A stretch of 64,000 bases of DNA, taken from positions 1 through 64,000 of the forward strand of contig JAQGMF010000003.1 of NCBI GenBank assembly GCA_028292505.1, in the 5' to 3' direction. The translations under genes and the position numbers were made by a program. The DNA is from Rhodocyclales bacterium. Lineage in GTDB: Bacteria > Pseudomonadota > Gammaproteobacteria > Burkholderiales > Rhodocyclaceae. This document shows positions 1 to 64,000 of the stretch, piece after piece; positions within the stretch are counted from its first letter, which is position 1; every line of letters begins with the position of its first letter. A model generated the notes under the pieces. It was not told the DNA's origin. It did not search any database and saw only the letters and a list, made by a program, of their open reading frames with translations.

Positions 1-712
1 CGATGATGGTTTTCTTCAGATAAACCTGCAGTGGAATCTTGTCTTCCGTGCGCAGCAGGATCATCGACCAGAAATAGCCATTCCAGCGCGAGATGGCACA
101 CAGGAGCGCCACCGTCGCGAGTGCGGGCTTGGAGAGGGGAATAAACACCTTCCACAAGATTTGAAGATCGTTGGCGCCATCCATGCGCGCGGCTTCTTCG
201 AATGAAGGAGAGATCGACTCGAAGTAGTTGCGCATCAGGATGAGGTTGAAGGCGTTACAGGCGAAACCGATAAGGATGCCCAAGCGTGAATCCAGCAAGC
301 CCAGATCGCGCATGTTCAGATAGAAAGGAATCATGCCCGCCTGGAACCACATGGTGAAGGCAATGAAGAAGCCGATTACACGTCTTCCGCGCAAACGTTT
401 CTTGGATAGCGCATATGCACCTGGGATGATGAATATCAAGCTCGTCAGCGTTCCGAAGATCGTATAGAAGAAGGTATTGGCGTAGGAGGTCCAGAACAAA
501 TGATCCTGGAATACCCGCTTGTACGCGGAAAAGTCGATATCGACCGGGAACAGAAACACCCGGCCGGTGGTGACGGATGTACCGCTACTGATCGATACCG
601 ATATCACATAGATGATCGGGTACAGCGTGGTGAGGACGAACAGCAGGAGCAGCGCGGCGTTGGCTTTGCCGAACCAGCGGTCATTGCGCGAATATATGGG
701 GGTGGCAAGCAT
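1..712 (-). CDS. Carbohydrate ABC transporter permease, LplC/MalG-like (3' end cut by window)
   Basis: This is the second inner-membrane subunit of the sugar importer encoded by this minus-strand operon. The reading frame opens at an ATG (710-712) with N-terminus MLATPIYSRNDRWFGKANA, followed by a hydrophobic segment (LLLLFVLTTLYPIIYVISV), and stays open to base 1, giving about 237 codons. A typical binding-protein-dependent permease EAA loop is visible near the break (EEAARMDGANDL followed by FIPLSKPAL), which contacts the ATPase. It lies 42 bp downstream of the first permease gene, so it is surely co-transcribed. Family members are about 290 residues, so only the last 50 or so residues are missing. 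A solute-binding protein gene would be expected further left, outside the window. Confidence 0.85.
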   Translation of the reverse strand, partial: MLATPIYSRNDRWFGKANAALLLLFVLTTLYPIIYVISVSISSGTSVTTGRVFLFPVDIDFSAYKRVFQDHLFWTSYANTFFYTIFGTLTSLIFIIPGAYALSKKRLRGRRVIGFFIAFTMWFQAGMIPFYLNMRDLGLLDSRLGILIGFACNAFNLILMRNYFESISPSFEEAARMDGANDLQILWKVFIPLSKPALATVALLCAISRWNGYFWSMILLRTEDKIPLQVYLKKTII

Positions 713-754
713 TTCGATCCTTCTGTGGTGCGACAGTTAGGTGCCGGGCAGCGT

Positions 755-1735
755 TCAGAAAACGCCGGTACGCGCGAATTTGCGGCTTAGCCGGTTCGCG
801 GCCAGAACGAGAATCAAGGCAACGCCAGCGTTGAAGACGCCGGCCGCCGTCGCAACGTCATAACGTGCGCCTTGCATGCCTAACCGATAGATATAAGTGC
901 TGATGACGTCGGCCGTGTCATAGGTCGTGGGCTGGTAGAGCAGGATGATGTATTCGAAGCCGACCTCCAGGACGCTGCCCAGGCGGATGACCAGCAGCAC
1001 TGCGATGGTTGGGACAATGCTCGGCAAGGTGATACGCGTAATCATCTGCCAGCGCGTCGCGCCATCGACCTGCGCCGATTCGTACAGTGCGGGGTTGATG
1101 CTCATGATCGACGCCAGAAAGACGATGGAATTGAAGCCAGCCTCTTTCCAGATATTGGAGCTGATATAGATCGAGCGAAACCACTCGGGCTGGGTAAGGA
1201 AATAGATGCGCGGCACGCCCATGTGCGACAGGATGTTATTGACTACCCCTGTTGCCGGCGACAGGAAGCTCACCACCAGGCCGGCCACAATCACGACAGA
1301 GATGAAGTGAGGCAAATAAACGATCGTCTGCACGGCCTTGCGATAACCCTGCGATTGAATTTCGTTCACCATCACGGCCAACAGGATGGGAATAGGGAAC
1401 GCAAACACAATGGAATAAAAACTGATCACCAATGTGTTCTTGACGGCACGCAGGAATTGGTCGCTTTGAAACAGGTTGATGAAGTGTTTCGTGCCGACCC
1501 AGTCGCTACCGGTGATGCCTTTGAACAGGCTGAACTGCTTGAATGCAATCTGCAGACCGCCCAAGGGGAGGTAGCTGAAAATCAGGAACCATACAATGAC
1601 TGGCAGCAGCATCAGATAAAGCATGTGGTCGCGCCGCATGTCCTGCCGGAAATTGAGCCATGCCCGCGAGACCCCGCCAGGACGGGAGCCGCGACTTGCT
1701 GCATCGTGCAGCGCTGGGGAGGCGTTTGTGCTCAC
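755..1735 (-). CDS. Carbohydrate ABC transporter permease, LplB/UgpA-like
   Basis: Encodes a 326-residue inner-membrane permease. After a polar N-terminal tail (to about residue 38) come six predicted membrane segments, starting with LYLMLLPVIVWFLIFSYLP. The EAA loop appears as ESAQVDGATRWQ followed by ITLPSIVPT near residues 217-240. Its start ATG overlaps the stop of the ATPase gene by 4 bp (ATGA), indicating translational coupling. LplB-like permeases import oligosaccharides or complex sugars. Length and pairing also match AlgM1 of the alginate importer known from Sphingomonas, and a PL7 alginate lyase lies nearby, so alginate oligomers are a reasonable but unproven substrate. Confidence 0.88.
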   Translation of the reverse strand: MSTNASPALHDAASRGSRPGGVSRAWLNFRQDMRRDHMLYLMLLPVIVWFLIFSYLPLGGLQIAFKQFSLFKGITGSDWVGTKHFINLFQSDQFLRAVKNTLVISFYSIVFAFPIPILLAVMVNEIQSQGYRKAVQTIVYLPHFISVVIVAGLVVSFLSPATGVVNNILSHMGVPRIYFLTQPEWFRSIYISSNIWKEAGFNSIVFLASIMSINPALYESAQVDGATRWQMITRITLPSIVPTIAVLLVIRLGSVLEVGFEYIILLYQPTTYDTADVISTYIYRLGMQGARYDVATAAGVFNAGVALILVLAANRLSRKFARTGVF

Positions 1736-2850
1736 GATGCGTCTTTCAACGGAATGGTCAATTGAGTTTCCGCATCGAAAAGATGAACGTGCCCGGCGTC
1801 AATGGTCAACGAAATCGGCTGACCGATATCGAACCGTACCAAACCGTCGACCATGACGGTCACTGCGGCTTCGCCCAGTCGTGTATGCAAAATAGACTGT
1901 GCGCCCAAAGGTTCGACGATGTCGATTTCACCCGTCAATTGTGTTGTGCCGACTTGCGAGCTTGCGTCGCTACCGCGGATAGCCAGATGCTCGGGGCGAA
2001 TACCGACAATGACTTCTTGTCCTTCGGTGAGCGGCGGCAAGCGGGATTCGTCGAGACGCAGACTATTGCGCTCGTCGAGGACCGCAAACACGGCGCCATC
2101 ACGAATGCTCAGTGTGGCGGGCAACAGATTCATCTGTGGCGAGCCAATGAAGGCGGCAACGAAGGTGTTGGCCGGGCGATGAAATAGCTCCATGGGCGCA
2201 CCGATCTGCTCGATGCGGCCGTCGCGCATGACGACGATACGGTCGGCCAAGGTCATCGCTTCGATTTGATCATGCGTCACATACGCCACAGTAGTGCCCA
2301 ATCGCACGTGCAGGCGCTTGATTTCCGCGCGCATTTGCGTGCGGAGTTTTGCATCCAGATTGGATAAGGGCTCGTCGAACAGGAAAACCTTGGGTTGACG
2401 CACGATCGCGCGCCCCATGGCAACACGTTGACGTTGGCCCCCAGACAGATCGGCGGGCTTGCGATGCAAGAGATCCTGCAGGCTGAGTATTTCCGACGCG
2501 GTACGCACTGCCTCCTTTACGACATCTTTTTTTGCACCATTGAGCCGAAGGCCAAAGGAGATGTTGTCGGCGACATTGAGGTGAGGATAGAGCGCGTAGT
2601 TCTGGAAGACCATGGCGACATTGCGGTCCTTAGGCGCCAAGTTATTGACGCGGACACCATCGATGTAAACATCGCCATCGGAGATTTCTTCCAGGCCGGC
2701 TATCATTCGCAACATTGTTGACTTGCCGCAACCCGAGGGGCCGACAAGAACCACGAACTCGCCGGGCTTTATATCAAGATTGACGCCATGAACGACGGTG
2801 TGCGCCTCATAGCGTTTGTACACATTGCGAATACTGACTTCTGCGGCCAC
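1732..2850 (-). CDS. Sugar ABC transporter ATP-binding protein, UgpC/MalK/MsmX type
   Basis: A 372-residue ATPase that powers the importer formed with the two downstream permeases. It shows Walker A GPSGCGKST (about residue 38), Q-loop context MVFQNYALYPHLNV, signature LSGGQRQR, Walker B FLFDEPLSNLDAKLR and H-loop YVTHDQIEAMTL. The C-terminal about 130 residues form the TOBE/OB-fold regulatory region typical of MalK-like ATPases (VGIRPEHLAI near residue 285). It is the first gene of the minus-strand operon and is divergent from the LacI-type regulator. Sugar specificity cannot be read from an ATPase of this class, since such subunits are often shared between importers. Confidence 0.92.
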   Translation of the reverse strand: MAAEVSIRNVYKRYEAHTVVHGVNLDIKPGEFVVLVGPSGCGKSTMLRMIAGLEEISDGDVYIDGVRVNNLAPKDRNVAMVFQNYALYPHLNVADNISFGLRLNGAKKDVVKEAVRTASEILSLQDLLHRKPADLSGGQRQRVAMGRAIVRQPKVFLFDEPLSNLDAKLRTQMRAEIKRLHVRLGTTVAYVTHDQIEAMTLADRIVVMRDGRIEQIGAPMELFHRPANTFVAAFIGSPQMNLLPATLSIRDGAVFAVLDERNSLRLDESRLPPLTEGQEVIVGIRPEHLAIRGSDASSQVGTTQLTGEIDIVEPLGAQSILHTRLGEAAVTVMVDGLVRFDIGQPISLTIDAGHVHLFDAETQLTIPLKDAS

Positions 2851-3135
2851 TGGTTTGTCCCCTTATGCCACGGCCGCCGAAGGCAGCGCCTGACCGGATT
2901 TTGCTGTCTGTAGCCGAACTCCTCGCGCGGAAGGCGGCATTTCTTTGCTGCGGAGAATATTCCAAAAATTCCGTCGCTCTGCAAGTGTTGCGAACAATTC
3001 TTTGTTCGGCAAGCGCATAGTGTGTCTCGTATTCGTGACTGGAAACACGTAGCCCCGCGCATTGCTTACAATGGTCGTCGAGTTCCTTCGGGGGCTTAAA
3101 GATTTTCACCTTTTATCGAGTTGGCTAAGTAACGC
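2851..3135. promoter_or_regulatory. Divergent intergenic region between ABC importer operon and lacI-type gene
   Basis: This 285-bp non-coding stretch separates two divergent transcription units and should hold both promoters and the regulator's operators. A TACAAT hexamer at 3067-3072 could be a -10 for the regulator, but no convincing -35 was found. An AATATTCC octamer at 2956-2963 recurs in the perfect inverted repeat upstream of the alginate lyase (4555-4579), a weak hint of a shared regulator. No classical CG-centred LacI palindrome was recognised. Confidence 0.4.
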
Positions 3136-4227
3136 ATGAATTTAGACTACGACAATATGGCGGGTGGTGAGCCTCGGATGCGTCAATCTGACGTGGCAAA
3201 GATAGCCGGTGTCTCGCCCAGTACGGTTTCCAAGGTGATCAGCGGCAGTCCTGGCATTAGCCAGCAGGTGCGGGATCGCGTGCTGAAAGCGATTCAGGAT
3301 ATCGGCTTTCCGGTTGCCGAGGCGCGTCTGCGCGGGAGCTTGCAGGCTCGGCGCGTAAAACTTGTGACGTTCTATCAATTTCTTGTGCAGGACAGCAATT
3401 ACTTTCACGCGGAGACCTTGCACAGCATTCGCGCGGAATGCGAAAAGCAAGGTCTGCAAATCGACACGGTGCTCTTGAGCCGTGATGAACCGAACGACCA
3501 GCAGGTCTATCGCGCGCAACTTGCCGAGGGTCAGTCGGATGGCATCATTTTTGTGGGTATCGACTCTGCGGAGTTCCTGGACGCCGCGCGCGAGTCCGGG
3601 CTGCCAACAGTGATCGTCAATGGCAACGATCCCGAATGCGTGTTTGACAGTGTTTCGCCCAGTTTTCGCGATGGAAGCCGCCTCGCGACACGCTATCTCA
3701 TCGAACAGGGCCATCGGGAGATCGTCCATGTCACGCATCTTTATCGCCGGTTCATACATCGCCGGCTCGAGGGCTTTCGCGAAGCCATTGAGGATGCTGG
3801 CATCGAATTCTCTTTTGAGCGCAACGTCATAAACGTCGATTACTCGCCGATGTTTTCTGCGGAAAATGCGGCCGAGGCCGTGTACGAGCGGATCACCAGC
3901 GGCAAGATGAAGGCGACGGCCTTTTTCTGCGTAACGGATTACACGGCGTTCGGGGTCATTCAAGGTATCAAGCGTGCCGGATTCAGCGTGCCGGATGATT
4001 ATTCGGTGGTCAGTTTCGACGATCTACCCCTGGCGCAGGTTTGTCGCCCCGCGATTACCGCTGTGGGTGTCGACAGGGAAGCGCTGGGACGTCTCAGTGC
4101 ACAGCGTCTGATGGAACGCATTCAGAATGATCCAACCGGCCCGAGCCTGCGCCTTGAAATCGGCCCTCGCTTGACCGTACGTGACAGCGTCAGGTTATTG
4201 AGTGTCCCAGAAGTAAAAGAGCCTTGA
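3136..4227 (+). CDS. LacI-family transcriptional regulator
   Basis: A one-component sugar-responsive DNA-binding protein. The helix-turn-helix and hinge helix are clear (SDVAKIAGVSPSTVSKVISG, then QQVRDRVLKAIQDIGF), followed by the periplasmic-binding-protein-like effector domain up to about residue 345 (VVSFDDLPLAQVCRPAITAV is the usual C-terminal LacI signature). The family normally starts a few residues before the HTH, so the ATG at 3178 (MRQSDVAKIAG) is a serious alternative giving 349 residues. It is divergent from the ABC importer and upstream of the alginate lyase, so it probably controls both. That regulatory link is inferred from position only. Confidence 0.92.
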   Translation: MNLDYDNMAGGEPRMRQSDVAKIAGVSPSTVSKVISGSPGISQQVRDRVLKAIQDIGFPVAEARLRGSLQARRVKLVTFYQFLVQDSNYFHAETLHSIRAECEKQGLQIDTVLLSRDEPNDQQVYRAQLAEGQSDGIIFVGIDSAEFLDAARESGLPTVIVNGNDPECVFDSVSPSFRDGSRLATRYLIEQGHREIVHVTHLYRRFIHRRLEGFREAIEDAGIEFSFERNVINVDYSPMFSAENAAEAVYERITSGKMKATAFFCVTDYTAFGVIQGIKRAGFSVPDDYSVVSFDDLPLAQVCRPAITAVGVDREALGRLSAQRLMERIQNDPTGPSLRLEIGPRLTVRDSVRLLSVPEVKEP

Positions 4228-4352
4228 GTCGAACACTGGGTTTTCCTATGGAAAAACGTTGTGTCGACCTTCGGCTCGTCCCGACGCAAGACCTTCCTCC
4301 TCGCTCAGGAAGGGCGCTAGACGTTTCCTGGCGCGACTGAGGGCTGCTTCTA

Positions 4353-4389
4353 CGCCTGCTTGGTTGCTGGCAGGCGCTTCTTTTTCCGT
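4353..4389 (+). terminator. Possible terminator after the lacI-type gene
   Basis: A 7-bp perfect stem CGCCTGC/GCAGGCG (4353-4359 and 4370-4376) with a 10-nt loop is followed by a T-rich stretch (CTTCTTTTTCC). It lies about 125 bp past the regulator stop codon, further than usual. Confidence 0.4.
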
Positions 4390-4554
4390 TCTTCAAATCT
4401 GATCGAGCAAGACGGGAGCGACGCTCCTGTCGATCTGCACGCCCCCCATTTTCCCCATTGATTCTGGCGAGGAGCGGCGCTCTGCCGATTCGCGTCCGCG
4501 TCTGTCCTGCAGAATCCCGCGCAATAATTCACGAATGCACTCATAAATTCTAGA

Positions 4555-4579
4555 AATATTCCGGAATGTACGGAATATT
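4555..4579. promoter_or_regulatory. Perfect inverted repeat, candidate operator of the alginate lyase gene
   Basis: AATATTCCG and CGGAATATT are separated by 7 bp, a 25-bp dyad about 180 bp before the lyase start. The symmetry and spacing fit a dimeric transcription factor site. The protein that would bind is unknown. It is A+T-rich compared with its surroundings. Confidence 0.45.
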
Positions 4580-4760
4580 AGGGTTTTCTGCAATATTCGC
4601 CGAGATGGAATTATTCGACTATGCGAACCCGTGATCTGCAAGTATTTGAATATGGGAGCAAGTTTTCTCTTTGGCGTCCCGGTTAGCTACCTGGTGCCCA
4701 TGGGAAGCAGCAAGGTTTTGCGCAAAACGCGAAACAGGTTGAACCATCAAAAGGACAGTT

Positions 4761-6155
4761 ATGCTTATCCAAAAAAAGACATACGAGACAAAGAAATTCC
4801 AGCTGGCCGCAGTACTGGCCGCAGTCACATTGATGCTGGTCAGCGCGCCGACGTTCGCGCAAACGAAATTGGTCATTCCCACCGCAAATGTCACCGCCAG
4901 CGCCGACGACGGCAAAGGTAACGTGGCTGCACTGGCCAATGACAATGACATCAACACGCATTGGTCCGCAGATGCCACCAGTGGTGCGCAATGGCTTCAG
5001 TTCAATCTGGGCAGCTGTCAGAAAGTGGCCTATGTGAAAGTGGGCTGGTACAACGGCAATTTGCGCAAATATGCATTCAGCGTCCAGACATCGAAAGATG
5101 GCGGCGCAACCTGGACCACCGCACTGAGCACGACGAGCGACGGTACGACTTCCAGTCGTGTGATCTATGACTTCTCGGATGTCTCTTCGACGCTGGTGCG
5201 TTTAGTGAGCACCGGCAGCAACGTTAGCAAGATGGTCAGCGTCAGCGAGATGGAAGTTTGGTCACTCGGCGTCGGGGCTTGTGGCACCGCATCGAGTTCC
5301 AGTAGTTCTTCCTCTGCCGCTTCGTCGTCGAGTTCTAGTTCGTCGTCAGTGAGTTCCAGTAGTTCTTCGTCATCTTCCAGCACGAGTTCGGCGCAATACC
5401 CGGCCCAGTTGCTCGGCGGTCTCAAACCTTGGAAATTGACTTTGCCTACCGGCCCTTCGAATAGTGCCGACACCATCCTTCAGCCGGCTTTGGCAACCTA
5501 TTCGAATAGCCCATGGTTTACCTTGAATAGCACCAAGACCGCGGTGAATTTCAGGGCCAATGCGGGCGGGTCGCGCACAAGCACTAACACTGCGTATGCA
5601 CGTACGGAGCTGCGCGAAATGGACAGCGCCGGTGCAAACCCTGCCGCATGGAGTTGCGCGAGCGCCACGCGGAGCATGCATATCGAACAGGCACTTTTGC
5701 ATACCACCACGGTGAAGCCGGAAGCGTCGATCGGCCAGATTCATGATGATACCAATGACAACCTGATGCTTTTGTATACGGGTCCGTCAGGCGCCAATGG
5801 CTCAACCGACACGGGTACGTTCGTGGCGTATTTCAATAATCGCGCAAGCTCAGTGACGCTCGACTCGGCATACAAGCTGGGCGACAAGATGGTGGTAGAT
5901 GTCAAGGTGACCGGTGGCACCGTCGATGTCAAATACCAGAATCTGCGTAGCGGCAAGATTACTGATAGCGGCGCAAACTCGTTAACAGGCGTAAGTGGCA
6001 GCTGCTATTTCAAGTCGGGGATGTACATCGCGTCTTGCAGCACAACGGATAGCAATGGCAGCACCAATACAGCTTGCGTAGGTAAAAACCTCTCGGCTTA
6101 CGACACCGCAAGTGCGTATTCCGAAGTAGGCATTTCCAAACTGACTCTGCAGTAA
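4761..6155 (+). CDS. Secreted alginate lyase, PL7 family, with N-terminal CBM32-like domain
   Basis: A 464-residue secreted polysaccharide lyase that should cleave alginate by beta-elimination. Residues 1-34 form a signal peptide ending in APTFAQT. Residues about 40-172 resemble an F5/8 type C (discoidin, CBM32) domain (DNDINTHWSADATSGAQWLQ). A poly-serine linker spans about residues 177-211. Residues about 218-464 are an alginate-lyase-2 domain with the PL7 hallmarks RTELREM, QIH and YFKSGMY. The QIH motif is commonly linked to polyG or mixed-block preference. The usual Gln two residues after YFKxGxY is absent here (IAS follows), so the third motif is slightly divergent. RBS AAAGGA precedes the ATG, and a strong terminator follows at 6179-6219. 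Confidence 0.9.
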   Translation: MLIQKKTYETKKFQLAAVLAAVTLMLVSAPTFAQTKLVIPTANVTASADDGKGNVAALANDNDINTHWSADATSGAQWLQFNLGSCQKVAYVKVGWYNGNLRKYAFSVQTSKDGGATWTTALSTTSDGTTSSRVIYDFSDVSSTLVRLVSTGSNVSKMVSVSEMEVWSLGVGACGTASSSSSSSSAASSSSSSSSSVSSSSSSSSSSTSSAQYPAQLLGGLKPWKLTLPTGPSNSADTILQPALATYSNSPWFTLNSTKTAVNFRANAGGSRTSTNTAYARTELREMDSAGANPAAWSCASATRSMHIEQALLHTTTVKPEASIGQIHDDTNDNLMLLYTGPSGANGSTDTGTFVAYFNNRASSVTLDSAYKLGDKMVVDVKVTGGTVDVKYQNLRSGKITDSGANSLTGVSGSCYFKSGMYIASCSTTDSNGSTNTACVGKNLSAYDTASAYSEVGISKLTLQ

Positions 6156-6178
6156 CCGGGCGATCTTTGCCCGCTTCT

Positions 6179-6219
6179 CCCGCAGCCCTTTGAATTTGAG
6201 GGGCTGCGGGGGTTTTTTA
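6179..6219 (+). terminator. Rho-independent terminator of the alginate lyase gene
   Basis: A perfect 10-bp stem CCCGCAGCCC/GGGCTGCGGG (6179-6188 and 6201-6210) with a 12-nt loop is followed by GGTTTTTT, 24 bp after the lyase stop codon. It may also serve the convergent HDOD gene, although the T tract faces the plus strand. Confidence 0.85.
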
Positions 6220-6257
6220 TTTGTGCGGCTTGCTGTGCCGTTTCAAACCCGGGCTTC

Positions 6258-7127
6258 TCATGCCGTCAGCATGGATAGCGCCGCAGCGCGCTGTACGCGA
6301 GCTTCGTCCAGTAGCTGATTGACGATGCTGCGATCAACGCCAGCGAATGCCTCCTGCCGCATCGTAATCTGCATTTCCAGCGATAGTGTGCTGAACGGAT
6401 TCGGTGTTCCCGCAGCACTGTTGGCGAGATATATGACATCCGAGAGTTTGTTCGGCGGCCACATGCCGCTGGGACTTTCCTGCTCGTCCAGGGCATGCAC
6501 GATTAGCTCCGGCGTGCCGAGCGACTGCAGCACCCGCTGACCGACTTCCTTCTGCCAGCTCAAGATGAACTCCGACATCTCATCCTGTTCCTGCAAAAGC
6601 TCCGGGTAAGCATGCACGCGTGCCAGCAGGAAAAATTGCCCGATGTCATGCACCATGCCCGCCAGCAGCGCCGTGTCGGGCGATACGCCATCGAGTTGCA
6701 GGGCAATGGCATAGGCCAGCGAAGCGACATCCAGCGTGTGACGCCAGAGCTGTTCGGCGAGCCGCCACACGGGAGCGAACTCAGTCGCCGTTGCCATCTG
6801 GTCGCCTATCACGGCCAGGGCCAGGATGCGTGCATTGTTGATGCCGACGCGCATCAATGCCCGATGCACGTCTGTCACCTCCGAGCCGCTCGTGTTGAAA
6901 AACACGGAGTTGGCCATACGTAACATCTTGACGGACAGTAAGGGCTCAAGATTGATTATGCGCGCCACAGTGGCCGTGCTGGCGTCTTCTTCGTCCAGCG
7001 CGCGGCGGATTTTCACTGCCGCTTGCATACTGGTCGGGAAGACGATTTCTCCAGAGGAGAATTCGCGTTCGAGATCGGCGGCGAACTGCAAGCGTCGACC
7101 TGCACTGGTAGCTACGGTATCAATCAT
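6258..7127 (-). CDS. HDOD domain protein
   Basis: A 289-residue cytoplasmic protein consisting essentially of one HDOD domain, a signalling-associated relative of HD phosphohydrolases. It shows VFPTSMQAAVKIRRALDE, then MLRMANSVFF, ALMRVGINNARILAL and a remnant HD motif GMVHDIGQFFLL. HDOD proteins usually lack nuclease activity and act as scaffolds in motility, stress or c-di-GMP signalling, so no precise role can be assigned. A purine-rich RBS (GGAGAAACGAG) sits just before the ATG. It is convergent with the alginate lyase and divergent from the oligopeptidase gene. Confidence 0.85.
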   Translation of the reverse strand: MIDTVATSAGRRLQFAADLEREFSSGEIVFPTSMQAAVKIRRALDEEDASTATVARIINLEPLLSVKMLRMANSVFFNTSGSEVTDVHRALMRVGINNARILALAVIGDQMATATEFAPVWRLAEQLWRHTLDVASLAYAIALQLDGVSPDTALLAGMVHDIGQFFLLARVHAYPELLQEQDEMSEFILSWQKEVGQRVLQSLGTPELIVHALDEQESPSGMWPPNKLSDVIYLANSAAGTPNPFSTLSLEMQITMRQEAFAGVDRSIVNQLLDEARVQRAAALSMLTA

Positions 7128-7418
7128 TTCTCGTTTCTCCGGATTATGCTGACATCATCGCCGCCGATGTGGAACAAGGCGCCTTGGCGACACGATCGGT
7201 AACTCGATGAAGGCTCGGTGCAGATGGAATGCCTGTCAGGGCGTACCTATCAACTCGATAGATTGTTTTCGGCAGCAGCAGCGTGTAACTTCAGTGCCCA
7301 ACGCCGTCCGTTGATCCGGAATGTCCCCGATTCCTCGATTCCTGCGACATCTCGGGGGTTTCATGCCCCGCTATTGGCGCACTTCAAGCTTTGCCAGAAC
7401 CTCTCTGAAAGACTATCG

Positions 7419-9521
7419 ATGATCAATCCTCTACTCGAATCCCAGGGTCTGCCACGCTTCGACGCTGTCTTGCCCGCGCATGTCAAACCTGCCGTCGACG
7501 CCTTGTTGGCGGAAAACAAAGCGCTGGTCGCGCGCCTGGAGGCCGATACTGCAGCGCCTGACTGGGACAACTTCGTCGCGCCGATGATCGACGCAGGCGA
7601 GCGCTTCGGTCGCGCCTGGGGCGTGGTCGGGCATCTACACGGCGTCATGGATACACCTGCCTGGCGTGAGGCTTACAACGCCTTGCTACCCGAGGTATCG
7701 CGTTACTACGCCGAGCTTGGGCAGAACCTCAAGCTGTTCTCGCGCTATCGCCGGTTGCGCGACAGCGCGACGTTTGCACAGCTGAGCCCGGTGCGTCAGC
7801 GCATCGTCGACAATGAAGTGCGCGACTTCCGTTTGTCGGGCGCCGAGCTGGCGGATGAGCTGAAGCCGCGCTTCCAGGCCATTGCCGAAGAGCAGGCCAG
7901 TCTCGGCGCGAAGTTTTCCGAGAATGTGCTGGATGCGACCAATCATTACGCCGAACACGTGACCGATGAGGCGGTGCTGAAGGGCATCCCCGAAGACGCT
8001 GTTGCGGCGGCGCGTGCGGCTGCGGAAAAAGCCGGCAAGGAGGGCTGGATCTTCACGTTGCACATGCCCGCGTATCTACCTGTCATGCAATACGCCGAGA
8101 ACCGTGGCCTGCGCGAGCGCCTCTATCGTGCCAATGCCACACGTGCTTCCGAGTTCGACAGCGACGGTGCGTCGCCAACGCCCTTCCCCGAGCGCGACAA
8201 CACGCCGAACATCGATCGCATCCTGTCCCTGCGTGCTGAAGCAGCACATATGCTGGGCTATCGCAATTTCGCCGAAGTGTCGCTGGTGCCAAAGATGGCC
8301 GAGACACCGACGGAAGTACTCGACTTCCTGCGCGATCTTGGCCGCCGCGCCAAGCCTTTTGCCGAGCGCGACCTAGCTGAGCTGCGCGAATTCGCGGCGC
8401 GCGAGCTGAGCATTGCCGACGTGCAGCCTTGGGACATCCCCTGGGCTGCGGAGAAGCTGCGCCAGGCGCGCTACGCTTTTTCGGAGCAGGAAGTGAAGCA
8501 GTATTTCCCCGAGCCGATGGTCTTGCGCGGCCTGTTCAGCGTGGTCGAGAATTTATATGGCGTTAGCATTTCGCCCGATACGGCGCCCGTATGGCATGAG
8601 GACGTGCGCTTCTTCCGCATCGAGCGCGAAGGAGGTGAGGGAAATGAGTCAGGCAAGGAACTTGTCGGCCAGTTCTATATCGATCTCTATGCGCGCGACA
8701 CCAAGCGCGGCGGCGCGTGGATGGACAGTGCCATCACACGGCGGCGTTTGCCCAGCGGCGTGCAGACGCCAGTGGCTTACCTGGTCTGCAACTTCCCCGG
8801 CCCGGTGGAAGGCAAATTGCCGACCTTCAGTCACGACGATGTCATAACCCTGTTCCACGAGTGCGGTCACGGTCTGCATCATCTGCTCACACGCGTCGAC
8901 GAGCTGCCGGTGTCGGGCATCGCCGGTGTGGAGTGGGACGCGGTCGAGCTGCCGAGCCAGTTCATGGAGAATTTCTGCTGGGAGTGGGATGTATTGCAAG
9001 ACATGACTGCCCACGCAGAGAGCGGCGAGAAATTGCCGCGCGCGCTGTACGACAAGATGATCGCTGCCAAGAACTTCCAGAGTGGCATGCAGACCGTTCG
9101 GCAGGTCGAGTTTTCCTTGTTCGACATGCGCCTGCATCATGACTACCAGCCCGGCGGCAGCAAGAATGTGCAGGACGTGCTGAAGGAAGTGCGCGATGAG
9201 GTATCGGTGATTATTCCACCGGCATGGCATCGTTTCCCCAATAGCTTCAGCCACATCTTCGCCGGTGGCTACTGCGCGGGCTACTACAGTTACAAATGGG
9301 CCGAAGTGTTGTCGGCAGACGCATTCTCGGCCTTCGAGGAAGCGGCCGCGCAAGGTTCGGCCAGTGTGCTCGACCGCGCCACGGGTCAGCGCTTTGCGGA
9401 TGAAGTCCTGGCCGTCGGCGGCTCGCGGCCGGCGCTGGAATCCTTCAAGGCTTTCCGCGGGCGCGCACCGCAGGTCGATGCGCTGTTGCGCCATAGTGGC
9501 ATGATCGCGGCCGAAGCATAG
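7419..9521 (+). CDS. prlC: Oligopeptidase A (M3 family zinc metallopeptidase)
   Basis: A cytosolic zinc endopeptidase that degrades peptides, including cleaved signal peptides. The reading frame is open from further upstream, but the family N-terminus is MINPLL, so the ATG at 7419 is chosen, giving 700 residues against about 680 in E. coli. The zinc-binding motif HECGH is at residues 480-484 (FHECGHGLHHLL), with the downstream Glu in the SQFMENFCWEW context. C-terminal family motifs such as FAGGYCAGYYSYKWAEV are intact. It is followed by a small DUF4124/glutaredoxin-like gene after 21 bp, probably in one transcript. Confidence 0.95.
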   Translation: MINPLLESQGLPRFDAVLPAHVKPAVDALLAENKALVARLEADTAAPDWDNFVAPMIDAGERFGRAWGVVGHLHGVMDTPAWREAYNALLPEVSRYYAELGQNLKLFSRYRRLRDSATFAQLSPVRQRIVDNEVRDFRLSGAELADELKPRFQAIAEEQASLGAKFSENVLDATNHYAEHVTDEAVLKGIPEDAVAAARAAAEKAGKEGWIFTLHMPAYLPVMQYAENRGLRERLYRANATRASEFDSDGASPTPFPERDNTPNIDRILSLRAEAAHMLGYRNFAEVSLVPKMAETPTEVLDFLRDLGRRAKPFAERDLAELREFAARELSIADVQPWDIPWAAEKLRQARYAFSEQEVKQYFPEPMVLRGLFSVVENLYGVSISPDTAPVWHEDVRFFRIEREGGEGNESGKELVGQFYIDLYARDTKRGGAWMDSAITRRRLPSGVQTPVAYLVCNFPGPVEGKLPTFSHDDVITLFHECGHGLHHLLTRVDELPVSGIAGVEWDAVELPSQFMENFCWEWDVLQDMTAHAESGEKLPRALYDKMIAAKNFQSGMQTVRQVEFSLFDMRLHHDYQPGGSKNVQDVLKEVRDEVSVIIPPAWHRFPNSFSHIFAGGYCAGYYSYKWAEVLSADAFSAFEEAAAQGSASVLDRATGQRFADEVLAVGGSRPALESFKAFRGRAPQVDALLRHSGMIAAEA

Positions 9522-9542
9522 CCAGAGGTTCAGGAGAGGAAT

Positions 9543-10031
9543 ATGACGGGAGGATTGATGAATGCGTTGATGAAGATGCTGTTGCTGGCCGCACTGTTCG
9601 CGCTCTGCGCTGGCAGTGCGCAAGCCCAGGTCTATCGCTGGGTCGACAAGGATGGCAAGGTGCATTACTCCGACAATCCGCCGCCCGACGCCAAGGTCGA
9701 GCAACGCAAGCTGGGCGACAACTCGATCGAGGCCACCAAGCAGGGCTTCGAGACGACGCGTGCCGCACAACTTGCACCAGTGACCCTGTACGTATCGACG
9801 GACTGCAAGGACGTATGCGATCAGGCGCGCAAGCTGCTGAGCGCGCGCAAGGTGCCGTTCAGCGAGAACGTCATCAAGACCAAGGAAGACCTCGGCGCGC
9901 TGGCCAAGCTGACCGGCATCAAGACGCCGCGTGCGCCGACACTAGTGGTTGGTAGCAAGCCGATAGAGGGATTCGAGCCGGGCGCGTGGAATGGTGCGCT
10001 GGACGTGGTAGGTTACCCGAAGGCTCCGTGA
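9543..10031 (+). CDS. DUF4124 / glutaredoxin-like exported protein
   Basis: A 162-residue exported protein. A signal peptide (LLLAALFALCAGSAQAQ) is followed by a DUF4124 domain (VYRWVDKDGKVHYSDNPPP) and a C-terminal thioredoxin-fold, glutaredoxin-like domain from about residue 80 (VTLYVSTDCKDVCDQARKLL, then APTLVVG). The cysteines form CxxxC rather than the normal CxxC, so redox chemistry is uncertain. Two starts are possible: 9543 (RBS AGGAGAGGA) and the ATG at 9558 (RBS GGGAGG). The role is probably periplasmic. DUF4124-plus-glutaredoxin fusions are common in this group of bacteria, but their function is not established. Confidence 0.8.
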   Translation: MTGGLMNALMKMLLLAALFALCAGSAQAQVYRWVDKDGKVHYSDNPPPDAKVEQRKLGDNSIEATKQGFETTRAAQLAPVTLYVSTDCKDVCDQARKLLSARKVPFSENVIKTKEDLGALAKLTGIKTPRAPTLVVGSKPIEGFEPGAWNGALDVVGYPKAP

Positions 10032-10057
10032 CGCAGGTTTCGTTTAGAACCTGTAAC

Positions 10058-10087
10058 ACAACGGGCTGCACACGCAGCCAGCGTTGT
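10058..10087 (+). other. Hairpin downstream of the glutaredoxin-like gene
   Basis: The segment folds as ACAACG-GGCTGC / GCAGCC-AG-CGTTGT with a 4-nt loop and a 2-nt bulge. No T tract follows, so it may be an attenuator, an RNA-stabilising structure or a repeat remnant rather than a terminator. Confidence 0.4.
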
Positions 10088-10180
10088 CGGCTCGCCTGCC
10101 GTGCGTGAGCACAGCGCTGCGCGAGCAGCCTGGCCAGCTACGTGTTCGCTCCATCCTGTTACGGATTCTCAAAGGCACAC

Positions 10181-10594
10181 ATGACCAGCTACATCGAAGG
10201 CTCGTTGACCAAGGACGAAAAGATCATTCACGTCGGTCACATCAGCATGTGGGTCCTGACGCCTTACATCCTCGGCGGTTTGCTGCTCTTGCCCTTGTTC
10301 GGCGCCGGGCTGGCGGTCTGGCTGATGGGTTATATCCGCTACAAAACGACGGAACTGGCAATCACCAACAAACGCATCATCGTGAAGCAGGGTTTCATTC
10401 GCCGGCAGACGATCGAGATCAATCTGAGCAAGGTCGTCAGCATTCAGGTCGATCAGGGGCTATGGGGCCGTGTCTTCGATTTTGGTTCTCTGCTGATTAC
10501 CGGCTCGGGCATTTCGCAGGCGCCCATTCACGCCATCTCCGACCCGATGGGATTTCGTCGCGCTTTTGTTGAAGCGCAGGACGTGCCACTATGA
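10181..10594 (+). CDS. PH domain (bPH2, DUF304-like) membrane protein
   Basis: A 137-residue inner-membrane protein. Residues about 20-50 form a membrane hairpin (MWVLTPYILGGLLLLPLFGAG and LAVWLMGYI). It is followed by a bacterial PH-like domain (TELAITNKRIIVKQGFIRRQ, then EINLSKVVSIQVDQGLWGR and FDFGSLLITGSG). The frame is open upstream, but the ATG at 10181 (MTSYIEGSLTKDEKI) is the usual family start. Such proteins are widespread, and their function is unknown apart from a suspected membrane-associated role. The terminal segment ends close to the dispersed repeat at 10637. Confidence 0.85.
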   Translation: MTSYIEGSLTKDEKIIHVGHISMWVLTPYILGGLLLLPLFGAGLAVWLMGYIRYKTTELAITNKRIIVKQGFIRRQTIEINLSKVVSIQVDQGLWGRVFDFGSLLITGSGISQAPIHAISDPMGFRRAFVEAQDVPL

Positions 10595-10636
10595 TGCGAA
10601 TGGCATTTTACGCGCCCACTTGTTTTCTTCAGAACC

Positions 10637-10720
10637 GTCATTCCCGCGAAAGCGGGAATCCACTCAACCGTACCCAACGTACATCACGTAGAAGTAGATT
10701 CCCGCTTTCGCGGGAATGAC
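10637..10720. repeat. Dispersed palindromic repeat, GTCATTCCCGCGAAAG family, copy 1
   Basis: Two perfect 24-bp inverted arms (10637-10660 and 10697-10720) flank a 36-bp centre. Each arm is itself a small hairpin (CCCGC gaaa GCGGG). A second copy lies at 33656-33734 and shares the right arm plus the adjacent TCACGTAGAAGTA. Such elements are typical of transposase-mobilised REP-like repeats in gamma- and betaproteobacteria. No RAYT transposase gene is in the window. Confidence 0.9.
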
Positions 10721-10757
10721 GGCGTTCTCATGATATTCGCGTCGGCGGCCAGCCGAA

Positions 10758-11747
10758 TCAAGCGCGTCCCAGCAATCCATCCATCACCCACGCCGTTCGT
10801 GCGCCGCTCGTGCCATCGCTCGGGCAAATGCCCTTGCCGCGCAAGGCATCGACGACTGTTTGTATGAGAGGCAGATGTACGTGGGGAGGATTGTCGAAGG
10901 CGAAAGACTCGATATTGCCATTGGCATGCAGCTGCACTTGGCTGTCGTAGAAGCCGAAGCGTACGCTGCCGCGCGTGCCGGTGATTTCCGTCAAGTCCAG
11001 TTGCTCGGCCACCGAAAAGCACCACTGGCCCGTGCCCTGCACGCCGGAGGCGAAGCGGAAGCTGCCACTGACGATGTCTTCCGCAGCATACAGGCCGGCC
11101 TGATTGGTGGCATAGCCTGAGACTTGCGTGATCGGCCCAAGCAGGTAGTCGAGAAAATCCAAGGCATGGCCAGCCAGGTCGACGAAATACCCACCGCCGG
11201 CCAGTGCCGGATCGATGCGCCAGAACTGCGACGGGTCCTTGTCGCGTTCCAGCGATGGACGATGGAAACGCGTGCTGACCATGCGCACCTCGCCGATGGC
11301 GCCGCTGTCGATCAGCGACTTGATCTTTAGATAGCGCGGGAGCGTGCGCCGATAGTAGGCGACGAACAGTGCTATGCCTGCATCATTGCAGGCGGCGTTC
11401 ATGGTCAAGCATTCGGCGTGATTCATCGCCATCGGCTTTTCGACCAGTACCGGTTTGCCGGCTGCCGCACAACGCAGCACGTAGTCCTTGTGCGTTGATG
11501 GCGGGGTGGCGATGTAGATGGCATCGACCTCTGGGTCGGCGATCAGCGCGTCGGCATCGTCATACCACTTTGGTACGCCGTGGCGCCGGGCGTAATCGGC
11601 GGCCAGCGCGCCGTTGCGGCGCATAACGGCGACTAGTTGCGAGCCCTCGGCTTTCTGGAAGCCTGGCCCGCTCTTCACTTCGGTGACATCGCCACAGCCG
11701 ATGATTCCCCAGCGGATGGTGTCGGCATGCATCTTGAACTCGTTCAT
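10758..11747 (-). CDS. Gfo/Idh/MocA family NAD(P)-dependent oxidoreductase
   Basis: A 329-residue cytosolic dehydrogenase. The Rossmann fold opens with IRWGIIGCGDVTEVKSG, and the conserved EKP motif is present (VLVEKPMAMNHAE). The C-terminal domain shows the substrate-side motif GGGYFVDLAGHALDFLDYLL with the family's conserved D and H. Substrates of this family are sugars, inositols or related polyols and cannot be predicted here. The start at 11747 gives MNEFKMHAD, and the internal ATG at residue 6 is an alternative. It is divergent from xthA, with 63 bp between starts. Confidence 0.9.
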   Translation of the reverse strand: MNEFKMHADTIRWGIIGCGDVTEVKSGPGFQKAEGSQLVAVMRRNGALAADYARRHGVPKWYDDADALIADPEVDAIYIATPPSTHKDYVLRCAAAGKPVLVEKPMAMNHAECLTMNAACNDAGIALFVAYYRRTLPRYLKIKSLIDSGAIGEVRMVSTRFHRPSLERDKDPSQFWRIDPALAGGGYFVDLAGHALDFLDYLLGPITQVSGYATNQAGLYAAEDIVSGSFRFASGVQGTGQWCFSVAEQLDLTEITGTRGSVRFGFYDSQVQLHANGNIESFAFDNPPHVHLPLIQTVVDALRGKGICPSDGTSGARTAWVMDGLLGRA

Positions 11748-11810
11748 CGGCGCATCTTTCTGTCAAAATCGGCATGTCGGATTATCCGCGAATTATTCGC
11801 CTGAGCCATC

Positions 11811-12590
11811 GTGAAAATCGTTACCTGGAATGTCAATTCTCTCAAGGTTCGCCTGCCGCACCTGCTCGACTGGTTGGCCGCTACGCAGGTGGACGTGGTC
11901 TGCCTGCAGGAGATCAAGTGCGAGGAAAAATCCTTTCCTTTCGCCGAGCTCGAAGCAGCGGGCTACCAGGCCGTGGCCAGCGGGCAGAAGACCTACAACG
12001 GCGTGGCGATTCTGGCGCGCAGCGAGACCTGTGGCGAGATTCGCGAGGTCCAGCGCAACATCCCCGGCTTCGAGGACGAGCAGCGCCGTGTCATTGTGGC
12101 CACCGTCGGCGGCGTGCGCGTGGTGTGCGGCTATTTTCCGAATGGACAGGCTGTCGGCTCGGAGAAGTTCGAGTACAAGCTACGCTGGCTGACAGCTTTG
12201 ACCGACTGGTTGCGCGAGGAGCTGGCGCTGCATCCGCAACTGGTGCTGGGCGGCGATTACAACATCGCGCCGGAAGATCGTGATGTGACGACGGAATGGC
12301 ATGACGAGATCCATGTGTCGGTGCCCGAGCGTGAGGCGTTCCGTGCCTTGATTGCGCTGGGTATGACGGATGCATTCCGGCTGTTCGAACAACCGGAGAA
12401 ACTCTATTCGTGGTGGGATTACCGCATGATGGCGTTCCGGCGCAACGTCGGTTTGCGCATCGATCATCTGCTGGTGTCGACGGCACTGCGCGATGCGGTG
12501 CGCAGCTGCGTGATCGACAAAGCGCCGCGCAAGCTGGAGCGGCCGTCGGATCATGCGCCTGTCATTGTCGAGCTGGAGACGGTTTTGTAG
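11811..12590 (+). CDS. xthA: Exodeoxyribonuclease III
   Basis: A 259-residue AP endonuclease / 3'-5' exonuclease of base excision repair. All active-site blocks of the EEP fold are visible: NVNSLKVR, CLQEIKCEE, GVAILAR, GGDYNIAPEDRDV, RIDHLLVS and PSDHAPVIVEL. Translation starts at a GTG (11811; KIVTWNVNSL follows), as is common for this gene. Its TAG stop codon forms the outer end of the long palindrome at 12588-12664. Confidence 0.95.
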   Translation: MKIVTWNVNSLKVRLPHLLDWLAATQVDVVCLQEIKCEEKSFPFAELEAAGYQAVASGQKTYNGVAILARSETCGEIREVQRNIPGFEDEQRRVIVATVGGVRVVCGYFPNGQAVGSEKFEYKLRWLTALTDWLREELALHPQLVLGGDYNIAPEDRDVTTEWHDEIHVSVPEREAFRALIALGMTDAFRLFEQPEKLYSWWDYRMMAFRRNVGLRIDHLLVSTALRDAVRSCVIDKAPRKLERPSDHAPVIVELETVL

Positions 12591-12664
12591 GGCGCCAGTG
12601 AGCGTAGCGAACTGCACCATGCCGGACGTGGATGGTGCAGTTCGCTACGCTCACTGGCACCCTA
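12588..12664. repeat. Long near-perfect palindrome at the xthA stop codon
   Basis: Arms of 33 bp (12588-12620 and 12632-12664) pair with a single mismatch around an 11-bp centre, and the inner 27 bp are perfect. The left arm begins with the TAG stop of xthA. It would form a very stable RNA hairpin between the convergent xthA and NTF2-like genes, so it may act as a bidirectional transcription block. No T tract is present, which fits a repeat element better than a classic terminator. Confidence 0.85.
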
Positions 12665-12669
12665 CCGGT

Positions 12670-13110
12670 TTAACGTCTGACCATGCGTTCGGCTTCGACC
12701 TGCTCTTCGCGGATTTTCCATTCACCCGACTGCCTGACCAGCGTCAGACGTTTGCGCGCCGTGCTCATCAGATCCATATCGAGATAATGCTGGGTGAATT
12801 CGGCGTGTGCCGTGTTGGCGTCAACGGCCACCTGCACGTCGCGCAGCATCACGTGGCGAATGGCCGAGGTTTTCAGGCGCATACGACGTTGCTGTTCCCA
12901 TCGCTGACGTGTCAGACCGCCGGTGGGAATGAAGTTGTCAGCGTAGTGGGCGAGGTACTCGGACACATCACCGCGGTCCCAGGATTCGGCCCAGGCGTGG
13001 ACGGCTTGATCGACCCTGTCGCTGTCGGATGGCATCGGTGCCGCGCTCGCGACCATGACGCTCATCGCACCCGCCCAGGCGATACACCAGCGCTTTCCAT
13101 GTCGAAACAT
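12670..13110 (-). CDS. Exported NTF2-like (Cds6 C-terminal-like) protein
   Basis: A 146-residue secreted protein with an N-terminal signal peptide (WCIAWAGAMSVMVASAAP) and a single NTF2-fold domain of the type found at the C-terminus of L,D-transpeptidases (VDQAVHAWAESWDRGDVSEY, then FTQHYLDMDLMSTARKRLTL and EWKIREEQVE). A very strong RBS (AGGAGGGGGTC) precedes the ATG. The role is unknown, possibly envelope or peptidoglycan related by family association. Confidence 0.75.
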   Translation of the reverse strand: MFRHGKRWCIAWAGAMSVMVASAAPMPSDSDRVDQAVHAWAESWDRGDVSEYLAHYADNFIPTGGLTRQRWEQQRRMRLKTSAIRHVMLRDVQVAVDANTAHAEFTQHYLDMDLMSTARKRLTLVRQSGEWKIREEQVEAERMVRR

Positions 13111-13247
13111 GACCCCCTCCTTTTTCGTTGCTCTTTTGCGTCAAGCTAACGAGAAAGCTTTCGAGAGGCGCCGTCATATTTCACGGTGTTCGATACGAAT
13201 CAGGATTTGCACTCGATAAGATTGCGCCTGCCGTGAAATGCATCACG

Positions 13248-13691
13248 TCAATCTGCCGCCGGGTAGTTCGAAGGGCCGGCCGCGAGCAGCGGTTCGCGGC
13301 TAAGCAGCCGGAAGCTCAAAGTGTCGTACTGGTAGCGGCCACTGCTGCTTTCCACGGTCAGCACATGCTGTTGCGGGTCCAGCGACAGCGCGGTGACGCT
13401 GCCACGTTGCGCGTCGTGCAGTCGCGCAATCTCGCTGACACCATTGCGCACGTTCAGCACGCGCACGTCACCAGTGGCGGCTTCTGCGTCGAATACCAGC
13501 GCGTGGCTGGCGTCGACAATGTGCAAGGGGTTGGCGGGCTCGCTCAACGATTGCATGCGCGCGGAATTGCCGAGCCAGGTTGCAAGCGCCAGCAAGGCAC
13601 AACCGATCAGCACACCGAGCAAACTATGTCGCAGCGATGGTGGCTCCAGTCCGATGCGACTGACATATTTTGATGAGTGCCGGGTACACAT
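13248..13691 (-). CDS. Single-pass membrane protein of unknown function
   Basis: A 147-residue protein with a short cytoplasmic N-terminus, one membrane helix (LLGVLIGCALLALATWLG, about residues 24-41) and a periplasmic domain that reads like a short beta-rich module (HALVFDAEAATGDVRVLNV, then VTALSLDPQQHVLTVESS). A good RBS (AAAGGAG) precedes the ATG. The architecture loosely recalls PuhC-type assembly factors, but there is no motif to support that and no photosynthesis gene nearby. I do not recognise the family. Confidence 0.6.
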   Translation of the reverse strand: MCTRHSSKYVSRIGLEPPSLRHSLLGVLIGCALLALATWLGNSARMQSLSEPANPLHIVDASHALVFDAEAATGDVRVLNVRNGVSEIARLHDAQRGSVTALSLDPQQHVLTVESSSGRYQYDTLSFRLLSREPLLAAGPSNYPAAD

Positions 13692-13901
13692 GTCGTTCTC
13701 CTTTGGAGGCTGCCCTGCAGGCCTCTCTCCGCACAGATTCGCGTCGACACGACGCTGTTTCTTGATCTATGCTCTGGAGCGGACAATACCGAACACTTTT
13801 GTTATTAACCCGATACAATTTTCAATACGATTCTTTGCACTGTACTGGCGTCGCCGCCATGACAGTCCTGCAAAAGCGGTGATCAGAGAAGGAGCCATCG
13901 G

Positions 13902-15299
13902 ATGCAACTGAGCCTCTCAACGCAAAACCCGCTGCCGCTGGTGGAGCAAATCGTCGGTGCCGTGCGCGGCCAGATCGATGATCGCCTGTTGCGACCCGGC
14001 GCGCGTCTGCCGGCAATTCGCCAGTTTGCCGAGCATCACGGCATCAGCCGCTTCACCGTGGTGGAAGCCTATGATCGCCTGGTTGCGCAGGGCTATCTGC
14101 TGTCCAAGCGTGGCGCCGGCTTCTTTGTCGCAGCACGTGAGGAGACCGTTTCTGCCGCTTTGCCCGCCATGCAACGCCAGCGTGCCATCGATGTCGCCTG
14201 GCTGATGCGCCGCGCACTCTCCGATGCGCCCGATATGCTCAAGGCCAGCGTGGGTTGGCTGCCGCCGAGCTGGCTCGACAACGAGGCCATCAGCAAGGCC
14301 GTGCGCCAACTTTCGCGTGGCGATCAAGGTGTGCGCTTCGGTTGCTATGGCGAGCCCAACGGCTATCGTCCCTTGCGCGAACATCTACGTGTCATGCTGG
14401 CGGCGCAGGGCATCGAGGCGCATCCCGACCAGATCGTGCTGACACAGGGGGCCACGCAGGCGCTGGATCTCGTTGCGCGTTTCTTCATCCGCCCCGGGGA
14501 CACGGTGCTGGTCGACGATCCCGGTTATTTCAATCTTTTCGGCGCACTGCGGCTGCTTGGCGCGCATCTCATCGGCGTGCCGCGCGGCGAAGGCGGCCCC
14601 GATGCCGAAGTGCTGGAACAACTGGCGGCGCAGCACAAGCCCAAGCTCTTCATCACGCACTCGGTCCTGCATAATCCCACTGGCATAAATCTGAACGCCG
14701 CCACGGCCTATCGCGTGCTGCAGGTGGCCGAGCGTCATGACTTCACGGTGGTGGAGGACGATACCTACGCCGACCTTCACACTGGCCCGGCTGCGCGCAT
14801 GGCTGCGCTGGACCAGCTCAAGCGTGTCATTTTCATCGGCAGCTTTTCGAAGACCTTATCGGCGAATATGCGTGTGGGCTATCTCGCCTGTACGCAGGAT
14901 CTTGCCCACGAACTTGCCGACGTGAAGCTGCTCACTTCCGTCAGCAACTCGGAATTCACTGAGCAGGTCATTCATCGCCTGCTCACCGAAGGGCATCACC
15001 GCAAACACATCGAGCGTCTGCAGTCGCGCCTTGCCGACAACACGGCGCGTGCCGCGCGCATGCTCGAATCGGCCGGCCTGAGTTTTCGCTATCCGGACGG
15101 CGGCGTCTTCATCTGGGCTCGCGTGCCCGGCACGGAAGATGCCACGCCGCTGGCCGAGCTGGCCGAGAAGTCGAACATCGTGCTGGCGCCAGGCAAGATA
15201 TTCCGCCCGCAATTGCAGCCTTCACCGTACCTGCGCATCAACGTGGCTTATGTCAATGACATTCGTATGGAGCGCTTTCTGGCTAGCGCGTTGAAGTAA
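13902..15299 (+). CDS. MocR/PdxR-type regulator: GntR HTH fused to aminotransferase-like domain
   Basis: A 465-residue protein. The winged HTH of GntR type occupies about residues 10-80 (RLLRPGARLPAIRQFAEHHG, then VVEAYDRLVAQGYLLSKRGA). It is followed by a fold-type I aminotransferase domain with NPTGINLNAATAYRVL, VVEDDTYADLH and the PLP-lysine motif FIGSFSKTLSANMRVGYL. MocR proteins sense PLP or its aldimine and control vitamin B6, GABA or taurine genes, often divergent to themselves. Here the divergent neighbour is the unknown membrane protein at 13248-13691, so the target is unclear. RBS AGAAGGAG precedes the ATG. Confidence 0.92.
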   Translation: MQLSLSTQNPLPLVEQIVGAVRGQIDDRLLRPGARLPAIRQFAEHHGISRFTVVEAYDRLVAQGYLLSKRGAGFFVAAREETVSAALPAMQRQRAIDVAWLMRRALSDAPDMLKASVGWLPPSWLDNEAISKAVRQLSRGDQGVRFGCYGEPNGYRPLREHLRVMLAAQGIEAHPDQIVLTQGATQALDLVARFFIRPGDTVLVDDPGYFNLFGALRLLGAHLIGVPRGEGGPDAEVLEQLAAQHKPKLFITHSVLHNPTGINLNAATAYRVLQVAERHDFTVVEDDTYADLHTGPAARMAALDQLKRVIFIGSFSKTLSANMRVGYLACTQDLAHELADVKLLTSVSNSEFTEQVIHRLLTEGHHRKHIERLQSRLADNTARAARMLESAGLSFRYPDGGVFIWARVPGTEDATPLAELAEKSNIVLAPGKIFRPQLQPSPYLRINVAYVNDIRMERFLASALK

Positions 15300-15367
15300 G
15301 TGAAGGGCTTGGTGTTGAAGACCTGCTTCCTCAAGAAGGTTTGGTGCGCACTGGCCATTTGTCAGTA

Positions 15368-15490
15368 TGCAAAATGCAACGTCGGCGTGGGGCTCAGTGA
15401 AAACTGCGCCGGATGTGTGCCTCGACATGCGGCGCAGTTTTCACTGCGCCCTACGCTTGCCGACGTGCGATCCGCCTGTTGCATTTGGCA
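15368..15490. repeat. Imperfect 123-bp palindrome with perfect 16-bp core arms
   Basis: The core arms CAGTGAAAACTGCGCC (15395-15410) and its complement (15431-15446) enclose 20 bp. Outer arms at 15368-15380 and 15478-15490 pair with one mismatch, and ACGTCGGC/GCCGACGT pair between them. The right core half, from ATGCGGCGCAGTTTTCACTG on, recurs at 33596 within another repeat. It lies between the convergent MocR and carbonic anhydrase genes. Confidence 0.8.
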
Positions 15491-15505
15491 TATCTGCGCG
15501 GACTG

Positions 15506-17164
15506 TTAGCGCGATTCCTTGATGACGCGGCCTGCCGACGCCTGCACGGGCCGCGCATTGTTCGGATAGAAGCGCGTGAACACGTCGATCTGCTCGGTGG
15601 AAAGTTCGACCGGCGCTTTCATCACCAGCCATAGCACGCCTTCGGTACACGGCGGGGTGGTTAGCGAACCGATGTAGCTGATGTAGTCACGCCTGCCGGG
15701 CAGAAGATCGTTCATCTGTATCGCAAGCTGCGGTGCGTAGTCCTCGTTCTTTTCCAGCGGAAGGTTGTTCCACAGGGTCTGGATGAAGCGATTGGCCTGT
15801 CCTGCCTGCAGCAGTATGGCGACGATGGCCAGACGGCCTTCCGCATCGCGATGCACGAGATGGGCGACCATATCGAAGCCCTTGCCATCGATGCGCTCTT
15901 CCGCAGGATGATGGAAATGAAGCTGCACCAGCTCGTAGGTGCGGCCCATCACGGTGATGTGCGAGCCCGCGCCGTAAGTGACTTGAATGGTGTGGCCGTT
16001 ATCGACGATGCGGAAGTAGGATGGCTTGTAGTCGAACTGTATCGGCTCCTGGTCGACCTTGATGCCGTCGTGGATGTCGATGGGCGACTGGCGCTTGCCG
16101 TTTGTGCACACCGAGAATTCGGGATCGAGCTTGCCCCAGTTCTCCGGCCCGTCGGCGCCCTCGTAACTCCAGTGCAGATCGTGCCCGTCGCTTGTCATCG
16201 TCGGCGCAGCGGCCTTGGTTTTTTCAACGAGGGCCATTGCCGCCTGCATGGCGTTGAGCTTGCGCGGAGCGGCCGAGCTCGCCGCAGTCGCTTGCTTGTG
16301 TGCAGTCATCGCGGCGACCTGATGCGAGGCCTGCTCGGCAGCGCGCTCTGCTGCTTGCTGGTCGGCAGGCGAGCGGCGGCCGCTGCTGGCGGCCGCAGAT
16401 GCGGCTGCGCTGGAGGATGCGGCGTGCTCAGCCGCATGTTGCACCGTCGTATGTTTTTCCATTGACGAAGTGCTGGTGTGGGTGGCCATCGGTTCGGCGG
16501 GCGTCTTGTGTTCCGGCGCGGCAGCATGCGCTTCGGGCTTTGCTGCTGAGGCTTTCTCTTGCGGCTTGGCGGGCGTCTTGTCCGCAGCCTTGGGCGGCGC
16601 AGATTGAACGGGCGGTTCGTCTGTCGTCAGGCGGATGTCGGCGCGCCGCAGCATCAGTCTGTCCTTGTCCAGCTTTTCCTTTTCGCGGTCGGCTTCGCCG
16701 ATGCTGGCAAGGCGGTCGGTCGCCTGCTGGGCGGTGTTGCGCAGATCGTTCAGCGAGGCTGGTTTGCAGACTTCGTTGAAAAAGCGATCGTCGACAGTGC
16801 CGGCCTTTACGGTGATCGGAATGATGGCGTCGACCTTGTCCTCACGCAGCGTGGTGTCGTCGTCCGACAGATACACGCGCTTGACGATGATGAAGGCATG
16901 GCTGCGGCAATCGTAGCGGTTGAGTGCCCTGACCGTGCGGTAGCCATAGGCCTTGGCCTGCTCGTTGGAGAGCACGATACGCCCCCAGGCGACCTTGGTA
17001 CCCGCGTCGGAGGGCAGGATGCTGGCCCGGTCGAGTTCGACGCGCCGCACGCGATCGCTGGCCACGGTGAGCCAGTCCGCGGCTTGCACGGATGCACGAC
17101 AGCTGAGAATTCCGATCGCGCAAAACAGGATTGGGCGCAGCACAGAACGCAAAATCGGACGCAT
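15506..17164 (-). CDS. Exported alpha-carbonic anhydrase with N-terminal adhesin-E-like domain and long Ala-rich linker
   Basis: A 552-residue exported protein. A signal peptide (to about residue 28) precedes a domain like surface-adhesin protein E (ADWLTVASDRVRRVELD to FFNEVCKPA, about 29-140). A low-complexity Ala/Lys/His/Ser region (about 180-325) leads to an alpha-carbonic anhydrase domain (about 326-552). Carbonic anhydrase motifs are NGKRQSPIDI, LVQLHFHHPAEE and VAHLVHRD with three candidate zinc histidines, and YIGSLTTPPCTEGVLW. The position two before the third His, usually Glu117 in human CAII numbering, is Val here. Catalysis of CO2 hydration in the periplasm is likely but should be tested because of that change. 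Confidence 0.85.
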   Translation of the reverse strand: MRPILRSVLRPILFCAIGILSCRASVQAADWLTVASDRVRRVELDRASILPSDAGTKVAWGRIVLSNEQAKAYGYRTVRALNRYDCRSHAFIIVKRVYLSDDDTTLREDKVDAIIPITVKAGTVDDRFFNEVCKPASLNDLRNTAQQATDRLASIGEADREKEKLDKDRLMLRRADIRLTTDEPPVQSAPPKAADKTPAKPQEKASAAKPEAHAAAPEHKTPAEPMATHTSTSSMEKHTTVQHAAEHAASSSAAASAAASSGRRSPADQQAAERAAEQASHQVAAMTAHKQATAASSAAPRKLNAMQAAMALVEKTKAAAPTMTSDGHDLHWSYEGADGPENWGKLDPEFSVCTNGKRQSPIDIHDGIKVDQEPIQFDYKPSYFRIVDNGHTIQVTYGAGSHITVMGRTYELVQLHFHHPAEERIDGKGFDMVAHLVHRDAEGRLAIVAILLQAGQANRFIQTLWNNLPLEKNEDYAPQLAIQMNDLLPGRRDYISYIGSLTTPPCTEGVLWLVMKAPVELSTEQIDVFTRFYPNNARPVQASAGRVIKESR

Positions 17165-17185
17165 GCAGAGACACCACCAAGAGAG

Positions 17186-17380
17186 TCAGGTAGTAGGCAT
17201 TGCGGCTTGCGGAGGGGGAATCTTGAGGGCGGGACGCGAATCGGTCGGCTGCGGCGGGCCAAAAACAGTTACGTCCGGCATGGCAGGCGTCGTCGCTCCT
17301 GCCGTGAAGATCTTTGAATCTGACAATCCCAATTGCATACCGCCGTCACGGCTTTGCCGTGTTCGGCGAGACGGGCTCAA
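17186..17380 (-). CDS. Possible small Pro-rich ORF between exonuclease and carbonic anhydrase genes
   Basis: A 64-codon frame with a TTG start overlapping the exonuclease stop. An internal ATG (MQLGLSDSKIFTAGATTPAM) would give about 50 residues rich in Pro, Ala and Thr. No domain is recognisable and no good RBS was found, so it could be chance. It is listed because it fills the gap between two co-directional genes. Confidence 0.22.
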   Translation of the reverse strand: MSPSRRTRQSRDGGMQLGLSDSKIFTAGATTPAMPDVTVFGPPQPTDSRPALKIPPPQAAMPTT

Positions 17381-17871
17381 ACGCCCGCTGTCTGATGCAG
17401 ACGCATCCAGGTCGTCTGCAGCACGCGCGCATCGTTGCTGGCGCGATGTCGCCGCACGTTGAGTTCGCGTTCGACCGCCGAGCGCACTTCGTTCCAGTGG
17501 CGCGCATCGCAGTCGTTCATCAGTACCAGCAGATGTTCGAGCTTGAAGGTCGGGACCAGTCCGGCCGCCTCGAACAGCGCGGCAAGCCAGGTGTAGTCGT
17601 GCGCCCAGGCGTCGGAATAAACGGTTTGTCCATGCAGGCTACGGTTCAGTTGCGTCGCCACCTCGGCGGCCGGACGACCATACTCCGCCAGCGTCTCACG
17701 TGAAATGCCGTGAATGTGCTCGGCAGTCGGGTCCCAGTGCGTCCAGCCTGGCGCCGGCTGGATCAGCGAGCATTGACTGCTGCCGTCGGGCAGCACAAAG
17801 CCCACCTCGATAGGATAGCTGCCGGCGCCGAAGCCCGATGCTTCAAAGTCGATGACGATGGGCACGTTCAT
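17377..17871 (-). CDS. DnaQ-like 3'-5' exonuclease (DEDDh type)
   Basis: A 164-residue single-domain exonuclease. Exo I is VIDFEASGFG, Exo II lies in SDAWAHDYTWLAALF, and Exo III is RHRASNDARVL with the H and final D of the DEDDh set. It resembles RNase T / DNA polymerase III epsilon-like stand-alone nucleases, and its substrate (RNA or DNA ends) cannot be told. It is a member of a minus-strand gene run starting with waaL, but a 57-bp gap separates it from the upstream heptosyltransferase. Confidence 0.85.
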   Translation of the reverse strand: MNVPIVIDFEASGFGAGSYPIEVGFVLPDGSSQCSLIQPAPGWTHWDPTAEHIHGISRETLAEYGRPAAEVATQLNRSLHGQTVYSDAWAHDYTWLAALFEAAGLVPTFKLEHLLVLMNDCDARHWNEVRSAVERELNVRRHRASNDARVLQTTWMRLHQTAGV

Positions 17872-17928
17872 ATGTTGGCGATTCTACGGGCATTCGACCG
17901 AATCTCGCATAGCGCCTCAATACGGGTC

Positions 17929-18918
17929 TCAGCGCAAGCTTGCCAGGACTTCGTCGACCGTCACGTCACTGACATCCTGGCTTGGTGCCTGCAGCAGCGT
18001 GTAGGGTACGCGCCATGGATGCCAACGCGCTGCATCCGACTTGCCGAACAGGCAGACGATGGGTTTGCCTATGGCTGCGGCAAGATGCATATGTCCACCG
18101 TCGGAACACAGCACCCGATCGCACACGGAAAGCCCGGCGATCAGATCGCTCAACTGGAGGGTCGGACAGGCATGTACGGGTAGTTCGCTACATGCTGCAA
18201 GAATCGCTGCGGCCTTGCGGTCGTCGCCGGGATGCAGCGGATTACTCTCGTCGCCGGGCGACCAAAATAATGCAAAATGAATATCCGGTTTCTCGGCATG
18301 CATGCGCTGCAGGACTTCGATGAAGCGTTCCACCGGCCAGCGCTGCGAAGGTTTGCGCGAGCTGATATGCACACCGATCAATTGCCTGTCTGTCGACGCG
18401 TCGGCGCCTAGACGTGCACGGATGGCATGCTGGACTTCATCACGCGGATAGATATGCGCCTGCGTCAGGTCATCTGGAATTATGCCCAATGCATGCAGGA
18501 CATTGGCTGTGCGTTCGACCTCGTGTTGCGCGGCCGGATCGGGCGGAACCTCGTCTTGCGCAATCACCTTCTTGGCACCAACCAGCCAGGCCATGCGCTG
18601 GGCGCTGGCTTGCGCGCCGCTGGCGGGCAGCAGCACGAGGTCCAGATCGGCATGGCGCAAACGCCACAGCACGCGCAGGCGTTGCCACAGCGCGCCGAGC
18701 CTGCTTTCGCCATGCGCCAAGTGTTTGGCCTTGGTATAGGCGAACACCGCGTCCAGGTCAGGATTGCCGCGTAACACCTCGGCGTTGTAGCGCGTGACGA
18801 GTGCGCCGATCCAGGCGTCCGGATACTGTTGGCGCAGGCGCTGGATCAATGGCAGCGTACATACCAGGTCACCGATGTTGTCGCGGCGGATGACGAGGAT
18901 GCGGCTGTACGCGTGCAT
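17929..18918 (-). CDS. Glycosyltransferase family 9 (heptosyltransferase-like)
   Basis: A 329-residue GT-B enzyme of lipopolysaccharide core assembly, acting on the cytoplasmic face with ADP-heptose-like donors. The family N-terminus is RILVIRRDNIGDLVCTLPLI. The donor-binding region includes GVHISSRKPSQRWPVERF and LCSDGGHMHLAAAIGKPIV followed by CLFG. The open frame begins upstream at 19050, but that extension lies inside waaL and is Cys/Trp-rich, so the ATG at 18918 is the start. It is separated from waaL by 13 bp and probably co-transcribed. Confidence 0.9.
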   Translation of the reverse strand: MHAYSRILVIRRDNIGDLVCTLPLIQRLRQQYPDAWIGALVTRYNAEVLRGNPDLDAVFAYTKAKHLAHGESRLGALWQRLRVLWRLRHADLDLVLLPASGAQASAQRMAWLVGAKKVIAQDEVPPDPAAQHEVERTANVLHALGIIPDDLTQAHIYPRDEVQHAIRARLGADASTDRQLIGVHISSRKPSQRWPVERFIEVLQRMHAEKPDIHFALFWSPGDESNPLHPGDDRKAAAILAACSELPVHACPTLQLSDLIAGLSVCDRVLCSDGGHMHLAAAIGKPIVCLFGKSDAARWHPWRVPYTLLQAPSQDVSDVTVDEVLASLR

Positions 18919-18931
18919 TGTGAAGGCGCCG

Positions 18932-20206
18932 TTATTGGGGGCTGGCTTTGCGACGTTTGGCGGACGCCAGCAGCAAGCCGAGGCACACCATCGCCAGCAT
19001 GCCATGTTCATGATGCAAGGTGGTGTTGAACATGCCGCCGGCGAAGACAATGAACCAACCCGTCGCGCCCGCGCCCCAGCTTAGCCACTCCGCAGTCGTC
19101 GCGTCAGCTGCCGGCCGCCGGCACAACAATGCGCCCAGCCAGGCAAAGCACAATGCCAGCAGCGCTGCGATGCCGATAATGCCGCGTTCGGCGAGTGTGT
19201 TGAAGAATAGATTGTGCGCATGGCTGGAGAACAGGTAGTGCTCCTGCGCATAGATTTCGCCGCGCGCCGTCACCCAGCGCTGGATCTGCTCGGGCGAGAT
19301 GGCGGAGAAGTTTGCCGGCCCCACCCCCGTGAGCGGACGATGGCGCCAGACTTCGATGGCGGTATGCGCCGCTTCGGCGCGCGCGGAGGTCAAGCTGCCC
19401 GCCCTGATATTCACTTCGGTTTTCTCGATCTGCTTGGGGTCGAGTGCCAGGGCACCGCTCGCCACAATCAGGCCGGCGACGACAATCGGCCACAGCCTGA
19501 TTTTCTTCGTGCGGCAAAATACAAGCAGAAAGACGACGGTGGACAGGATGTACGCGACGAGTGCCCCGCGACTGCCGAACGAGATCATCACCCCGAGCAT
19601 GATCAGCGCGGCGAGCGCTGTCAGGGCCCGCTTGAGATTGCTGCGGACCGTTGTCGTGAACCATTCCGCGCAAGCCAGCACCACAGTGAGGCCTCCAATG
19701 CCCATGCCATAAAGCGCCGAATGATTGACATGACCGACAGAGTTCAACTGCAGCCATTCGCGTTTCGGGTCGGTATGCAGCATCCAATAACCTTGTATGA
19801 CACCGGCAAGCGTGGCGACGATGAGGCAGACCAGCAGTATCGTGATTTGTTTTGTCGTCAGTCGCGACCGTGCCAACATCCAGCCGAGCGAAACATAACC
19901 GGCGATATCGCCGAGCTCATGCCACTTGTGCGGATAGGGCGAACTGACTATGACACTGGCAAGCGGCACGGCGAGCAGTGCTGTGAATAACAGGTCCCAG
20001 CGCACCGAGAGCGAGCCCCAGTTGCGCGTCCACGCGCTGCGGCCAATCCACAACAGCAGGAACAATCCCCAGAAGATATTCTTCGGCGCCTCGACCAGTG
20101 GCAGTGCGATGGAAAACAGGCATAGCAGCGTGAATTCGGCGCAGTTGAGTGAGCGATTGAGCGAGCCTTCGAGCGAGTTTTCAAGAGCACTGTCTGCAAG
20201 CGGCAT
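18932..20206 (-). CDS. waaL: O-antigen ligase family protein (Wzy_C)
   Basis: A polytopic inner-membrane protein of about 424 residues that transfers undecaprenyl-linked glycans to lipid A-core, or polymerises them. There are about 11-12 membrane segments. The large periplasmic loop carries VWRHRPLTGVGPANF and the ligase hallmark HAHNLFFNTLAERGIIG. The N-terminus is uncertain. A frame is open from 20305, but the ATG at 20206 (MPLADSALENSLEG) leaves room for a divergent promoter with the GT4 gene at 20308. Heptosyltransferase-like neighbours on both sides support a lipopolysaccharide role. WaaL versus Wzy cannot be fully separated by sequence. Confidence 0.85.
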   Translation of the reverse strand: MPLADSALENSLEGSLNRSLNCAEFTLLCLFSIALPLVEAPKNIFWGLFLLLWIGRSAWTRNWGSLSVRWDLLFTALLAVPLASVIVSSPYPHKWHELGDIAGYVSLGWMLARSRLTTKQITILLVCLIVATLAGVIQGYWMLHTDPKREWLQLNSVGHVNHSALYGMGIGGLTVVLACAEWFTTTVRSNLKRALTALAALIMLGVMISFGSRGALVAYILSTVVFLLVFCRTKKIRLWPIVVAGLIVASGALALDPKQIEKTEVNIRAGSLTSARAEAAHTAIEVWRHRPLTGVGPANFSAISPEQIQRWVTARGEIYAQEHYLFSSHAHNLFFNTLAERGIIGIAALLALCFAWLGALLCRRPAADATTAEWLSWGAGATGWFIVFAGGMFNTTLHHEHGMLAMVCLGLLLASAKRRKASPQ

Positions 20207-20307
20207 GTCGGGAAATGGCGGGTCAGTGGGGCGCCAATGATAGCGCAGCACCGTGAGTCTCGTGTCGTCGCTTACAATTGCGGCTTGCCAACCCGCTTGC
20301 CGCACTC

Positions 20308-21426
20308 ATGTCATCCAACCCATCACGCCATATATTGCTCGCTATCGATTCCCTGACGGGGCGCGGCGCGGAGAAGGTCGTGGTGAATCTGGGCGAGGCC
20401 TTGATACAACTCGGGCACCGCGTCAGCATCGTCATCTACGAGGATATTGTCGAATTCGAGGTCGATGCGCGCATTCGCATCCATCGTCTCCAGCCTGCTG
20501 TGCGAGGTCGCGCCCGCTTGCTCAGCCGCCTGACAGATAACGCCAATGTGCGCCTGTTCAAGGCACTCCTGGGTCGCATCGAAGCGGAGCTAGGTCAGGT
20601 GGATCTGATTCTCTCGGCCTTGCCGCGCATCGATCGCATCCTGTCGCGCATCAAGGACAAGCGCATTCATCACGTCATCCACAATGCACTTTCCCTGCAG
20701 AACGGTATCCGCAAGAATGGCTGGCGCAAAAAGCTGTCGCGCATCTGGCATGCCAAACGCATGTACGACGGCCGTCAGATCATCGGCGTATCCGCGGGTG
20801 TGGGCGAGGATTTGAAAACCTTCGTCAAGGTGCGTCCCGCCGCGTTGCGCACCATCTACAATCCGTTCCATTTCGATCGCCTGCTGGGCCTCGCCGCCGC
20901 GCCTTTCACGCCGCCGGTTGCGGACTACATCTTGCATGTCGGTGCGTTCACGCTCAAACAGAAACGCCAGGACGTACTCATCGAGGCGTTTGCCGCGTCA
21001 GAATTACAATGTCATCTGGTATTGCTCGGCAAGGGGCGCGACGAAGCGAAGATCCGCGATATTGCCAAGCGTTGTGGCGTCGAGGATCGCGTCATCCTGG
21101 CAGGCTTCCAGGCCAATCCCTATCCATGGATTCGTCATGCGCGCCTGCTCGTGCTCTCGTCCGACTACGAAGGCTTCGGCAATGTATTGGTCGAAGCAAT
21201 GGTGGTCGGCACGCCTGTGCTCTCGACGGACTGTCCGGCGGGGCCCGGCGAAATTCTCGCCGGCGCGATGCATGACGCGCTGGTGCCGGTAGGTGACGTA
21301 CAGGCGCTGGCGAAGAAAATGAAAATATTCCATGCACAGCCACCGCGCATCGACGCACAAAGCCTGGATCGCTTCGCCGCCAGCACCGTTGCCAATGAAT
21401 ACCTCAAGCTGATCGATCAGAAATGA
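20308..21426 (+). CDS. Glycosyltransferase family 4
   Basis: A 372-residue GT-B glycosyltransferase. N-terminal signature: HILLAIDSLTGRGAEKVVVN. Middle: YILHVGAFTLKQKRQDVLIE. C-terminal donor site: LVLSSDYEGFGNVLVEAMVV followed by GTPVLSTDCPAGPGEIL, with the EX7E pattern typical of the family. The ATG at 20308 (MSSNPSRHILLA) is preferred over the upstream TTG at 20278. It ends with a 4-bp overlap (ATGA) with the GT9 gene, so the two are translationally coupled. It probably adds a sugar to the lipopolysaccharide core. Confidence 0.9.
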   Translation: MSSNPSRHILLAIDSLTGRGAEKVVVNLGEALIQLGHRVSIVIYEDIVEFEVDARIRIHRLQPAVRGRARLLSRLTDNANVRLFKALLGRIEAELGQVDLILSALPRIDRILSRIKDKRIHHVIHNALSLQNGIRKNGWRKKLSRIWHAKRMYDGRQIIGVSAGVGEDLKTFVKVRPAALRTIYNPFHFDRLLGLAAAPFTPPVADYILHVGAFTLKQKRQDVLIEAFAASELQCHLVLLGKGRDEAKIRDIAKRCGVEDRVILAGFQANPYPWIRHARLLVLSSDYEGFGNVLVEAMVVGTPVLSTDCPAGPGEILAGAMHDALVPVGDVQALAKKMKIFHAQPPRIDAQSLDRFAASTVANEYLKLIDQK

Positions 21427-22445
21427 AAATTCTCATCGTCAAACGCGACAAGCTCGGCGACATGCTTCTCACCACACCGATGCTGGCCTGGCTCAAACAA
21501 GCCTTGCCGGGTGTGGAATTGCATGTACTGGCCAACGATTACAACGCCTGGGTGATCGACGGCAACACCGATGCCGATCGCATATGGGCCTTGCCGCGTG
21601 TGCGTCACGCCGGCAAGCTGCGTATCGGCGCCGCGCTGCAGACTGTGCGCATGTTGTGGCAACTACGGCGACAGAAGTTCGATTGGGTGCTGGTCGGCAA
21701 TGGCGAAGAATCGCCGCGCGCCATCGAGCGTGGCTTGTCGGTGCGCGGCGCGCGTACCGTGGCATATGTCAAACAGGTAAATAATTGGGCGCGTCTGACG
21801 CATCCGCAGCCTGTGCCGCAGGACATGCATGAAAGCCGCCGTCTGGCAAATCTTGCGGCACCCGTCGGCGTGCCTCTGCCTGCGGAATTGCCTGCGCCGT
21901 GTTACGTGCTGCCGCAGTCCGGACACGAATTCGCGACAGCATGGTTGGCACAGCATGGCCTGGCGACGAAAGGCTACGCCGTGCTGGGTCTCGGTGCGCG
22001 CCGCGCCAAGAAGCAACCTTCAACGGCGCAAGTACTCGAATGGTCGGCAGAGATCGCGCAGCGCTGGGGACTCAAGACGGTATTCATGTGGACGCCCGGC
22101 AAGAGTGACAACCCGCTCTATCCTGGTGATGACGAAGTGGCCGAACCCGTGCTCGCCGCAAATTCGCCACACATAGTGCCTTTTCGCGGCCCGCTCAAGG
22201 AAGCCATTGCACTTGTATGGCATGCGCGCACGTCACTGTTTCCCGACAGTGGATTGATGCATTTCGCTGCGGCGAGTCCGGGTGGCGTGCTCGGTTTTTT
22301 TGCCGAGACTGACGTATCGCCCGCTCCTGCGCAATGGGGACCGATAGGCCCGAAAGCGCGCTGGCTCGACGCCGAGCGCTCGGTGTCGGAGCTGGATTCG
22401 GAGCAGGTATTGGACGTGTTGGCTGAGCTAATGGGCCCCGTGTAG
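21423..22445 (+). CDS. Glycosyltransferase family 9 (heptosyltransferase-like)
   Basis: A 340-residue GT9 enzyme: MKILIVKRDKLGDMLLTTPM at the N-terminus, VFMWTPGKSDNPLYPGDDEV in the middle, and SLFPDSGLMHFAAASPGGVL in the donor pocket. It overlaps the upstream GT4 gene by 4 bp. It ends convergent with the MATE gene. The N-terminal half has no obvious acceptor clue. Confidence 0.9.
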   Translation: MKILIVKRDKLGDMLLTTPMLAWLKQALPGVELHVLANDYNAWVIDGNTDADRIWALPRVRHAGKLRIGAALQTVRMLWQLRRQKFDWVLVGNGEESPRAIERGLSVRGARTVAYVKQVNNWARLTHPQPVPQDMHESRRLANLAAPVGVPLPAELPAPCYVLPQSGHEFATAWLAQHGLATKGYAVLGLGARRAKKQPSTAQVLEWSAEIAQRWGLKTVFMWTPGKSDNPLYPGDDEVAEPVLAANSPHIVPFRGPLKEAIALVWHARTSLFPDSGLMHFAAASPGGVLGFFAETDVSPAPAQWGPIGPKARWLDAERSVSELDSEQVLDVLAELMGPV

Positions 22446-22479
22446 ATTGGCGTGGAGCAAAGCCAGGCCAACCCCAATG

Positions 22480-23862
22480 TCATATTTGTGACTTCTGGCG
22501 ACGCCGATGGTAAACCATGATGGCGGCATAGCAGGCGCTGGCGGTAAAAGCCGCACCTATGGTTGCGTAGTAGAATCCGCTTATCCCCTGCTTGCCCAGC
22601 CCAATGACCATCCAGCCATGGAAGCAAAGGAGCCAGCCGCAAAACAGGCGTATGCCCCACGAACAGACGATACTTACCGGCACAAGCCGACCAGTAATCT
22701 TCAATCCACGTAGCGTCTGACCGGTGACGGTTTGAAAGGCGAGCGCAACTTGATTCATGGCCAAAAGCGGCATAAGTGTGATCGCAATCTCGCGAACTGC
22801 GGGATCAATCGAATATTTGTGGACAATCCAGGTCGCAGCAAGCCATATGCATATTCCGATCAAGGCCGAACCTGCACAAGCTAATGCGACGCTGACAAAC
22901 ACGACCTGCCAGATGCGCCTGGTTTGTGCTGCACCGGCGGCTTTTCCGACTTGCGCCATTGCTGCGGTCGCGATCGACATCGGATACATGTAACAAATGG
23001 ACCCGAGGTTGCCCAGGACCCTGTTGGCGCCGACAACTGCCGTTCCAAGCGGCGACACAAACAGAGACACCAATGAGGAGCCGGTGATCTCAATAAAAGT
23101 GGAAGCCCCCATTGGAAAACCCACACTGCATAAGTTTCGTATCTCCTTGAATTGCGGCGCCGTCCAGCCTCTAAGCAAGCCCAGATCGCGAACAATTTTA
23201 GATTTTGCGAAATAGCACAATGCGGACAGTGCAAGTCCTGTATTGATAATGCTTACTGCTACTGCGCAGCCCGTAACGCCCAGCGGCCGCATGCCTAACC
23301 AGCCCAAGGCCAGCGCTGGCGACAAGAACAAATGTACTGCCGCACTGACGAGCCCAAATTGCATAAGCATGCGTGGCTTGCTAAGTGCATTGAGCATTGC
23401 GCCACACACACGATAGAGCAGCAGGGCCGGCAGACCGATTGCGAGTACCGTTAAATATGATCGAACGCGTCCATTGAGGTCCGCACTCATGTCGGACATG
23501 CCCAGCGCCCATCCGGGGAACAGCATCAGACTCATCCCGAGCAGCCCCAGGAGCAAGGCAAGCCAGCAACCCTGATGAAAAATCGTCGGCAGCCGCCGCA
23601 GCGCTTGCGCACCATATTCGTGAGCTGCAACAGGCGTGGTGCCCTGAACGATGCTGGAAAAAGCCAGCATGATGGAGATATACAGCCCGGCGCCAATGCC
23701 AAGGGTTGCCAGCTCAGGGCCTCCCAGGCGTCCCGCGATCAGCGTGTCCACAACAGTCGTGCTCATGAGCGCCAATTGCGCCACCAGTATCGGCATCGCG
23801 TGGGAGACGAGAGCTTTGCCGACCTCTACTGAATTCGGCTTGGATAACGTAGTGACCGACAT
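22480..23862 (-). CDS. MATE family efflux transporter
   Basis: A 460-residue, 12-helix inner-membrane antiporter. The two six-helix halves start with SHAMPILVAQLALMSTTVVD and FKEIRNLCSVGFPMGASTFI. Typical MATE patterns such as DTLIAGRLGGPELATLGIGA are present. It would export drugs or cationic metabolites, though a flippase role is possible given the surrounding lipopolysaccharide genes. A 13-bp palindrome CCAGATCATCTGG (23909-23921) lies 47 bp upstream of the start. Confidence 0.9.
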   Translation of the reverse strand: MSVTTLSKPNSVEVGKALVSHAMPILVAQLALMSTTVVDTLIAGRLGGPELATLGIGAGLYISIMLAFSSIVQGTTPVAAHEYGAQALRRLPTIFHQGCWLALLLGLLGMSLMLFPGWALGMSDMSADLNGRVRSYLTVLAIGLPALLLYRVCGAMLNALSKPRMLMQFGLVSAAVHLFLSPALALGWLGMRPLGVTGCAVAVSIINTGLALSALCYFAKSKIVRDLGLLRGWTAPQFKEIRNLCSVGFPMGASTFIEITGSSLVSLFVSPLGTAVVGANRVLGNLGSICYMYPMSIATAAMAQVGKAAGAAQTRRIWQVVFVSVALACAGSALIGICIWLAATWIVHKYSIDPAVREIAITLMPLLAMNQVALAFQTVTGQTLRGLKITGRLVPVSIVCSWGIRLFCGWLLCFHGWMVIGLGKQGISGFYYATIGAAFTASACYAAIMVYHRRRQKSQI

Positions 23863-23908
23863 TCTGTCTGAGCCTGTCTGATTTTTTGGGGACGGCGCCT
23901 GATCAACG

Positions 23909-23921
23909 CCAGATCATCTGG
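23909..23921. promoter_or_regulatory. Short palindrome upstream of the MATE gene
   Basis: CCAGATCATCTGG is a perfect dyad around a central C, in the promoter-distance range of the MATE start. It could be an operator for a local repressor, but no regulator gene is adjacent and a short palindrome may be chance. Confidence 0.25.
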
Positions 23922-24079
23922 TGACAATGACGGATGCGTACTATACCGTTACGCATATGGGCATGATAATAATATTCCAAAGGCGTTTTCAAAACGGGCG
24001 CTGCAGCACGGCTTGGCGGGCGCGTTGCAACGACCACGCGCGATGCTTTTGGTGGCCCGCTTGGGGCAGAAGGTGAGGT

Positions 24080-24679
24080 CTACTTCTTGCCGTACAAATA
24101 CGGATTCAGCGTCGCGTCGTTGTACATCTTGAACTGGCGATAGACCTTGTAGTACGCCGTGCCTGCCGCGCAGTCGGTCAACAAGCGTTCAAGGCATGCG
24201 GCCAGATCGTTGCGCTGTTCCACCAGCCGTGCATGCTTGGTGCGGCAGGCCGCGATGTGTTCGGCGCTGGCATCGTCGCGTTGGGTCTGAAAACCCATAT
24301 GGAATATCTTCAGAGCCAGGATGGAGATGCGGTCGATAATGCTGCCGGCGGTCTCGCTGTTGAGGCGACAACCGGGCCGCTGCATCACGTCGGCGAAGGC
24401 CGACAGGATGACCTCGTCCATGCGCTCGATGGCGTCATTGCGCTTCTGGTTGTAGCCGTCGATGGCGCGCTTGTTCGCCGCGATCTCGCTATCCGCCACG
24501 TCTTTGCGTCGCGCCAGATCTTCTTCGTCCCACAGCAGGTTGTTGAAACGGTGATTGAGTTCGATGAATTGCCACAGGCCTTCGCCGAATTGCGGCGGCG
24601 CCTGCTTCGCCCAGCTGCGGTCGGCAACGCATTTGTCATGGAAGGTGATGATGTCGGCTGGCGCGATGATGGCTTTCAT
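24080..24679 (-). CDS. DUF4254 domain protein
   Basis: A 199-residue soluble, helical protein beginning MKAIIAPADIITFHDKCVAD. The frame is open far upstream, but that extension only shadows the heptosyltransferase gene. Conserved blocks include QFIELNHRFNNLLWDEEDLA and ETAGSIIDRISILALKIFHM. DUF4254 proteins are usually found in lipopolysaccharide core loci next to GT9 genes, as here (10 bp after the GT9 stop). The biochemical function is unknown to me. Confidence 0.85.
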   Translation of the reverse strand: MKAIIAPADIITFHDKCVADRSWAKQAPPQFGEGLWQFIELNHRFNNLLWDEEDLARRKDVADSEIAANKRAIDGYNQKRNDAIERMDEVILSAFADVMQRPGCRLNSETAGSIIDRISILALKIFHMGFQTQRDDASAEHIAACRTKHARLVEQRNDLAACLERLLTDCAAGTAYYKVYRQFKMYNDATLNPYLYGKK

Positions 24680-24689
24680 GGGGCTTTGC

Positions 24690-25880
24690 TTATGCGTGGG
24701 GTGAGGAAATATCGAGGAGTCTGCGGCAGGCGTCAAGGGCCTCGTCGAAGCTGATGTGTTCCATGCACAGCGGCTGGCCGCAATGCGGCGCAGTCGCGGC
24801 GATGGGTGTGCCTGCGCCGGGTGCGAAGCCGCGTCCGCAGCGTTGTACCCAGTCGATACTGCGGCGGAAGAGGATGTGCTGATTGCGGCAGGCGATTTGT
24901 GGCGATAGCGCGATGGCCGGCGTATTGCGCAAGAACGGCGAGTGCGCGCACAGTACTTCGGAACCTGGGCCGAACAGCGTGACGGTCGGCGTGCCGCTGA
25001 GTTTGCCCAGGTGCATGACACCGGTATCCGGGCCGATCAACAAGCACGCTTGGCGCAGCAGGTGAGCGAGTTGCAGGAGGTCGAGTTGGCCGGCATAGCT
25101 GCGGAATCGACCCTGTGGATCGGCCGCCGCGACGAGCGCGGCCTCCTTCTTGCCGGCACTCCACACGGGTGTAATGCCGCGCTCCAGCAAGGCATGGGCG
25201 AGCGCGGCCCAACGTTCTGCCGGCCACAGTTTCAGCGCCGTGCTGGCACCCAGGTGCAGCACGGCATAGGGCGTTGCTGGATATTCGAATGGCATGCACG
25301 CCGCCAGTGACCATTGTTCGATGGCGAAAGGCGGTGCGTTTTCGCTCCTGGCAAGATCGGCGAAGATTTCCGGCAGCGCCGTGGGCTGTACCGGCCACGT
25401 GCGTTGTTCATCGACAAACCAGTTCTTGTACGCCGGTGTGTCATCGGCCTGCGCCACGGTGTGGCGTGCACCCAGCCCACGTGCGAGCCAGCTGTAACGG
25501 CTATCGCCCGGCACCAGGGCGAGGTCGAAGCCTCGCCGCTGCCACAGCGCACGCAGCGTCGAGGCATCGCGTGGATCGTAGGCCATGGCTTCTACGCCCC
25601 AGGGTTTGCTGGCATAGAGCGGCAGGATGGCCTTGGGGCAGGTCATGATGATCTGGGCTTGCGGATGATTGCGGCGCAGCTTGGCCAGCAATGCCGACAG
25701 CATAAGTGTATCGCCGAGCAGAAGATGGTGAGCGACGAGTATGCGTTGAGGATTTTCGGGATAGCCACGCTTGCCGCGAAAGTTTGCCCAGAGTCTGGAC
25801 AAGCTGCCGGTCAGGAGCATGGGTTGCAGCAGCAGGCGCGACGGGAATCTGGAAGAAGGCCTGGAAGACGATGCGCTCAT
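24690..25880 (-). CDS. Glycosyltransferase family 9 (heptosyltransferase-like), C-terminally extended
   Basis: A 396-residue GT9 enzyme. After a basic N-terminal extension of about 45 residues comes RILVAHHLLLGDTLMLSALL. The donor site is LLIGPDTGVMHLGKLSGTPT followed by VTLFGPGSEVL. A Cys-containing tail (CRNQHILFRRSIDWVQRCGR, then CGQPLCMEHISFDEALDACR) looks like the small C-terminal region typical of a GT9 subgroup that co-occurs with DUF4254. It overlaps the upstream GT4 gene by 4 bp, and the operon order is GT4, GT9, DUF4254. Confidence 0.88.
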   Translation of the reverse strand: MSASSSRPSSRFPSRLLLQPMLLTGSLSRLWANFRGKRGYPENPQRILVAHHLLLGDTLMLSALLAKLRRNHPQAQIIMTCPKAILPLYASKPWGVEAMAYDPRDASTLRALWQRRGFDLALVPGDSRYSWLARGLGARHTVAQADDTPAYKNWFVDEQRTWPVQPTALPEIFADLARSENAPPFAIEQWSLAACMPFEYPATPYAVLHLGASTALKLWPAERWAALAHALLERGITPVWSAGKKEAALVAAADPQGRFRSYAGQLDLLQLAHLLRQACLLIGPDTGVMHLGKLSGTPTVTLFGPGSEVLCAHSPFLRNTPAIALSPQIACRNQHILFRRSIDWVQRCGRGFAPGAGTPIAATAPHCGQPLCMEHISFDEALDACRRLLDISSPHA

Positions 25881-26995
25881 CGCTGTCTCGCCGCGCCCAT
25901 GAAAATCGCTTCCATGCGGTCGAGCATGCGCTCCAGGCTGCAGTGTTCCAGCGCGAAGGCGCGCGCGCGTTCGCCGAGCATCTGCGCAGCGACGGGATCG
26001 CTGCGCAGCGACTGGATCGCATCGGCAAGCTGCACCGCATCCTCGGGCGCAACGATGAGGCCGGTGTGACGATTATCGATGATGTCGCGCATGCTGCCCA
26101 CTGCGGTGGTGACGATGGGCAGGCCGACCAGCATGGCCTGCATCACCGATTGCGAGACGCCTTCATTGGCATAGGAGGGCAGCGCGAATACATCGAGCGC
26201 CTGCAGCCAGGGCACGACATCCTTCTGTTCGCCGACGAACCGCACGCGGTCGGCGAGGCCCAGATCGCGCACCTTTGTTTCGAGCGCGTCGCGCTGCGGA
26301 CCATCGCCGACGATCAGCAAACGCAGATGTGGGTCGGGCAATTGTTCGATCGCTTCGAGCAGATAGCCATGTCCTTTCCACGAGCGCAGCGTGGCAACGA
26401 TGCCGACCCAGAACGCATCCGTCGCCAAGCCGAGTTGCGCGCGTGCGGCGGCCTTGTTGCCGGGCTGGAAGCGCGTGGTATCGATGCCAGTCGGAATCGA
26501 GGTCGAAGACGCTTCGGCGACGCCGAGATTATCGATCAGCTCGCGGCGTAGCGTCTCGCCCGTGGTGACTACGTGGGTGGCGGCTTTGGCATACAGCCAG
26601 CGGTTGGCAGCAGAGGCGCGCACTGGCGCAGAAATATGCCGTGTGCGTACGATGGGCAGACGTGGCGAAACGCTGCGCGTGGCGAGCGCCGCCAACCAGC
26701 TATCGGTCGAGCTGTGGGTATTGAGCACGTCCACGTCGTGCGCATTGGCGATCAGCCAGCCACGCAGCGCGAGCAAGGGGCCGATGCGTTTCTTGACCAG
26801 CGGCAATGCCACGGCACTCACGCCCCACTCGCCGGCGCGGCGGTAGATGTTGGACTCGGCCGGCGCGAGAATGGTGATGCGATGCCCGCGCGCGATGAGG
26901 CCGCGCGATTCTTCGAGAATGCGGATTTCCTGTCCGCCCCAGCCGCAGGATGCTTCGGTGTGAATGATGTGCAACGGACGGCGGACTGAAGACAT
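25877..26995 (-). CDS. Glycosyltransferase family 4
   Basis: A 372-residue GT-B enzyme: HTEASCGWGGQEIRILEESR at the acceptor side, WVGIVATLRSWKGHGYLLEA at the hinge, and ALPSYANEGVSQSVMQAMLV followed by GLPIVTTAVG at the donor side. In this type the EX7E first Glu lies in the ANEGVSQ context. It is the first gene of a three-gene minus-strand operon for the lipopolysaccharide core. Confidence 0.9.
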   Translation of the reverse strand: MSSVRRPLHIIHTEASCGWGGQEIRILEESRGLIARGHRITILAPAESNIYRRAGEWGVSAVALPLVKKRIGPLLALRGWLIANAHDVDVLNTHSSTDSWLAALATRSVSPRLPIVRTRHISAPVRASAANRWLYAKAATHVVTTGETLRRELIDNLGVAEASSTSIPTGIDTTRFQPGNKAAARAQLGLATDAFWVGIVATLRSWKGHGYLLEAIEQLPDPHLRLLIVGDGPQRDALETKVRDLGLADRVRFVGEQKDVVPWLQALDVFALPSYANEGVSQSVMQAMLVGLPIVTTAVGSMRDIIDNRHTGLIVAPEDAVQLADAIQSLRSDPVAAQMLGERARAFALEHCSLERMLDRMEAIFMGAARQR

Positions 26996-27219
26996 CGGCG
27001 AATGCCAGGGTAGGAAGGAGAGCTGATTATACCGGCTCGGTACGGCATCGCCTGCTCGCCAAACCGCAGTCTTCGGCAGGGCTTGGCGGGCCGTTCTTGC
27101 GGCGGTTCGTGACGCTTGTCACGCGTAGTCATATGGCATGCACGCCAGACAATTTTCTACAGATCGCTGCGCCACTGCCGTTAATGCAGGCAAGCAAATC
27201 TCAACGGCGGGAAGCGGTG

Positions 27220-27669
27220 ATGGATATCAAAGGGATGGATTCGTTCATGTGGCGCGCCACGATCAAGTGGACCGAACTCATCGCCACCGCCGAATACGTC
27301 CTGCAGCACTGGAACGCCGTGACGCGCTTCGTCAGCAATACCGACAAGCGCGAGCATCTTTGGACTGTACGTCACGAAAGTGTGGCTCAACCTTTCCTGT
27401 TGTTGTCGGATGACTCGCCGCGCGGCAGTCTTCCGCGCAATGGCAATCCGCTGGCCTTGCTCTTGCTGATCGGCATGTCGCACGCCCGACCGGGCTGCGT
27501 GGAAGTTACGTTTGCAAACGGACAGAAGATCGATCTACTGCGTTTCGATCCCGTCGACCTCGTCAGCCTGTTGCCGCAAGCCACGCATCCGGCGCACAGG
27601 AAACTGGCAGACATCGCCGTCGCATTGGCGCCGATGCCCGCGCCGATCCCGGTGCTTACGTCTAAATAA
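27220..27669 (+). CDS. Conserved-looking small protein of unknown function
   Basis: About 149 residues if started at the ATG at 27220 (MDIKGMDSFMWRATIKWTEL). A longer frame opens at 27097, but its N-terminus looks non-coding. The composition is soluble and mixed, with EHLWTVRHESVAQPFLLLSD and MSHARPGCVEVTFANGQKID. Codon usage matches the neighbourhood. No domain is recognised. It stands alone between a divergent GT4 operon and the GGDEF gene. Confidence 0.5.
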   Translation: MDIKGMDSFMWRATIKWTELIATAEYVLQHWNAVTRFVSNTDKREHLWTVRHESVAQPFLLLSDDSPRGSLPRNGNPLALLLLIGMSHARPGCVEVTFANGQKIDLLRFDPVDLVSLLPQATHPAHRKLADIAVALAPMPAPIPVLTSK

Positions 27670-28009
27670 TCCCGTGATATTGTGCGTTTTGTGCCGCCTA
27701 CCAGAATAAAGAAGTGCGCGTATAGCGAATTCGTGCGTATTTGGCTTGTCCAGGAGCAGGTGCTCTTCCGTTTTGTGGTTGCATTCGCTTATGCTTTTGC
27801 ACAACAAGCCGTTACAACGAACATGAAGTCAAGAATTCGGGTGTTCGGTCCGGCGTCATCGTGCCGCGCGGCGATGGACAGTGTCGCAAGTCCATCCAGA
27901 TCGCCCGCATGCAAACGGGCGCAAAGCGCGTCCCATTCACCGTTTTATTGTTGCCGACATGGCAGCGTTTTTGCATCGTCCTGGGTGACAAATCGTCCGT
28001 CGTCTGTAA
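27670..28009. other. 340-bp intergenic region upstream of the GGDEF response regulator
   Basis: No convincing gene is present. A GCCCG/CGGGC hairpin near 27900-27920 and a GCAAAGC run were compared with the c-di-GMP GEMM riboswitch and did not fit. The region probably contains the promoter of the response regulator. Confidence 0.4.
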
Positions 28010-29590
28010 ATGGTTAATCGTCTCGAAATACATTCGATCTGGAGTGGCTTGGTCCAGGCCTGGAAGGCTATCTGGCAGGATGCTGCCGACGCTGAGCGCT
28101 GGGCCGCCTTTGCACCGCACTGCGACCGACTGATGGTGCTCGCACGCCAACAGGGGCTGACGCGCATGGAAGCCGAATTGATGCCGCTGCTCATGTTGTT
28201 GCAGGGGCTCACCGATCCGAGCGAGGAAGACAAGGCCGTTGTCGATCGTCTCCTGCCCGGCGTGTTTGCCGCCGTGCGTGAGGTGTGCAGCGAAGGCTAC
28301 GAGAACGATGCGCGCGGCACTGGTATACCGGTGCTGGTCATGCTGGTGCACCAGACGGCGGCCTGGCAGGAACTGATCCAGCAGATGGAGCAATACGGCT
28401 ACAGTCTCAAGGTCTTCTCCAACTATCGTCTTGGCATGCAGGCGGCCATCACCGCGCGCGCGATTGCCGTGGTAGTGGAACTCGGTACTACGGAAGATGC
28501 TGGCGTCATGACGCTGATTGACGAGTTGAACCGTTATGGTCCAAAGTGGTTCGCGCTGGCAAAGGAAGCGAGTTTCGCCATGCGCCTGGAAGCTGTGCGG
28601 CATGCTTCGCAAGGCTTCTTCCTGACACCGCTGTCGGCGCCTGTCTTGGCCGATGCCGTCGATCCGCTGACTTTCAAGATCAAGGAAGAGCCTTATCGCG
28701 TGCTTATCCTCGACGATTCACCTACCGTGCTGGCGTCGATCCGCAAGGCGTTGGACCAGTTTCCATCGATACATACCCAGACCCTGCGCCAACCCGAACA
28801 GGTGCTTGACGTGATGGGCGAGTTCTCACCGGATGTGCTGCTGCTCGATTTTCACATGAACGGCTGCAATGGTCTCGAAGTGGCCAAGATCATTCGTCAG
28901 AACAAGACTTTCGAGTCCGTGCCCATCGTCTATCTCACGGCCGAGACCAGCGAACATGTGCAGCTCGAAGCCATGCGTCATGGCGGTGACGATTTCCTCA
29001 CCAAGCCGATCAGCCAGGCGCAACTGGTCAACACCGTGATCAGCAAGGCCGAGCGTTATCGCGGCCTGCGCAAGCTGATGGTGGAAGACAGCCTTACTGG
29101 ACTCTTCAACCACGTCAAGACCAAGACGCTGTTGCAGCAAGCGATCCTTATGGCCGAGCGACAGAAGAGCACGGTCAGCTACGCCATGCTCGACATCGAT
29201 CACTTCAAGAAGGTCAATGACACCTATGGCCACTCCGTTGGCGACAAGGTGATCCGCGCGCTGGCGCGCTTTCTCAAGCAACAGGTGCGACGCGCCGACG
29301 TGGTCGGGCGTTATGGGGGTGAGGAATTCGTCGTTGTGTTCTTCGACTGCACGCCCGACGATGCGTATGAAAAACTCAACGAGATGCGCGACGCTTTCGC
29401 CCTCGTGCAGCACACCTACGAAGGTGGCAGTTTTGCGGTGACTTTCAGCGCCGGCATCGCCCACTTCCCGGACTTTTCGTCCATGGCCGAACTCGTCGTC
29501 GCTGCCGACGAAGCGTTGTATGCGGCCAAACGCGCAGGCCGCAATCGTGTCATGCGGCCGGGGCAGGAAGTCTCAGCTGCGGTCCTCTAA
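28010..29590 (+). CDS. PleD-like diguanylate cyclase response regulator (degenerate REC, REC, GGDEF)
   Basis: A 526-residue signalling protein. Residues about 1-100 form a helical N-terminus. Residues about 103-215 look like a degenerate receiver ([20 protein letters not shown]) lacking the acidic pocket. Residues about 226-345 are a canonical receiver ([20 protein letters not shown], with phospho-acceptor Asp in LLLDFHMNG and conserved Lys in FLTKPIS). Residues about 355-515 are a GGDEF domain with an active-site GGEEF motif and an upstream I-site RRAD five residues before it, so it is probably an active, product-inhibited c-di-GMP synthase. No sensor kinase is adjacent. Confidence 0.93.
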
Positions 29591-29970
29591 CCGCGCTGTA
29601 TCAATTCGATCTTGTAGCCGTCCGGGTCCTGCGCAAAGGCGATTACCGTCGTGCCGTGCTTCATCGGTCCCGCTTCGCGCGCCACCACGCCGCCACGCCG
29701 CTTGATTTCCGCGCAGGCGGCATAGACGTCGGGCACGGCGATGGCGATGTGACCGAAGCCAGTGCCAATGTCATATTCCTCGACGCCATAGTTATAGGTC
29801 AGCTCGATCGTCGCGCCTTCCGATTCATCGCCATAGCCGACGAAGACATTGGTGAACTTGCCTTCTGGAAAATCGGATTTGCGGATGACGTGCATGCCGA
29901 GAACTTCGGTATAGAACTGGATGGCGCGGTCGAGATTGCCGACGCGGATCATGGTGTGAAGTATGCGCAT
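29587..29970 (-). CDS. gloA: Lactoylglutathione lyase (glyoxalase I)
   Basis: A 127-residue enzyme that converts the methylglyoxal-glutathione hemithioacetal to S-lactoylglutathione. The expected metal ligands are in place: His5 (RILHTMIRV), Glu in GATIELTYN, His in GFGHIAIAV and Glu in YKIELIQ. The start at 29970 is chosen because MRILHTM is the family N-terminus. Its stop overlaps the end of the GGDEF gene by 4 bp on the opposite strand. It is the last gene of a minus-strand run with the YgjP-like and PlsC genes. Confidence 0.95.
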
Positions 29971-30026
29971 GGAATTTCTCCGTGAATGATGAAAATCTTC
30001 GCCGCCCGCAGGGCCAACGACCCTAC

Positions 30027-30791
30027 CTACCACGCCGGAATAATCGTATGCGCCTCGCGCAATGCCGCCTGCGCGTCGCGGTGATCAGGGTACATCAGCT
30101 CGACCACTTCCCAGAAACGGCGCGAGTGATTCATTTCGAGCAAATGTGCCAGCTCGTGCGCAACAACGTAGTCGACCTGCGCGTTGGGGAGGTGGATCAG
30201 CCGCCAGTTGAGCCGAATGCCGCTGCGCTCGCTGCAACTGCCCCAGCGCGTGCGTGCGTTGGTCAGGTACAACGCCGGTAGCTTCACGTGCGGCGCGAAC
30301 TGCTGCAGCATCCAGCCGTATTCCTCGATGCGTCCGCCGAAGTAACCCAGCGCATAGCGTTGTAGCGCGCGCATCAGCATATTGCGGGCAGACTCATTCG
30401 GGCGCATGTGCAGATGGACTTCGCGGCCGTGAATGCCATCCATCCAGTCGATGCGTGGCGGCACCCCCGTCGTCAAATGCACACGGCATTTTTGGCCGAG
30501 CATCGGGAATTCGGTACCGTCCTGTACTTTGAACTTCGCAGGTTCTGGTTGTGCCGCCCACTCGTCCAGCTTCTCGACGATCCACGCGCCACGCTCGCGC
30601 ATGAAGCGTTCGGTCTCGGCGAGGCTGACACGCAGTGGAATACTCACTGTCAACCCGCGTTGATCGACCGTCATGCCCAGCGTGCGGCGCGCGGCGCGTT
30701 TGAGCGTGTAGTCGATGGTGCGCGCACCGAAGACAATGCGGCGCGCTTCCGGTTGGTGCGGGCTGCCCCGCTTTGCAAGACTTGCTGCCAC
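30027..30791 (-). CDS. YgjP-like (DUF45) zinc metallopeptidase
   Basis: A 254-residue soluble protein of the YgjP/SprT-like group. It carries the zinc motif [19 protein letters not shown] (HExxH plus downstream His) after the family signature [19 protein letters not shown]. The start is a GTG at 30791, about 30 bp after the plsC stop. An internal Met is possible but would cut the N-terminal strand region. The role is poorly known. Confidence 0.88.
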
Positions 30792-30820
30792 GCTACTGCT
30801 CTCGTGTCGTTCGTTATGCC

Positions 30821-31603
30821 TTAAGCATTATTTGCTCCGATGCCGGCGGGGGCTGCAACTGCCGCAGCGCCCTTGGCTTCGTGCGTATAGTGGTGCGGGA
30901 AGAGCCGGCGCATTTCGCCTTCGATCCACTTTTCGGCCTGTGCATTGACCTCTTCCGGCGTGCGCCCGACGGTGTCGATCACCGGCCCGATGCTGACCGT
31001 GATATTGCCGGGACGTTTGATGAAAGCATTGCGCCGCCAGAACTCGCCGGCATTGTGCGCCACCGGTACAACCGGCACGCCAGCCGCTGTGGCCAGCGTC
31101 GCGCCGCCGACCTTGTAGCGCTTTGCAAAACCGATCGCCGCACGCGTGCCTTCGGGAAAAATGACGACCCAGAAACCCTCGGCGATGCGCTGCTTGCCCT
31201 GGTCGACGACTTGCTTCAAGGCATCCTTGCCAGCCTTACGGTCGATCGAAATGATCGGCATCTGCGCCAGGCCCCAGCCGAAAAACGGGATGCGCAGAAG
31301 CTCGCGTTTGAGTACGAAAGCAATCGGCGGAAAGATACGTTGCAAGGCAATCGTCTCCCATGCCGACTGGTGCTTGCAGAGGATCACGGCAGGCACCGTT
31401 GGCAGATTTTCGCGACCGATGACGCGATAGCGGATGCCGAGGATGGCAGCGATGATGGGCATCGCAATCTTCGACCAGCAGGTGATGATGCGGTAGCGCG
31501 TTTGCGGCGCGAAAGGAAAAGTAAGCGCCGAGCCCAATCCGTAGATCATGGTGATGGGCGCTATGACAATCATGTAAAGCGTGGAGCGAAGAAGATTCAT
31601 CAT
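30821..31603 (-). CDS. plsC: 1-acyl-sn-glycerol-3-phosphate acyltransferase
   Basis: A 260-residue inner-membrane acyltransferase of phospholipid synthesis. The catalytic block reads KHQSAWETIAL, with Glu in place of the Asp of HX4D, a form I recall from some proteobacterial PlsC proteins. Block III is FPEGTRAAIG and block IV is VPVVPVAHNAG. Two N-terminal membrane segments are present. It lies 8 bp after gmhB on the same strand, so the two are probably co-transcribed. Confidence 0.92.
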   Translation of the reverse strand: MMNLLRSTLYMIVIAPITMIYGLGSALTFPFAPQTRYRIITCWSKIAMPIIAAILGIRYRVIGRENLPTVPAVILCKHQSAWETIALQRIFPPIAFVLKRELLRIPFFGWGLAQMPIISIDRKAGKDALKQVVDQGKQRIAEGFWVVIFPEGTRAAIGFAKRYKVGGATLATAAGVPVVPVAHNAGEFWRRNAFIKRPGNITVSIGPVIDTVGRTPEEVNAQAEKWIEGEMRRLFPHHYTHEAKGAAAVAAPAGIGANNA

Positions 31604-31611
31604 TGCCGGAT

Positions 31612-32166
31612 TCAGATTTGTTCGACAGGTTTACGCGACAGCAGGTGATCGACCACGGCGGCCAGATCGGGAAAGACTTTCGTACCTTCCGGTAGTTCCG
31701 AGTCGACTGCCGTCTTCGTCCCTTTGCCGGTGAGCACAAGATACGGCGTGCAGCCGGCGGCAACGCCCGCTTGCAGATCGCGCAGACTGTCGCCAACGCA
31801 AGGCACCCCCTTGAGGTCGGTGTTGAAACGCTCGCCGATCTGCAGAAACATGCCCGGCCGTGGTTTGCGGCACTCGCAGGTCGAGTCGGCAGGATGCGGG
31901 CAGAAAAAAACGGCGTCGATGCGCCCACCGGCCTGACCCACCATGCGGATCATCTTGTCGTTGATCGAGTTGAGGGTATCCATATCGAATAAACCGCGTC
32001 CGATACCGCTCTGGTTGGTCGCGATCACAATGCGATAGTCCGCCTGATCGAGCCGTGAGATCGCATCCAGACTGCCCGGAATCGGCTTCCATTCGTCGGG
32101 CGATTTGATGAACTGTGCGGAGTCAAAGTTGATGACGCCATCGCGATCGAGAATGATGAGTTTCAT
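31612..32166 (-). CDS. gmhB: D-glycero-beta-D-manno-heptose 1,7-bisphosphate 7-phosphatase
   Basis: A 184-residue HAD phosphatase in the ADP-heptose pathway that feeds the heptosyltransferases of this window. Motif I is IILDRDGVINFD, motif II IVIATNQSGIGRG, and motif IV CVGDSLRDLQAG. The GmhB-specific zinc loop is visible (CPHPADSTCECRKPRPG). The frame is open upstream to 32496, but the ATG at 32166 matches the family start (MKLIILDRDGV). Confidence 0.93.
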   Translation of the reverse strand: MKLIILDRDGVINFDSAQFIKSPDEWKPIPGSLDAISRLDQADYRIVIATNQSGIGRGLFDMDTLNSINDKMIRMVGQAGGRIDAVFFCPHPADSTCECRKPRPGMFLQIGERFNTDLKGVPCVGDSLRDLQAGVAAGCTPYLVLTGKGTKTAVDSELPEGTKVFPDLAAVVDHLLSRKPVEQI

Positions 32167-32331
32167 GCTGGGGCAGCGGCGGCAAGGCCGGAATGTGCAA
32201 GTTTCGAGTTCCAATGGTAGCCGATTTGAGCGCAGCAGGCGTTCATGCCATGCCTCGTCCCATCTCGCTGGCAATACGCTCGGCGGCGCGCGCCAGCGCC
32301 GACTCACAATTGAGGTAAAGTCCCGCTCCTT

Positions 32332-33408
32332 ATGAAATCTCCTATCCGAATTCCAGTTCGAATTGCAGTTATATGGCGCTGCGCCTTGCTTGGCGTCAGC
32401 TTGTTCATGAATGGCTCGCATGCAGCCGAAATCGTCGGTGCGGGTTCCTCCGCGGCGGCACCGCTGTACAAGGCTTGGGCAGAACAGTGGGCCCATGGCA
32501 TGGGTGCAGCCCTCAACTACGCTCCAGTCGGTTCCGGCACGGGCATCAAGGCCATCGAAGAGGGCAAGGGCGACTTCGGTGCTTCCGATGTTTCTTTATC
32601 TAAGGAAGAACTCGACAAGTACGGTCTGGTCAATTTCCCCGTAGCGATTTCTGGCGTCGTGCCCATCGTCAATCTGCCAGGCGTGCCGCACGATGAATTG
32701 AAACTGACAGGGCCGATCCTGGCGGATATTTTTGCAGGCAAAATCACCCAGTGGAATGCACCGCAGATCGCAGCGCTCAATCGCGGCCTGCCCTTGCCTG
32801 CGTTGCCGATTACGATCATCGGGCGTGCCGATGGTTCCGGCACCACCTATGTCATGAGCAACTACCTCGGCAAGGTCAGCGAAGACTGGGCAAAGCGCTT
32901 CGGCAACAATTTCAAGATTCAGTGGCCCGCCAGCGCGAAGCTCGCTACGGGCACCTCCGGCATGATCAAGGCAGTCAGCGCGCAGCCCGGCGCCATCGGT
33001 TACGCCGAGTGGGGACAAGCCGAAGCGGAACATCTCAACATCGCGCGCGTCGCCAATCAGAAAGGCAACTATCCGGCGCCGAATGCGGCCAGTTTCAAGG
33101 CCGCACTCGAAGGCAGTGGCTGGAGCACGGTGGGCGACTTCGACGAGATGTTGACCGACACATCCGGCCTGGGGGCATGGCCGATCACTGGCGGCACTTT
33201 CATCATCATGCCCAGGCACGTGAGCGATGCCAAACGCGCAGAAATGGCATTGTCATTTTTTAGTTATGGCTTTGCCAAGGGCGACACCGCAACGGCCAAG
33301 CAGGGCTGGATTCCCTTGCCCGAACGCACACAAGTCCGCGTTTTGCGCGAGATGTCGAGACTGGTCGACACCAAGGGATTACCCTTGAACTGGAAGATGG
33401 CTTACTGA
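32332..33408 (+). CDS. pstS: Phosphate ABC transporter substrate-binding protein PstS
   Basis: A 358-residue periplasmic phosphate-binding protein. The signal peptide (ALLGVSLFMNGSHAAE) is followed by the type II binding-protein fold, with phosphate-contact motifs GAGSSAAAPLY, VGSGTGIKAIEEG, FGASDVSLS and RADGSGTTYVMSNYL. It stands alone: no pstCAB or phoU is next to it. It is divergent from gmhB. Confidence 0.93.
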   Translation: MKSPIRIPVRIAVIWRCALLGVSLFMNGSHAAEIVGAGSSAAAPLYKAWAEQWAHGMGAALNYAPVGSGTGIKAIEEGKGDFGASDVSLSKEELDKYGLVNFPVAISGVVPIVNLPGVPHDELKLTGPILADIFAGKITQWNAPQIAALNRGLPLPALPITIIGRADGSGTTYVMSNYLGKVSEDWAKRFGNNFKIQWPASAKLATGTSGMIKAVSAQPGAIGYAEWGQAEAEHLNIARVANQKGNYPAPNAASFKAALEGSGWSTVGDFDEMLTDTSGLGAWPITGGTFIIMPRHVSDAKRAEMALSFFSYGFAKGDTATAKQGWIPLPERTQVRVLREMSRLVDTKGLPLNWKMAY

Positions 33409-33421
33409 TTCACTGAGGCCA

Positions 33422-33464
33422 GTGCAAAAGAGCCTCACCGTTTGAACTGCAGGGCTCTTTGCAC
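33422..33464 (+). terminator. Hairpin downstream of pstS
   Basis: GTGCAAAAGAGCC (33422-33434) pairs with GGCTCTTTGCAC (33453-33464) with a single bulged A and an 18-nt loop, 14 bp after the pstS stop. There is no long T tract after the stem, so termination may be inefficient or rely on the repeats that follow. Confidence 0.5.
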
Positions 33465-33556
33465 ATTGCATAACCGGGTCCGTTAGCACCCGATGCGTCT
33501 TCCCGCATTGAAGGCCTGCTATCCGCGATAACTTCTGACAATTGTCCGGAGCTGCC

Positions 33557-33623
33557 GTAGGGCGGAGTGGAACTCCGCCGGATGATGCCGCAAACATGCG
33601 GCGCAGTTTTCACTGCGCCCTAC
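33557..33623. repeat. Palindromic repeat sharing the CGCAGTTTTCACTGCGCCC half with 15431-15454
   Basis: A GTAGGGCG-type left arm at 33557 and its imperfect complement ending GCGCCCTAC at 33623 form a hairpin. Its right half is identical to the copy at 15431 over more than 20 bp. It sits in the 334-bp gap between pstS and glyS and is followed directly by another repeat family. Confidence 0.75.
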
Positions 33624-33655
33624 GCCGACTGATCTACTGTGAAAGGCAAGACATT

Positions 33656-33734
33656 GTCATTCCTGCGAAAGCGGGAATCTACTTGGTGGCACTGACCTCA
33701 CGTAGAAGTAGATTCCCGCTTTCGCGGGAATGAC
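33656..33734. repeat. Dispersed palindromic repeat, GTCATTCCCGCGAAAG family, copy 2
   Basis: Arms 33656-33679 and 33711-33734 pair over 24 bp with one mismatch (CCTGC in the left arm). The right arm and 13 bp before it match copy 1 at 10684-10720. The element ends 8 bp before the glyS stop codon. Confidence 0.9.
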
Positions 33735-33742
33735 TGCTGAAA

Positions 33743-35845
33743 TCAGGCAGAAAGCTTCGACAGGTCGGCAACGCGATTCATCGCGCCATAGAGCTGCCTG
33801 AGCAACGAGAGACGATTGGCACGAAGTGCTGCATCTTCGGCGTTGACCATCACACTTTCGAAGAACGCATCGACCGGCGCACGCAAGGCCGCAAGGGCTT
33901 GCAGCGAGCCGCTGTAATCGCCCGCATCGAACGCAGCATTCGCTTTGGGCGCGATGTGCGATAGCGCCTCAGACAAGGCTTGTTCTGCGGTTTCCTTCAG
34001 CAGTGCATCACTGACCTCCGTCGAGATTTCGCCTTCCACTTTTTTCAGGATATTGCCGACACGCTTGTTGGCAGCTGCGAGTGCCGAGGCCTCTGGCAGC
34101 GCACTGAAGGCGCGTACTGCAGCGAGGCGCTTGGCGATATCGCCGAGGCGTTGCGGACGCAGCGAGATCACCGCGTCGACTTCCTGCGCAGAGTAGCCTT
34201 GCTCGCGCAGGTTGCCGGCGAGACGGTCGAAGATGAAGTCAGACAAGGCCGCGGACGCTTCGCCGATCAAGTCGCCGAACGGTTTGGCGGCTTCCTTCAG
34301 CAATTGAGCGAGCGGAAGTGGCAGATTGCCTTCGATCAGCATGCGAATCACGCCCAATGCATGTCGACGCAGGGCAAACGGATCCTTGTCGCCGGTCGGA
34401 ATCTGCCCGATGCCGAACATGCCGACTAAGGTCTCCAGCTTGTCTGTCAATGCCACGGCAATGCCAACGTCATTGCGCGGCAATGCGTCGCCAGCAAAGC
34501 GCGGTTTGTAGTGATCTTCGATAGCCGCAGCCACGACATCGCCGAGCCCATCATGTTTCGCGTAATAGCCACCCATGATGCCTTGCAACTCGGGGAATTC
34601 TCCGACCATGTCCGTCAGCAGATCGGCCTTCGCCAGACGCGCTGCTGTGTCGACCTGTTGCACGTCGACGTTCAGTTTTTCCGCAATGGCGCGCGCGATT
34701 GCACGCACGCGTTCGACACGCTCGCCCTGCGAACCGAGCTTGTTGTGATAGACCACCCTGGACAAGCCATCGACGCGTGACTCAAGCGTCTTCTTGCGAT
34801 CCTGATCGAAGAAGAATTTCGCATCCGACAGGCGCGGACGCACCACGCGTTCGTTGCCTTCGATCACCGCGCTTGGATCATCCGGGCGGATGTTGGAGAC
34901 GATCAGGAATTTATTGCTGAGCTTGCCCGCGCTGTCCAGCAGCGGGAAGTATTTCTGGTTGGCCTTCATTGTCAGGATTAGGCATTCCTGAGGTACCGCC
35001 AGGAAGGCTTCCTCGAATTCGCCGACGAGGACATTGGGATTCTCCACCAAGGCAGTTACCTCGTCGTACAGCGGATCGTTTTCGTCTCCAGCGAGTTTTA
35101 ATCCTTCGATTTGCGCGGCAGCGAAAAGTGCTTTCTGCATTGCAATTTTGCGCAGAGAGAAACGTGGGATTACGCCGCCGACTTCTTCAATGCGCTTCGG
35201 GTAATCATTGGCTTCAAGAATCGCAATCGGACTCTCCTTTGCTTCGAAACGATGGCCGAGTGTTTCACGACCTGCTTTAAGACCAAGTACTGAAATGTCA
35301 ATGACATTCTCGCCATGCAGTGCGATGAGCTTGTGTGCTGGCCGTACGAAATTCACGGTGGTCCACCCATCCTGCAACTGGTAACCCATGACTTTCGGAA
35401 TGGGCAGCTTGGCTAGCGCTTCATCGAGGGCTTTTTGCAGACCTTCGGCGAGTGTTGCACCCTTCACTACTAAGTCGAGCATCAAGACATCGGCTTTGCC
35501 GTCTGATTGACGCTGGAGTGTCGGTACGACACTAGCATCGGCACCAAGAGAGGCAAGTTTCTTGAGGAGAGCCGGAGTGGCATTGCCGCTGGCATCCATA
35601 CCGACCGAGACTGGCATCAGCTTTTGTTGCACTGATTTATCAGCTGCCTGGGAAGCGACATTTCCAATTAACACTCCGAGGCGGCGCGGGGAAGCATAGG
35701 ACTCAACGTCTGCTGAGCCCACTGTAAGTCCTTGGCGTACCAAATTTTCGAAAATTGCCGATGAGAATACGTCACCCAGTTGCTTGAGGGCCTTGGGCGG
35801 GAGTTCTTCAACAAAGAGTTCAACGAGGAGATTCTTGTTGCTCAT
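33743..35845 (-). CDS. glyS: Glycyl-tRNA synthetase beta subunit
   Basis: A 700-residue beta chain of the alpha2beta2 bacterial glycyl-tRNA synthetase, involved in tRNA recognition. The family N-terminus LLVELFVEELPPKALKQLG is present, with VVYHNKLGSQGERVERVRAI and YYAKHDGLGDVVAAAIEDHY in the core HD-like domain and a C-terminal anticodon-binding-like helical region. It is 2 bp downstream of glyQ and translationally linked to it. Confidence 0.96.
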   Translation of the reverse strand: MSNKNLLVELFVEELPPKALKQLGDVFSSAIFENLVRQGLTVGSADVESYASPRRLGVLIGNVASQAADKSVQQKLMPVSVGMDASGNATPALLKKLASLGADASVVPTLQRQSDGKADVLMLDLVVKGATLAEGLQKALDEALAKLPIPKVMGYQLQDGWTTVNFVRPAHKLIALHGENVIDISVLGLKAGRETLGHRFEAKESPIAILEANDYPKRIEEVGGVIPRFSLRKIAMQKALFAAAQIEGLKLAGDENDPLYDEVTALVENPNVLVGEFEEAFLAVPQECLILTMKANQKYFPLLDSAGKLSNKFLIVSNIRPDDPSAVIEGNERVVRPRLSDAKFFFDQDRKKTLESRVDGLSRVVYHNKLGSQGERVERVRAIARAIAEKLNVDVQQVDTAARLAKADLLTDMVGEFPELQGIMGGYYAKHDGLGDVVAAAIEDHYKPRFAGDALPRNDVGIAVALTDKLETLVGMFGIGQIPTGDKDPFALRRHALGVIRMLIEGNLPLPLAQLLKEAAKPFGDLIGEASAALSDFIFDRLAGNLREQGYSAQEVDAVISLRPQRLGDIAKRLAAVRAFSALPEASALAAANKRVGNILKKVEGEISTEVSDALLKETAEQALSEALSHIAPKANAAFDAGDYSGSLQALAALRAPVDAFFESVMVNAEDAALRANRLSLLRQLYGAMNRVADLSKLSA

Positions 35846-35847
35846 GT

Positions 35848-36789
35848 TCAGGCAGCCTTCTTTTCTTTTGCTTTGTTTGCCAGTTCAGCAAGTACTTCAT
35901 CGGCCCGCGCTTTCTGCGCCATCGGGAAGCCGAGTCGCGCGCGGCTGTCGAGATAACTCTGCGCCACGGTGCGCGCCAGATTGCGGATGCGACCGATGTA
36001 GGCGGCGCGCTCGGTGACGCTGATCGCGCCGCGCGCATCGAGCAGATTGAAGGTGTGCGCGGCCTTGAGCAGTTGCTCGTAAGCGGGCAGCGCAAGCTGC
36101 TGCGCCATGAGGTACTGCGACTGCTTCTCGTACGCGCCGAATGCCGTCAGCAAGAAGTCCACATCGCTGTGCTCGAAGTTGTAAGCGCTCTGCTCCTGCT
36201 CGTTTTGCAGATACACGTCGCCGTAGCTGAGGCCTGGCGTCCAGGTCAGGTTGTAGACGCTGTCCACGCCTTGCAGATACATCGCCAAGCGCTCCAGGCC
36301 ATAGGTGATTTCGCCGGTAATGGGCTTGCATTCGATACCGCCGACCTGCTGGAAATAGGTGAACTGCGTGACCTCCATCCCGTTGAGCCAAACTTCCCAG
36401 CCGAGCCCCCAGCAGCCCAGCGTGGGATTTTCCCAATCGTCCTCGACGAAGCGCACATCGTTCTTCTTCAGATCGAAGCCGAGCGTTTCGAGCGAACCCA
36501 GGTACAACTCAAGAATATTGTCGGGCGCGGGTTTGAGCACGACCTGGTACTGGTAGTAGTGCTGCAAACGGTTTGGATTTTCGCCATAGCGACCATCTTT
36601 CGGGCGACGCGAAGGCTGGACGTAAGCCGCCTTCCAGGGTTCGGGACCGAGGGCGCGCAGGAAGGTCGCGGTATGGCTGGTGCCCGCGCCGACTTCCATG
36701 TCATAAGGTTGCAGCAAGGCGCACCCCTGGCTGCTCCAGTAGCTTTGGAGGCGGAGGATGATTTCCTGAAAAGTCGGTTTCGCGCTCAT
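35848..36789 (-). CDS. glyQ: Glycyl-tRNA synthetase alpha subunit
   Basis: A 313-residue catalytic alpha chain. [20 protein letters not shown] opens the class II core, with [20 protein letters not shown] and [20 protein letters not shown] as the motif 2 region. It heads the glyQ-glyS operon. It is divergent from the tRNA-Lys promoter region at 36933. Confidence 0.96.
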
Positions 36790-36932
36790 GGGTCAATGCG
36801 GTCCAGGACGGCGGGCGACAATTGTCGCGGCCGGGTTGCAAAACCGGCGATTTTACAGGGATTGTGGATCGTTCTGCCGATGTCGGCGCGATACGCCGCG
36901 AAGCCGCCACGTGAGCCGGTGTGCATTCAGGC

Positions 36933-36961
36933 TTGACGCATGCGGGGGCCATTTCTATAAT
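36933..36961 (+). promoter_or_regulatory. Sigma-70 promoter of the tRNA-Lys genes
   Basis: TTGACG (36933-36938) and a perfect TATAAT (36956-36961) are separated by 17 bp. Transcription should begin near 36968, about 40 bp before the first tRNA-Lys. Confidence 0.8.
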
Positions 36962-37006
36962 GCTCGACTTGCTGCGATCCAGCGGGAGTCATTGGTCAGC
37001 CGCAGT

Positions 37007-37082
37007 GGGTCGGTAGCTCAGTCGGTAGAGCAGCGGACTTTTAATCCGTTGGTCGCGAGTTCGAGTCTCGCCCGACCCACCA
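37007..37082 (+). tRNA. tRNA-Lys (anticodon TTT)
   Basis: A complete 76-nt cloverleaf including encoded CCA. The acceptor stem GGGTCGG pairs with CCGACCC, the D-arm contains AGCTCAGTCGGTAGAGC, the anticodon loop CTTTTAA holds TTT at 37040-37042, and the T-arm contains GAGTTCGAGTCTC. It is the first of two lysine tRNAs transcribed from the promoter at 36933. Confidence 0.97.
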
Positions 37083-37159
37083 GTTGCCGTGGGATTTGGC
37101 CCGGCGGCGACAGTAGAAATAAAGTCGCATCAAAGGTAACATCGCGCCTCTCGCGCTTT

Positions 37160-37235
37160 GGGGGTATAGCTCAGTTGGTAGAGCAGCTGACTCTTAATCA
37201 GTAGGTCGTAGGTTCGAATCCTACTGCCCCCACCA
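37160..37235 (+). tRNA. tRNA-Lys (anticodon CTT)
   Basis: A 76-nt cloverleaf with encoded CCA. GGGGGTA pairs with TGCCCCC, the anticodon loop CTCTTAA holds CTT at 37193-37195, and the T-arm GTAGGTTCGAATCCTAC is intact. It is followed by a terminator and, 150 bp on, an integrase pseudogene, so its 3' end is a plausible integration site for the island. Confidence 0.97.
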
Positions 37236-37241
37236 AATATT

Positions 37242-37269
37242 AAGGGCTTAGCCATCCGGCTAGGCCCTT
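37242..37269 (+). terminator. Terminator of the tRNA-Lys operon
   Basis: AAGGGCTTAGCC (37242-37253) pairs with GGCTAGGCCCTT (37258-37269), one G-T pair and a 4-nt loop, followed by TCGTTT. It lies 7 bp after the second tRNA. Confidence 0.8.
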
Positions 37270-37310
37270 TCGTTTCAGGGACTTACTTCTTTACGAGTGT
37301 CCCATCCTGC

Positions 37311-37331
37311 GCTTTTCGCAGATCTGTTAGT
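37311..37331. repeat. Direct repeat, left copy, bracketing the integrase pseudogene segment
   Basis: GCTTTTCGCAGATCTGTTAG plus one T matches 39080-39100 at 19 of 21 positions. The pair brackets the integrase pseudogene and the adjacent hypothetical gene almost exactly. Confidence 0.5.
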
Positions 37332-37388
37332 GGGCCATGTCGACGTTTTGCCACAAATTTGCCACACCGAGTGGCAGAAAGCGTGGCG

Positions 37389-38363
37389 ATGGCAACGATC
37401 CGACAACGAGGAACGCAGCAATGGGAAGCGCAAGTGCGCCGCCGTGGCTTTCCTGTTCAGAACAAGACCTTCACCAGCAAAACCGACGCAGCGACCTGGG
37501 CACGCCAAGTCGAAAGCGAGATGGATCGCGGTGTGTTCGTCAGCCGTGTCGAGGCCGAACGCACGACACTCGGCGAGGCGCTGGAGCGCTATTGGCGCGA
37601 GCATGCCTCACACAAGCGCTGTCCCAAGCGTGGGAGAGGTTTCATTGATCGCTGGCTACACCATCCTTATGCCAAGCGTTTTTTAGCCAGTCTGCGCAGT
37701 GCAGAGTGGCAAGTACCGAGATGACCGACGTGCGGAAAACACGATCCGCATCGAGCTCGCTGTGATCGCTCATCTCTATGAACTTGCTCGCAAGGAATGG
37801 GGCATGGAGAGCTTGCTCAATCCGCTGAATAACATCCGAAAGCCTTCGGGCTCTAAGGAGCGCGACCGGCGACTTCAACCAGCATCAAGACCGAACTGGA
37901 TCGTTGCGGCAACTCATGGGTCAGTCCGATGTTCGATCTGGCGATCGAGACTTCACTTCGTCAAGGGATGTTGTTCAAGCTGCATTGGGACTGGATCAGT
38001 CTGGAAAAAAGAATGATCGCCATCCCACTGGAATATCGAGCCATCGGTAACAAGGGGGTGCCCGCCATCCTGCCATTAAGCACACATGCCGTAGCAGTGT
38101 TAAGCGCATTGCCTCGCTCGATCGATGGCCGGGTCTGCCCGATTACTCAGAATGCGTTGGTGTGTGTGTGGAAACGTGCGATGAAACGCCTTGGCATTGC
38201 CGGACTACATTGGCATGACCTGCGGCATGAGGCCGCATCACGGCTCTTTGAAAAGGGCTTCAACCCTTTCGAGGTGGCCAGCATCACAGGTCACAAATCG
38301 ATGCAGATGCTGAAGCACTACACACACTTGCGCCCAGAAAATCTTTTGGCTCGACTCGGCTGA
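37389..38363 (+). pseudogene. Tyrosine-type site-specific integrase, disrupted by two frameshifts
   Basis: The N-terminal Arm/SAM-like part reads MATIRQRGTQQWEAQVRRRG from 37389 and stops after AEWQVPR near 37724. The sense continues in the +1 frame from about 37700 (KYRDDRRAENTIRIELAVIA, ARKEWGMESLL). It returns to the original frame after about 37875, with the catalytic domain from 37929 (FDLAIETSLRQGMLF, HDLRHEAASRLFEKG, GHKSMQMLKHYTHL) giving the Arg, HxxR and Tyr sites. At least two frameshifts are needed, so it is probably inactive unless they are sequencing errors. Its position beside tRNA-Lys is typical of an island integrase. Confidence 0.88.
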
Positions 38364-38364
38364 A

Positions 38365-39075
38365 TCAAACGGCCGACAGGCTCAGATCCCGGAGAAATTG
38401 GCTACAGCCTGGATCGTCGTTCAGCTTCTCAAGCGCCCGTGCCCGCTTCAGGAAATGTTCGAAGAGCTCAGTTTCGGCCGCGAGAATATACGCTTGCCAT
38501 ACAGGCGCGGGAATGGATTTCCCCTGCCACTTTTTTCTAGTCCATCGCTGCAATACGCGGAACGCGATTTCTTCCTCACGTATTTCGCGAAGCCACGCCA
38601 ACATTTCCTCCGGTCCTTCCACGCCGCCTTCGCGATCTTTCGCAACTGGTACCCACCCTTTTCGCTTGGCGCATTCAATCGCCAACCTGGCCGTTTCAAA
38701 TTTCATGGCTCGCCGTGAGGGTAAGGCAAACCCGTCTTGGAACACGGTTGCGGCCTCCTTGCCATTTACATAAATTTCGGCGCGCGCGACATCCGCGAAT
38801 GCCAGGTACTGCACGACGTATTTACCGGGCTCGACGCCTAATTCCAGACCTTCGCCAAAGACATCGAGTGTCAGTACTTTTCCCTCTGTAGTATCTGCAG
38901 AGCGCTTCAGCCATAGAAACAATGATGCTGTCGTCCATGCGGTGAGTAGGCCTCGTGTTACCCCGAGGCTCTGGCGCATATCAATGCGTCGCAGGATGCG
39001 CTGTTCGAAATCGTCATCTCGTCTTCCGGCAAGTATTTGAGCGATTCGAATTCGGTCTGCTTCGGTTGCTGCCAT
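38365..39075 (-). CDS. Hypothetical protein of the island's left part
   Basis: A 236-residue protein. One hydrophobic stretch (LLTAWTTASLFLWLK, about residues 43-57) could be a membrane segment. The middle has VGKYVVQYLAF-like strand character, and the C-terminal half is helical and charged (EEEIAFRVLQRWTRKKWQGK). No domain is recognised. It is convergent with the integrase pseudogene, 1 bp between stops, and its start lies just inside the direct repeat at 39080. Confidence 0.6.
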   Translation of the reverse strand: MAATEADRIRIAQILAGRRDDDFEQRILRRIDMRQSLGVTRGLLTAWTTASLFLWLKRSADTTEGKVLTLDVFGEGLELGVEPGKYVVQYLAFADVARAEIYVNGKEAATVFQDGFALPSRRAMKFETARLAIECAKRKGWVPVAKDREGGVEGPEEMLAWLREIREEEIAFRVLQRWTRKKWQGKSIPAPVWQAYILAAETELFEHFLKRARALEKLNDDPGCSQFLRDLSLSAV

Positions 39076-39079
39076 CGGT

Positions 39080-39100
39080 GCTTTTCCGAGATCTGTTAGT
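39080..39100. repeat. Direct repeat, right copy
   Basis: GCTTTTCCGAGATCTGTTAG plus one T differs from the left copy (37311-37331) only at two adjacent bases. On the minus strand it is directly upstream of the hypothetical gene start. Confidence 0.5.
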
Positions 39101-39164
39101 CGATTAACTCAAACTCACAGGATAGATTTCGAGAATACGTTATTCATTCGAGGAATACATTAGC

Positions 39165-39356
39165 ATGCGCGACCTTGAATTGGCAGCGAGACTTGCCGCT
39201 TGTAGCGATGATGTTTTGATAGGTCCAGTGGAGCTTTCCGCTTTGATTGGGTATGCCGTGAATACCATCCGGCAGCGGAAATGCGATCTCCCGCCAAACG
39301 ATCCACGATTCAAGATGCGATGGTCATTGGGCAGTTCCCTGACGCTCAGCCGCTGA
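39165..39356 (+). CDS. Small excisionase/AlpA-like DNA-binding ORF, possibly C-terminally frameshifted
   Basis: 63 codons. VELSALIGYAVNTIRQRKCD followed by LPPNDPRFKMRWSLG resembles the helix-turn-helix and wing of small phage or island regulators of the AlpA/excisionase type, where LPP and a (R/K)W.LG motif are common. The usual C-terminal helix after the LG is missing, as the frame runs into SSLTLSR and a stop, so a frameshift is likely. It is near the integrase pseudogene, consistent with a decayed integrative element. Confidence 0.45.
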   Translation: MRDLELAARLAACSDDVLIGPVELSALIGYAVNTIRQRKCDLPPNDPRFKMRWSLGSSLTLSR

Positions 39357-40030
39357 TGAAGGTCAATGGCCGTTTTCTTCATCGGCGGAGGATTGCGGCC
39401 CCCCAACCCTGAACGGCATCCTCGGGGACATTGACGCCGCGCTCGCGCCCGTCGCCAGCTCCACCAATTAGCTTACAATTGCCAACAGTAGACCGCTGCC
39501 AGACTTTTCCCACATCTCGCCGAGCGCCGCGAATAGGTCCGTACCGATGACATCGCCACCGTTAGCAGCTTGGTGGTGGTAAGGCCCAGAGCACGCAGCA
39601 AGGATGATGTCGATTCTCGCTGATTTGATTTCTTGGCCATCATCGTAGTCCTGAGCTGAAAGAAAATATGCGGATCGTACTACTCGATGGGGGAGGGCGA
39701 TTCGCTGCACTGCCGCCTATTTACCAAATGGCTCAAAAGTCGCTTTATCAAATCTGTCTTTGGCGAGCGCATATCCGTTGCAGACCCACGAGATGCTGTT
39801 CGATGCCCATAACCAATGCCTTCCGAGTGTTGGGCGGGGTTCCCCAGCGCGGCATCTACGACACTATGAAAACGGCCGTGGATCGGATCTACGAGAGGAC
39901 CAGCCTGATCGTCACCGCCAAATAGCCATCGCGTGCTGACACGCTCCGCCATCGATCCGGCGAATTTTTGCGGCAAACTGCTGCTGTGTTTTTTAAAAAT
40001 CGCCCTACAGAGTCACAACTGTTTTTATTC
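39357..40030. other. Decayed region between the integrative-element remnants and the fusion gene
   Basis: No intact gene. It contains an IS21 istA relic at 39736-39925 and otherwise degenerate sequence. The start region of the large glycosyltransferase fusion has no strong RBS (TTTTTATTC before the ATG), suggesting that insertion and deletion may have altered its promoter. Confidence 0.5.
39736..39925 (+). mobile_element. IS21-family istA transposase relic
   Basis: Two frames are needed to read a piece of IstA: AYPLQTHEMLFDAHNQ (from about 39769) and then GGVPQRGIYDTMKTAVDRIY (to about 39903). Both segments match the well-known IstA core. No istB, terminal repeats or rest of istA are visible, so only about 190 bp of an old insertion survive. 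Confidence 0.7.
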
Positions 40031-42937
40031 ATGCATATATCGACTGAAGACTACAAGCTCGCGAGCGGTGACGGCGGTGTCGACCGGGCCTGGTACTTGC
40101 AAAAATATCCAGAGGTTGCGGCGGAGGGTGTTGATCCCGTGGAGCACTATCTGCGCTATGGTCGCAGTGAGGGCCGCGATCCCCGCCTCGACTTCTCCAC
40201 CTCAGGCTATCTAGAGGCGAACAGCGGCGTCGAGGGGAATCCGCTGGTCCATTACCTGAAGCATGGAGGCAAAAAGGTTCCGTCAGCGGATTGGCAGTTC
40301 GCTGAAGACTACAAGCTCGCGAGCGGTGACGGCGGCGTCGACCGGGCTTGGTACCTGCAAAAATATCCGGAGGTCAAGGCGGCAGGTGTCGACCCGGTGG
40401 AGCATTACCTGCGCTATGGCCGCGACGAGCGTCGCGACCCTCGACCTGATTTTTCGACCTCTGGTTACCTCGAAGCGAACAAGGCAATCGTTGGTAACCC
40501 GCTGGTCCATTACCTGCGGCGCGTACGCGAATCTTGTCGCGAAGAATCCGCCGTAACGGAATGGCACCTGTTATGGGAAAAGGGGTACCTCTATCCGAAG
40601 GGTGGGCAGCCGCCATCCGCGAACGCCACGTTCGGTACACCGGATGTTCCAAAAATACTGTTTACCGGACACGAAGCGTCTCGCTCCGGGGCGCCTTTGG
40701 TCCTGCTGAGCTTGATGCAAGCCATGCAGCGCCTGACCGGAGCCGAGTTCTATCTGATCCTCGAGCGTGGCGGCGCCCTGCTCGAGGATTTCTCACAGAT
40801 CGCGCACGTTTTTGTAAATCACAACGGGATGCTCCATCTGTCGAACGGCCATATTCTGGCCAGAATGCTCGGAACGATAGCGAGTCCCGCGCCGGTGCTT
40901 TCCATCTGCAATAGTGCGGATGGCTGGCGCCTCATCAAGGCGCTGCGCGAGGCTGGATTGCCATACATAGTGTCCATCATGCACGAGCGGGGCATCCATT
41001 TCCCGCATGACGTCTGGCGTACGATTCATCAATGCTCGAACCGTGTCATATTCCCCTCAGAGGCAGTGAAATTAGCTGCTACCGCGGTACTGCCCGACTT
41101 TCACGACGCTGCCGTCGTGCCGCAAGGCTTGCTCAATCCGAGATTCGGACAGCGCGACCGCAACACCGCGCGCGTCGAAGTGCGCAACAAACTCGGCCTT
41201 GCGTTGGATACCGCGATCGTGCTCGGCTGCGGCACGCGCGATCTCAGGAAAGGAATCGATCTCTTCGTTCAACTGGCGGCCCGCGTACGCGCGCGCGCAA
41301 CGCGCAACGTGCATTTTCTATGGCTTGGTGCCGAGCAATACGGCGCCTATTTCGAGAGGTTCATCGAGCTGGATATTTCCGAGCTGAACCTCGCTTCGAC
41401 GGTTTCGCTGTTAGGTGAGGTAACCGATCCCGAGCCGTATTTTCTGGCGGCCGATGCATTCGCTCTGACGTCGCGAGATGACCCGTTCCCCTGCGTCATC
41501 CACGAGGCCATGGCCTGCTCCCTTCCCATCGTCGTTTTCGACGGTGCCGGCGGGGCGAAAGAGGCAATCGAAGGGGATTGCGGCATCGTGGTGCCCTATC
41601 TGGATGTGCCGGCGATGACGGATGCGCTCGTCGCCTTCGTCGACTATCCCGCGCGGTTCGCCGATATGGGACAACGCGCGGAAACGCGCGTGCGTTCGAC
41701 CTATCGGTTTCTCGACTATGCCGGACAGATCACGCGCATCTGCGATGAAGTCAGTAGTCAGCTGGGCGAGCCCCGGCGAGTCGAACCCGTGGATACCCAA
41801 TCACCATCCGAAGTCAGCGGAGTTAGGTGCCGAGCGCGCCTAGAAGAAACAAATCCTGCTTTGCATGCAGGTACGGTGCGCCTGCCAAAACTTGCTGGCT
41901 CTATGAATTCCCCAATCAATACCGGCGCGGTAAACGATGCCATTGCAAGCGCTGCAGCATTTCTTAAGCAAAGGCTCCGAACCGGCGAGTACGCCCTGGC
42001 ATGCCGCAATGGTTATGGCGTACCAGTGCTACACCATGGCACAGGACACGTATTCGTCGCCTTTTTTATCAGCGAGGCAACGCTAGGACTCCTCGACGAG
42101 ATTGAGCGAGCTATTATTCTCGTTCGAATTCTTTCCGAAGAATACGACGGAGGATGGGGGTACTCTCGCGCATACGATTTGGCAGATGCGGACGATACCG
42201 CCTTTGTTTTCCGCACCCTGAAACTTCTTGGCGCGGGCCGCACGCCGGAGTGCCTCATGCGCTTCTACCGCGAAGACGAGCGGATTTTTGCTTGGGTCGA
42301 TGTGCCTGGTCCCATCGCATTGACGTTGGAGCGGTCGATGGAGAACAACTTTCAGGCACAGCCAGAAGTAAATGCGAACGTCTTTCTCGCGTTGCGCGGC
42401 ACTCGCTTCGAGGAGTCCATCAACTACGACATCCTGCTGCAATGGCAGCATGATGACGGCCACTTTCCATCATATTTTTATCCAAGCAAACTCCACGCTA
42501 CGCTAATGATGATCGATCTACTCCGCGGAAAATCGGAGTATTCGGCAGCAACGAGACGCGCCCTTTCGTTCATCGCTCAATCACAGAATTCCGATGGTTC
42601 GTGGGGAGCCGATGGTGATCCCTATGAGACGGCGCTGGCAGTTACGGCGCTGGCCGGGCAAGAAGCTTACGAGCCCGTGATGCGCCGAGGAGTTGAACAT
42701 CTCCTTTCAACCATAGCAGCAGATGGGTCCTGGAGCTCCAAAACTGCCATCTGGGAATGGCTTGGGACCGACGGACTCTGGTACGGCTATGACGAAGATC
42801 GAGCCTTCGTCACCGCCTGTTGCCTGACCTCGCTTAGGAGGGCTGCAGGGCATTTTGCAGGGTCTCCCAGTTCAGCGCTATGGAAATGGACGCCTGGTTA
42901 TCAAGTTTTCGCTAATGCCGTGGGGATTCAATCGTAA
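40031..42937 (+). CDS. Three-part protein: tandem repeats, GT4 glycosyltransferase, terpene-cyclase-like toroid with DxDD motif
   Basis: A 968-residue protein. Residues about 6-163 are two near-identical 72-residue repeats (AWYLQKYPEV, HYLRYGR, GYLEAN, NPLVHYL), a module found in front of some proteobacterial glycosyltransferases. Residues about 206-570 are a GT4 domain (PKILFTGHEASRSGAPLVLL, TAIVLGCGTRDLRKGIDLFV, PFPCVIHEAMACSLPIVVFD). Residues about 634-968 look like an alpha/alpha toroid of the prenyltransferase/squalene cyclase class, with DADDTAFVF (Asp719, Asp721, Asp722) and a QW-like motif QNSDGSWGADGDP near 850. DxDD is the catalytic acid of class II terpene cyclases. Start ATG 40031; an upstream TTG is less likely. 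A UbiA gene is convergent with it. Confidence 0.8.
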   Translation: MHISTEDYKLASGDGGVDRAWYLQKYPEVAAEGVDPVEHYLRYGRSEGRDPRLDFSTSGYLEANSGVEGNPLVHYLKHGGKKVPSADWQFAEDYKLASGDGGVDRAWYLQKYPEVKAAGVDPVEHYLRYGRDERRDPRPDFSTSGYLEANKAIVGNPLVHYLRRVRESCREESAVTEWHLLWEKGYLYPKGGQPPSANATFGTPDVPKILFTGHEASRSGAPLVLLSLMQAMQRLTGAEFYLILERGGALLEDFSQIAHVFVNHNGMLHLSNGHILARMLGTIASPAPVLSICNSADGWRLIKALREAGLPYIVSIMHERGIHFPHDVWRTIHQCSNRVIFPSEAVKLAATAVLPDFHDAAVVPQGLLNPRFGQRDRNTARVEVRNKLGLALDTAIVLGCGTRDLRKGIDLFVQLAARVRARATRNVHFLWLGAEQYGAYFERFIELDISELNLASTVSLLGEVTDPEPYFLAADAFALTSRDDPFPCVIHEAMACSLPIVVFDGAGGAKEAIEGDCGIVVPYLDVPAMTDALVAFVDYPARFADMGQRAETRVRSTYRFLDYAGQITRICDEVSSQLGEPRRVEPVDTQSPSEVSGVRCRARLEETNPALHAGTVRLPKLAGSMNSPINTGAVNDAIASAAAFLKQRLRTGEYALACRNGYGVPVLHHGTGHVFVAFFISEATLGLLDEIERAIILVRILSEEYDGGWGYSRAYDLADADDTAFVFRTLKLLGAGRTPECLMRFYREDERIFAWVDVPGPIALTLERSMENNFQAQPEVNANVFLALRGTRFEESINYDILLQWQHDDGHFPSYFYPSKLHATLMMIDLLRGKSEYSAATRRALSFIAQSQNSDGSWGADGDPYETALAVTALAGQEAYEPVMRRGVEHLLSTIAADGSWSSKTAIWEWLGTDGLWYGYDEDRAFVTACCLTSLRRAAGHFAGSPSSALWKWTPGYQVFANAVGIQS
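40046..40518 (+). repeat. Tandem coding repeat, two units 258 bp apart
   Basis: The stretch beginning GAAGACTACAAGCTCGCGAG at 40046 recurs at 40304 with very high nucleotide identity over about 215 bp, an 86-codon period. Third-position identity shows recent duplication or gene conversion. Confidence 0.85.
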
Positions 42938-43168
42938 AGGTCTCAATGATCACGCCGTCGTCTTTCGCGCAAAAAACGATGCGTCTATCGAGTAGCTGCG
43001 GGTCTGTTGGCAGACCGGCTCCTTGACGGCGGCTACCAAGGGATTGGCTTGGACGATCTCAAGCACCAAAGCCGACTTCCCCCGCGCTTTCAAACGCTTG
43101 TTCTCTTCTTCCATCGTCGCGCTCATCGGTGCCCGTTCTTTCAGGGATAACGCCTGAGCAGAAATTCG
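42938..43168. other. Convergent gap between fusion gene and UbiA gene
   Basis: On the minus strand a short frame beginning MSATMEEENKRLKARGKSAL (about 43125 leftwards) resembles the coiled-coil part of an IS3-type OrfA, but too little remains for a firm call. No terminator hairpin with a T tract was seen. Confidence 0.3.
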
Positions 43169-44185
43169 CTAGCCATTGTGGAGCAGAGCTATGCGAATTG
43201 GTTCGTAAACGTTCCATCTGAAAATTATTCCCATCTCGCGTACCAGCTTTGCCATTGCGCCAGGAAATATCAGGATGAATGCAATGATGAGAAATATGGC
43301 AGAACGATCGGAATGCAAAGCCAAGCTCAAAAAAGAGAAAGGAAAATAAATCTGGTAGTATTCCGTCATAATAAAACGCATATTCGGTTTAGGAGTGGCA
43401 ATGACGATATTGCAGCCCCAGCACTTGCGCCTCAGCCACTCAGTGAATGCGTATATTGGTAAAAATATTACAAAAAGGCTGTCGCGGCTCAGGAGCAACA
43501 ACAGAAAGAAGCAAACTATCTCGAAGGGAAATACATACCATTCCCCTATGTGCGCCAGATTAGTTTCCCCAATTAATGCTCCTAGAGTTTTGCAACCGGC
43601 CCTACGATCATTTTCAACCTCCAAAATCTGGTGCCAGATTATCCCTCGCATGCCGAAGGCCGTGGACCAGCCAAGATATGCCAGCAGCCATGGGATCGGC
43701 ACTGATGCCAGAGGCATTCGTGTAGTCTCCAGCACTAGAGATACTGCCAATAGCCCCAAAAGAACATGCTCGCCAAGCGCAATTGCAATCACACCAAGAG
43801 CACCGCGCTCCTTTATCCGGATCGGTGGCACCGAATAAACCATAAATGTCATCCAGTTAGCCACAAGCAGGAGCAGGCTGACTGGATAGCGCTGAAGCAT
43901 CCAAGCGACAACTGCGTTGAGCAGCACCGATCCAGCAACAACAGCGCGTCTGGATGGCAGGCTCAACTCCATCATGGGCGTGGATTTACCTGCCAGCCTG
44001 TCCTGATCAAGATCCGTGAAATCATTGATGACGGAGGCCCATATTCCTGCTGCAGCGCCAGCCAACACCATTAGCCCTGTTGGTAAGATGAGCATGGAGA
44101 AGGGGATGCGACTCATCCAGGCAAAACCAAAAGCAACGGCTAAAGCGAGTGGGATTTTGTAATGCCACCATTGATGAGCTCGCAC
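43169..44185 (-). CDS. UbiA-family prenyltransferase
   Basis: A 338-residue polytopic membrane protein with eight to nine predicted helices. The first Asp-rich motif is NDFTDLDQDRLAGKSTP, and the second is EVENDRRAGCKTLG, with Glu in place of the first Asp. YSVPPIRIKERG lies between them, as in other UbiA members. UbiA enzymes transfer a prenyl chain to an aromatic or phospho-sugar acceptor. The N-terminus RAHQWWHYKIPLALAVA starts at a GTG (44185) and is preceded in frame by LHLAKRFWLLV, so the true start may be slightly upstream. It lies 38 bp after the stop of a toroid-like relic on the same strand. Confidence 0.82.
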   Translation of the reverse strand: MRAHQWWHYKIPLALAVAFGFAWMSRIPFSMLILPTGLMVLAGAAAGIWASVINDFTDLDQDRLAGKSTPMMELSLPSRRAVVAGSVLLNAVVAWMLQRYPVSLLLLVANWMTFMVYSVPPIRIKERGALGVIAIALGEHVLLGLLAVSLVLETTRMPLASVPIPWLLAYLGWSTAFGMRGIIWHQILEVENDRRAGCKTLGALIGETNLAHIGEWYVFPFEIVCFFLLLLLSRDSLFVIFLPIYAFTEWLRRKCWGCNIVIATPKPNMRFIMTEYYQIYFPFSFLSLALHSDRSAIFLIIAFILIFPGAMAKLVREMGIIFRWNVYEPIRIALLHNG

Positions 44186-44223
44186 GAGAAGCCAGAAGCG
44201 TTTTGCTAAGTGTAATATCGTGA

Positions 44224-44466
44224 TTATCCTTGTAAAATTCTGGATGCTCCGGAATCTTTATAATGCGCATCTAGGCCTTCGCCGAAATGACGAGCAAGAA
44301 ACTCCTGCGGCCGTCGACGCGAAAGAGCTTCGACTGCAAACACTGTGGTCAAGGCCTCTGATCCGTACCACGGGCTTCGGTTGAGTTTCCAAGCCCCCTC
44401 CAACCGACCGCCGAAGAATGTCCTTGACGGTGCAACCCAAGGACTTTTACTAAAACGACTTTGGCA
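44224..44466 (-). pseudogene. C-terminal remnant of a possible toroid (prenyltransferase/cyclase-like) protein
   Basis: An 80-codon stretch open in one minus-strand frame, without a start, ends at a TAA (44224-44226). It reads TFFGGRLEGAWKLNRSPWYG and then SEALTTVFAVEALSRRRPQE. The pattern W, WYGSEALTTVFAVEAL resembles toroid-repeat ends and is comparable to LWYGYDEDRAFVTACCLTSL in the fusion protein of this island. A stop codon at 44467-44469 and frame breaks upstream indicate decay. Its place directly before UbiA suggests that a toroid-UbiA operon once existed on this strand. The family assignment is tentative. Confidence 0.4.
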
Positions 44467-44666
44467 CTAAGTCTGGGGGCACCTCGCACTTGGGCCACAT
44501 GGCGAGTAACAAAGTACAAACGAGTTGGGTAATCCGCGCAAAACTGCTGACTGGATATGCACGAATCCGGCGCTCGCAACGTCTGCGTGCTAATTGAAGA
44601 TACTTGCCGCTGGTTCCGCAGGATCGAAAGGCAGGCAGTCGAAACCAAATTCGACTCTAGTAAGCT

Positions 44667-45878
44667 TCATTTCAGCTCCCACCGGTGGGGAATTCGTGCC
44701 ACTCCAACCTCCTTTCCAGCATGTCTAACTGTGAAAGGTGCTGCGCCCTCGCAAGTGTGGTAGACCAAAGGACTGCAGTCATCCATTAACGCCACTGTAA
44801 ATGAATACTGTCCAGATAACAGAGACAGGTGGTCGATAATGAAGGTGATGCCGTAAGAATTGCCGCCAAGAGGATGAAGCCCGGTTGCCATTCCTTCCAT
44901 CTTGGTGCTGATACCATAGCACCAGACTGCATCGTTACGTACGATAAGTAGCCCCACATGGACTCCGTCTCGCCAGGCGGCTTCGTTTAGCTCGGCGACG
45001 ATCCTAAGTTCCAGGCGGTTGCCAGTCTCTATCCCGCCGTTCCGAACATCTCCGCCCAGTGAGAATTCCCGAAGATAGTTATCGGCGGCATGCTTCTGCT
45101 GATCGTGAAGTGTGACTCCTTCAGGCGAAGTAGAAGAATCAGTGAAAGATGCGTCTTTTTCGCGTTCATGATCTTGGTATGCTTTCAGAACGCTTTGGGT
45201 GTCTCCCAGCATTCTGGAATGGCCTCCCTCCATCCATAGCGATCTTTCACAGACCTCTCCCACGGCGAACAAGTCGTGGGAACAGAACACCAGAGCGCAA
45301 CCCGTTTCCCGCAATGCCATGATTCTGCGCATGCACTTGAAGCGGAAATGCTGGTCCCCAACCGACAAGTGCTCGTCGACAATGAGAATGTCCGGATCGA
45401 TGGCGGTGGCGACTGAAAACCCTAAACGCAGGTGCATACCCGAGGAGTAGGTCCGTAACGGCCGTTCAATGAAGTGGCCGAGTTCGGAAAATTCCACGAT
45501 TCGAGGAAGGATATATTCGGTCTCTGCCGGCGACAGCCCAAGGACGGCACAGCCGATCCGAATGTTTTCCAGGCCGGAAAGGTCAGGATGGAATCCGGCG
45601 CCGAGCTGAAGGATGGCGCCGACACGGCCGGACCGATCGACACGGCCGCTGCTGGGCGTCAAAGCCCCGGCGAGCAATTTTAACAGGGTCGATTTGCCGG
45701 CACCATTTTCACCGATGATGCCGATCGAACCGCTGGCAAGGACTTCGAAGCTCACGTCGCGGACCGCCCAAAACGTTTCCGCGTAGCGCCTCCGTAAAAA
45801 CAGCTCCTTTAGACTGTCGATCGGAGCGCGGTAAAGTTGGTATTCCTTGCTCAAGGATTCCGCGCGAATGCTAAACAT
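44667..45878 (-). CDS. wzt: O-antigen/polysaccharide ABC exporter ATPase, Wzt-like, with C-terminal substrate-binding domain
   Basis: A 403-residue cytoplasmic ATPase. The nucleotide-binding domain (about 1-240) has GIIGENGAGKSTLLKLLAGA, signature TYSSGMHLRLGFS and Walker B ILIVDEHLSVGD. The C-terminal domain (about 265-390) is beta-rich (LELRIVAELNEAAWRDGVHV) and corresponds to the Wzt C-terminal module that recognises the modified end of the finished glycan. It is 2 bp after the permease gene. This pairing indicates ABC-dependent export of a completed undecaprenyl-linked polysaccharide. Confidence 0.9.
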   Translation of the reverse strand: MFSIRAESLSKEYQLYRAPIDSLKELFLRRRYAETFWAVRDVSFEVLASGSIGIIGENGAGKSTLLKLLAGALTPSSGRVDRSGRVGAILQLGAGFHPDLSGLENIRIGCAVLGLSPAETEYILPRIVEFSELGHFIERPLRTYSSGMHLRLGFSVATAIDPDILIVDEHLSVGDQHFRFKCMRRIMALRETGCALVFCSHDLFAVGEVCERSLWMEGGHSRMLGDTQSVLKAYQDHEREKDASFTDSSTSPEGVTLHDQQKHAADNYLREFSLGGDVRNGGIETGNRLELRIVAELNEAAWRDGVHVGLLIVRNDAVWCYGISTKMEGMATGLHPLGGNSYGITFIIDHLSLLSGQYSFTVALMDDCSPLVYHTCEGAAPFTVRHAGKEVGVARIPHRWELK

Positions 45879-45880
45879 GT

Positions 45881-46720
45881 CTACAGGAAGTCCTTTGCAC
45901 GCTCAATAGACTTCTTGAAGAACCAAATACCGATTGCGGCCGACGCGAACGCCCAGGCCGCGACGATAATGGGCAATCTCCAATCGACATGCCCATGCAA
46001 AACGATACCGCGGTACAACTCCACCAGATGATGCATAGGGTTGAAAGCCAGGGTCCACGTCAGGGCATTCGGTAACGCAGCGGGGCTGTAGAAGATAGGT
46101 GTTAGAAACATCCAGGCCGTGGTAACGAAACCAAGTACTTCTGCGATGTCGGCGACGAATATGGAAAGAATACTCACCACCCAAACAAAGCCTGCGGTGA
46201 ACAAAATTCGCAGCAGAATGGCTCCCGGCAAGGCAAGGATAAGCCATCCCGCCTGATTTCCATGCAACGCAGCGGCCAAGGAAAGCAATGCCATACCGAT
46301 GACCTCGGCGGCCGACGCACTAAGGATTTTTGCAGCGGCCAACACCTCCCCTGGAAATTGTTCGCGGTCGAGCAGCGAGCGGTCCTCGCGTAGCGAAGTA
46401 CAGGCGCGGTGCAGCCCGTCGGCAAAGGCCTGAAAAGGCAACAAACCGGCCAGCATGTTGAGGGCGAAATTCCATGCTTCAGCCTCGGTCTGTCCAGCAC
46501 GCAATATGAAGCCGAATACGGTCAAATAGATTGCCAACATCGCAAGCGGATGTAATACCGTCCAAAATGAACCGAAAAACGTGTTTGCGTACCGCTTGCG
46601 GATTTCACGACGCGTCAGGGCAAGCAAGGGATACCAGTAACGATGGAGTTCGCTCTTTGCACGAGAGCGGGCGTCGGGCGCCGCAGGGAGACGACTATTT
46701 TTCCGAGGCCAATTGTTCAT
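45881..46720 (-). CDS. wzm: Polysaccharide ABC exporter permease, Wzm-like
   Basis: A 279-residue permease of the ABC-2 type with six membrane helices. LLALTRREIRKRYANTFFGS followed by FWTVLHPLAMLAIYLTVFGF is the family N-terminus, and YSPAALPNALTWTLAFNPMH is the conserved loop before the last helices. The frame is open from 46921, but the start at 46720 (MNNWPRKNSRLPAAP) is preferred because the extension only shadows the upstream gene. It overlaps the GT4 gene end by 26 bp. Confidence 0.9.
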   Translation of the reverse strand: MNNWPRKNSRLPAAPDARSRAKSELHRYWYPLLALTRREIRKRYANTFFGSFWTVLHPLAMLAIYLTVFGFILRAGQTEAEAWNFALNMLAGLLPFQAFADGLHRACTSLREDRSLLDREQFPGEVLAAAKILSASAAEVIGMALLSLAAALHGNQAGWLILALPGAILLRILFTAGFVWVVSILSIFVADIAEVLGFVTTAWMFLTPIFYSPAALPNALTWTLAFNPMHHLVELYRGIVLHGHVDWRLPIIVAAWAFASAAIGIWFFKKSIERAKDFL

Positions 46721-47810
46721 ACAAATCAACGTAAGCTTTCGCCATCTTATCGCCGGTGAAAAACTGATGATATCGCTCTTCGGCACGGCGGCCCATTTCT
46801 GCAGCAAGCTTCGGATTGTCCAAAAGATATTGCAACGCCTGGCGCAATTCGGCAGGGGCATTTGGCGGGACAACGAGGCCGGTTTCGCCGGAAATATTGA
46901 CAAAACTAGTACCGGTACCAATCTCGCTTGAGATCATGGGCCTGCCGTACATGGCCCCCTCCAATAAAGAAACGCCAAATGCCTCCGAACGCAGGTGCGA
47001 GGGAAATACCACCCCATAGCATAAAGTGAGGAGGGCGACTTTATCTTCATTCGAAAGGTGGCCTAAAAAATGTACATTCTGTTTCCCGAAGCCACTTGCT
47101 TGCTTTTTTAATTCCTTTTCGATTGGTCCCGAGCCAACGATGACAACAACGATGTCTGTTCCGCGTATGGCTTCGAGCAATATATGAAGTCCCTTGTAGT
47201 AACGCAGGACGCCAACGAAGAGGAAAAACTTAGCTCCAAATTTAGGGTGCCAATATTTCAGCCTGGCCTCCGTGGCTTTCGGATAGCTTTCCTTGTCCAA
47301 GCCGATTGGAATCACACTAACTTTATCGGGGTATGCTTTTAACACTTCGCTGGTAGAAAGATAGTTTGGCGATGTTGCGACAATGTGGTCGACGCTTGAG
47401 AGAAATTTTCTTTTAAGGGGGCGATAGAGTTGAAGCAAATATTTTTGCCTAATGATGTCTGAGTGATAAGTGACAAGGGTGGCTTTTTTAATTCTTGTCG
47501 CAAAATGTACAAAATCCATAAACGGCCATGGAAAATGGTAATGAATTACATCTGCATTTTTCGCAAGTTCGCTGAAACGCGAAAATGCGGCAATTGAAAA
47601 TCCTGTTGAAGCAATCTGGGCGGTCAGCTTAACCCGATGTGCAAAATAACCTTCAATCTCGATGGTTTTCGGCAGGGGTTTCGATGACAGGTATAGAACC
47701 TCGGCCTTAATCCCTAACTTGCAAGAGCCTTTGGCGATCTCGTTAATAACCTGTTCAGTGCCACCCATTGAGTCCGGAAAAGATGTCTTAAAGAAATGCA
47801 AAACCCGCAT
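46695..47810 (-). CDS. Glycosyltransferase family 4
   Basis: A 371-residue GT-B enzyme: RVLHFFKTSFPDSMGGTEQV at the N-terminus, FFLFVGVLRYYKGLHILLEA at the hinge, and SEAFGVSLLEGAMYGRPMIS in the donor site with the EX7E pattern. Codon and base usage is clearly more A+T-rich than in the flanking core genes. The ATG at 47810 is chosen over an upstream frame start at 47870, which overlaps the previous gene. It is part of the exporter operon. Confidence 0.9.
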   Translation of the reverse strand: MRVLHFFKTSFPDSMGGTEQVINEIAKGSCKLGIKAEVLYLSSKPLPKTIEIEGYFAHRVKLTAQIASTGFSIAAFSRFSELAKNADVIHYHFPWPFMDFVHFATRIKKATLVTYHSDIIRQKYLLQLYRPLKRKFLSSVDHIVATSPNYLSTSEVLKAYPDKVSVIPIGLDKESYPKATEARLKYWHPKFGAKFFLFVGVLRYYKGLHILLEAIRGTDIVVVIVGSGPIEKELKKQASGFGKQNVHFLGHLSNEDKVALLTLCYGVVFPSHLRSEAFGVSLLEGAMYGRPMISSEIGTGTSFVNISGETGLVVPPNAPAELRQALQYLLDNPKLAAEMGRRAEERYHQFFTGDKMAKAYVDLYEQLASEK

Positions 47811-47829
47811 AGACGGTTCAATTCCGAGG

Positions 47830-48570
47830 TTATAATATCGATTTAAACCAAACAGCGTAAGGCTGGGCAAGCCACCATTTTAGCGGCGCATGCCCATAAT
47901 ATCGACGCACAGTGGCTATGGCTTCCCGATAATGATCACGGCGCCGCGTATTGGTTTTTGTGCTGGCGTGTTCACGATTGACCGCAACAAAATCATCGAA
48001 AAAAAGTAACGGACCGATCTGTTTGTAAAGCCGCCACCACAAGTCGTAATCCATGCACATCTGCATCTGTGAATCAACGCCACCAACCGCCTCCCAAGCA
48101 TTTCGTCGAATTAGCGTGCCAGGTTGGGAAATAATACAACGCAATGCGAGACGATGTTCGTCGAATGCTTCAACCCAGGCTGGACGACGACCTTCGGATT
48201 TCTGCCGCATATTCCAGGTTCGACCATAGATGGCAGATGCATCAGGGTTCTTGTCGAGTTCGGAAACCATTTTCAGCAGCCCATTAGGCAGATAAAAATC
48301 GTCACTATTAAGCCAACAAACATAAGGTGCACGCCCATTGGCAATGCCTTCATTGATTGCTGCTGCCTGCCCTTCGTCGGAATAGCTGCGCCATCCCGCG
48401 AGCTTATTCGCCCACTTGTTTATAATGGCAAGTGAATTGTCAGACGATCCAGCATCCAGTACGAATACCTCGACTAGAATTTCTTGCGAAAAAATGGACG
48501 CAAGTGCTTCATTTAGAAATCGCCCTTGGTTGAATGACGGAATGGCAATGGTTATCAAAGGCGATGGCAT
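47830..48570 (-). CDS. Glycosyltransferase family 2
   Basis: A 246-residue GT-A enzyme: ITIAIPSFNQGRFLNEALAS (UDP-sugar region), VLDAGSSDNSL, and VCWLNSDDFYLPNGLL carrying the metal-binding DxD-like acidic pair. The ATG at 48570 leaves a 2-bp gap to the previous stop, and a TTG at 48582 is possible but overlaps. It is A+T-rich like its neighbours. It likely adds a sugar to the exported glycan. Confidence 0.88.
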   Translation of the reverse strand: MPSPLITIAIPSFNQGRFLNEALASIFSQEILVEVFVLDAGSSDNSLAIINKWANKLAGWRSYSDEGQAAAINEGIANGRAPYVCWLNSDDFYLPNGLLKMVSELDKNPDASAIYGRTWNMRQKSEGRRPAWVEAFDEHRLALRCIISQPGTLIRRNAWEAVGGVDSQMQMCMDYDLWWRLYKQIGPLLFFDDFVAVNREHASTKTNTRRRDHYREAIATVRRYYGHAPLKWWLAQPYAVWFKSIL

Positions 48571-48572
48571 AC

Positions 48573-51272
48573 CTATTTGCAATCAGACACCATGCACGAT
48601 GGGATACCAGAGGCTTCAAACTTAAATTTCCCCCTCTGAAAACATTTTCGAATCCGGTAGAAATAGTCGGCCCACAAATGCCGCAGCAAAAATGGAAAGA
48701 GGGCTTTCCTGATTTCGTGGTGGGTTGGGACTCTGCCGAACAGGCGCGCACGTATCAGATCCATTTCCCCATGGCCAATATCGGTTATCACGGCGGAAGT
48801 TTTTTGATATTTATGAATTCGGAATGCACCAAGAAATCTTGGGATATGTGCGAATCTTGCACCGGCCTCCCGGAAACGTATCAGCAAGTCCCAATCCATG
48901 GCGAATTTGAATTTTTCATCTACGCGCCCACCAATTTTTTCCCACACCCGTCGGCGCCAGAACAGTGTCTCCTGTGGAATATAATCAGCCCATGACAGAA
49001 CCTTGGGGTCGTGTCCAGGCAGTATCCATCTGCCTATATTAAAATCATTTTCGTCAATAAGCAGGCGATTGCCATAAACGACATCCACGTCAGGGTGCCG
49101 GTTAAAATATTCGATAACCGCGTGAATGGTTCCCGGCAGAAGAATGTCATCGGAGTTTATCCAGGCCATGACCTCACCAGTACAGCGACTGAATCCTAGG
49201 TTAATTGCATTCGATTGGCCATGGTCCGCCTTTGATTCCCATCCACTAAGTCTATCTTGGTAAGAACGTAGAATGTCGCCAGTTCCATCTTCAGAGCCAC
49301 CATCCTGAACGAAATATTCCAGATTGGGATACTGCTGGCCGAGAACGCTTTCAATGGTGCGTCCAATGTAGTCTCCTTGCCCGAAAGATGGGGTCACGAT
49401 GGAGACCTTGGGCGTTTGGAGCAGCAAGGGCTGCCTACGGTAATGCGTCGGTAAATATATGGAGCGGGGCGGGTGTTGATAAAGATTTCCAAGCCGAGGT
49501 CGCATTCTATCTATAAAAGCATGTTTTATTCGGCTGATTAATCTCTGGCCCCCAAGAAGAACTCGTAATGGGTATCTGAAAACTCTTAAAGCGGTTCGGT
49601 AGGCCGAGATAGCATTGGAAAGCTCTCTGATGATCATTTCTTTTTCTTCAAGTTGCCCTGAGGCAGCTGCTAACTCACGGTTGAATGCCTCAAGCCGCTG
49701 CCGATGCGATTCCAACTGATCAATCACGTTGAGTCTAGCCACACAGGCGTCTTCTGCACGTAGCCAGTGAACTTGTAAGTCTTGTATTACCTGTTGCCTG
49801 GCATCAAGTTCCCGCTGTAGGTTATCGATGCGCTGACTTTGGGCAATGCATATTCTTTCGTCCTTTTGCACACGCGTTTGCAAGGTGCGTACTTCTTCCA
49901 TTAGGCAGTGGATGGTTAATGGCTCTAATAACGCACCAACAGCGGGTCCGGGAGTTCTGATGCAGTGCGCAGGAGACTGATGCTTCGATTGCAGCGAGGC
50001 TTTGGTCAACCTATTTGATTGAATCAGCTCATCGTAGAGCCCTATATGACGAACAGCCTGAAGCAAAGATGAAAATTGTTCGCTCACCATAGCGCGGCCG
50101 CGCTGCCCCATTTCCGTACGTTTTTGTGCATCATCCACAAGGCTAAGCAATGCCTCGGCAAATTTCCGCTCATCTCCTGCCGGTACCAACCGGCCGTTAA
50201 CTTCATCATGAAGGATGTCTGGAATGCCCCCTATCGAGTATGCAACCGTAGGCGTTCCACAACAGAGGGCCTCCAGTAGCATATTGGGCAGGTTGTCTTC
50301 GAGCGATGGAAGAACAAATAAGTCGCTCGCTGCAAACGCTAATGCCATCCGCTCCTCTTGCGGGATCCGACCCAATTGAATTAAAGGAATATCGTTGAAG
50401 GCCTCACCAGCGGGCGGCTCCCCAACCCACAATACACGGGCACCAGCATTGATAAAACGCGGATCCTGAGTGGCTTCGCCAAGCACACGCGCGAGAGACT
50501 CGAAACCTTTGCGCTTTTCCTTTGTTTGATCTGCTCCAAACAAAATATAGGTTCCATCAAGTACCAATCCCAAGGCTGCACGAGCTTCGGTTCGGGAACG
50601 GGGTGCAAAAATATCGACGTCGACGCCGTTGGGGATGTATTCAATGCGAGCTTTGTCGCCTAACATCGCGCTTAACTGGGCCTGTTCGGCGATCCAGTGA
50701 GAGGGCGCTATCACCGTCAGGCAAGTCGCATCGATTAGCTCAATTTGGTCACGCAACGCAGCGGCCGGAAAATCAAAATGGTCGCAACGAAGTTGGGGGC
50801 AGTTAGTGCAGTTGTCCTGGAATTTCGAACACCCCGCCGGGAAATGACAACCGCCGGTTAATGGCCTGAGATCGTGCAATGTCCACACCATGGGCTTGCC
50901 CAGTGCCATCAATCGCTGTATATCAGCGGGCGTCTGCATGGATGCGATCCAGTGCAGATGAATGATATCCGCAGCCTCAATCATTGGATGGCAACAAAGA
51001 TCCGGCCCGGCTAGTGAGATAGAGAAGTATGTATTGCTGATATCGGTTCGATTTTGAGCGGAAAAAACGCGCTGAACGAGATCAATATTCTGGACCAACT
51101 CCGTGTCCGCTACTGGTGACGCGACTAACTCGACTGAGGGATCGAAGGTTCGCTTCTGCTGTACAAGCAGGCGTGAATCCACACCGTGTCGTAGGAGGAA
51201 TTGATGTAATCGATAGCAGGAACGCGCTGCCCCTCCACTTGTATCGCTTGCATTAATATGAACTACATTCAT
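48573..51272 (-). CDS. Bifunctional glycosyltransferase: GT4 domain, coiled coil, GT2 domain
   Basis: An 899-residue cytoplasmic protein. Residues about 1-420 are a GT4 domain (HINASDTSGGAARSCYRLHQ, WTLHDLRPLTGGCHFPAGCS, FVLPSLEDNLPNMLLEALCC). Residues about 445-560 form a heptad-rich coiled coil (LQRELDARQQVIQDLQVHWL). Residues about 625-860 are a GT2 domain (VSIVTPSFGQGDYIGRTIES, WINSDDILLPGTIHAVIEYF). Such two-catalytic-site proteins make disaccharide steps, and the coiled coil may set chain length or bridge domains. It heads the minus-strand exporter operon. Confidence 0.9.
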   Translation of the reverse strand: MNVVHINASDTSGGAARSCYRLHQFLLRHGVDSRLLVQQKRTFDPSVELVASPVADTELVQNIDLVQRVFSAQNRTDISNTYFSISLAGPDLCCHPMIEAADIIHLHWIASMQTPADIQRLMALGKPMVWTLHDLRPLTGGCHFPAGCSKFQDNCTNCPQLRCDHFDFPAAALRDQIELIDATCLTVIAPSHWIAEQAQLSAMLGDKARIEYIPNGVDVDIFAPRSRTEARAALGLVLDGTYILFGADQTKEKRKGFESLARVLGEATQDPRFINAGARVLWVGEPPAGEAFNDIPLIQLGRIPQEERMALAFAASDLFVLPSLEDNLPNMLLEALCCGTPTVAYSIGGIPDILHDEVNGRLVPAGDERKFAEALLSLVDDAQKRTEMGQRGRAMVSEQFSSLLQAVRHIGLYDELIQSNRLTKASLQSKHQSPAHCIRTPGPAVGALLEPLTIHCLMEEVRTLQTRVQKDERICIAQSQRIDNLQRELDARQQVIQDLQVHWLRAEDACVARLNVIDQLESHRQRLEAFNRELAAASGQLEEKEMIIRELSNAISAYRTALRVFRYPLRVLLGGQRLISRIKHAFIDRMRPRLGNLYQHPPRSIYLPTHYRRQPLLLQTPKVSIVTPSFGQGDYIGRTIESVLGQQYPNLEYFVQDGGSEDGTGDILRSYQDRLSGWESKADHGQSNAINLGFSRCTGEVMAWINSDDILLPGTIHAVIEYFNRHPDVDVVYGNRLLIDENDFNIGRWILPGHDPKVLSWADYIPQETLFWRRRVWEKIGGRVDEKFKFAMDWDLLIRFREAGARFAHIPRFLGAFRIHKYQKTSAVITDIGHGEMDLIRARLFGRVPTHHEIRKALFPFLLRHLWADYFYRIRKCFQRGKFKFEASGIPSCMVSDCK

Positions 51273-51544
51273 TCTCCATGCCTCCTGGCAAGCAGAAAAA
51301 ATGCCGTAAGCAAGACTTTGCCCATGAAAAACTTCATGCGCAGCGACTCATAATCCAGATTTTTCGAGGTGTTTTAATTTGTGCTATCAAACGCCGGATC
51401 ACTTGGGCAGAAATACTTAGTGCATCTTATCTGCATTTATGAGTGTCCGTCGCATTTGATATCGAGCGGATCGGCGGCTGGGGTAAGCTGGCCAAAGCAT
51501 GAGAATACGCGAACTGCCTCAGATATGTCCGTTCGAAGTAATGG

Positions 51545-51835
51545 TTAGGTTGCACGATGAAGCACCAAACCGCCTTTGAGTAGAAGCCGCTCGACTCTAG
51601 AAAAGCCAGCACTAGTTAAGGCATCGTATTGCTCTTGGACGGTCATGTACAACTGATCGTTCTTCATTCCACCTTCTTCGAAGAAGTGATCGCAGACTAA
51701 GTACGCGCCACCTGGGACAAGCAACTCTCTGGCTTTAGCATGAAGCTCACCCGCATAGTGCTTGTGACGCAACTTGTGAACCGCCTGATTGGTGACGACG
51801 GCTTCAAACGCTCCGAGACCCTGCGGCCACCCCGG
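51545..51835 (-). pseudogene. C-terminal fragment of a SAM-dependent methyltransferase
   Basis: The frame reads GLGAFEAVVTNQAVHKLRHK, then ELLVPGGAYLVCDHFF, and ends YDALTSAGFSRVERLLLKGG followed by LVLHRAT. This is the last third of a class I methyltransferase. Nothing upstream supplies the SAM-binding glycine motif: the sequence runs directly into the MFS gene end. The join is probably the right edge of the island or a deletion scar. Confidence 0.75.
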
Positions 51836-51854
51836 GCTGCCCGGCGGCCGCCAC

Positions 51855-53075
51855 TCAGGCGGGGGCGGCGCTGCTGCGGTGGCCGTGATGTGCTTGCCAG
51901 CTCGACACGCTCATGATGCAGCCGATCAGCAGGAACACGGGTACGGCACCGAACAGGGCGGTAATGGCGCCATATAGCGAAGGGCCGGTGAGGCCCATCA
52001 TATTGCCCATCATCGAGCGCAGACCTGCCCCTTCACCGGCCTTACCAACCGGCAAGGCGCGGTAGATGAGGCTGAGGATATTCGGCTGCCCGGTACCGGC
52101 AGCCAGACCGAAAACGAAGCCCAGGGCGCCGAGAACGAATCCGGCTTTTGCTAGCGGCAGCAGGAAGAAAACGCTGGCCGCGACGGCGAAGGATAGACAC
52201 AGCATGCGCCATTCGGACAGCTGTCGAGATAGCCACGGCAAGGCCGCGCGAATCGCAAAGGTGCCCACTGCGAAACATGACAAAATCATGCCGATGGTGG
52301 TGGCAGAGTAATGACGTTCATGACCCAACACCGGCACCATGAAGTTGAAACCATCCCAGGCTAATGCCACCGTCATGGTGAGTAGATAGATGCGCAGCAG
52401 ACGCGGGTTGGTGAATACCGTACGCACAATGCTGTCGCCAGTCTCTGGCTGATGTAGTTCGCGTGTGCCGTTGGGCAGATAGACGCGATACGACACAACC
52501 AGACTGCCGAGCACGATCACGGCCAGCGTGCCGAATGCAGGACCGAAGCCCTTGTGATCGATGATGAGGCCGACCAGAGATGGGCCAAGCACGGCTGAAA
52601 CCGAGTTGCCCAGCTGCAACCAGGCGAGCATGCCAATTCGATCCGCTTCGTGTTCGAAATCCATGAACGACACCGACACGTTGGCGGCAAGCATGTAGGT
52701 GCCGAAGCCGAAGCCCCCCAAAGCCGCACCGACGAACACGGCTGGCAGCGTTGCCCAGAAGGCCGGCAAGGACAAGCCGATGATCATGGACACCAGGCTG
52801 ACGCGCATGACGGTGCGTGGCCCGATGCGATCGACCCAGCGACCCATGTGCAGCGATAGCAAGGCCGGCAACAGACCGTAAAGGCTGTAGGCGATACCGG
52901 CGCTGAAGCTCGATCCGCCATGTTGCAAGGCGAATAACGAAGCGCTGACGCGGCCGCCCGACATGGTGACGTGGGCCAGCACCGAAACGGCGATCAACGA
53001 GAAGATTTGCGGATTGACACGGGCGAAGGTGCGCGCAAGCTTTTGCGACACCGTGAGTGATGGAGGCATTGGCAT
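51855..53075 (-). CDS. MFS transporter
   Basis: A 406-residue inner-membrane transporter with 12 predicted helices. The loop 2-3 signature appears as HMGRWVDRIGPRTVM, and helix 5 carries GNSVSAVLGPSLVGLIIDH. The substrate cannot be predicted. Its start overlaps the region upstream of earP (divergent, 113 bp between starts). Confidence 0.88.
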   Translation of the reverse strand: MPMPPSLTVSQKLARTFARVNPQIFSLIAVSVLAHVTMSGGRVSASLFALQHGGSSFSAGIAYSLYGLLPALLSLHMGRWVDRIGPRTVMRVSLVSMIIGLSLPAFWATLPAVFVGAALGGFGFGTYMLAANVSVSFMDFEHEADRIGMLAWLQLGNSVSAVLGPSLVGLIIDHKGFGPAFGTLAVIVLGSLVVSYRVYLPNGTRELHQPETGDSIVRTVFTNPRLLRIYLLTMTVALAWDGFNFMVPVLGHERHYSATTIGMILSCFAVGTFAIRAALPWLSRQLSEWRMLCLSFAVAASVFFLLPLAKAGFVLGALGFVFGLAAGTGQPNILSLIYRALPVGKAGEGAGLRSMMGNMMGLTGPSLYGAITALFGAVPVFLLIGCIMSVSSWQAHHGHRSSAAPA

Positions 53076-53188
53076 ATTTTAACGTGCTTGATGCGGAGCA
53101 CAAAACCCGTCAGGCGGCCGATGCGCGCCATACGACAGTACACTGTGAACCACTTCTCGCCTGCCGACGATTTTTCGTCGTATTGCCC

Positions 53189-54337
53189 ATGTCCTCCGCG
53201 CGCGTTTCATCGCCTCCGAGTATCGACATCTTCTGTTCCGTCATCGACAACTTCGGTGACGCCGGGGTGTGCTGGCGACTGGCGCGGCAGCTTGCAAACG
53301 AGCACGGTTGCGTGCCGCGTCTGTGGCTGGATCGGCCAGAGGTATTGGCGGCGTTGCGGCCCGGTGCGGGGGGCGATTGCATCGACGGTGTGTACATCGG
53401 CGATTGGCATCAAGCCGCGCTGGCCGAACCTGCCGATGTCGTCATCGAAGCTTTCGCCTGCAATCCACCGCCGGATTATGTCAAATACATAGACGAGAAA
53501 CCGCGGCCGCCGGTGTGGATCAATCTTGAATATCTGAGTGCCGAGCGCTGGGTGGAAGGCAGTCATCTGTTGCCCTCAAAGCATCCACAACTCGGGCTCA
53601 GCAAGTATTTCTATTTTCCGGGTTTTAGCGCGGCAACGGGTGGCTTGCTCAAGGAAGCGCAGCTCGACACACAGCGCCAGCAGTTTCAAGCTGATCCTCA
53701 AGCGCAGCAAACTTTCTGGCGGGGTTGCGGCGTTTCCGCACCGGCGGCGGATACTTTGCGCATTTCCCTGTTCGCTTACGAAAACGCGGCTTTGCCGGCC
53801 TTGCTGGACGCCTGGGCGCAAGGCGCGCAGCCAATCCATTGCGCGGTACCTGTCGGTCGGTTATTGCCCACTATTGGCGTCTGGTGTGGCGATGCGCAAT
53901 TGCAGGCGGGCAGCGTGATCGAACGTGGCAAGCTGCGACTCGTTATCCTGCCCTTTCTCAGCCAGCAGGATTACGACCGATTGCTATGGGCCTGCGACCT
54001 CAACTTCGTACGCGGCGAGGACTCTTTCGTGCGCGCGCAATGGGCGCGCCAGCCTTTCGTGTGGCACATCTACCAGCAGGACGATGACGCTCATCGCATC
54101 AAGCTCGACGCTTTTCTGGCGCGCTTCGACGAAGGCCTGGCCGCGCCGGCGCAGCGAGCACTCGGCGATTTCTGGCACGCCTGGGAAGCGCAACAAGGCG
54201 CGGCGCAATGCTGGCCGGCGTTCGCTACGCAACTGCCCGCACTGCGTCACCACACCGCAAACTGGGCCGAGCGCATCGCTGTATATGGCGATCTATGTTC
54301 ACGCTTGCTGATTTTTTGCGCAGGCTTGCTAGAATGA
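53189..54337 (+). CDS. earP: EF-P arginine rhamnosyltransferase EarP
   Basis: A 382-residue GT-B inverting rhamnosyltransferase that modifies Arg32 of elongation factor P using dTDP-rhamnose. The characteristic N-terminus IDIFCSVIDNFGDAGVCWRL carries the catalytic Asp residues (20 and 24 here). The donor-binding motif NFVRGEDSFVRAQWARQPFV is intact near the C-terminus. The ATG at 53189 is chosen because MSSARVSSPPSIDIF places this motif at the usual distance. It lies directly upstream of efp, its substrate gene. Confidence 0.95.
   Translation: MSSARVSSPPSIDIFCSVIDNFGDAGVCWRLARQLANEHGCVPRLWLDRPEVLAALRPGAGGDCIDGVYIGDWHQAALAEPADVVIEAFACNPPPDYVKYIDEKPRPPVWINLEYLSAERWVEGSHLLPSKHPQLGLSKYFYFPGFSAATGGLLKEAQLDTQRQQFQADPQAQQTFWRGCGVSAPAADTLRISLFAYENAALPALLDAWAQGAQPIHCAVPVGRLLPTIGVWCGDAQLQAGSVIERGKLRLVILPFLSQQDYDRLLWACDLNFVRGEDSFVRAQWARQPFVWHIYQQDDDAHRIKLDAFLARFDEGLAAPAQRALGDFWHAWEAQQGAAQCWPAFATQLPALRHHTANWAERIAVYGDLCSRLLIFCAGLLE
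54305..54335 (+). promoter_or_regulatory. Possible promoter upstream of efp
   Basis: TTGCTG (54305-54310) and TAGAAT (54330-54335) are 19 bp apart, inside the end of earP and 58 bp before the efp start. An AGGCGC/GCGCCT hairpin (54358-54373) lies in the leader. Spacing is longer than optimal, so this is weak. Confidence 0.3.
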
Positions 54338-54392
54338 CGGGCTTTGCAAACTCAGCTAGGCGCTTGGGCGCCTCAACAGGTGTCCGGTTATC

Positions 54393-54950
54393 ATGAAAAC
54401 AGCACAAGAACTCCGCGTCGGCAACGTTGTAATGGTTGGCCCCGATGCCCTGGTTGTCCAGCGCGCGGAATACAGCAAGGGTGGCCGTAACTCTGCCCAG
54501 GTCAAGATGAAATTCAAGAATCTGCTCACCGACGCGGGCAGTGAATTCGTCTACAAGGCCGATGACAAATTCGAAGTCGTACAACTCGATCGCAAGGAAG
54601 TGACATATTCCTACTTCGCCGATCCGATGTACGTTTTCGTGGATGCCGAGTACAACCAGTACGAGATCGAAGCGGACAACATGACCGACGCGCTCAAGTA
54701 TCTGGAAGACGGCCTGCCTTGCGAGGTGGTCTTCTATAATGACAAAGCCATATCCGTCGAAATGCCGAAATACGTCGTGCGCACGGTGGAATACACCGAG
54801 CCGGCCGTCAAGGGCGACACCTCGGGCAAGGTCATGAAACCCGCCCGTCTCGCGACTGGGTTCGAACTGCCGGTGCCGGCCTTTGTCGAAATTGGCGACA
54901 AGATCGAAATCGATACGGCGACCAACGAGTACCGCAGTCGCGTCAAGTAG
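54393..54950 (+). CDS. efp: Elongation factor P
   Basis: A 185-residue translation factor that relieves ribosome stalling at polyproline stretches. The loop that contacts the peptidyl-transferase centre has Arg at position 32 ([17 protein letters not shown]), the form rhamnosylated by EarP rather than the Lys form modified by EpmA. The three-domain length and C-terminal [18 protein letters not shown] are normal. It is followed by a compact terminator. Confidence 0.96.
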
Positions 54951-54968
54951 TACAGCGCCACGAAGCGC

Positions 54969-54989
54969 AAAGGCCCTGCGGGGCCTTTT
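54969..54989 (+). terminator. Terminator of efp
   Basis: AAAGGCCC (54969-54976) and GGGCCTTTT (54981-54989) form a stem with a TGCG loop, 19 bp after the efp stop. Confidence 0.85.
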
Positions 54990-55024
54990 GCATGGAGCCT
55001 GACACAACAAACAGGGAGAACGGG

Positions 55025-55279
55025 ATGTCGATACGCGCAATCAGTCTGGCGATGTTGGTGGCGCTTGGCCTGGGCGCCTGCGAGAAGGCCGAAGACGAGC
55101 AGCCAGCGCCGGCCGCCGAGGCCGCGCAAAGTGTACCGATGGCGGCACCCGACAGCAGTAGCGGCGCGGTCGCTGAAATGCAGTCTGCCGCGTTGGATGC
55201 GCAGGACGCTACAGCCGCATTGACCGATGCGGCCAGTGCAGCGGTCGGCATGGCGACCGAAGCTGGCAAGAAGCAGTAA
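55025..55279 (+). CDS. Small Ala-rich lipoprotein
   Basis: 84 residues. The ATG at 55025 follows a good RBS (GGGAGAACGGG). The signal sequence MSIRAISLAMLVALGLGACE ends in a lipobox (LGAC), then a disordered, Ala- and acid-rich tail with Q, S and A follows. It is probably an envelope lipoprotein of unknown function. Its TAA overlaps the edge of an inverted repeat at 55279. Confidence 0.65.
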   Translation: MSIRAISLAMLVALGLGACEKAEDEQPAPAAEAAQSVPMAAPDSSSGAVAEMQSAALDAQDATAALTDAASAAVGMATEAGKKQ

Positions 55280-55380
55280 TTCCATTTCTAAATCAATACT
55301 GCCTTTGTCGACTTCGTCTTGCCGTGCTGTAGCACTGTCTGCGCCTCGTCTTCGCGGCATTATTGATTTAGAAATGGAAT
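55279..55380. repeat. 102-bp element with perfect 20-bp terminal inverted repeats
   Basis: ATTCCATTTCTAAATCAATA (55279-55298) is perfectly complementary to 55361-55380. The A+T-rich ends contrast with the G+C-rich 62-bp centre. This could be a MITE-like insertion or a structured RNA element. It starts on the last base of the lipoprotein stop codon. Confidence 0.75.
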
Positions 55381-55398
55381 AGGCTCCACGTTGCGGAG

Positions 55399-55434
55399 AA
55401 TAAGAAAAAGGGGCCGACGGCCCCTTTTCTTATT
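55399..55434. terminator. Strong bidirectional-looking terminator before uvrA
   Basis: AATAAGAAAAAGGGGCC (55399-55415) pairs with GGCCCCTTTTCTTATT (55419-55434) around a short loop, with one extra A. A-rich and T-rich flanks make it a terminator on the plus strand and possibly on the minus strand too. Confidence 0.8.
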
Positions 55435-55533
55435 GCCATTTGTCCCCATTGTTTGCTATTGCGTTGGAACCTTGGTCGGCGAGCGTTGATCAGTCCACCA
55501 GCCCAGTACCTTTCCTCCAAGGCAAGCCATTCA

Positions 55534-61401
<5,868 letters not shown>

Positions 61402-61424
61402 GCGAAGCAGCCGTGATCGTTGCT

Positions 61425-61552
61425 GTCCCCTCTCCCTTTGGGAGAGGGTGCCCCGTCAGGGGCGGGAGAGGGGAAAGGGTGCTTCCATGGACACTCTCTG
61501 GAATACGCCCCTCTCCCGGCCTACGGCCACCCTCCCCCGAGGGGGAGGGGAC
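61425..61552. repeat. Palindromic repeat of the CCCTCTCCC family, intergenic copy
   Basis: It lies between the uvrA stop and the AI-2E permease start. It shares with 56812-56939 the order CCCTCTCCCTnnGGGAGAGGGTG, GGGAGAGGGG, CCCCTCTCCCGGC, CACCCTCCCCCGAGGGGGAG. GTCCCCTC/GAGGGGAC mark the ends. Confidence 0.85.
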
Positions 61553-61650
61553 TGCACGGGGTCGTCATTCGATGTGGATGCATGGATAGCGCATCGTCGC
61601 CAACACCCCATGACGTTACAATCAAGCCCTCTTCTCCACAGGCCCACATC

Positions 61651-62748
61651 ATGCAAAGCCCGCAGCGTGTTTCGGATCTGACGCGTACCCTATGCGTCCT
61701 GCTGTTGATAGGCTCACTGCTGTTCGCCTGCTTCTGGGTGTTGCGACCTTTCGTGGCGGGTTTGCTGTGGGGCGCGCTGATCGTCGTCTCCAGCTGGTCG
61801 GCGATGCTGCGCGTGCAGGGCTGGGTTGGCGGGCGACGCGGGCTGGCGACTGCATTGATGATGATTGCATTTACGCTGGTGGTGGTTGTGCCGGTTGCGC
61901 TGTCCATTGTCACGTTGGTCGACAATGGCGGCGAGTTGGTCGATTGGGTCAGCTCGGTGCGCGACGGTTCGCTGGCGACGCCGCCGGACTGGCTGACGAA
62001 CCTGCCCTATATCGGGCCGCGCGCCGCGATCGAATGGCAGCGCCTGCTCGGCTCCGGCAGCGGCTCGCTGGGCATGCGCATCAATGAGCATGGCCGCGAG
62101 ATCACGGCCTGGATCTTTTCTCACGTCGGCAGTCTTGGCTCGGTACTGATGCACTTTGCGGTGGCCATCTGCGTGGCGTCCTTGCTCTTCATTCATGGTG
62201 AGCGTGCGGCACGCTTCGTGCGGCGCCTGGCGCTGCGTCTGGCGGGCGAGCGCGCTGATGCACTCGTGATGATGGCGGGGCGCTCGGTGAGCGGCGTTGC
62301 CATGGCAATTGTCGGCACCGCCATCGTGCAGTCTTTCATCGGCGGACTCAGCTTGTTCATCACCGGCGTACCTTATGCCGCTGTCCTGACCTCGCTGATG
62401 TTGATGCTGTGTCTAGCGCAGGTCGGGTCCGCACCCATTCTCGTGCCCGCGGTGATCTGGATGTTCTGGCAAGGTCATACCTGGCAGGCTGTCGTGCTCA
62501 TCGTTTTTACGTTGATCGGCGGCACGCTCGATCACATCCTGCGGCCCATGCTCATCAAGCGCGGCGCGAACATGCCTTTCCTGCTCAGCCTGGTCGGCAG
62601 CATCGGCGGTTTGCTCGGCTTCGGCCTGCTGGGCCTGTTCATCGGGCCGGTAATCCTGGCAATCACGCACGCCGTGGTGACGGCCTGGGTGGACGATCAT
62701 TTCGCGCTTGCCGACGTCGATCAGAACTCCAGCGACGCGGATAGATAG
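61651..62748 (+). CDS. AI-2E family transporter (PerM-like)
   Basis: A 365-residue polytopic membrane protein with seven to eight helices. LCVLLLIGSLLFACFWVLRP starts the first helices, and the C-terminal signature is GTLDHILRPMLIKRGANMPF followed by LLSLVGSIGGLLGFGLLGLF. The ATG at 61651 (MQSPQRVSDLTR) follows the repeat element. An upstream open frame only translates that repeat. The family includes TqsA but also Na+/H+ antiporters, so the substrate is open. The C-terminus overlaps the convergent TonB receptor gene by 28 bp. Confidence 0.85.
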   Translation: MQSPQRVSDLTRTLCVLLLIGSLLFACFWVLRPFVAGLLWGALIVVSSWSAMLRVQGWVGGRRGLATALMMIAFTLVVVVPVALSIVTLVDNGGELVDWVSSVRDGSLATPPDWLTNLPYIGPRAAIEWQRLLGSGSGSLGMRINEHGREITAWIFSHVGSLGSVLMHFAVAICVASLLFIHGERAARFVRRLALRLAGERADALVMMAGRSVSGVAMAIVGTAIVQSFIGGLSLFITGVPYAAVLTSLMLMLCLAQVGSAPILVPAVIWMFWQGHTWQAVVLIVFTLIGGTLDHILRPMLIKRGANMPFLLSLVGSIGGLLGFGLLGLFIGPVILAITHAVVTAWVDDHFALADVDQNSSDADR

Positions 62749-64000
62749 ACCATGCGAGATGCATAGTTGGCCGGCGTGTTGTCGCCGAGCACGGCGAGGT
62801 AAGTTTGCTCGGATCTATCGGGCATTTCCTGATGGCGCTCGCCAAGATTGATGGCATTCAGCGATATCTCGAGCTTTTTCCCCTGCTCAAGCCGGGTGTG
62901 CCATGCCAGGCGCATGTCGATGGTCGTATAGGGTTTGGCCGTGTACTGAACGATTGGTACGAAGCCGTCGCTGCCCGATAGCGGACCCATGCGCACCATA
63001 CTAAGGACGCTGGACCACGCGCCGTTCCACTGTTGCAGCCAGGTAAGACTTGCTGTGTAAGGCGCTATGCGGTCTTCGATGCCGGGGTCCTGCGCGTGGC
63101 GCGCGATGAGCGTATGACTGAACAGGATTTCGGTGCCAGCCCTCGGTTTGGCTTTGATCTGGTATTCGACGCCACGCAGGGTGACGGGGTGCTGCAGGTT
63201 CATGTACTGGAATGAACCGATGTATGGCGTGAGCACTGCGGTCGAAGGGACTTGTGTCAATACCGTGTAGTTCGTGATGCGTTCGTTGAAGAGGCGCACG
63301 TCGAGGCTGCTTTGCATCGGTTTGAAGCGTCCGAGATAGCCCACTTCCATGCTGTCGATGCGCGCCTGTTTCAGGTCGGGATTCGGCTGGTTGGGGTAGA
63401 CCAATAGCGTGCCCGTTGCCGGATCGTATGAGCGCACATCGCCATATTTCTGGAAGGTCAGTAGTTGCTGCCAGGCGCGCGAAAAGCCTGTGCGCAGGCT
63501 ATGGTTGGCATTGATTTGCGTATTGAGGAAAACGCGTGGTGCGATGTGCGTGGGTTCGCCGCTGTAGTGCTCTACCGAGATGCCCAGATTCAGCTGCCAA
63601 TTGCGCGACAGATGCTCGTCGAGATTGACGAAGGTGCGGAACAGCTTCTCGGCGGGTGGGTTGCCGCCACTGTACAAGAAAGGTGCATCGATCTCGTCAC
63701 GGCGAGCTTCCGCGCCCCACACAAGCTGACGATGCTCGGTGGAAATGCGGTGCTGGCCTTCGATGTGATTGCGCACGCTGCGCCGATTGCGATCAAGTGA
63801 GGGTTGTGACGGCCCAAATGGATAGCCAGCGGGCAAATTGGCCGTCCAGCCATCTGTCAGATGTTCGCGATTGTGATAGTAATTCAGCAAGGTCTCTTCA
63901 TTGGCGCTCGCTGCATGCGTCCAGGTCAGATGCACGGCCTGCGTGCTGCTCGAAGACTTGCGTTCGGGATTATTGTCGAACAAAGACTTGCTGTAGCCCT
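62721..64000 (-). CDS. TonB-dependent receptor, C-terminal part (5' end outside window)
   Basis: At least 426 codons of an outer-membrane beta-barrel, open to the window edge. Alternating amphipathic strands are typical (NWQLNLGISVEHYSGEPTHI, SLDVRLFNERITNYTVLTQV, TIDMRLAWHTRLEQGKKLEI). The last residues MVYLSASLEF end in the terminal Phe that signals outer-membrane insertion. The context FDNNPERKSS at the right edge suggests only the barrel's second half or so is visible, so plug and TonB box are missing. The ligand is unknown. Confidence 0.88.
   Translation of the reverse strand, partial: GYSKSLFDNNPERKSSSSTQAVHLTWTHAASANEETLLNYYHNREHLTDGWTANLPAGYPFGPSQPSLDRNRRSVRNHIEGQHRISTEHRQLVWGAEARRDEIDAPFLYSGGNPPAEKLFRTFVNLDEHLSRNWQLNLGISVEHYSGEPTHIAPRVFLNTQINANHSLRTGFSRAWQQLLTFQKYGDVRSYDPATGTLLVYPNQPNPDLKQARIDSMEVGYLGRFKPMQSSLDVRLFNERITNYTVLTQVPSTAVLTPYIGSFQYMNLQHPVTLRGVEYQIKAKPRAGTEILFSHTLIARHAQDPGIEDRIAPYTASLTWLQQWNGAWSSVLSMVRMGPLSGSDGFVPIVQYTAKPYTTIDMRLAWHTRLEQGKKLEISLNAINLGERHQEMPDRSEQTYLAVLGDNTPANYASRMVYLSASLEF

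Follow-up and report, generated by a model that had tools for sequence, protein, structure and literature searches.

The fusion gene and its neighbours

The window is the whole 64,000 nt stretch of contig JAQGMF010000003.1 (Rhodocyclales bacterium) that was analysed. The gene of principal interest (40031..42937, + strand) encodes a protein of 968 aa. Starting at the N terminus the chain forms two tandem repeats, encoded by two direct repeats of 230 nt each that are 79% identical (40044..40531, +), and continues as a GT4 glycosyltransferase with its catalytic domain (Glycos_transf_1) at residues 383–551 (41177..41683, +). It ends as an alpha/alpha toroid like those of class II terpene cyclases, corresponding to their beta domain (residues 625–968; 41903..42934, +). 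The class II catalytic DxDD motif is present within the toroid as DADDTA (residues 719–724, comprising D719, D721 and D722; 42185..42202, +). An earlier, sequence-only reading of this DNA had given the same open reading frame, domain order and motif position, and all are as described; the QW-like repeats that it claimed are seen directly as QNSDGSWG and AADGSW. There is one toroid of ~335 residues, the remainder being GT4 and repeats, and the second (gamma) toroid of SHC/CPS type is absent. The N-terminal half, which is GT4, gives no HAD match. A similar-looking N terminus is visible by eye in a GT4–methyltransferase protein (P0008) at another locus, L022.

Convergent with the fusion gene, as had been claimed, is the gene of a UbiA-family membrane prenyltransferase (338 aa with a GTG start; 43169..44185, −) that scores 54 bits with Pfam UbiA and belongs to a distinct subfamily found at glycan loci. 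The first Asp-rich motif, of the NDxxDxxxD type, is NDFTDLDQD (residues 54–62; 44000..44026, −), in which N54, D55, D58 and D62 are present in all 38 sequences compared. H185 and D193 of the second motif, HQILEVEND (residues 185–193; 43607..43633, −), are equally invariant (38/38). Position 189 is glutamate in the window and aspartate in the other 37 of the 38 (ExxxD versus DxxxD), so the window enzyme could be altered. Its fold is closest to those of archaeal UbiAs, some with prenyl diphosphates in their structures (4od4, Z = 20.5; 4tq3, Z = 19.1), and by profile and fold it is nearer to chlorophyll synthase, DGGGP synthase and archaeal UbiAs than to phosphoribosyltransferases.

On the same strand as the UbiA gene lie those of Wzt, the exporter ATPase with a C-terminal glycan-recognition domain, Wzt_C (44667..45878, −; PF00005 and PF14524), and the exporter permease Wzm (45881..46921, −; PF01061), the ORF of which overlaps the next gene and probably starts too early. 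These are followed by a GT4 glycosyltransferase (46695..47870, −), a GT2 glycosyltransferase (47830..48582, −) and a two-domain GT4–GT2 glycosyltransferase (48573..51272, −). The glycan-export operon of the sequence-only reading is thus borne out by Wzm and Wzt with its Wzt_C domain, but the placing of UbiA apart from it is not. The UbiA gene shares the strand and lies 481 nt downstream of wzt; it is therefore more likely inside the operon than separate, and is probably its last gene.

The toroid as a class II cyclase domain

Sequence and predicted fold place the toroid among the beta domains of class II terpene cyclases, its nearest relatives being the monodomain cyclases (8paj, 8pak and MstE) and drimenol synthase. 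Its match to Pfam SQHop_cyclase_C is borderline (25.7 bits, just short of the 26.1-bit cut-off, E = 7e-6; 26.9 bits with the neighbouring stretches), and is the sole match to this model in the 3.8-Mb assembly (93% complete). A phmmer search with the toroid matches squalene-hopene cyclase (E = 3e-8) and also ent-copalyl diphosphate synthase, while a family profile of 15 members finds drimenol synthase 9mhs as the best of the PDB sequences (6e-18). The predicted fold superimposes with Z = 27.8 on 8paj and 27.2 on 8pak, both monodomain cyclases, and 26.1 on MstE; cyclases span Z = 27.8–20.7, with the toroids of glycan enzymes (GH105, epimerases) at 20.4 or below. Since phmmer, family profile and predicted fold agree, the kinship with cyclases does not depend on the Pfam score.

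When aligned, the DxDD motif falls on DADST of 8pak and on the catalytic motif of drimenol synthase. All 25 toroids compared, five of them near-identical actinobacterial sequences, retain its first and middle aspartates, so that conservation of the motif in homologues is as the cyclase assignment anticipates. The fourth position is D in 21, S in three and T in one. The predicted model is weak at the motif (pLDDT ~56 over toroid residues 91–100).

Recurrence of the UbiA–toroid pair and the methyltransferase swap

Using UbiA alone as bait, 84,980 species genomes were scanned, giving 41 loci of the subfamily in eight phyla (nine counting Melainabacteria). The toroid is found in 22 of the 41 genomes, within the locus flanks in 18; it was not found in the other 19, the 23 loci lacking a toroid in the flanks having been searched genome-wide. 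An ABC exporter is present at 28 loci and was not seen in the flanking DNA of 13, and a recognisable GT4 or GT2 glycosyltransferase is present at 29 of the 41. Twelve of the 28 exporters are of a 600-aa type matched by the Wzt seed at just 24–36 bits; an ABC ATPase at 36 bits also occurs at one of five control loci. These controls are ordinary UbiA matches from Pseudomonadota (58–63 bits, not counted as subfamily members), and Wzm, glycosyltransferase, toroid or methyltransferase was found at none of the five.

In samples taken with the toroid as starting point (threshold 1e-10 in Pseudomonadota and 1e-15 in later samples), nine of ten genomes with an intact toroid have the UbiA subfamily, eight of them at the same locus. 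Leaving out four genomes known from elsewhere (the starting points G000, G500 and G509, and G632, the genome of L054), the count is five of six. The UbiA subfamily was not found in the toroid-bearing genome G956. In G661 the toroid is a broken fragment with an in-frame stop, with no UbiA in 19 kb, and a 49-bit toroid match in the Pseudomonadota sample (G252) was not counted as a member. The co-occurrence of toroid and UbiA in other genomes, the absence of which would have counted against the sequence-only reading, is far above chance and extends across phyla. The flanking DNA of five further toroid loci in Eremiobacterota has no exporter at any of them; a GT2-like gene adjoins the toroid at two, and a sulfotransferase adjoins UbiA at one.

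The toroid was also used as bait by itself, an approach then given up in favour of UbiA. Besides the window itself it gives weak partial matches in two of 101 relatives and eight of 398 genomes of the phylum, and in 72,556 plasmids just eight weak matches, in Streptomyces and Halorussus. Three of the loci in relatives and phylum genomes were read (L013–L015) and by eye resemble ordinary SHC or terpene-synthase loci. A toroid search of phages, and a search of viral contigs with single-protein patterns, gave no match. Iterating the toroid profile over the locus ORFs reached 38 sequences by drawing in TPR proteins, and rows past the first-pass 21 were dropped.

The fusion of a toroid to GT4 is seen in the window genome only. 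Among the toroids read from other genomes the domain is a separate gene, as in Sphingomonas sp. QA11 and Chitinophaga ginsengisoli, or is fused to UbiA or PhyH, and in cyanobacteria PhyH, UbiA and toroid occupy a single chain. In one fusion (L055) the toroid precedes UbiA, judging from coordinates. Genes for FPP/GGPP-type synthases, scoring under the curated cut-offs, are present at L021 and L023. P450s occur at five toroid loci and a WelO5-family halogenase at actinobacterial toroid loci, which fits a terpenoid scaffold. PhyH oxygenases, carbamoyltransferases and sulfotransferases lie near many toroids.

A methyltransferase is present at 12 of the 41 UbiA loci, never together with a toroid. 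It occurs in none of the 22 toroid genomes versus 12 of the 19 others (Fisher 6e-6 with related loci treated as independent), the methyltransferase having been sought in the locus flanks and the toroid genome-wide for the 23 loci with none in the flanks. Over the well-supported branches of the UbiA tree there are at least eight changes of the toroid label and at least seven of the methyltransferase label; with shuffled labels, equally low values arise in 24 of 500 trials for the toroid and in 122 of 500 for the methyltransferase, so both labels are just loosely clustered. The alignment and tree leave out L035, L044, L050, L051 and one control UbiA under threshold. The sister of the window UbiA (support 100/99) is that of L022, where it adjoins a homologous GT4 (140 bits) that ends in a methyltransferase in place of the toroid. 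The best PDB relatives of the replacing methyltransferases, from one member of each of two groups, are MitM-type and sugar O-methyltransferases in one case, aminosugar N,N-dimethyltransferases in the second, and the match to FPP methyltransferase is weak (E = 7e-5). Methylation of the prenyl chain, an idea modelled on SodC/TleD-like enzymes, was accordingly not adopted; the resemblance to sugar methyltransferases makes a sugar, rather than the chain, a possible common target of toroid and methyltransferase.

A proposed module and its relation to known systems

With a probability of about 0.58, the window holds the version that one lineage has of a widespread module, in which UbiA and a single-domain class II cyclase are usually accompanied by glycosyltransferases and an ABC exporter. 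Homology, fold, conserved motifs, linkage of the genes, their fusions and the module swap are observed; we infer the enzymatic activity, the length of the chain, its acceptor, the sequence of steps and the end product. UbiA would move a short prenyl chain, probably C15–C20, from its diphosphate to an acceptor at the inner membrane, one that either belongs to a glycan or glycolipid already or is built into one later. The toroid, as C-terminal domain of the GT4 enzyme, would then cyclise the tethered chain, D721 (the middle aspartate of DADDTA) protonating its far end, by analogy with MstE acting on geranylgeranyl-dihydroxybenzoate. The GT4 half may add or extend a sugar, the fusion serving to hand over the intermediate. 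The remaining glycosyltransferases would complete the glycan for export by Wzm/Wzt, whose terminal group the C-terminal domain of Wzt may recognise; elsewhere the methyltransferase would stand in for the toroid. The suggestion of the sequence-only reading, that a cyclised prenyl group is borne on a glycan or glycolipid, is supported as the best reading, the substrate, product and activity being as proposed here.

The same components might instead make a small secreted (mero)terpenoid glycoside, UbiA prenylating a small acceptor, the toroid cyclising it, GT4 glycosylating and the ABC transporter exporting the product. The oxygenases, halogenase, carbamoyl- and sulfotransferases near many toroids do resemble the tailoring enzymes of specialised metabolism, the products of MstE and AsDMS are small, and the 13 loci with no exporter seen point the same way. 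We nevertheless consider this unlikely for the window, which has four more glycosyltransferase domains in three genes together with Wzm and a Wzt bearing Wzt_C, and in which the ten proteins scanned include neither an oxygenase nor an enzyme that would make an acceptor.

A toroid that is a catalytically dead or non-cyclase relative, merely binding a prenyl or glycan chain and placing it for the glycosyltransferase, would account for DxDS at three loci and DxDT at one, for a Pfam match lying at threshold, and for the sharing of the fold with glycan enzymes. Yet the first and middle aspartates are invariant and cyclases outrank glycan toroids by both fold and sequence; moreover AsDMS works with DxDTT, and the squalene-hopene-cyclase-like protein 8pak has DADST. 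This explanation is improbable. Least probable is a UbiA that acts as a polyprenyl-phosphate phosphoribosyltransferase, supplying the exported glycan with a lipid-linked pentofuranose donor, with the toroid unrelated. UbiA-family enzymes of this kind occur in Wzm/Wzt O-antigen loci (PMC11127046), and the Rv3806c-type structure 8j8j is weakly detected (profile E = 0.0012). Its fold score (Z = 15.1) is however behind those of other UbiAs, no phosphoribosyltransferase is among the 12 NCBIfam models, all under cut-off, that were listed for the UbiA of the window, or among those listed for four relatives, and a terpene cyclase has no role in that pathway.

A broader reading may be offered tentatively, though we lean against it: a wide and so far undescribed class of exported bacterial glycoconjugates would bear a cyclised prenyl (terpenoid) group made in situ by UbiA and cyclase. 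Proton-driven cyclisation and methylation would be interchangeable ways to finish one common intermediate, and the exporter would read the cap. Coupling would then be at its tightest in the window, where a single chain holds both cyclase and glycosyltransferase.

Searches of the open-licence PMC literature on cyclases, UbiA enzymes and glycan loci found no description of the UbiA–toroid pairing. The study of terpene cyclases and that of surface-glycan assembly are kept apart, and the two would be linked by a recurrent pair of UbiA and monodomain cyclase. Its presence mostly in glycan-type loci of eight phyla would point to terpenoid-capped glycans or glycolipids not yet looked for, as far as that literature shows. 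The natural GT4–, UbiA– and PhyH–cyclase fusions provide a means to test the hand-over of a membrane-bound prenyl intermediate, and the toroid/methyltransferase swap a direct genetic route to the identity of the cap.

The nearest known systems each share part of this arrangement. The substrate of MstE (merosterolic acid synthase, PDB 6sbb–6sbg) is supplied by a UbiA enzyme, and MstE is not known to be fused to a glycosyltransferase (the PDB chains have 367 residues). Like the window toroid it is a single toroid with no gamma domain (6sbd, Z = 26.1, 289 residues aligned, RMSD 3.2), but it is ~18% identical and belongs to a small-molecule pathway. It acts on a prenylated acceptor, not free prenyl diphosphate (PMC9401909). 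The squalene-hopene-cyclase-like 8paj and 8pak are likewise single domains and the closest folds, but have ~21–22% identity. UbiA-family polyprenyl-phosphoribose synthases (Wzm/Wzt O-antigen loci, three-component pentofuranose systems) share a UbiA fold in an ABC-exporter glycan locus; they differ in scoring below other UbiAs against the window enzyme, and have no cyclase partner in the passages of PMC11127046 consulted. Drimenol synthases of the HAD-TCbeta type (AsDMS, AstC) resemble the window protein in that a single cyclase beta domain, with an aligned catalytic motif, is placed at the C terminus of another enzyme, but that enzyme is an N-terminal HAD phosphatase where the window has GT4, and the substrate is FPP. 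R380 of AsDMS binds the diphosphate (PMC12365925); with residue numbers matched by hand, it aligns opposite the first aspartate of the DVDxxVNAN stretch of the toroid family profile, a replacement that hints at a different head group.

The fusion gene and its island

The fusion gene (40031–42937, + strand) is an open reading frame of 968 residues. Starting at the N-terminus, two tandem repeats that arose from a 230-nt duplication are followed by a GT4 domain (Glycos_transf_1, residues 383–551; Pfam, E 1e-19) and then by the toroid (residues 625–968), which bears D719-A-D721-D722-T-A. Downstream lies the convergent gene for the UbiA protein (338 aa; 43169–44185, − strand). This shares its strand with the wzt-wzm-GT4-GT2-(GT4-GT2) genes and is 481 nt downstream of wzt, whose product carries a Wzt_C domain at its C-terminus (Pfam). 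The toroid is the sole match to SQHop_cyclase_C in the assembly, and the UbiA protein the sole match to its subfamily profile.

The G+C content is 0.45–0.55 across 42,001–52,000, compared with 0.57–0.65 for much of the window; the exceptions are the GT4-coding segment of the fusion gene (0.58–0.60) and the first 6 kb of the window (0.54–0.56). Upstream are two tRNA-Lys genes and a fragment of an integrase gene, and the glycan locus is likely to be an acquired island. Within 37007–39100 the tRNA-Lys genes (ttt and ctt) are followed by the phage-integrase fragment (37929–38363) and an ORF with no Pfam match (38365–39075), and a 21-nt sequence occurs twice in nearly identical form, at 37311 and at 39080. 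The segment looks like the remnants of an integrative element beside the island.

Fold and motif of the toroid

Searched with phmmer, the window toroid matches squalene-hopene cyclases (SHC; 3e-8) and also ent-copalyl diphosphate synthase (5bp8). A profile built from 15 members of the family (A4) matches drimenol synthase 9mhs in the PDB at 6e-18, and both the monodomain cyclase 8pak and SHC at 2e-13. In this alignment the DxDD lines up with DADST of 8pak and the motif around D333 of the drimenol synthase AsDMS, whose structure was solved as the D333N mutant. The structure predicted for the toroid (mean pLDDT 76, pTM 0.81) is most similar in fold to 8paj (Z 27.8), 8pak (27.2) and MstE (26.1), followed by SHC and SsDMS (both 25.1), 9mhs (22.3) and AsDMS (9m7d, 22.2); for glycan toroids, GH105 among them, Z is at most 20.4. 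Confidence is low at toroid residues 81–94 and 119–151, with a pLDDT of about 56 at residues 91–100, the site of the motif. Class II cyclases of a single beta domain are known, namely MstE (PMC9401909) and the HAD-TCbeta enzymes (PMC9128629, PMC12365925).

The first and middle aspartates of the motif are present in all 25 toroids from distinct genomes (counted without L034, L086 and the partial L052, which repeat L018, L053 and L084). At the fourth position 21 toroids have D, three (Chitinophagaceae) S and one T; five further Eremiobacterota toroids have DSDD. A DxDTT motif is reported to be functional in AsDMS (PMC9128629). R380 of AsDMS is reported to bind the diphosphate (PMC12365925); the residue aligned with it in the family profile is Asp (residue numbers matched by hand), a mild argument that the substrate of the toroid is not a free diphosphate. 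The window toroid, however, lacks the DVD stretch of the family and has QPEVNAN in its place.

UbiA, toroid and exporter across genomes

The fold of the window UbiA matches archaeal UbiA (4od4, Z 20.5; 4tq3, 19.1), DGGGP synthase (16.1) and phosphoribosyltransferase 8j8j (15.1). N54, D55, D58, D62, R123, K125, H185 and D193 are conserved in 38/38 sequences and D189 in 37, the window alone having E. Two UbiA loci contain FPP/GGPP-type prenyl diphosphate synthase genes (L021, 7683–8519; L023, 11086–12054), a hint of the donor chain length.

A five-member UbiA alignment found 41 loci in 84,980 species genomes, in a scan that used two patterns only and so is not exhaustive. The toroid lies within the DNA examined around 18 of them. 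A whole-genome search of 27 loci, four of them known positives, found it in four of the 23 remaining, giving 22/41; these four genomes are actinobacterial by title, save one titled Bifidobacterium. ABC exporters are present at 28 loci, 16 of Wzt type and 12 of a 600-aa type (24–36 bits to the Wzt seed; the 12 cluster together, one Pfam-confirmed as ABC), and GT4/GT2 genes (phmmer seeds) at 29. Five ordinary UbiA loci taken as controls (20 kb) had no Wzm, glycosyltransferase, toroid, PhyH, sulfotransferase or methyltransferase; one has an ABC ATPase that scores 36 bits, on a par with the weak 600-aa class.

By tblastn, UbiA matched four records among 72,556 plasmids. In three the annotated neighbours are glycosyltransferase, sulfotransferase, AMP-binding or ABC-transporter genes; the fourth, from Novosphingobium RL4 (unannotated; ORF reading and script), encodes the toroid as a protein of its own (motif DVDDTA), along with Wzt, Wzm and glycosyltransferases. 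Nostoc C052 has a single PhyH-UbiA-toroid(DLDDT)-TPR chain. The Methylomagnum UbiA locus has its own polyprenyl synthetase, and no toroid was recognised there.

Among 398 Pseudomonadota, only two genomes have a strong toroid match, that of the window and G401, and strong UbiA matches are confined to the same two; the order in G401 is Wzt-Wzm-sulfotransferase-P450-toroid-GT4 / UbiA-epimerase-GT4-GT2. The 319 cyanobacterial-phylum genomes hold two intact toroids, each fused to UbiA, and a broken fragment without UbiA. Six toroids occur in 149 Eremiobacterota-phylum genomes, at 0.1–0.8 kb from UbiA in G953, G961 and G939 and 2.3 kb in G509 (L053); UbiA is on a different contig in G957 and was not found in G956. 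Pooling these toroid-first samples, UbiA is present in nine of 10 intact-toroid genomes, at the same locus in eight, and in 5/6 when the genomes known beforehand (G000, G500, G509 and G632) are left out.

Exchange of modules and the possible product

The toroid is fused to UbiA and PhyH in cyanobacteria, to PhyH in actinobacteria and to GT4 in the window. Its nearest aligned relative (L053, Eremiobacterota; 55% identical) is a separate gene beside GT4 and UbiA genes, so that the window fusion joins genes that are neighbours elsewhere; the two GT4s share a distant likeness only (41 bits). A GT2-like gene adjoins the toroid in G953 and G961. The tree sister of the window UbiA (support 100/99) is that of L022 (Melainabacteria). 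It adjoins a GT4 (P0008, 7312–9921) with a repeat-like N-terminus, homologous to the window GT4 (140 bits), whose C-terminal module is a methyltransferase, not a toroid; no ABC exporter was recognised in the flank. Cupriavidus basilensis OR16 (L042, 9890–16874) carries a close copy of the window exporter operon (Wzt 690, GT4 644, GT2 450 and Wzm 438 bits) with UbiA and a methyltransferase, and a whole-genome search found no toroid.

Overall 22 of the 41 loci have the toroid, 12 a methyltransferase, none both and seven neither, and the UbiA tree forces at least 7–8 switches. The methyltransferases of toroid-less loci form two groups, both nearer to sugar-type than to prenyl enzymes. We read toroid and methyltransferase as putative alternative finishing modules for one kind of intermediate, with a shared target that may be the prenyl group or may be a sugar.

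P450 genes occur at five toroid loci (L023, L025, L040, L049 and L083 of G401; two checked with Pfam), sulfotransferase matches adjoin the toroid in L018, L023, L025, L040 and L049 and lie near it in L083, and the actinobacterial toroid loci have a WelO5-family halogenase and carbamoyltransferases. Judged by gene content, such tailoring would fit a terpenoid scaffold. The actinobacterial toroid-PhyH fusions (L084, 6694–8682; L085, 7740–9704) stand beside the halogenase, with carbamoyltransferase, AsnB and radical SAM genes close by, a candidate cluster for a halogenated terpenoid glycoconjugate. L087 of G252 (4856–8578) encodes a membrane protein that by eye is polytopic and resembles a glycosyltransferase; it ends in another toroid with DADDTA, with no UbiA-subfamily gene within the 10 kb examined; it is a second, unrelated membrane-protein/cyclase fusion. 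In the Pseudomonadota genome G350 (L015, 3170–10073) an apparent copalyl-diphosphate-synthase-type gene with DADDTA lies amid P450-like and prenyl-synthase-like ORFs (by eye), a set that we take to resemble gibberellin-type operons.

On the best reading UbiA would prenylate an acceptor, the toroid would cyclise the tethered prenyl group, the glycosyltransferases would glycosylate and the ABC system would export the product. In Wzm/Wzt systems the Wzt C-terminal domain is reported to read chain-terminal groups (PMC11127046). A small secreted meroterpenoid glycoside as the product of the locus is a serious rival to this prenylation–cyclisation–export scheme.

The pairing of UbiA with a monodomain cyclase is known from meroterpenoid pathways, and in HAD-TCbeta a lone cyclase domain is joined to a different enzyme; the parts and their logic are thus already known. 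As far as searches of the open-licence literature show, what is new is the UbiA-toroid setting in glycan-type loci of many phyla, the enzymes to which the toroid is fused and the exchange of toroid and methyltransferase.
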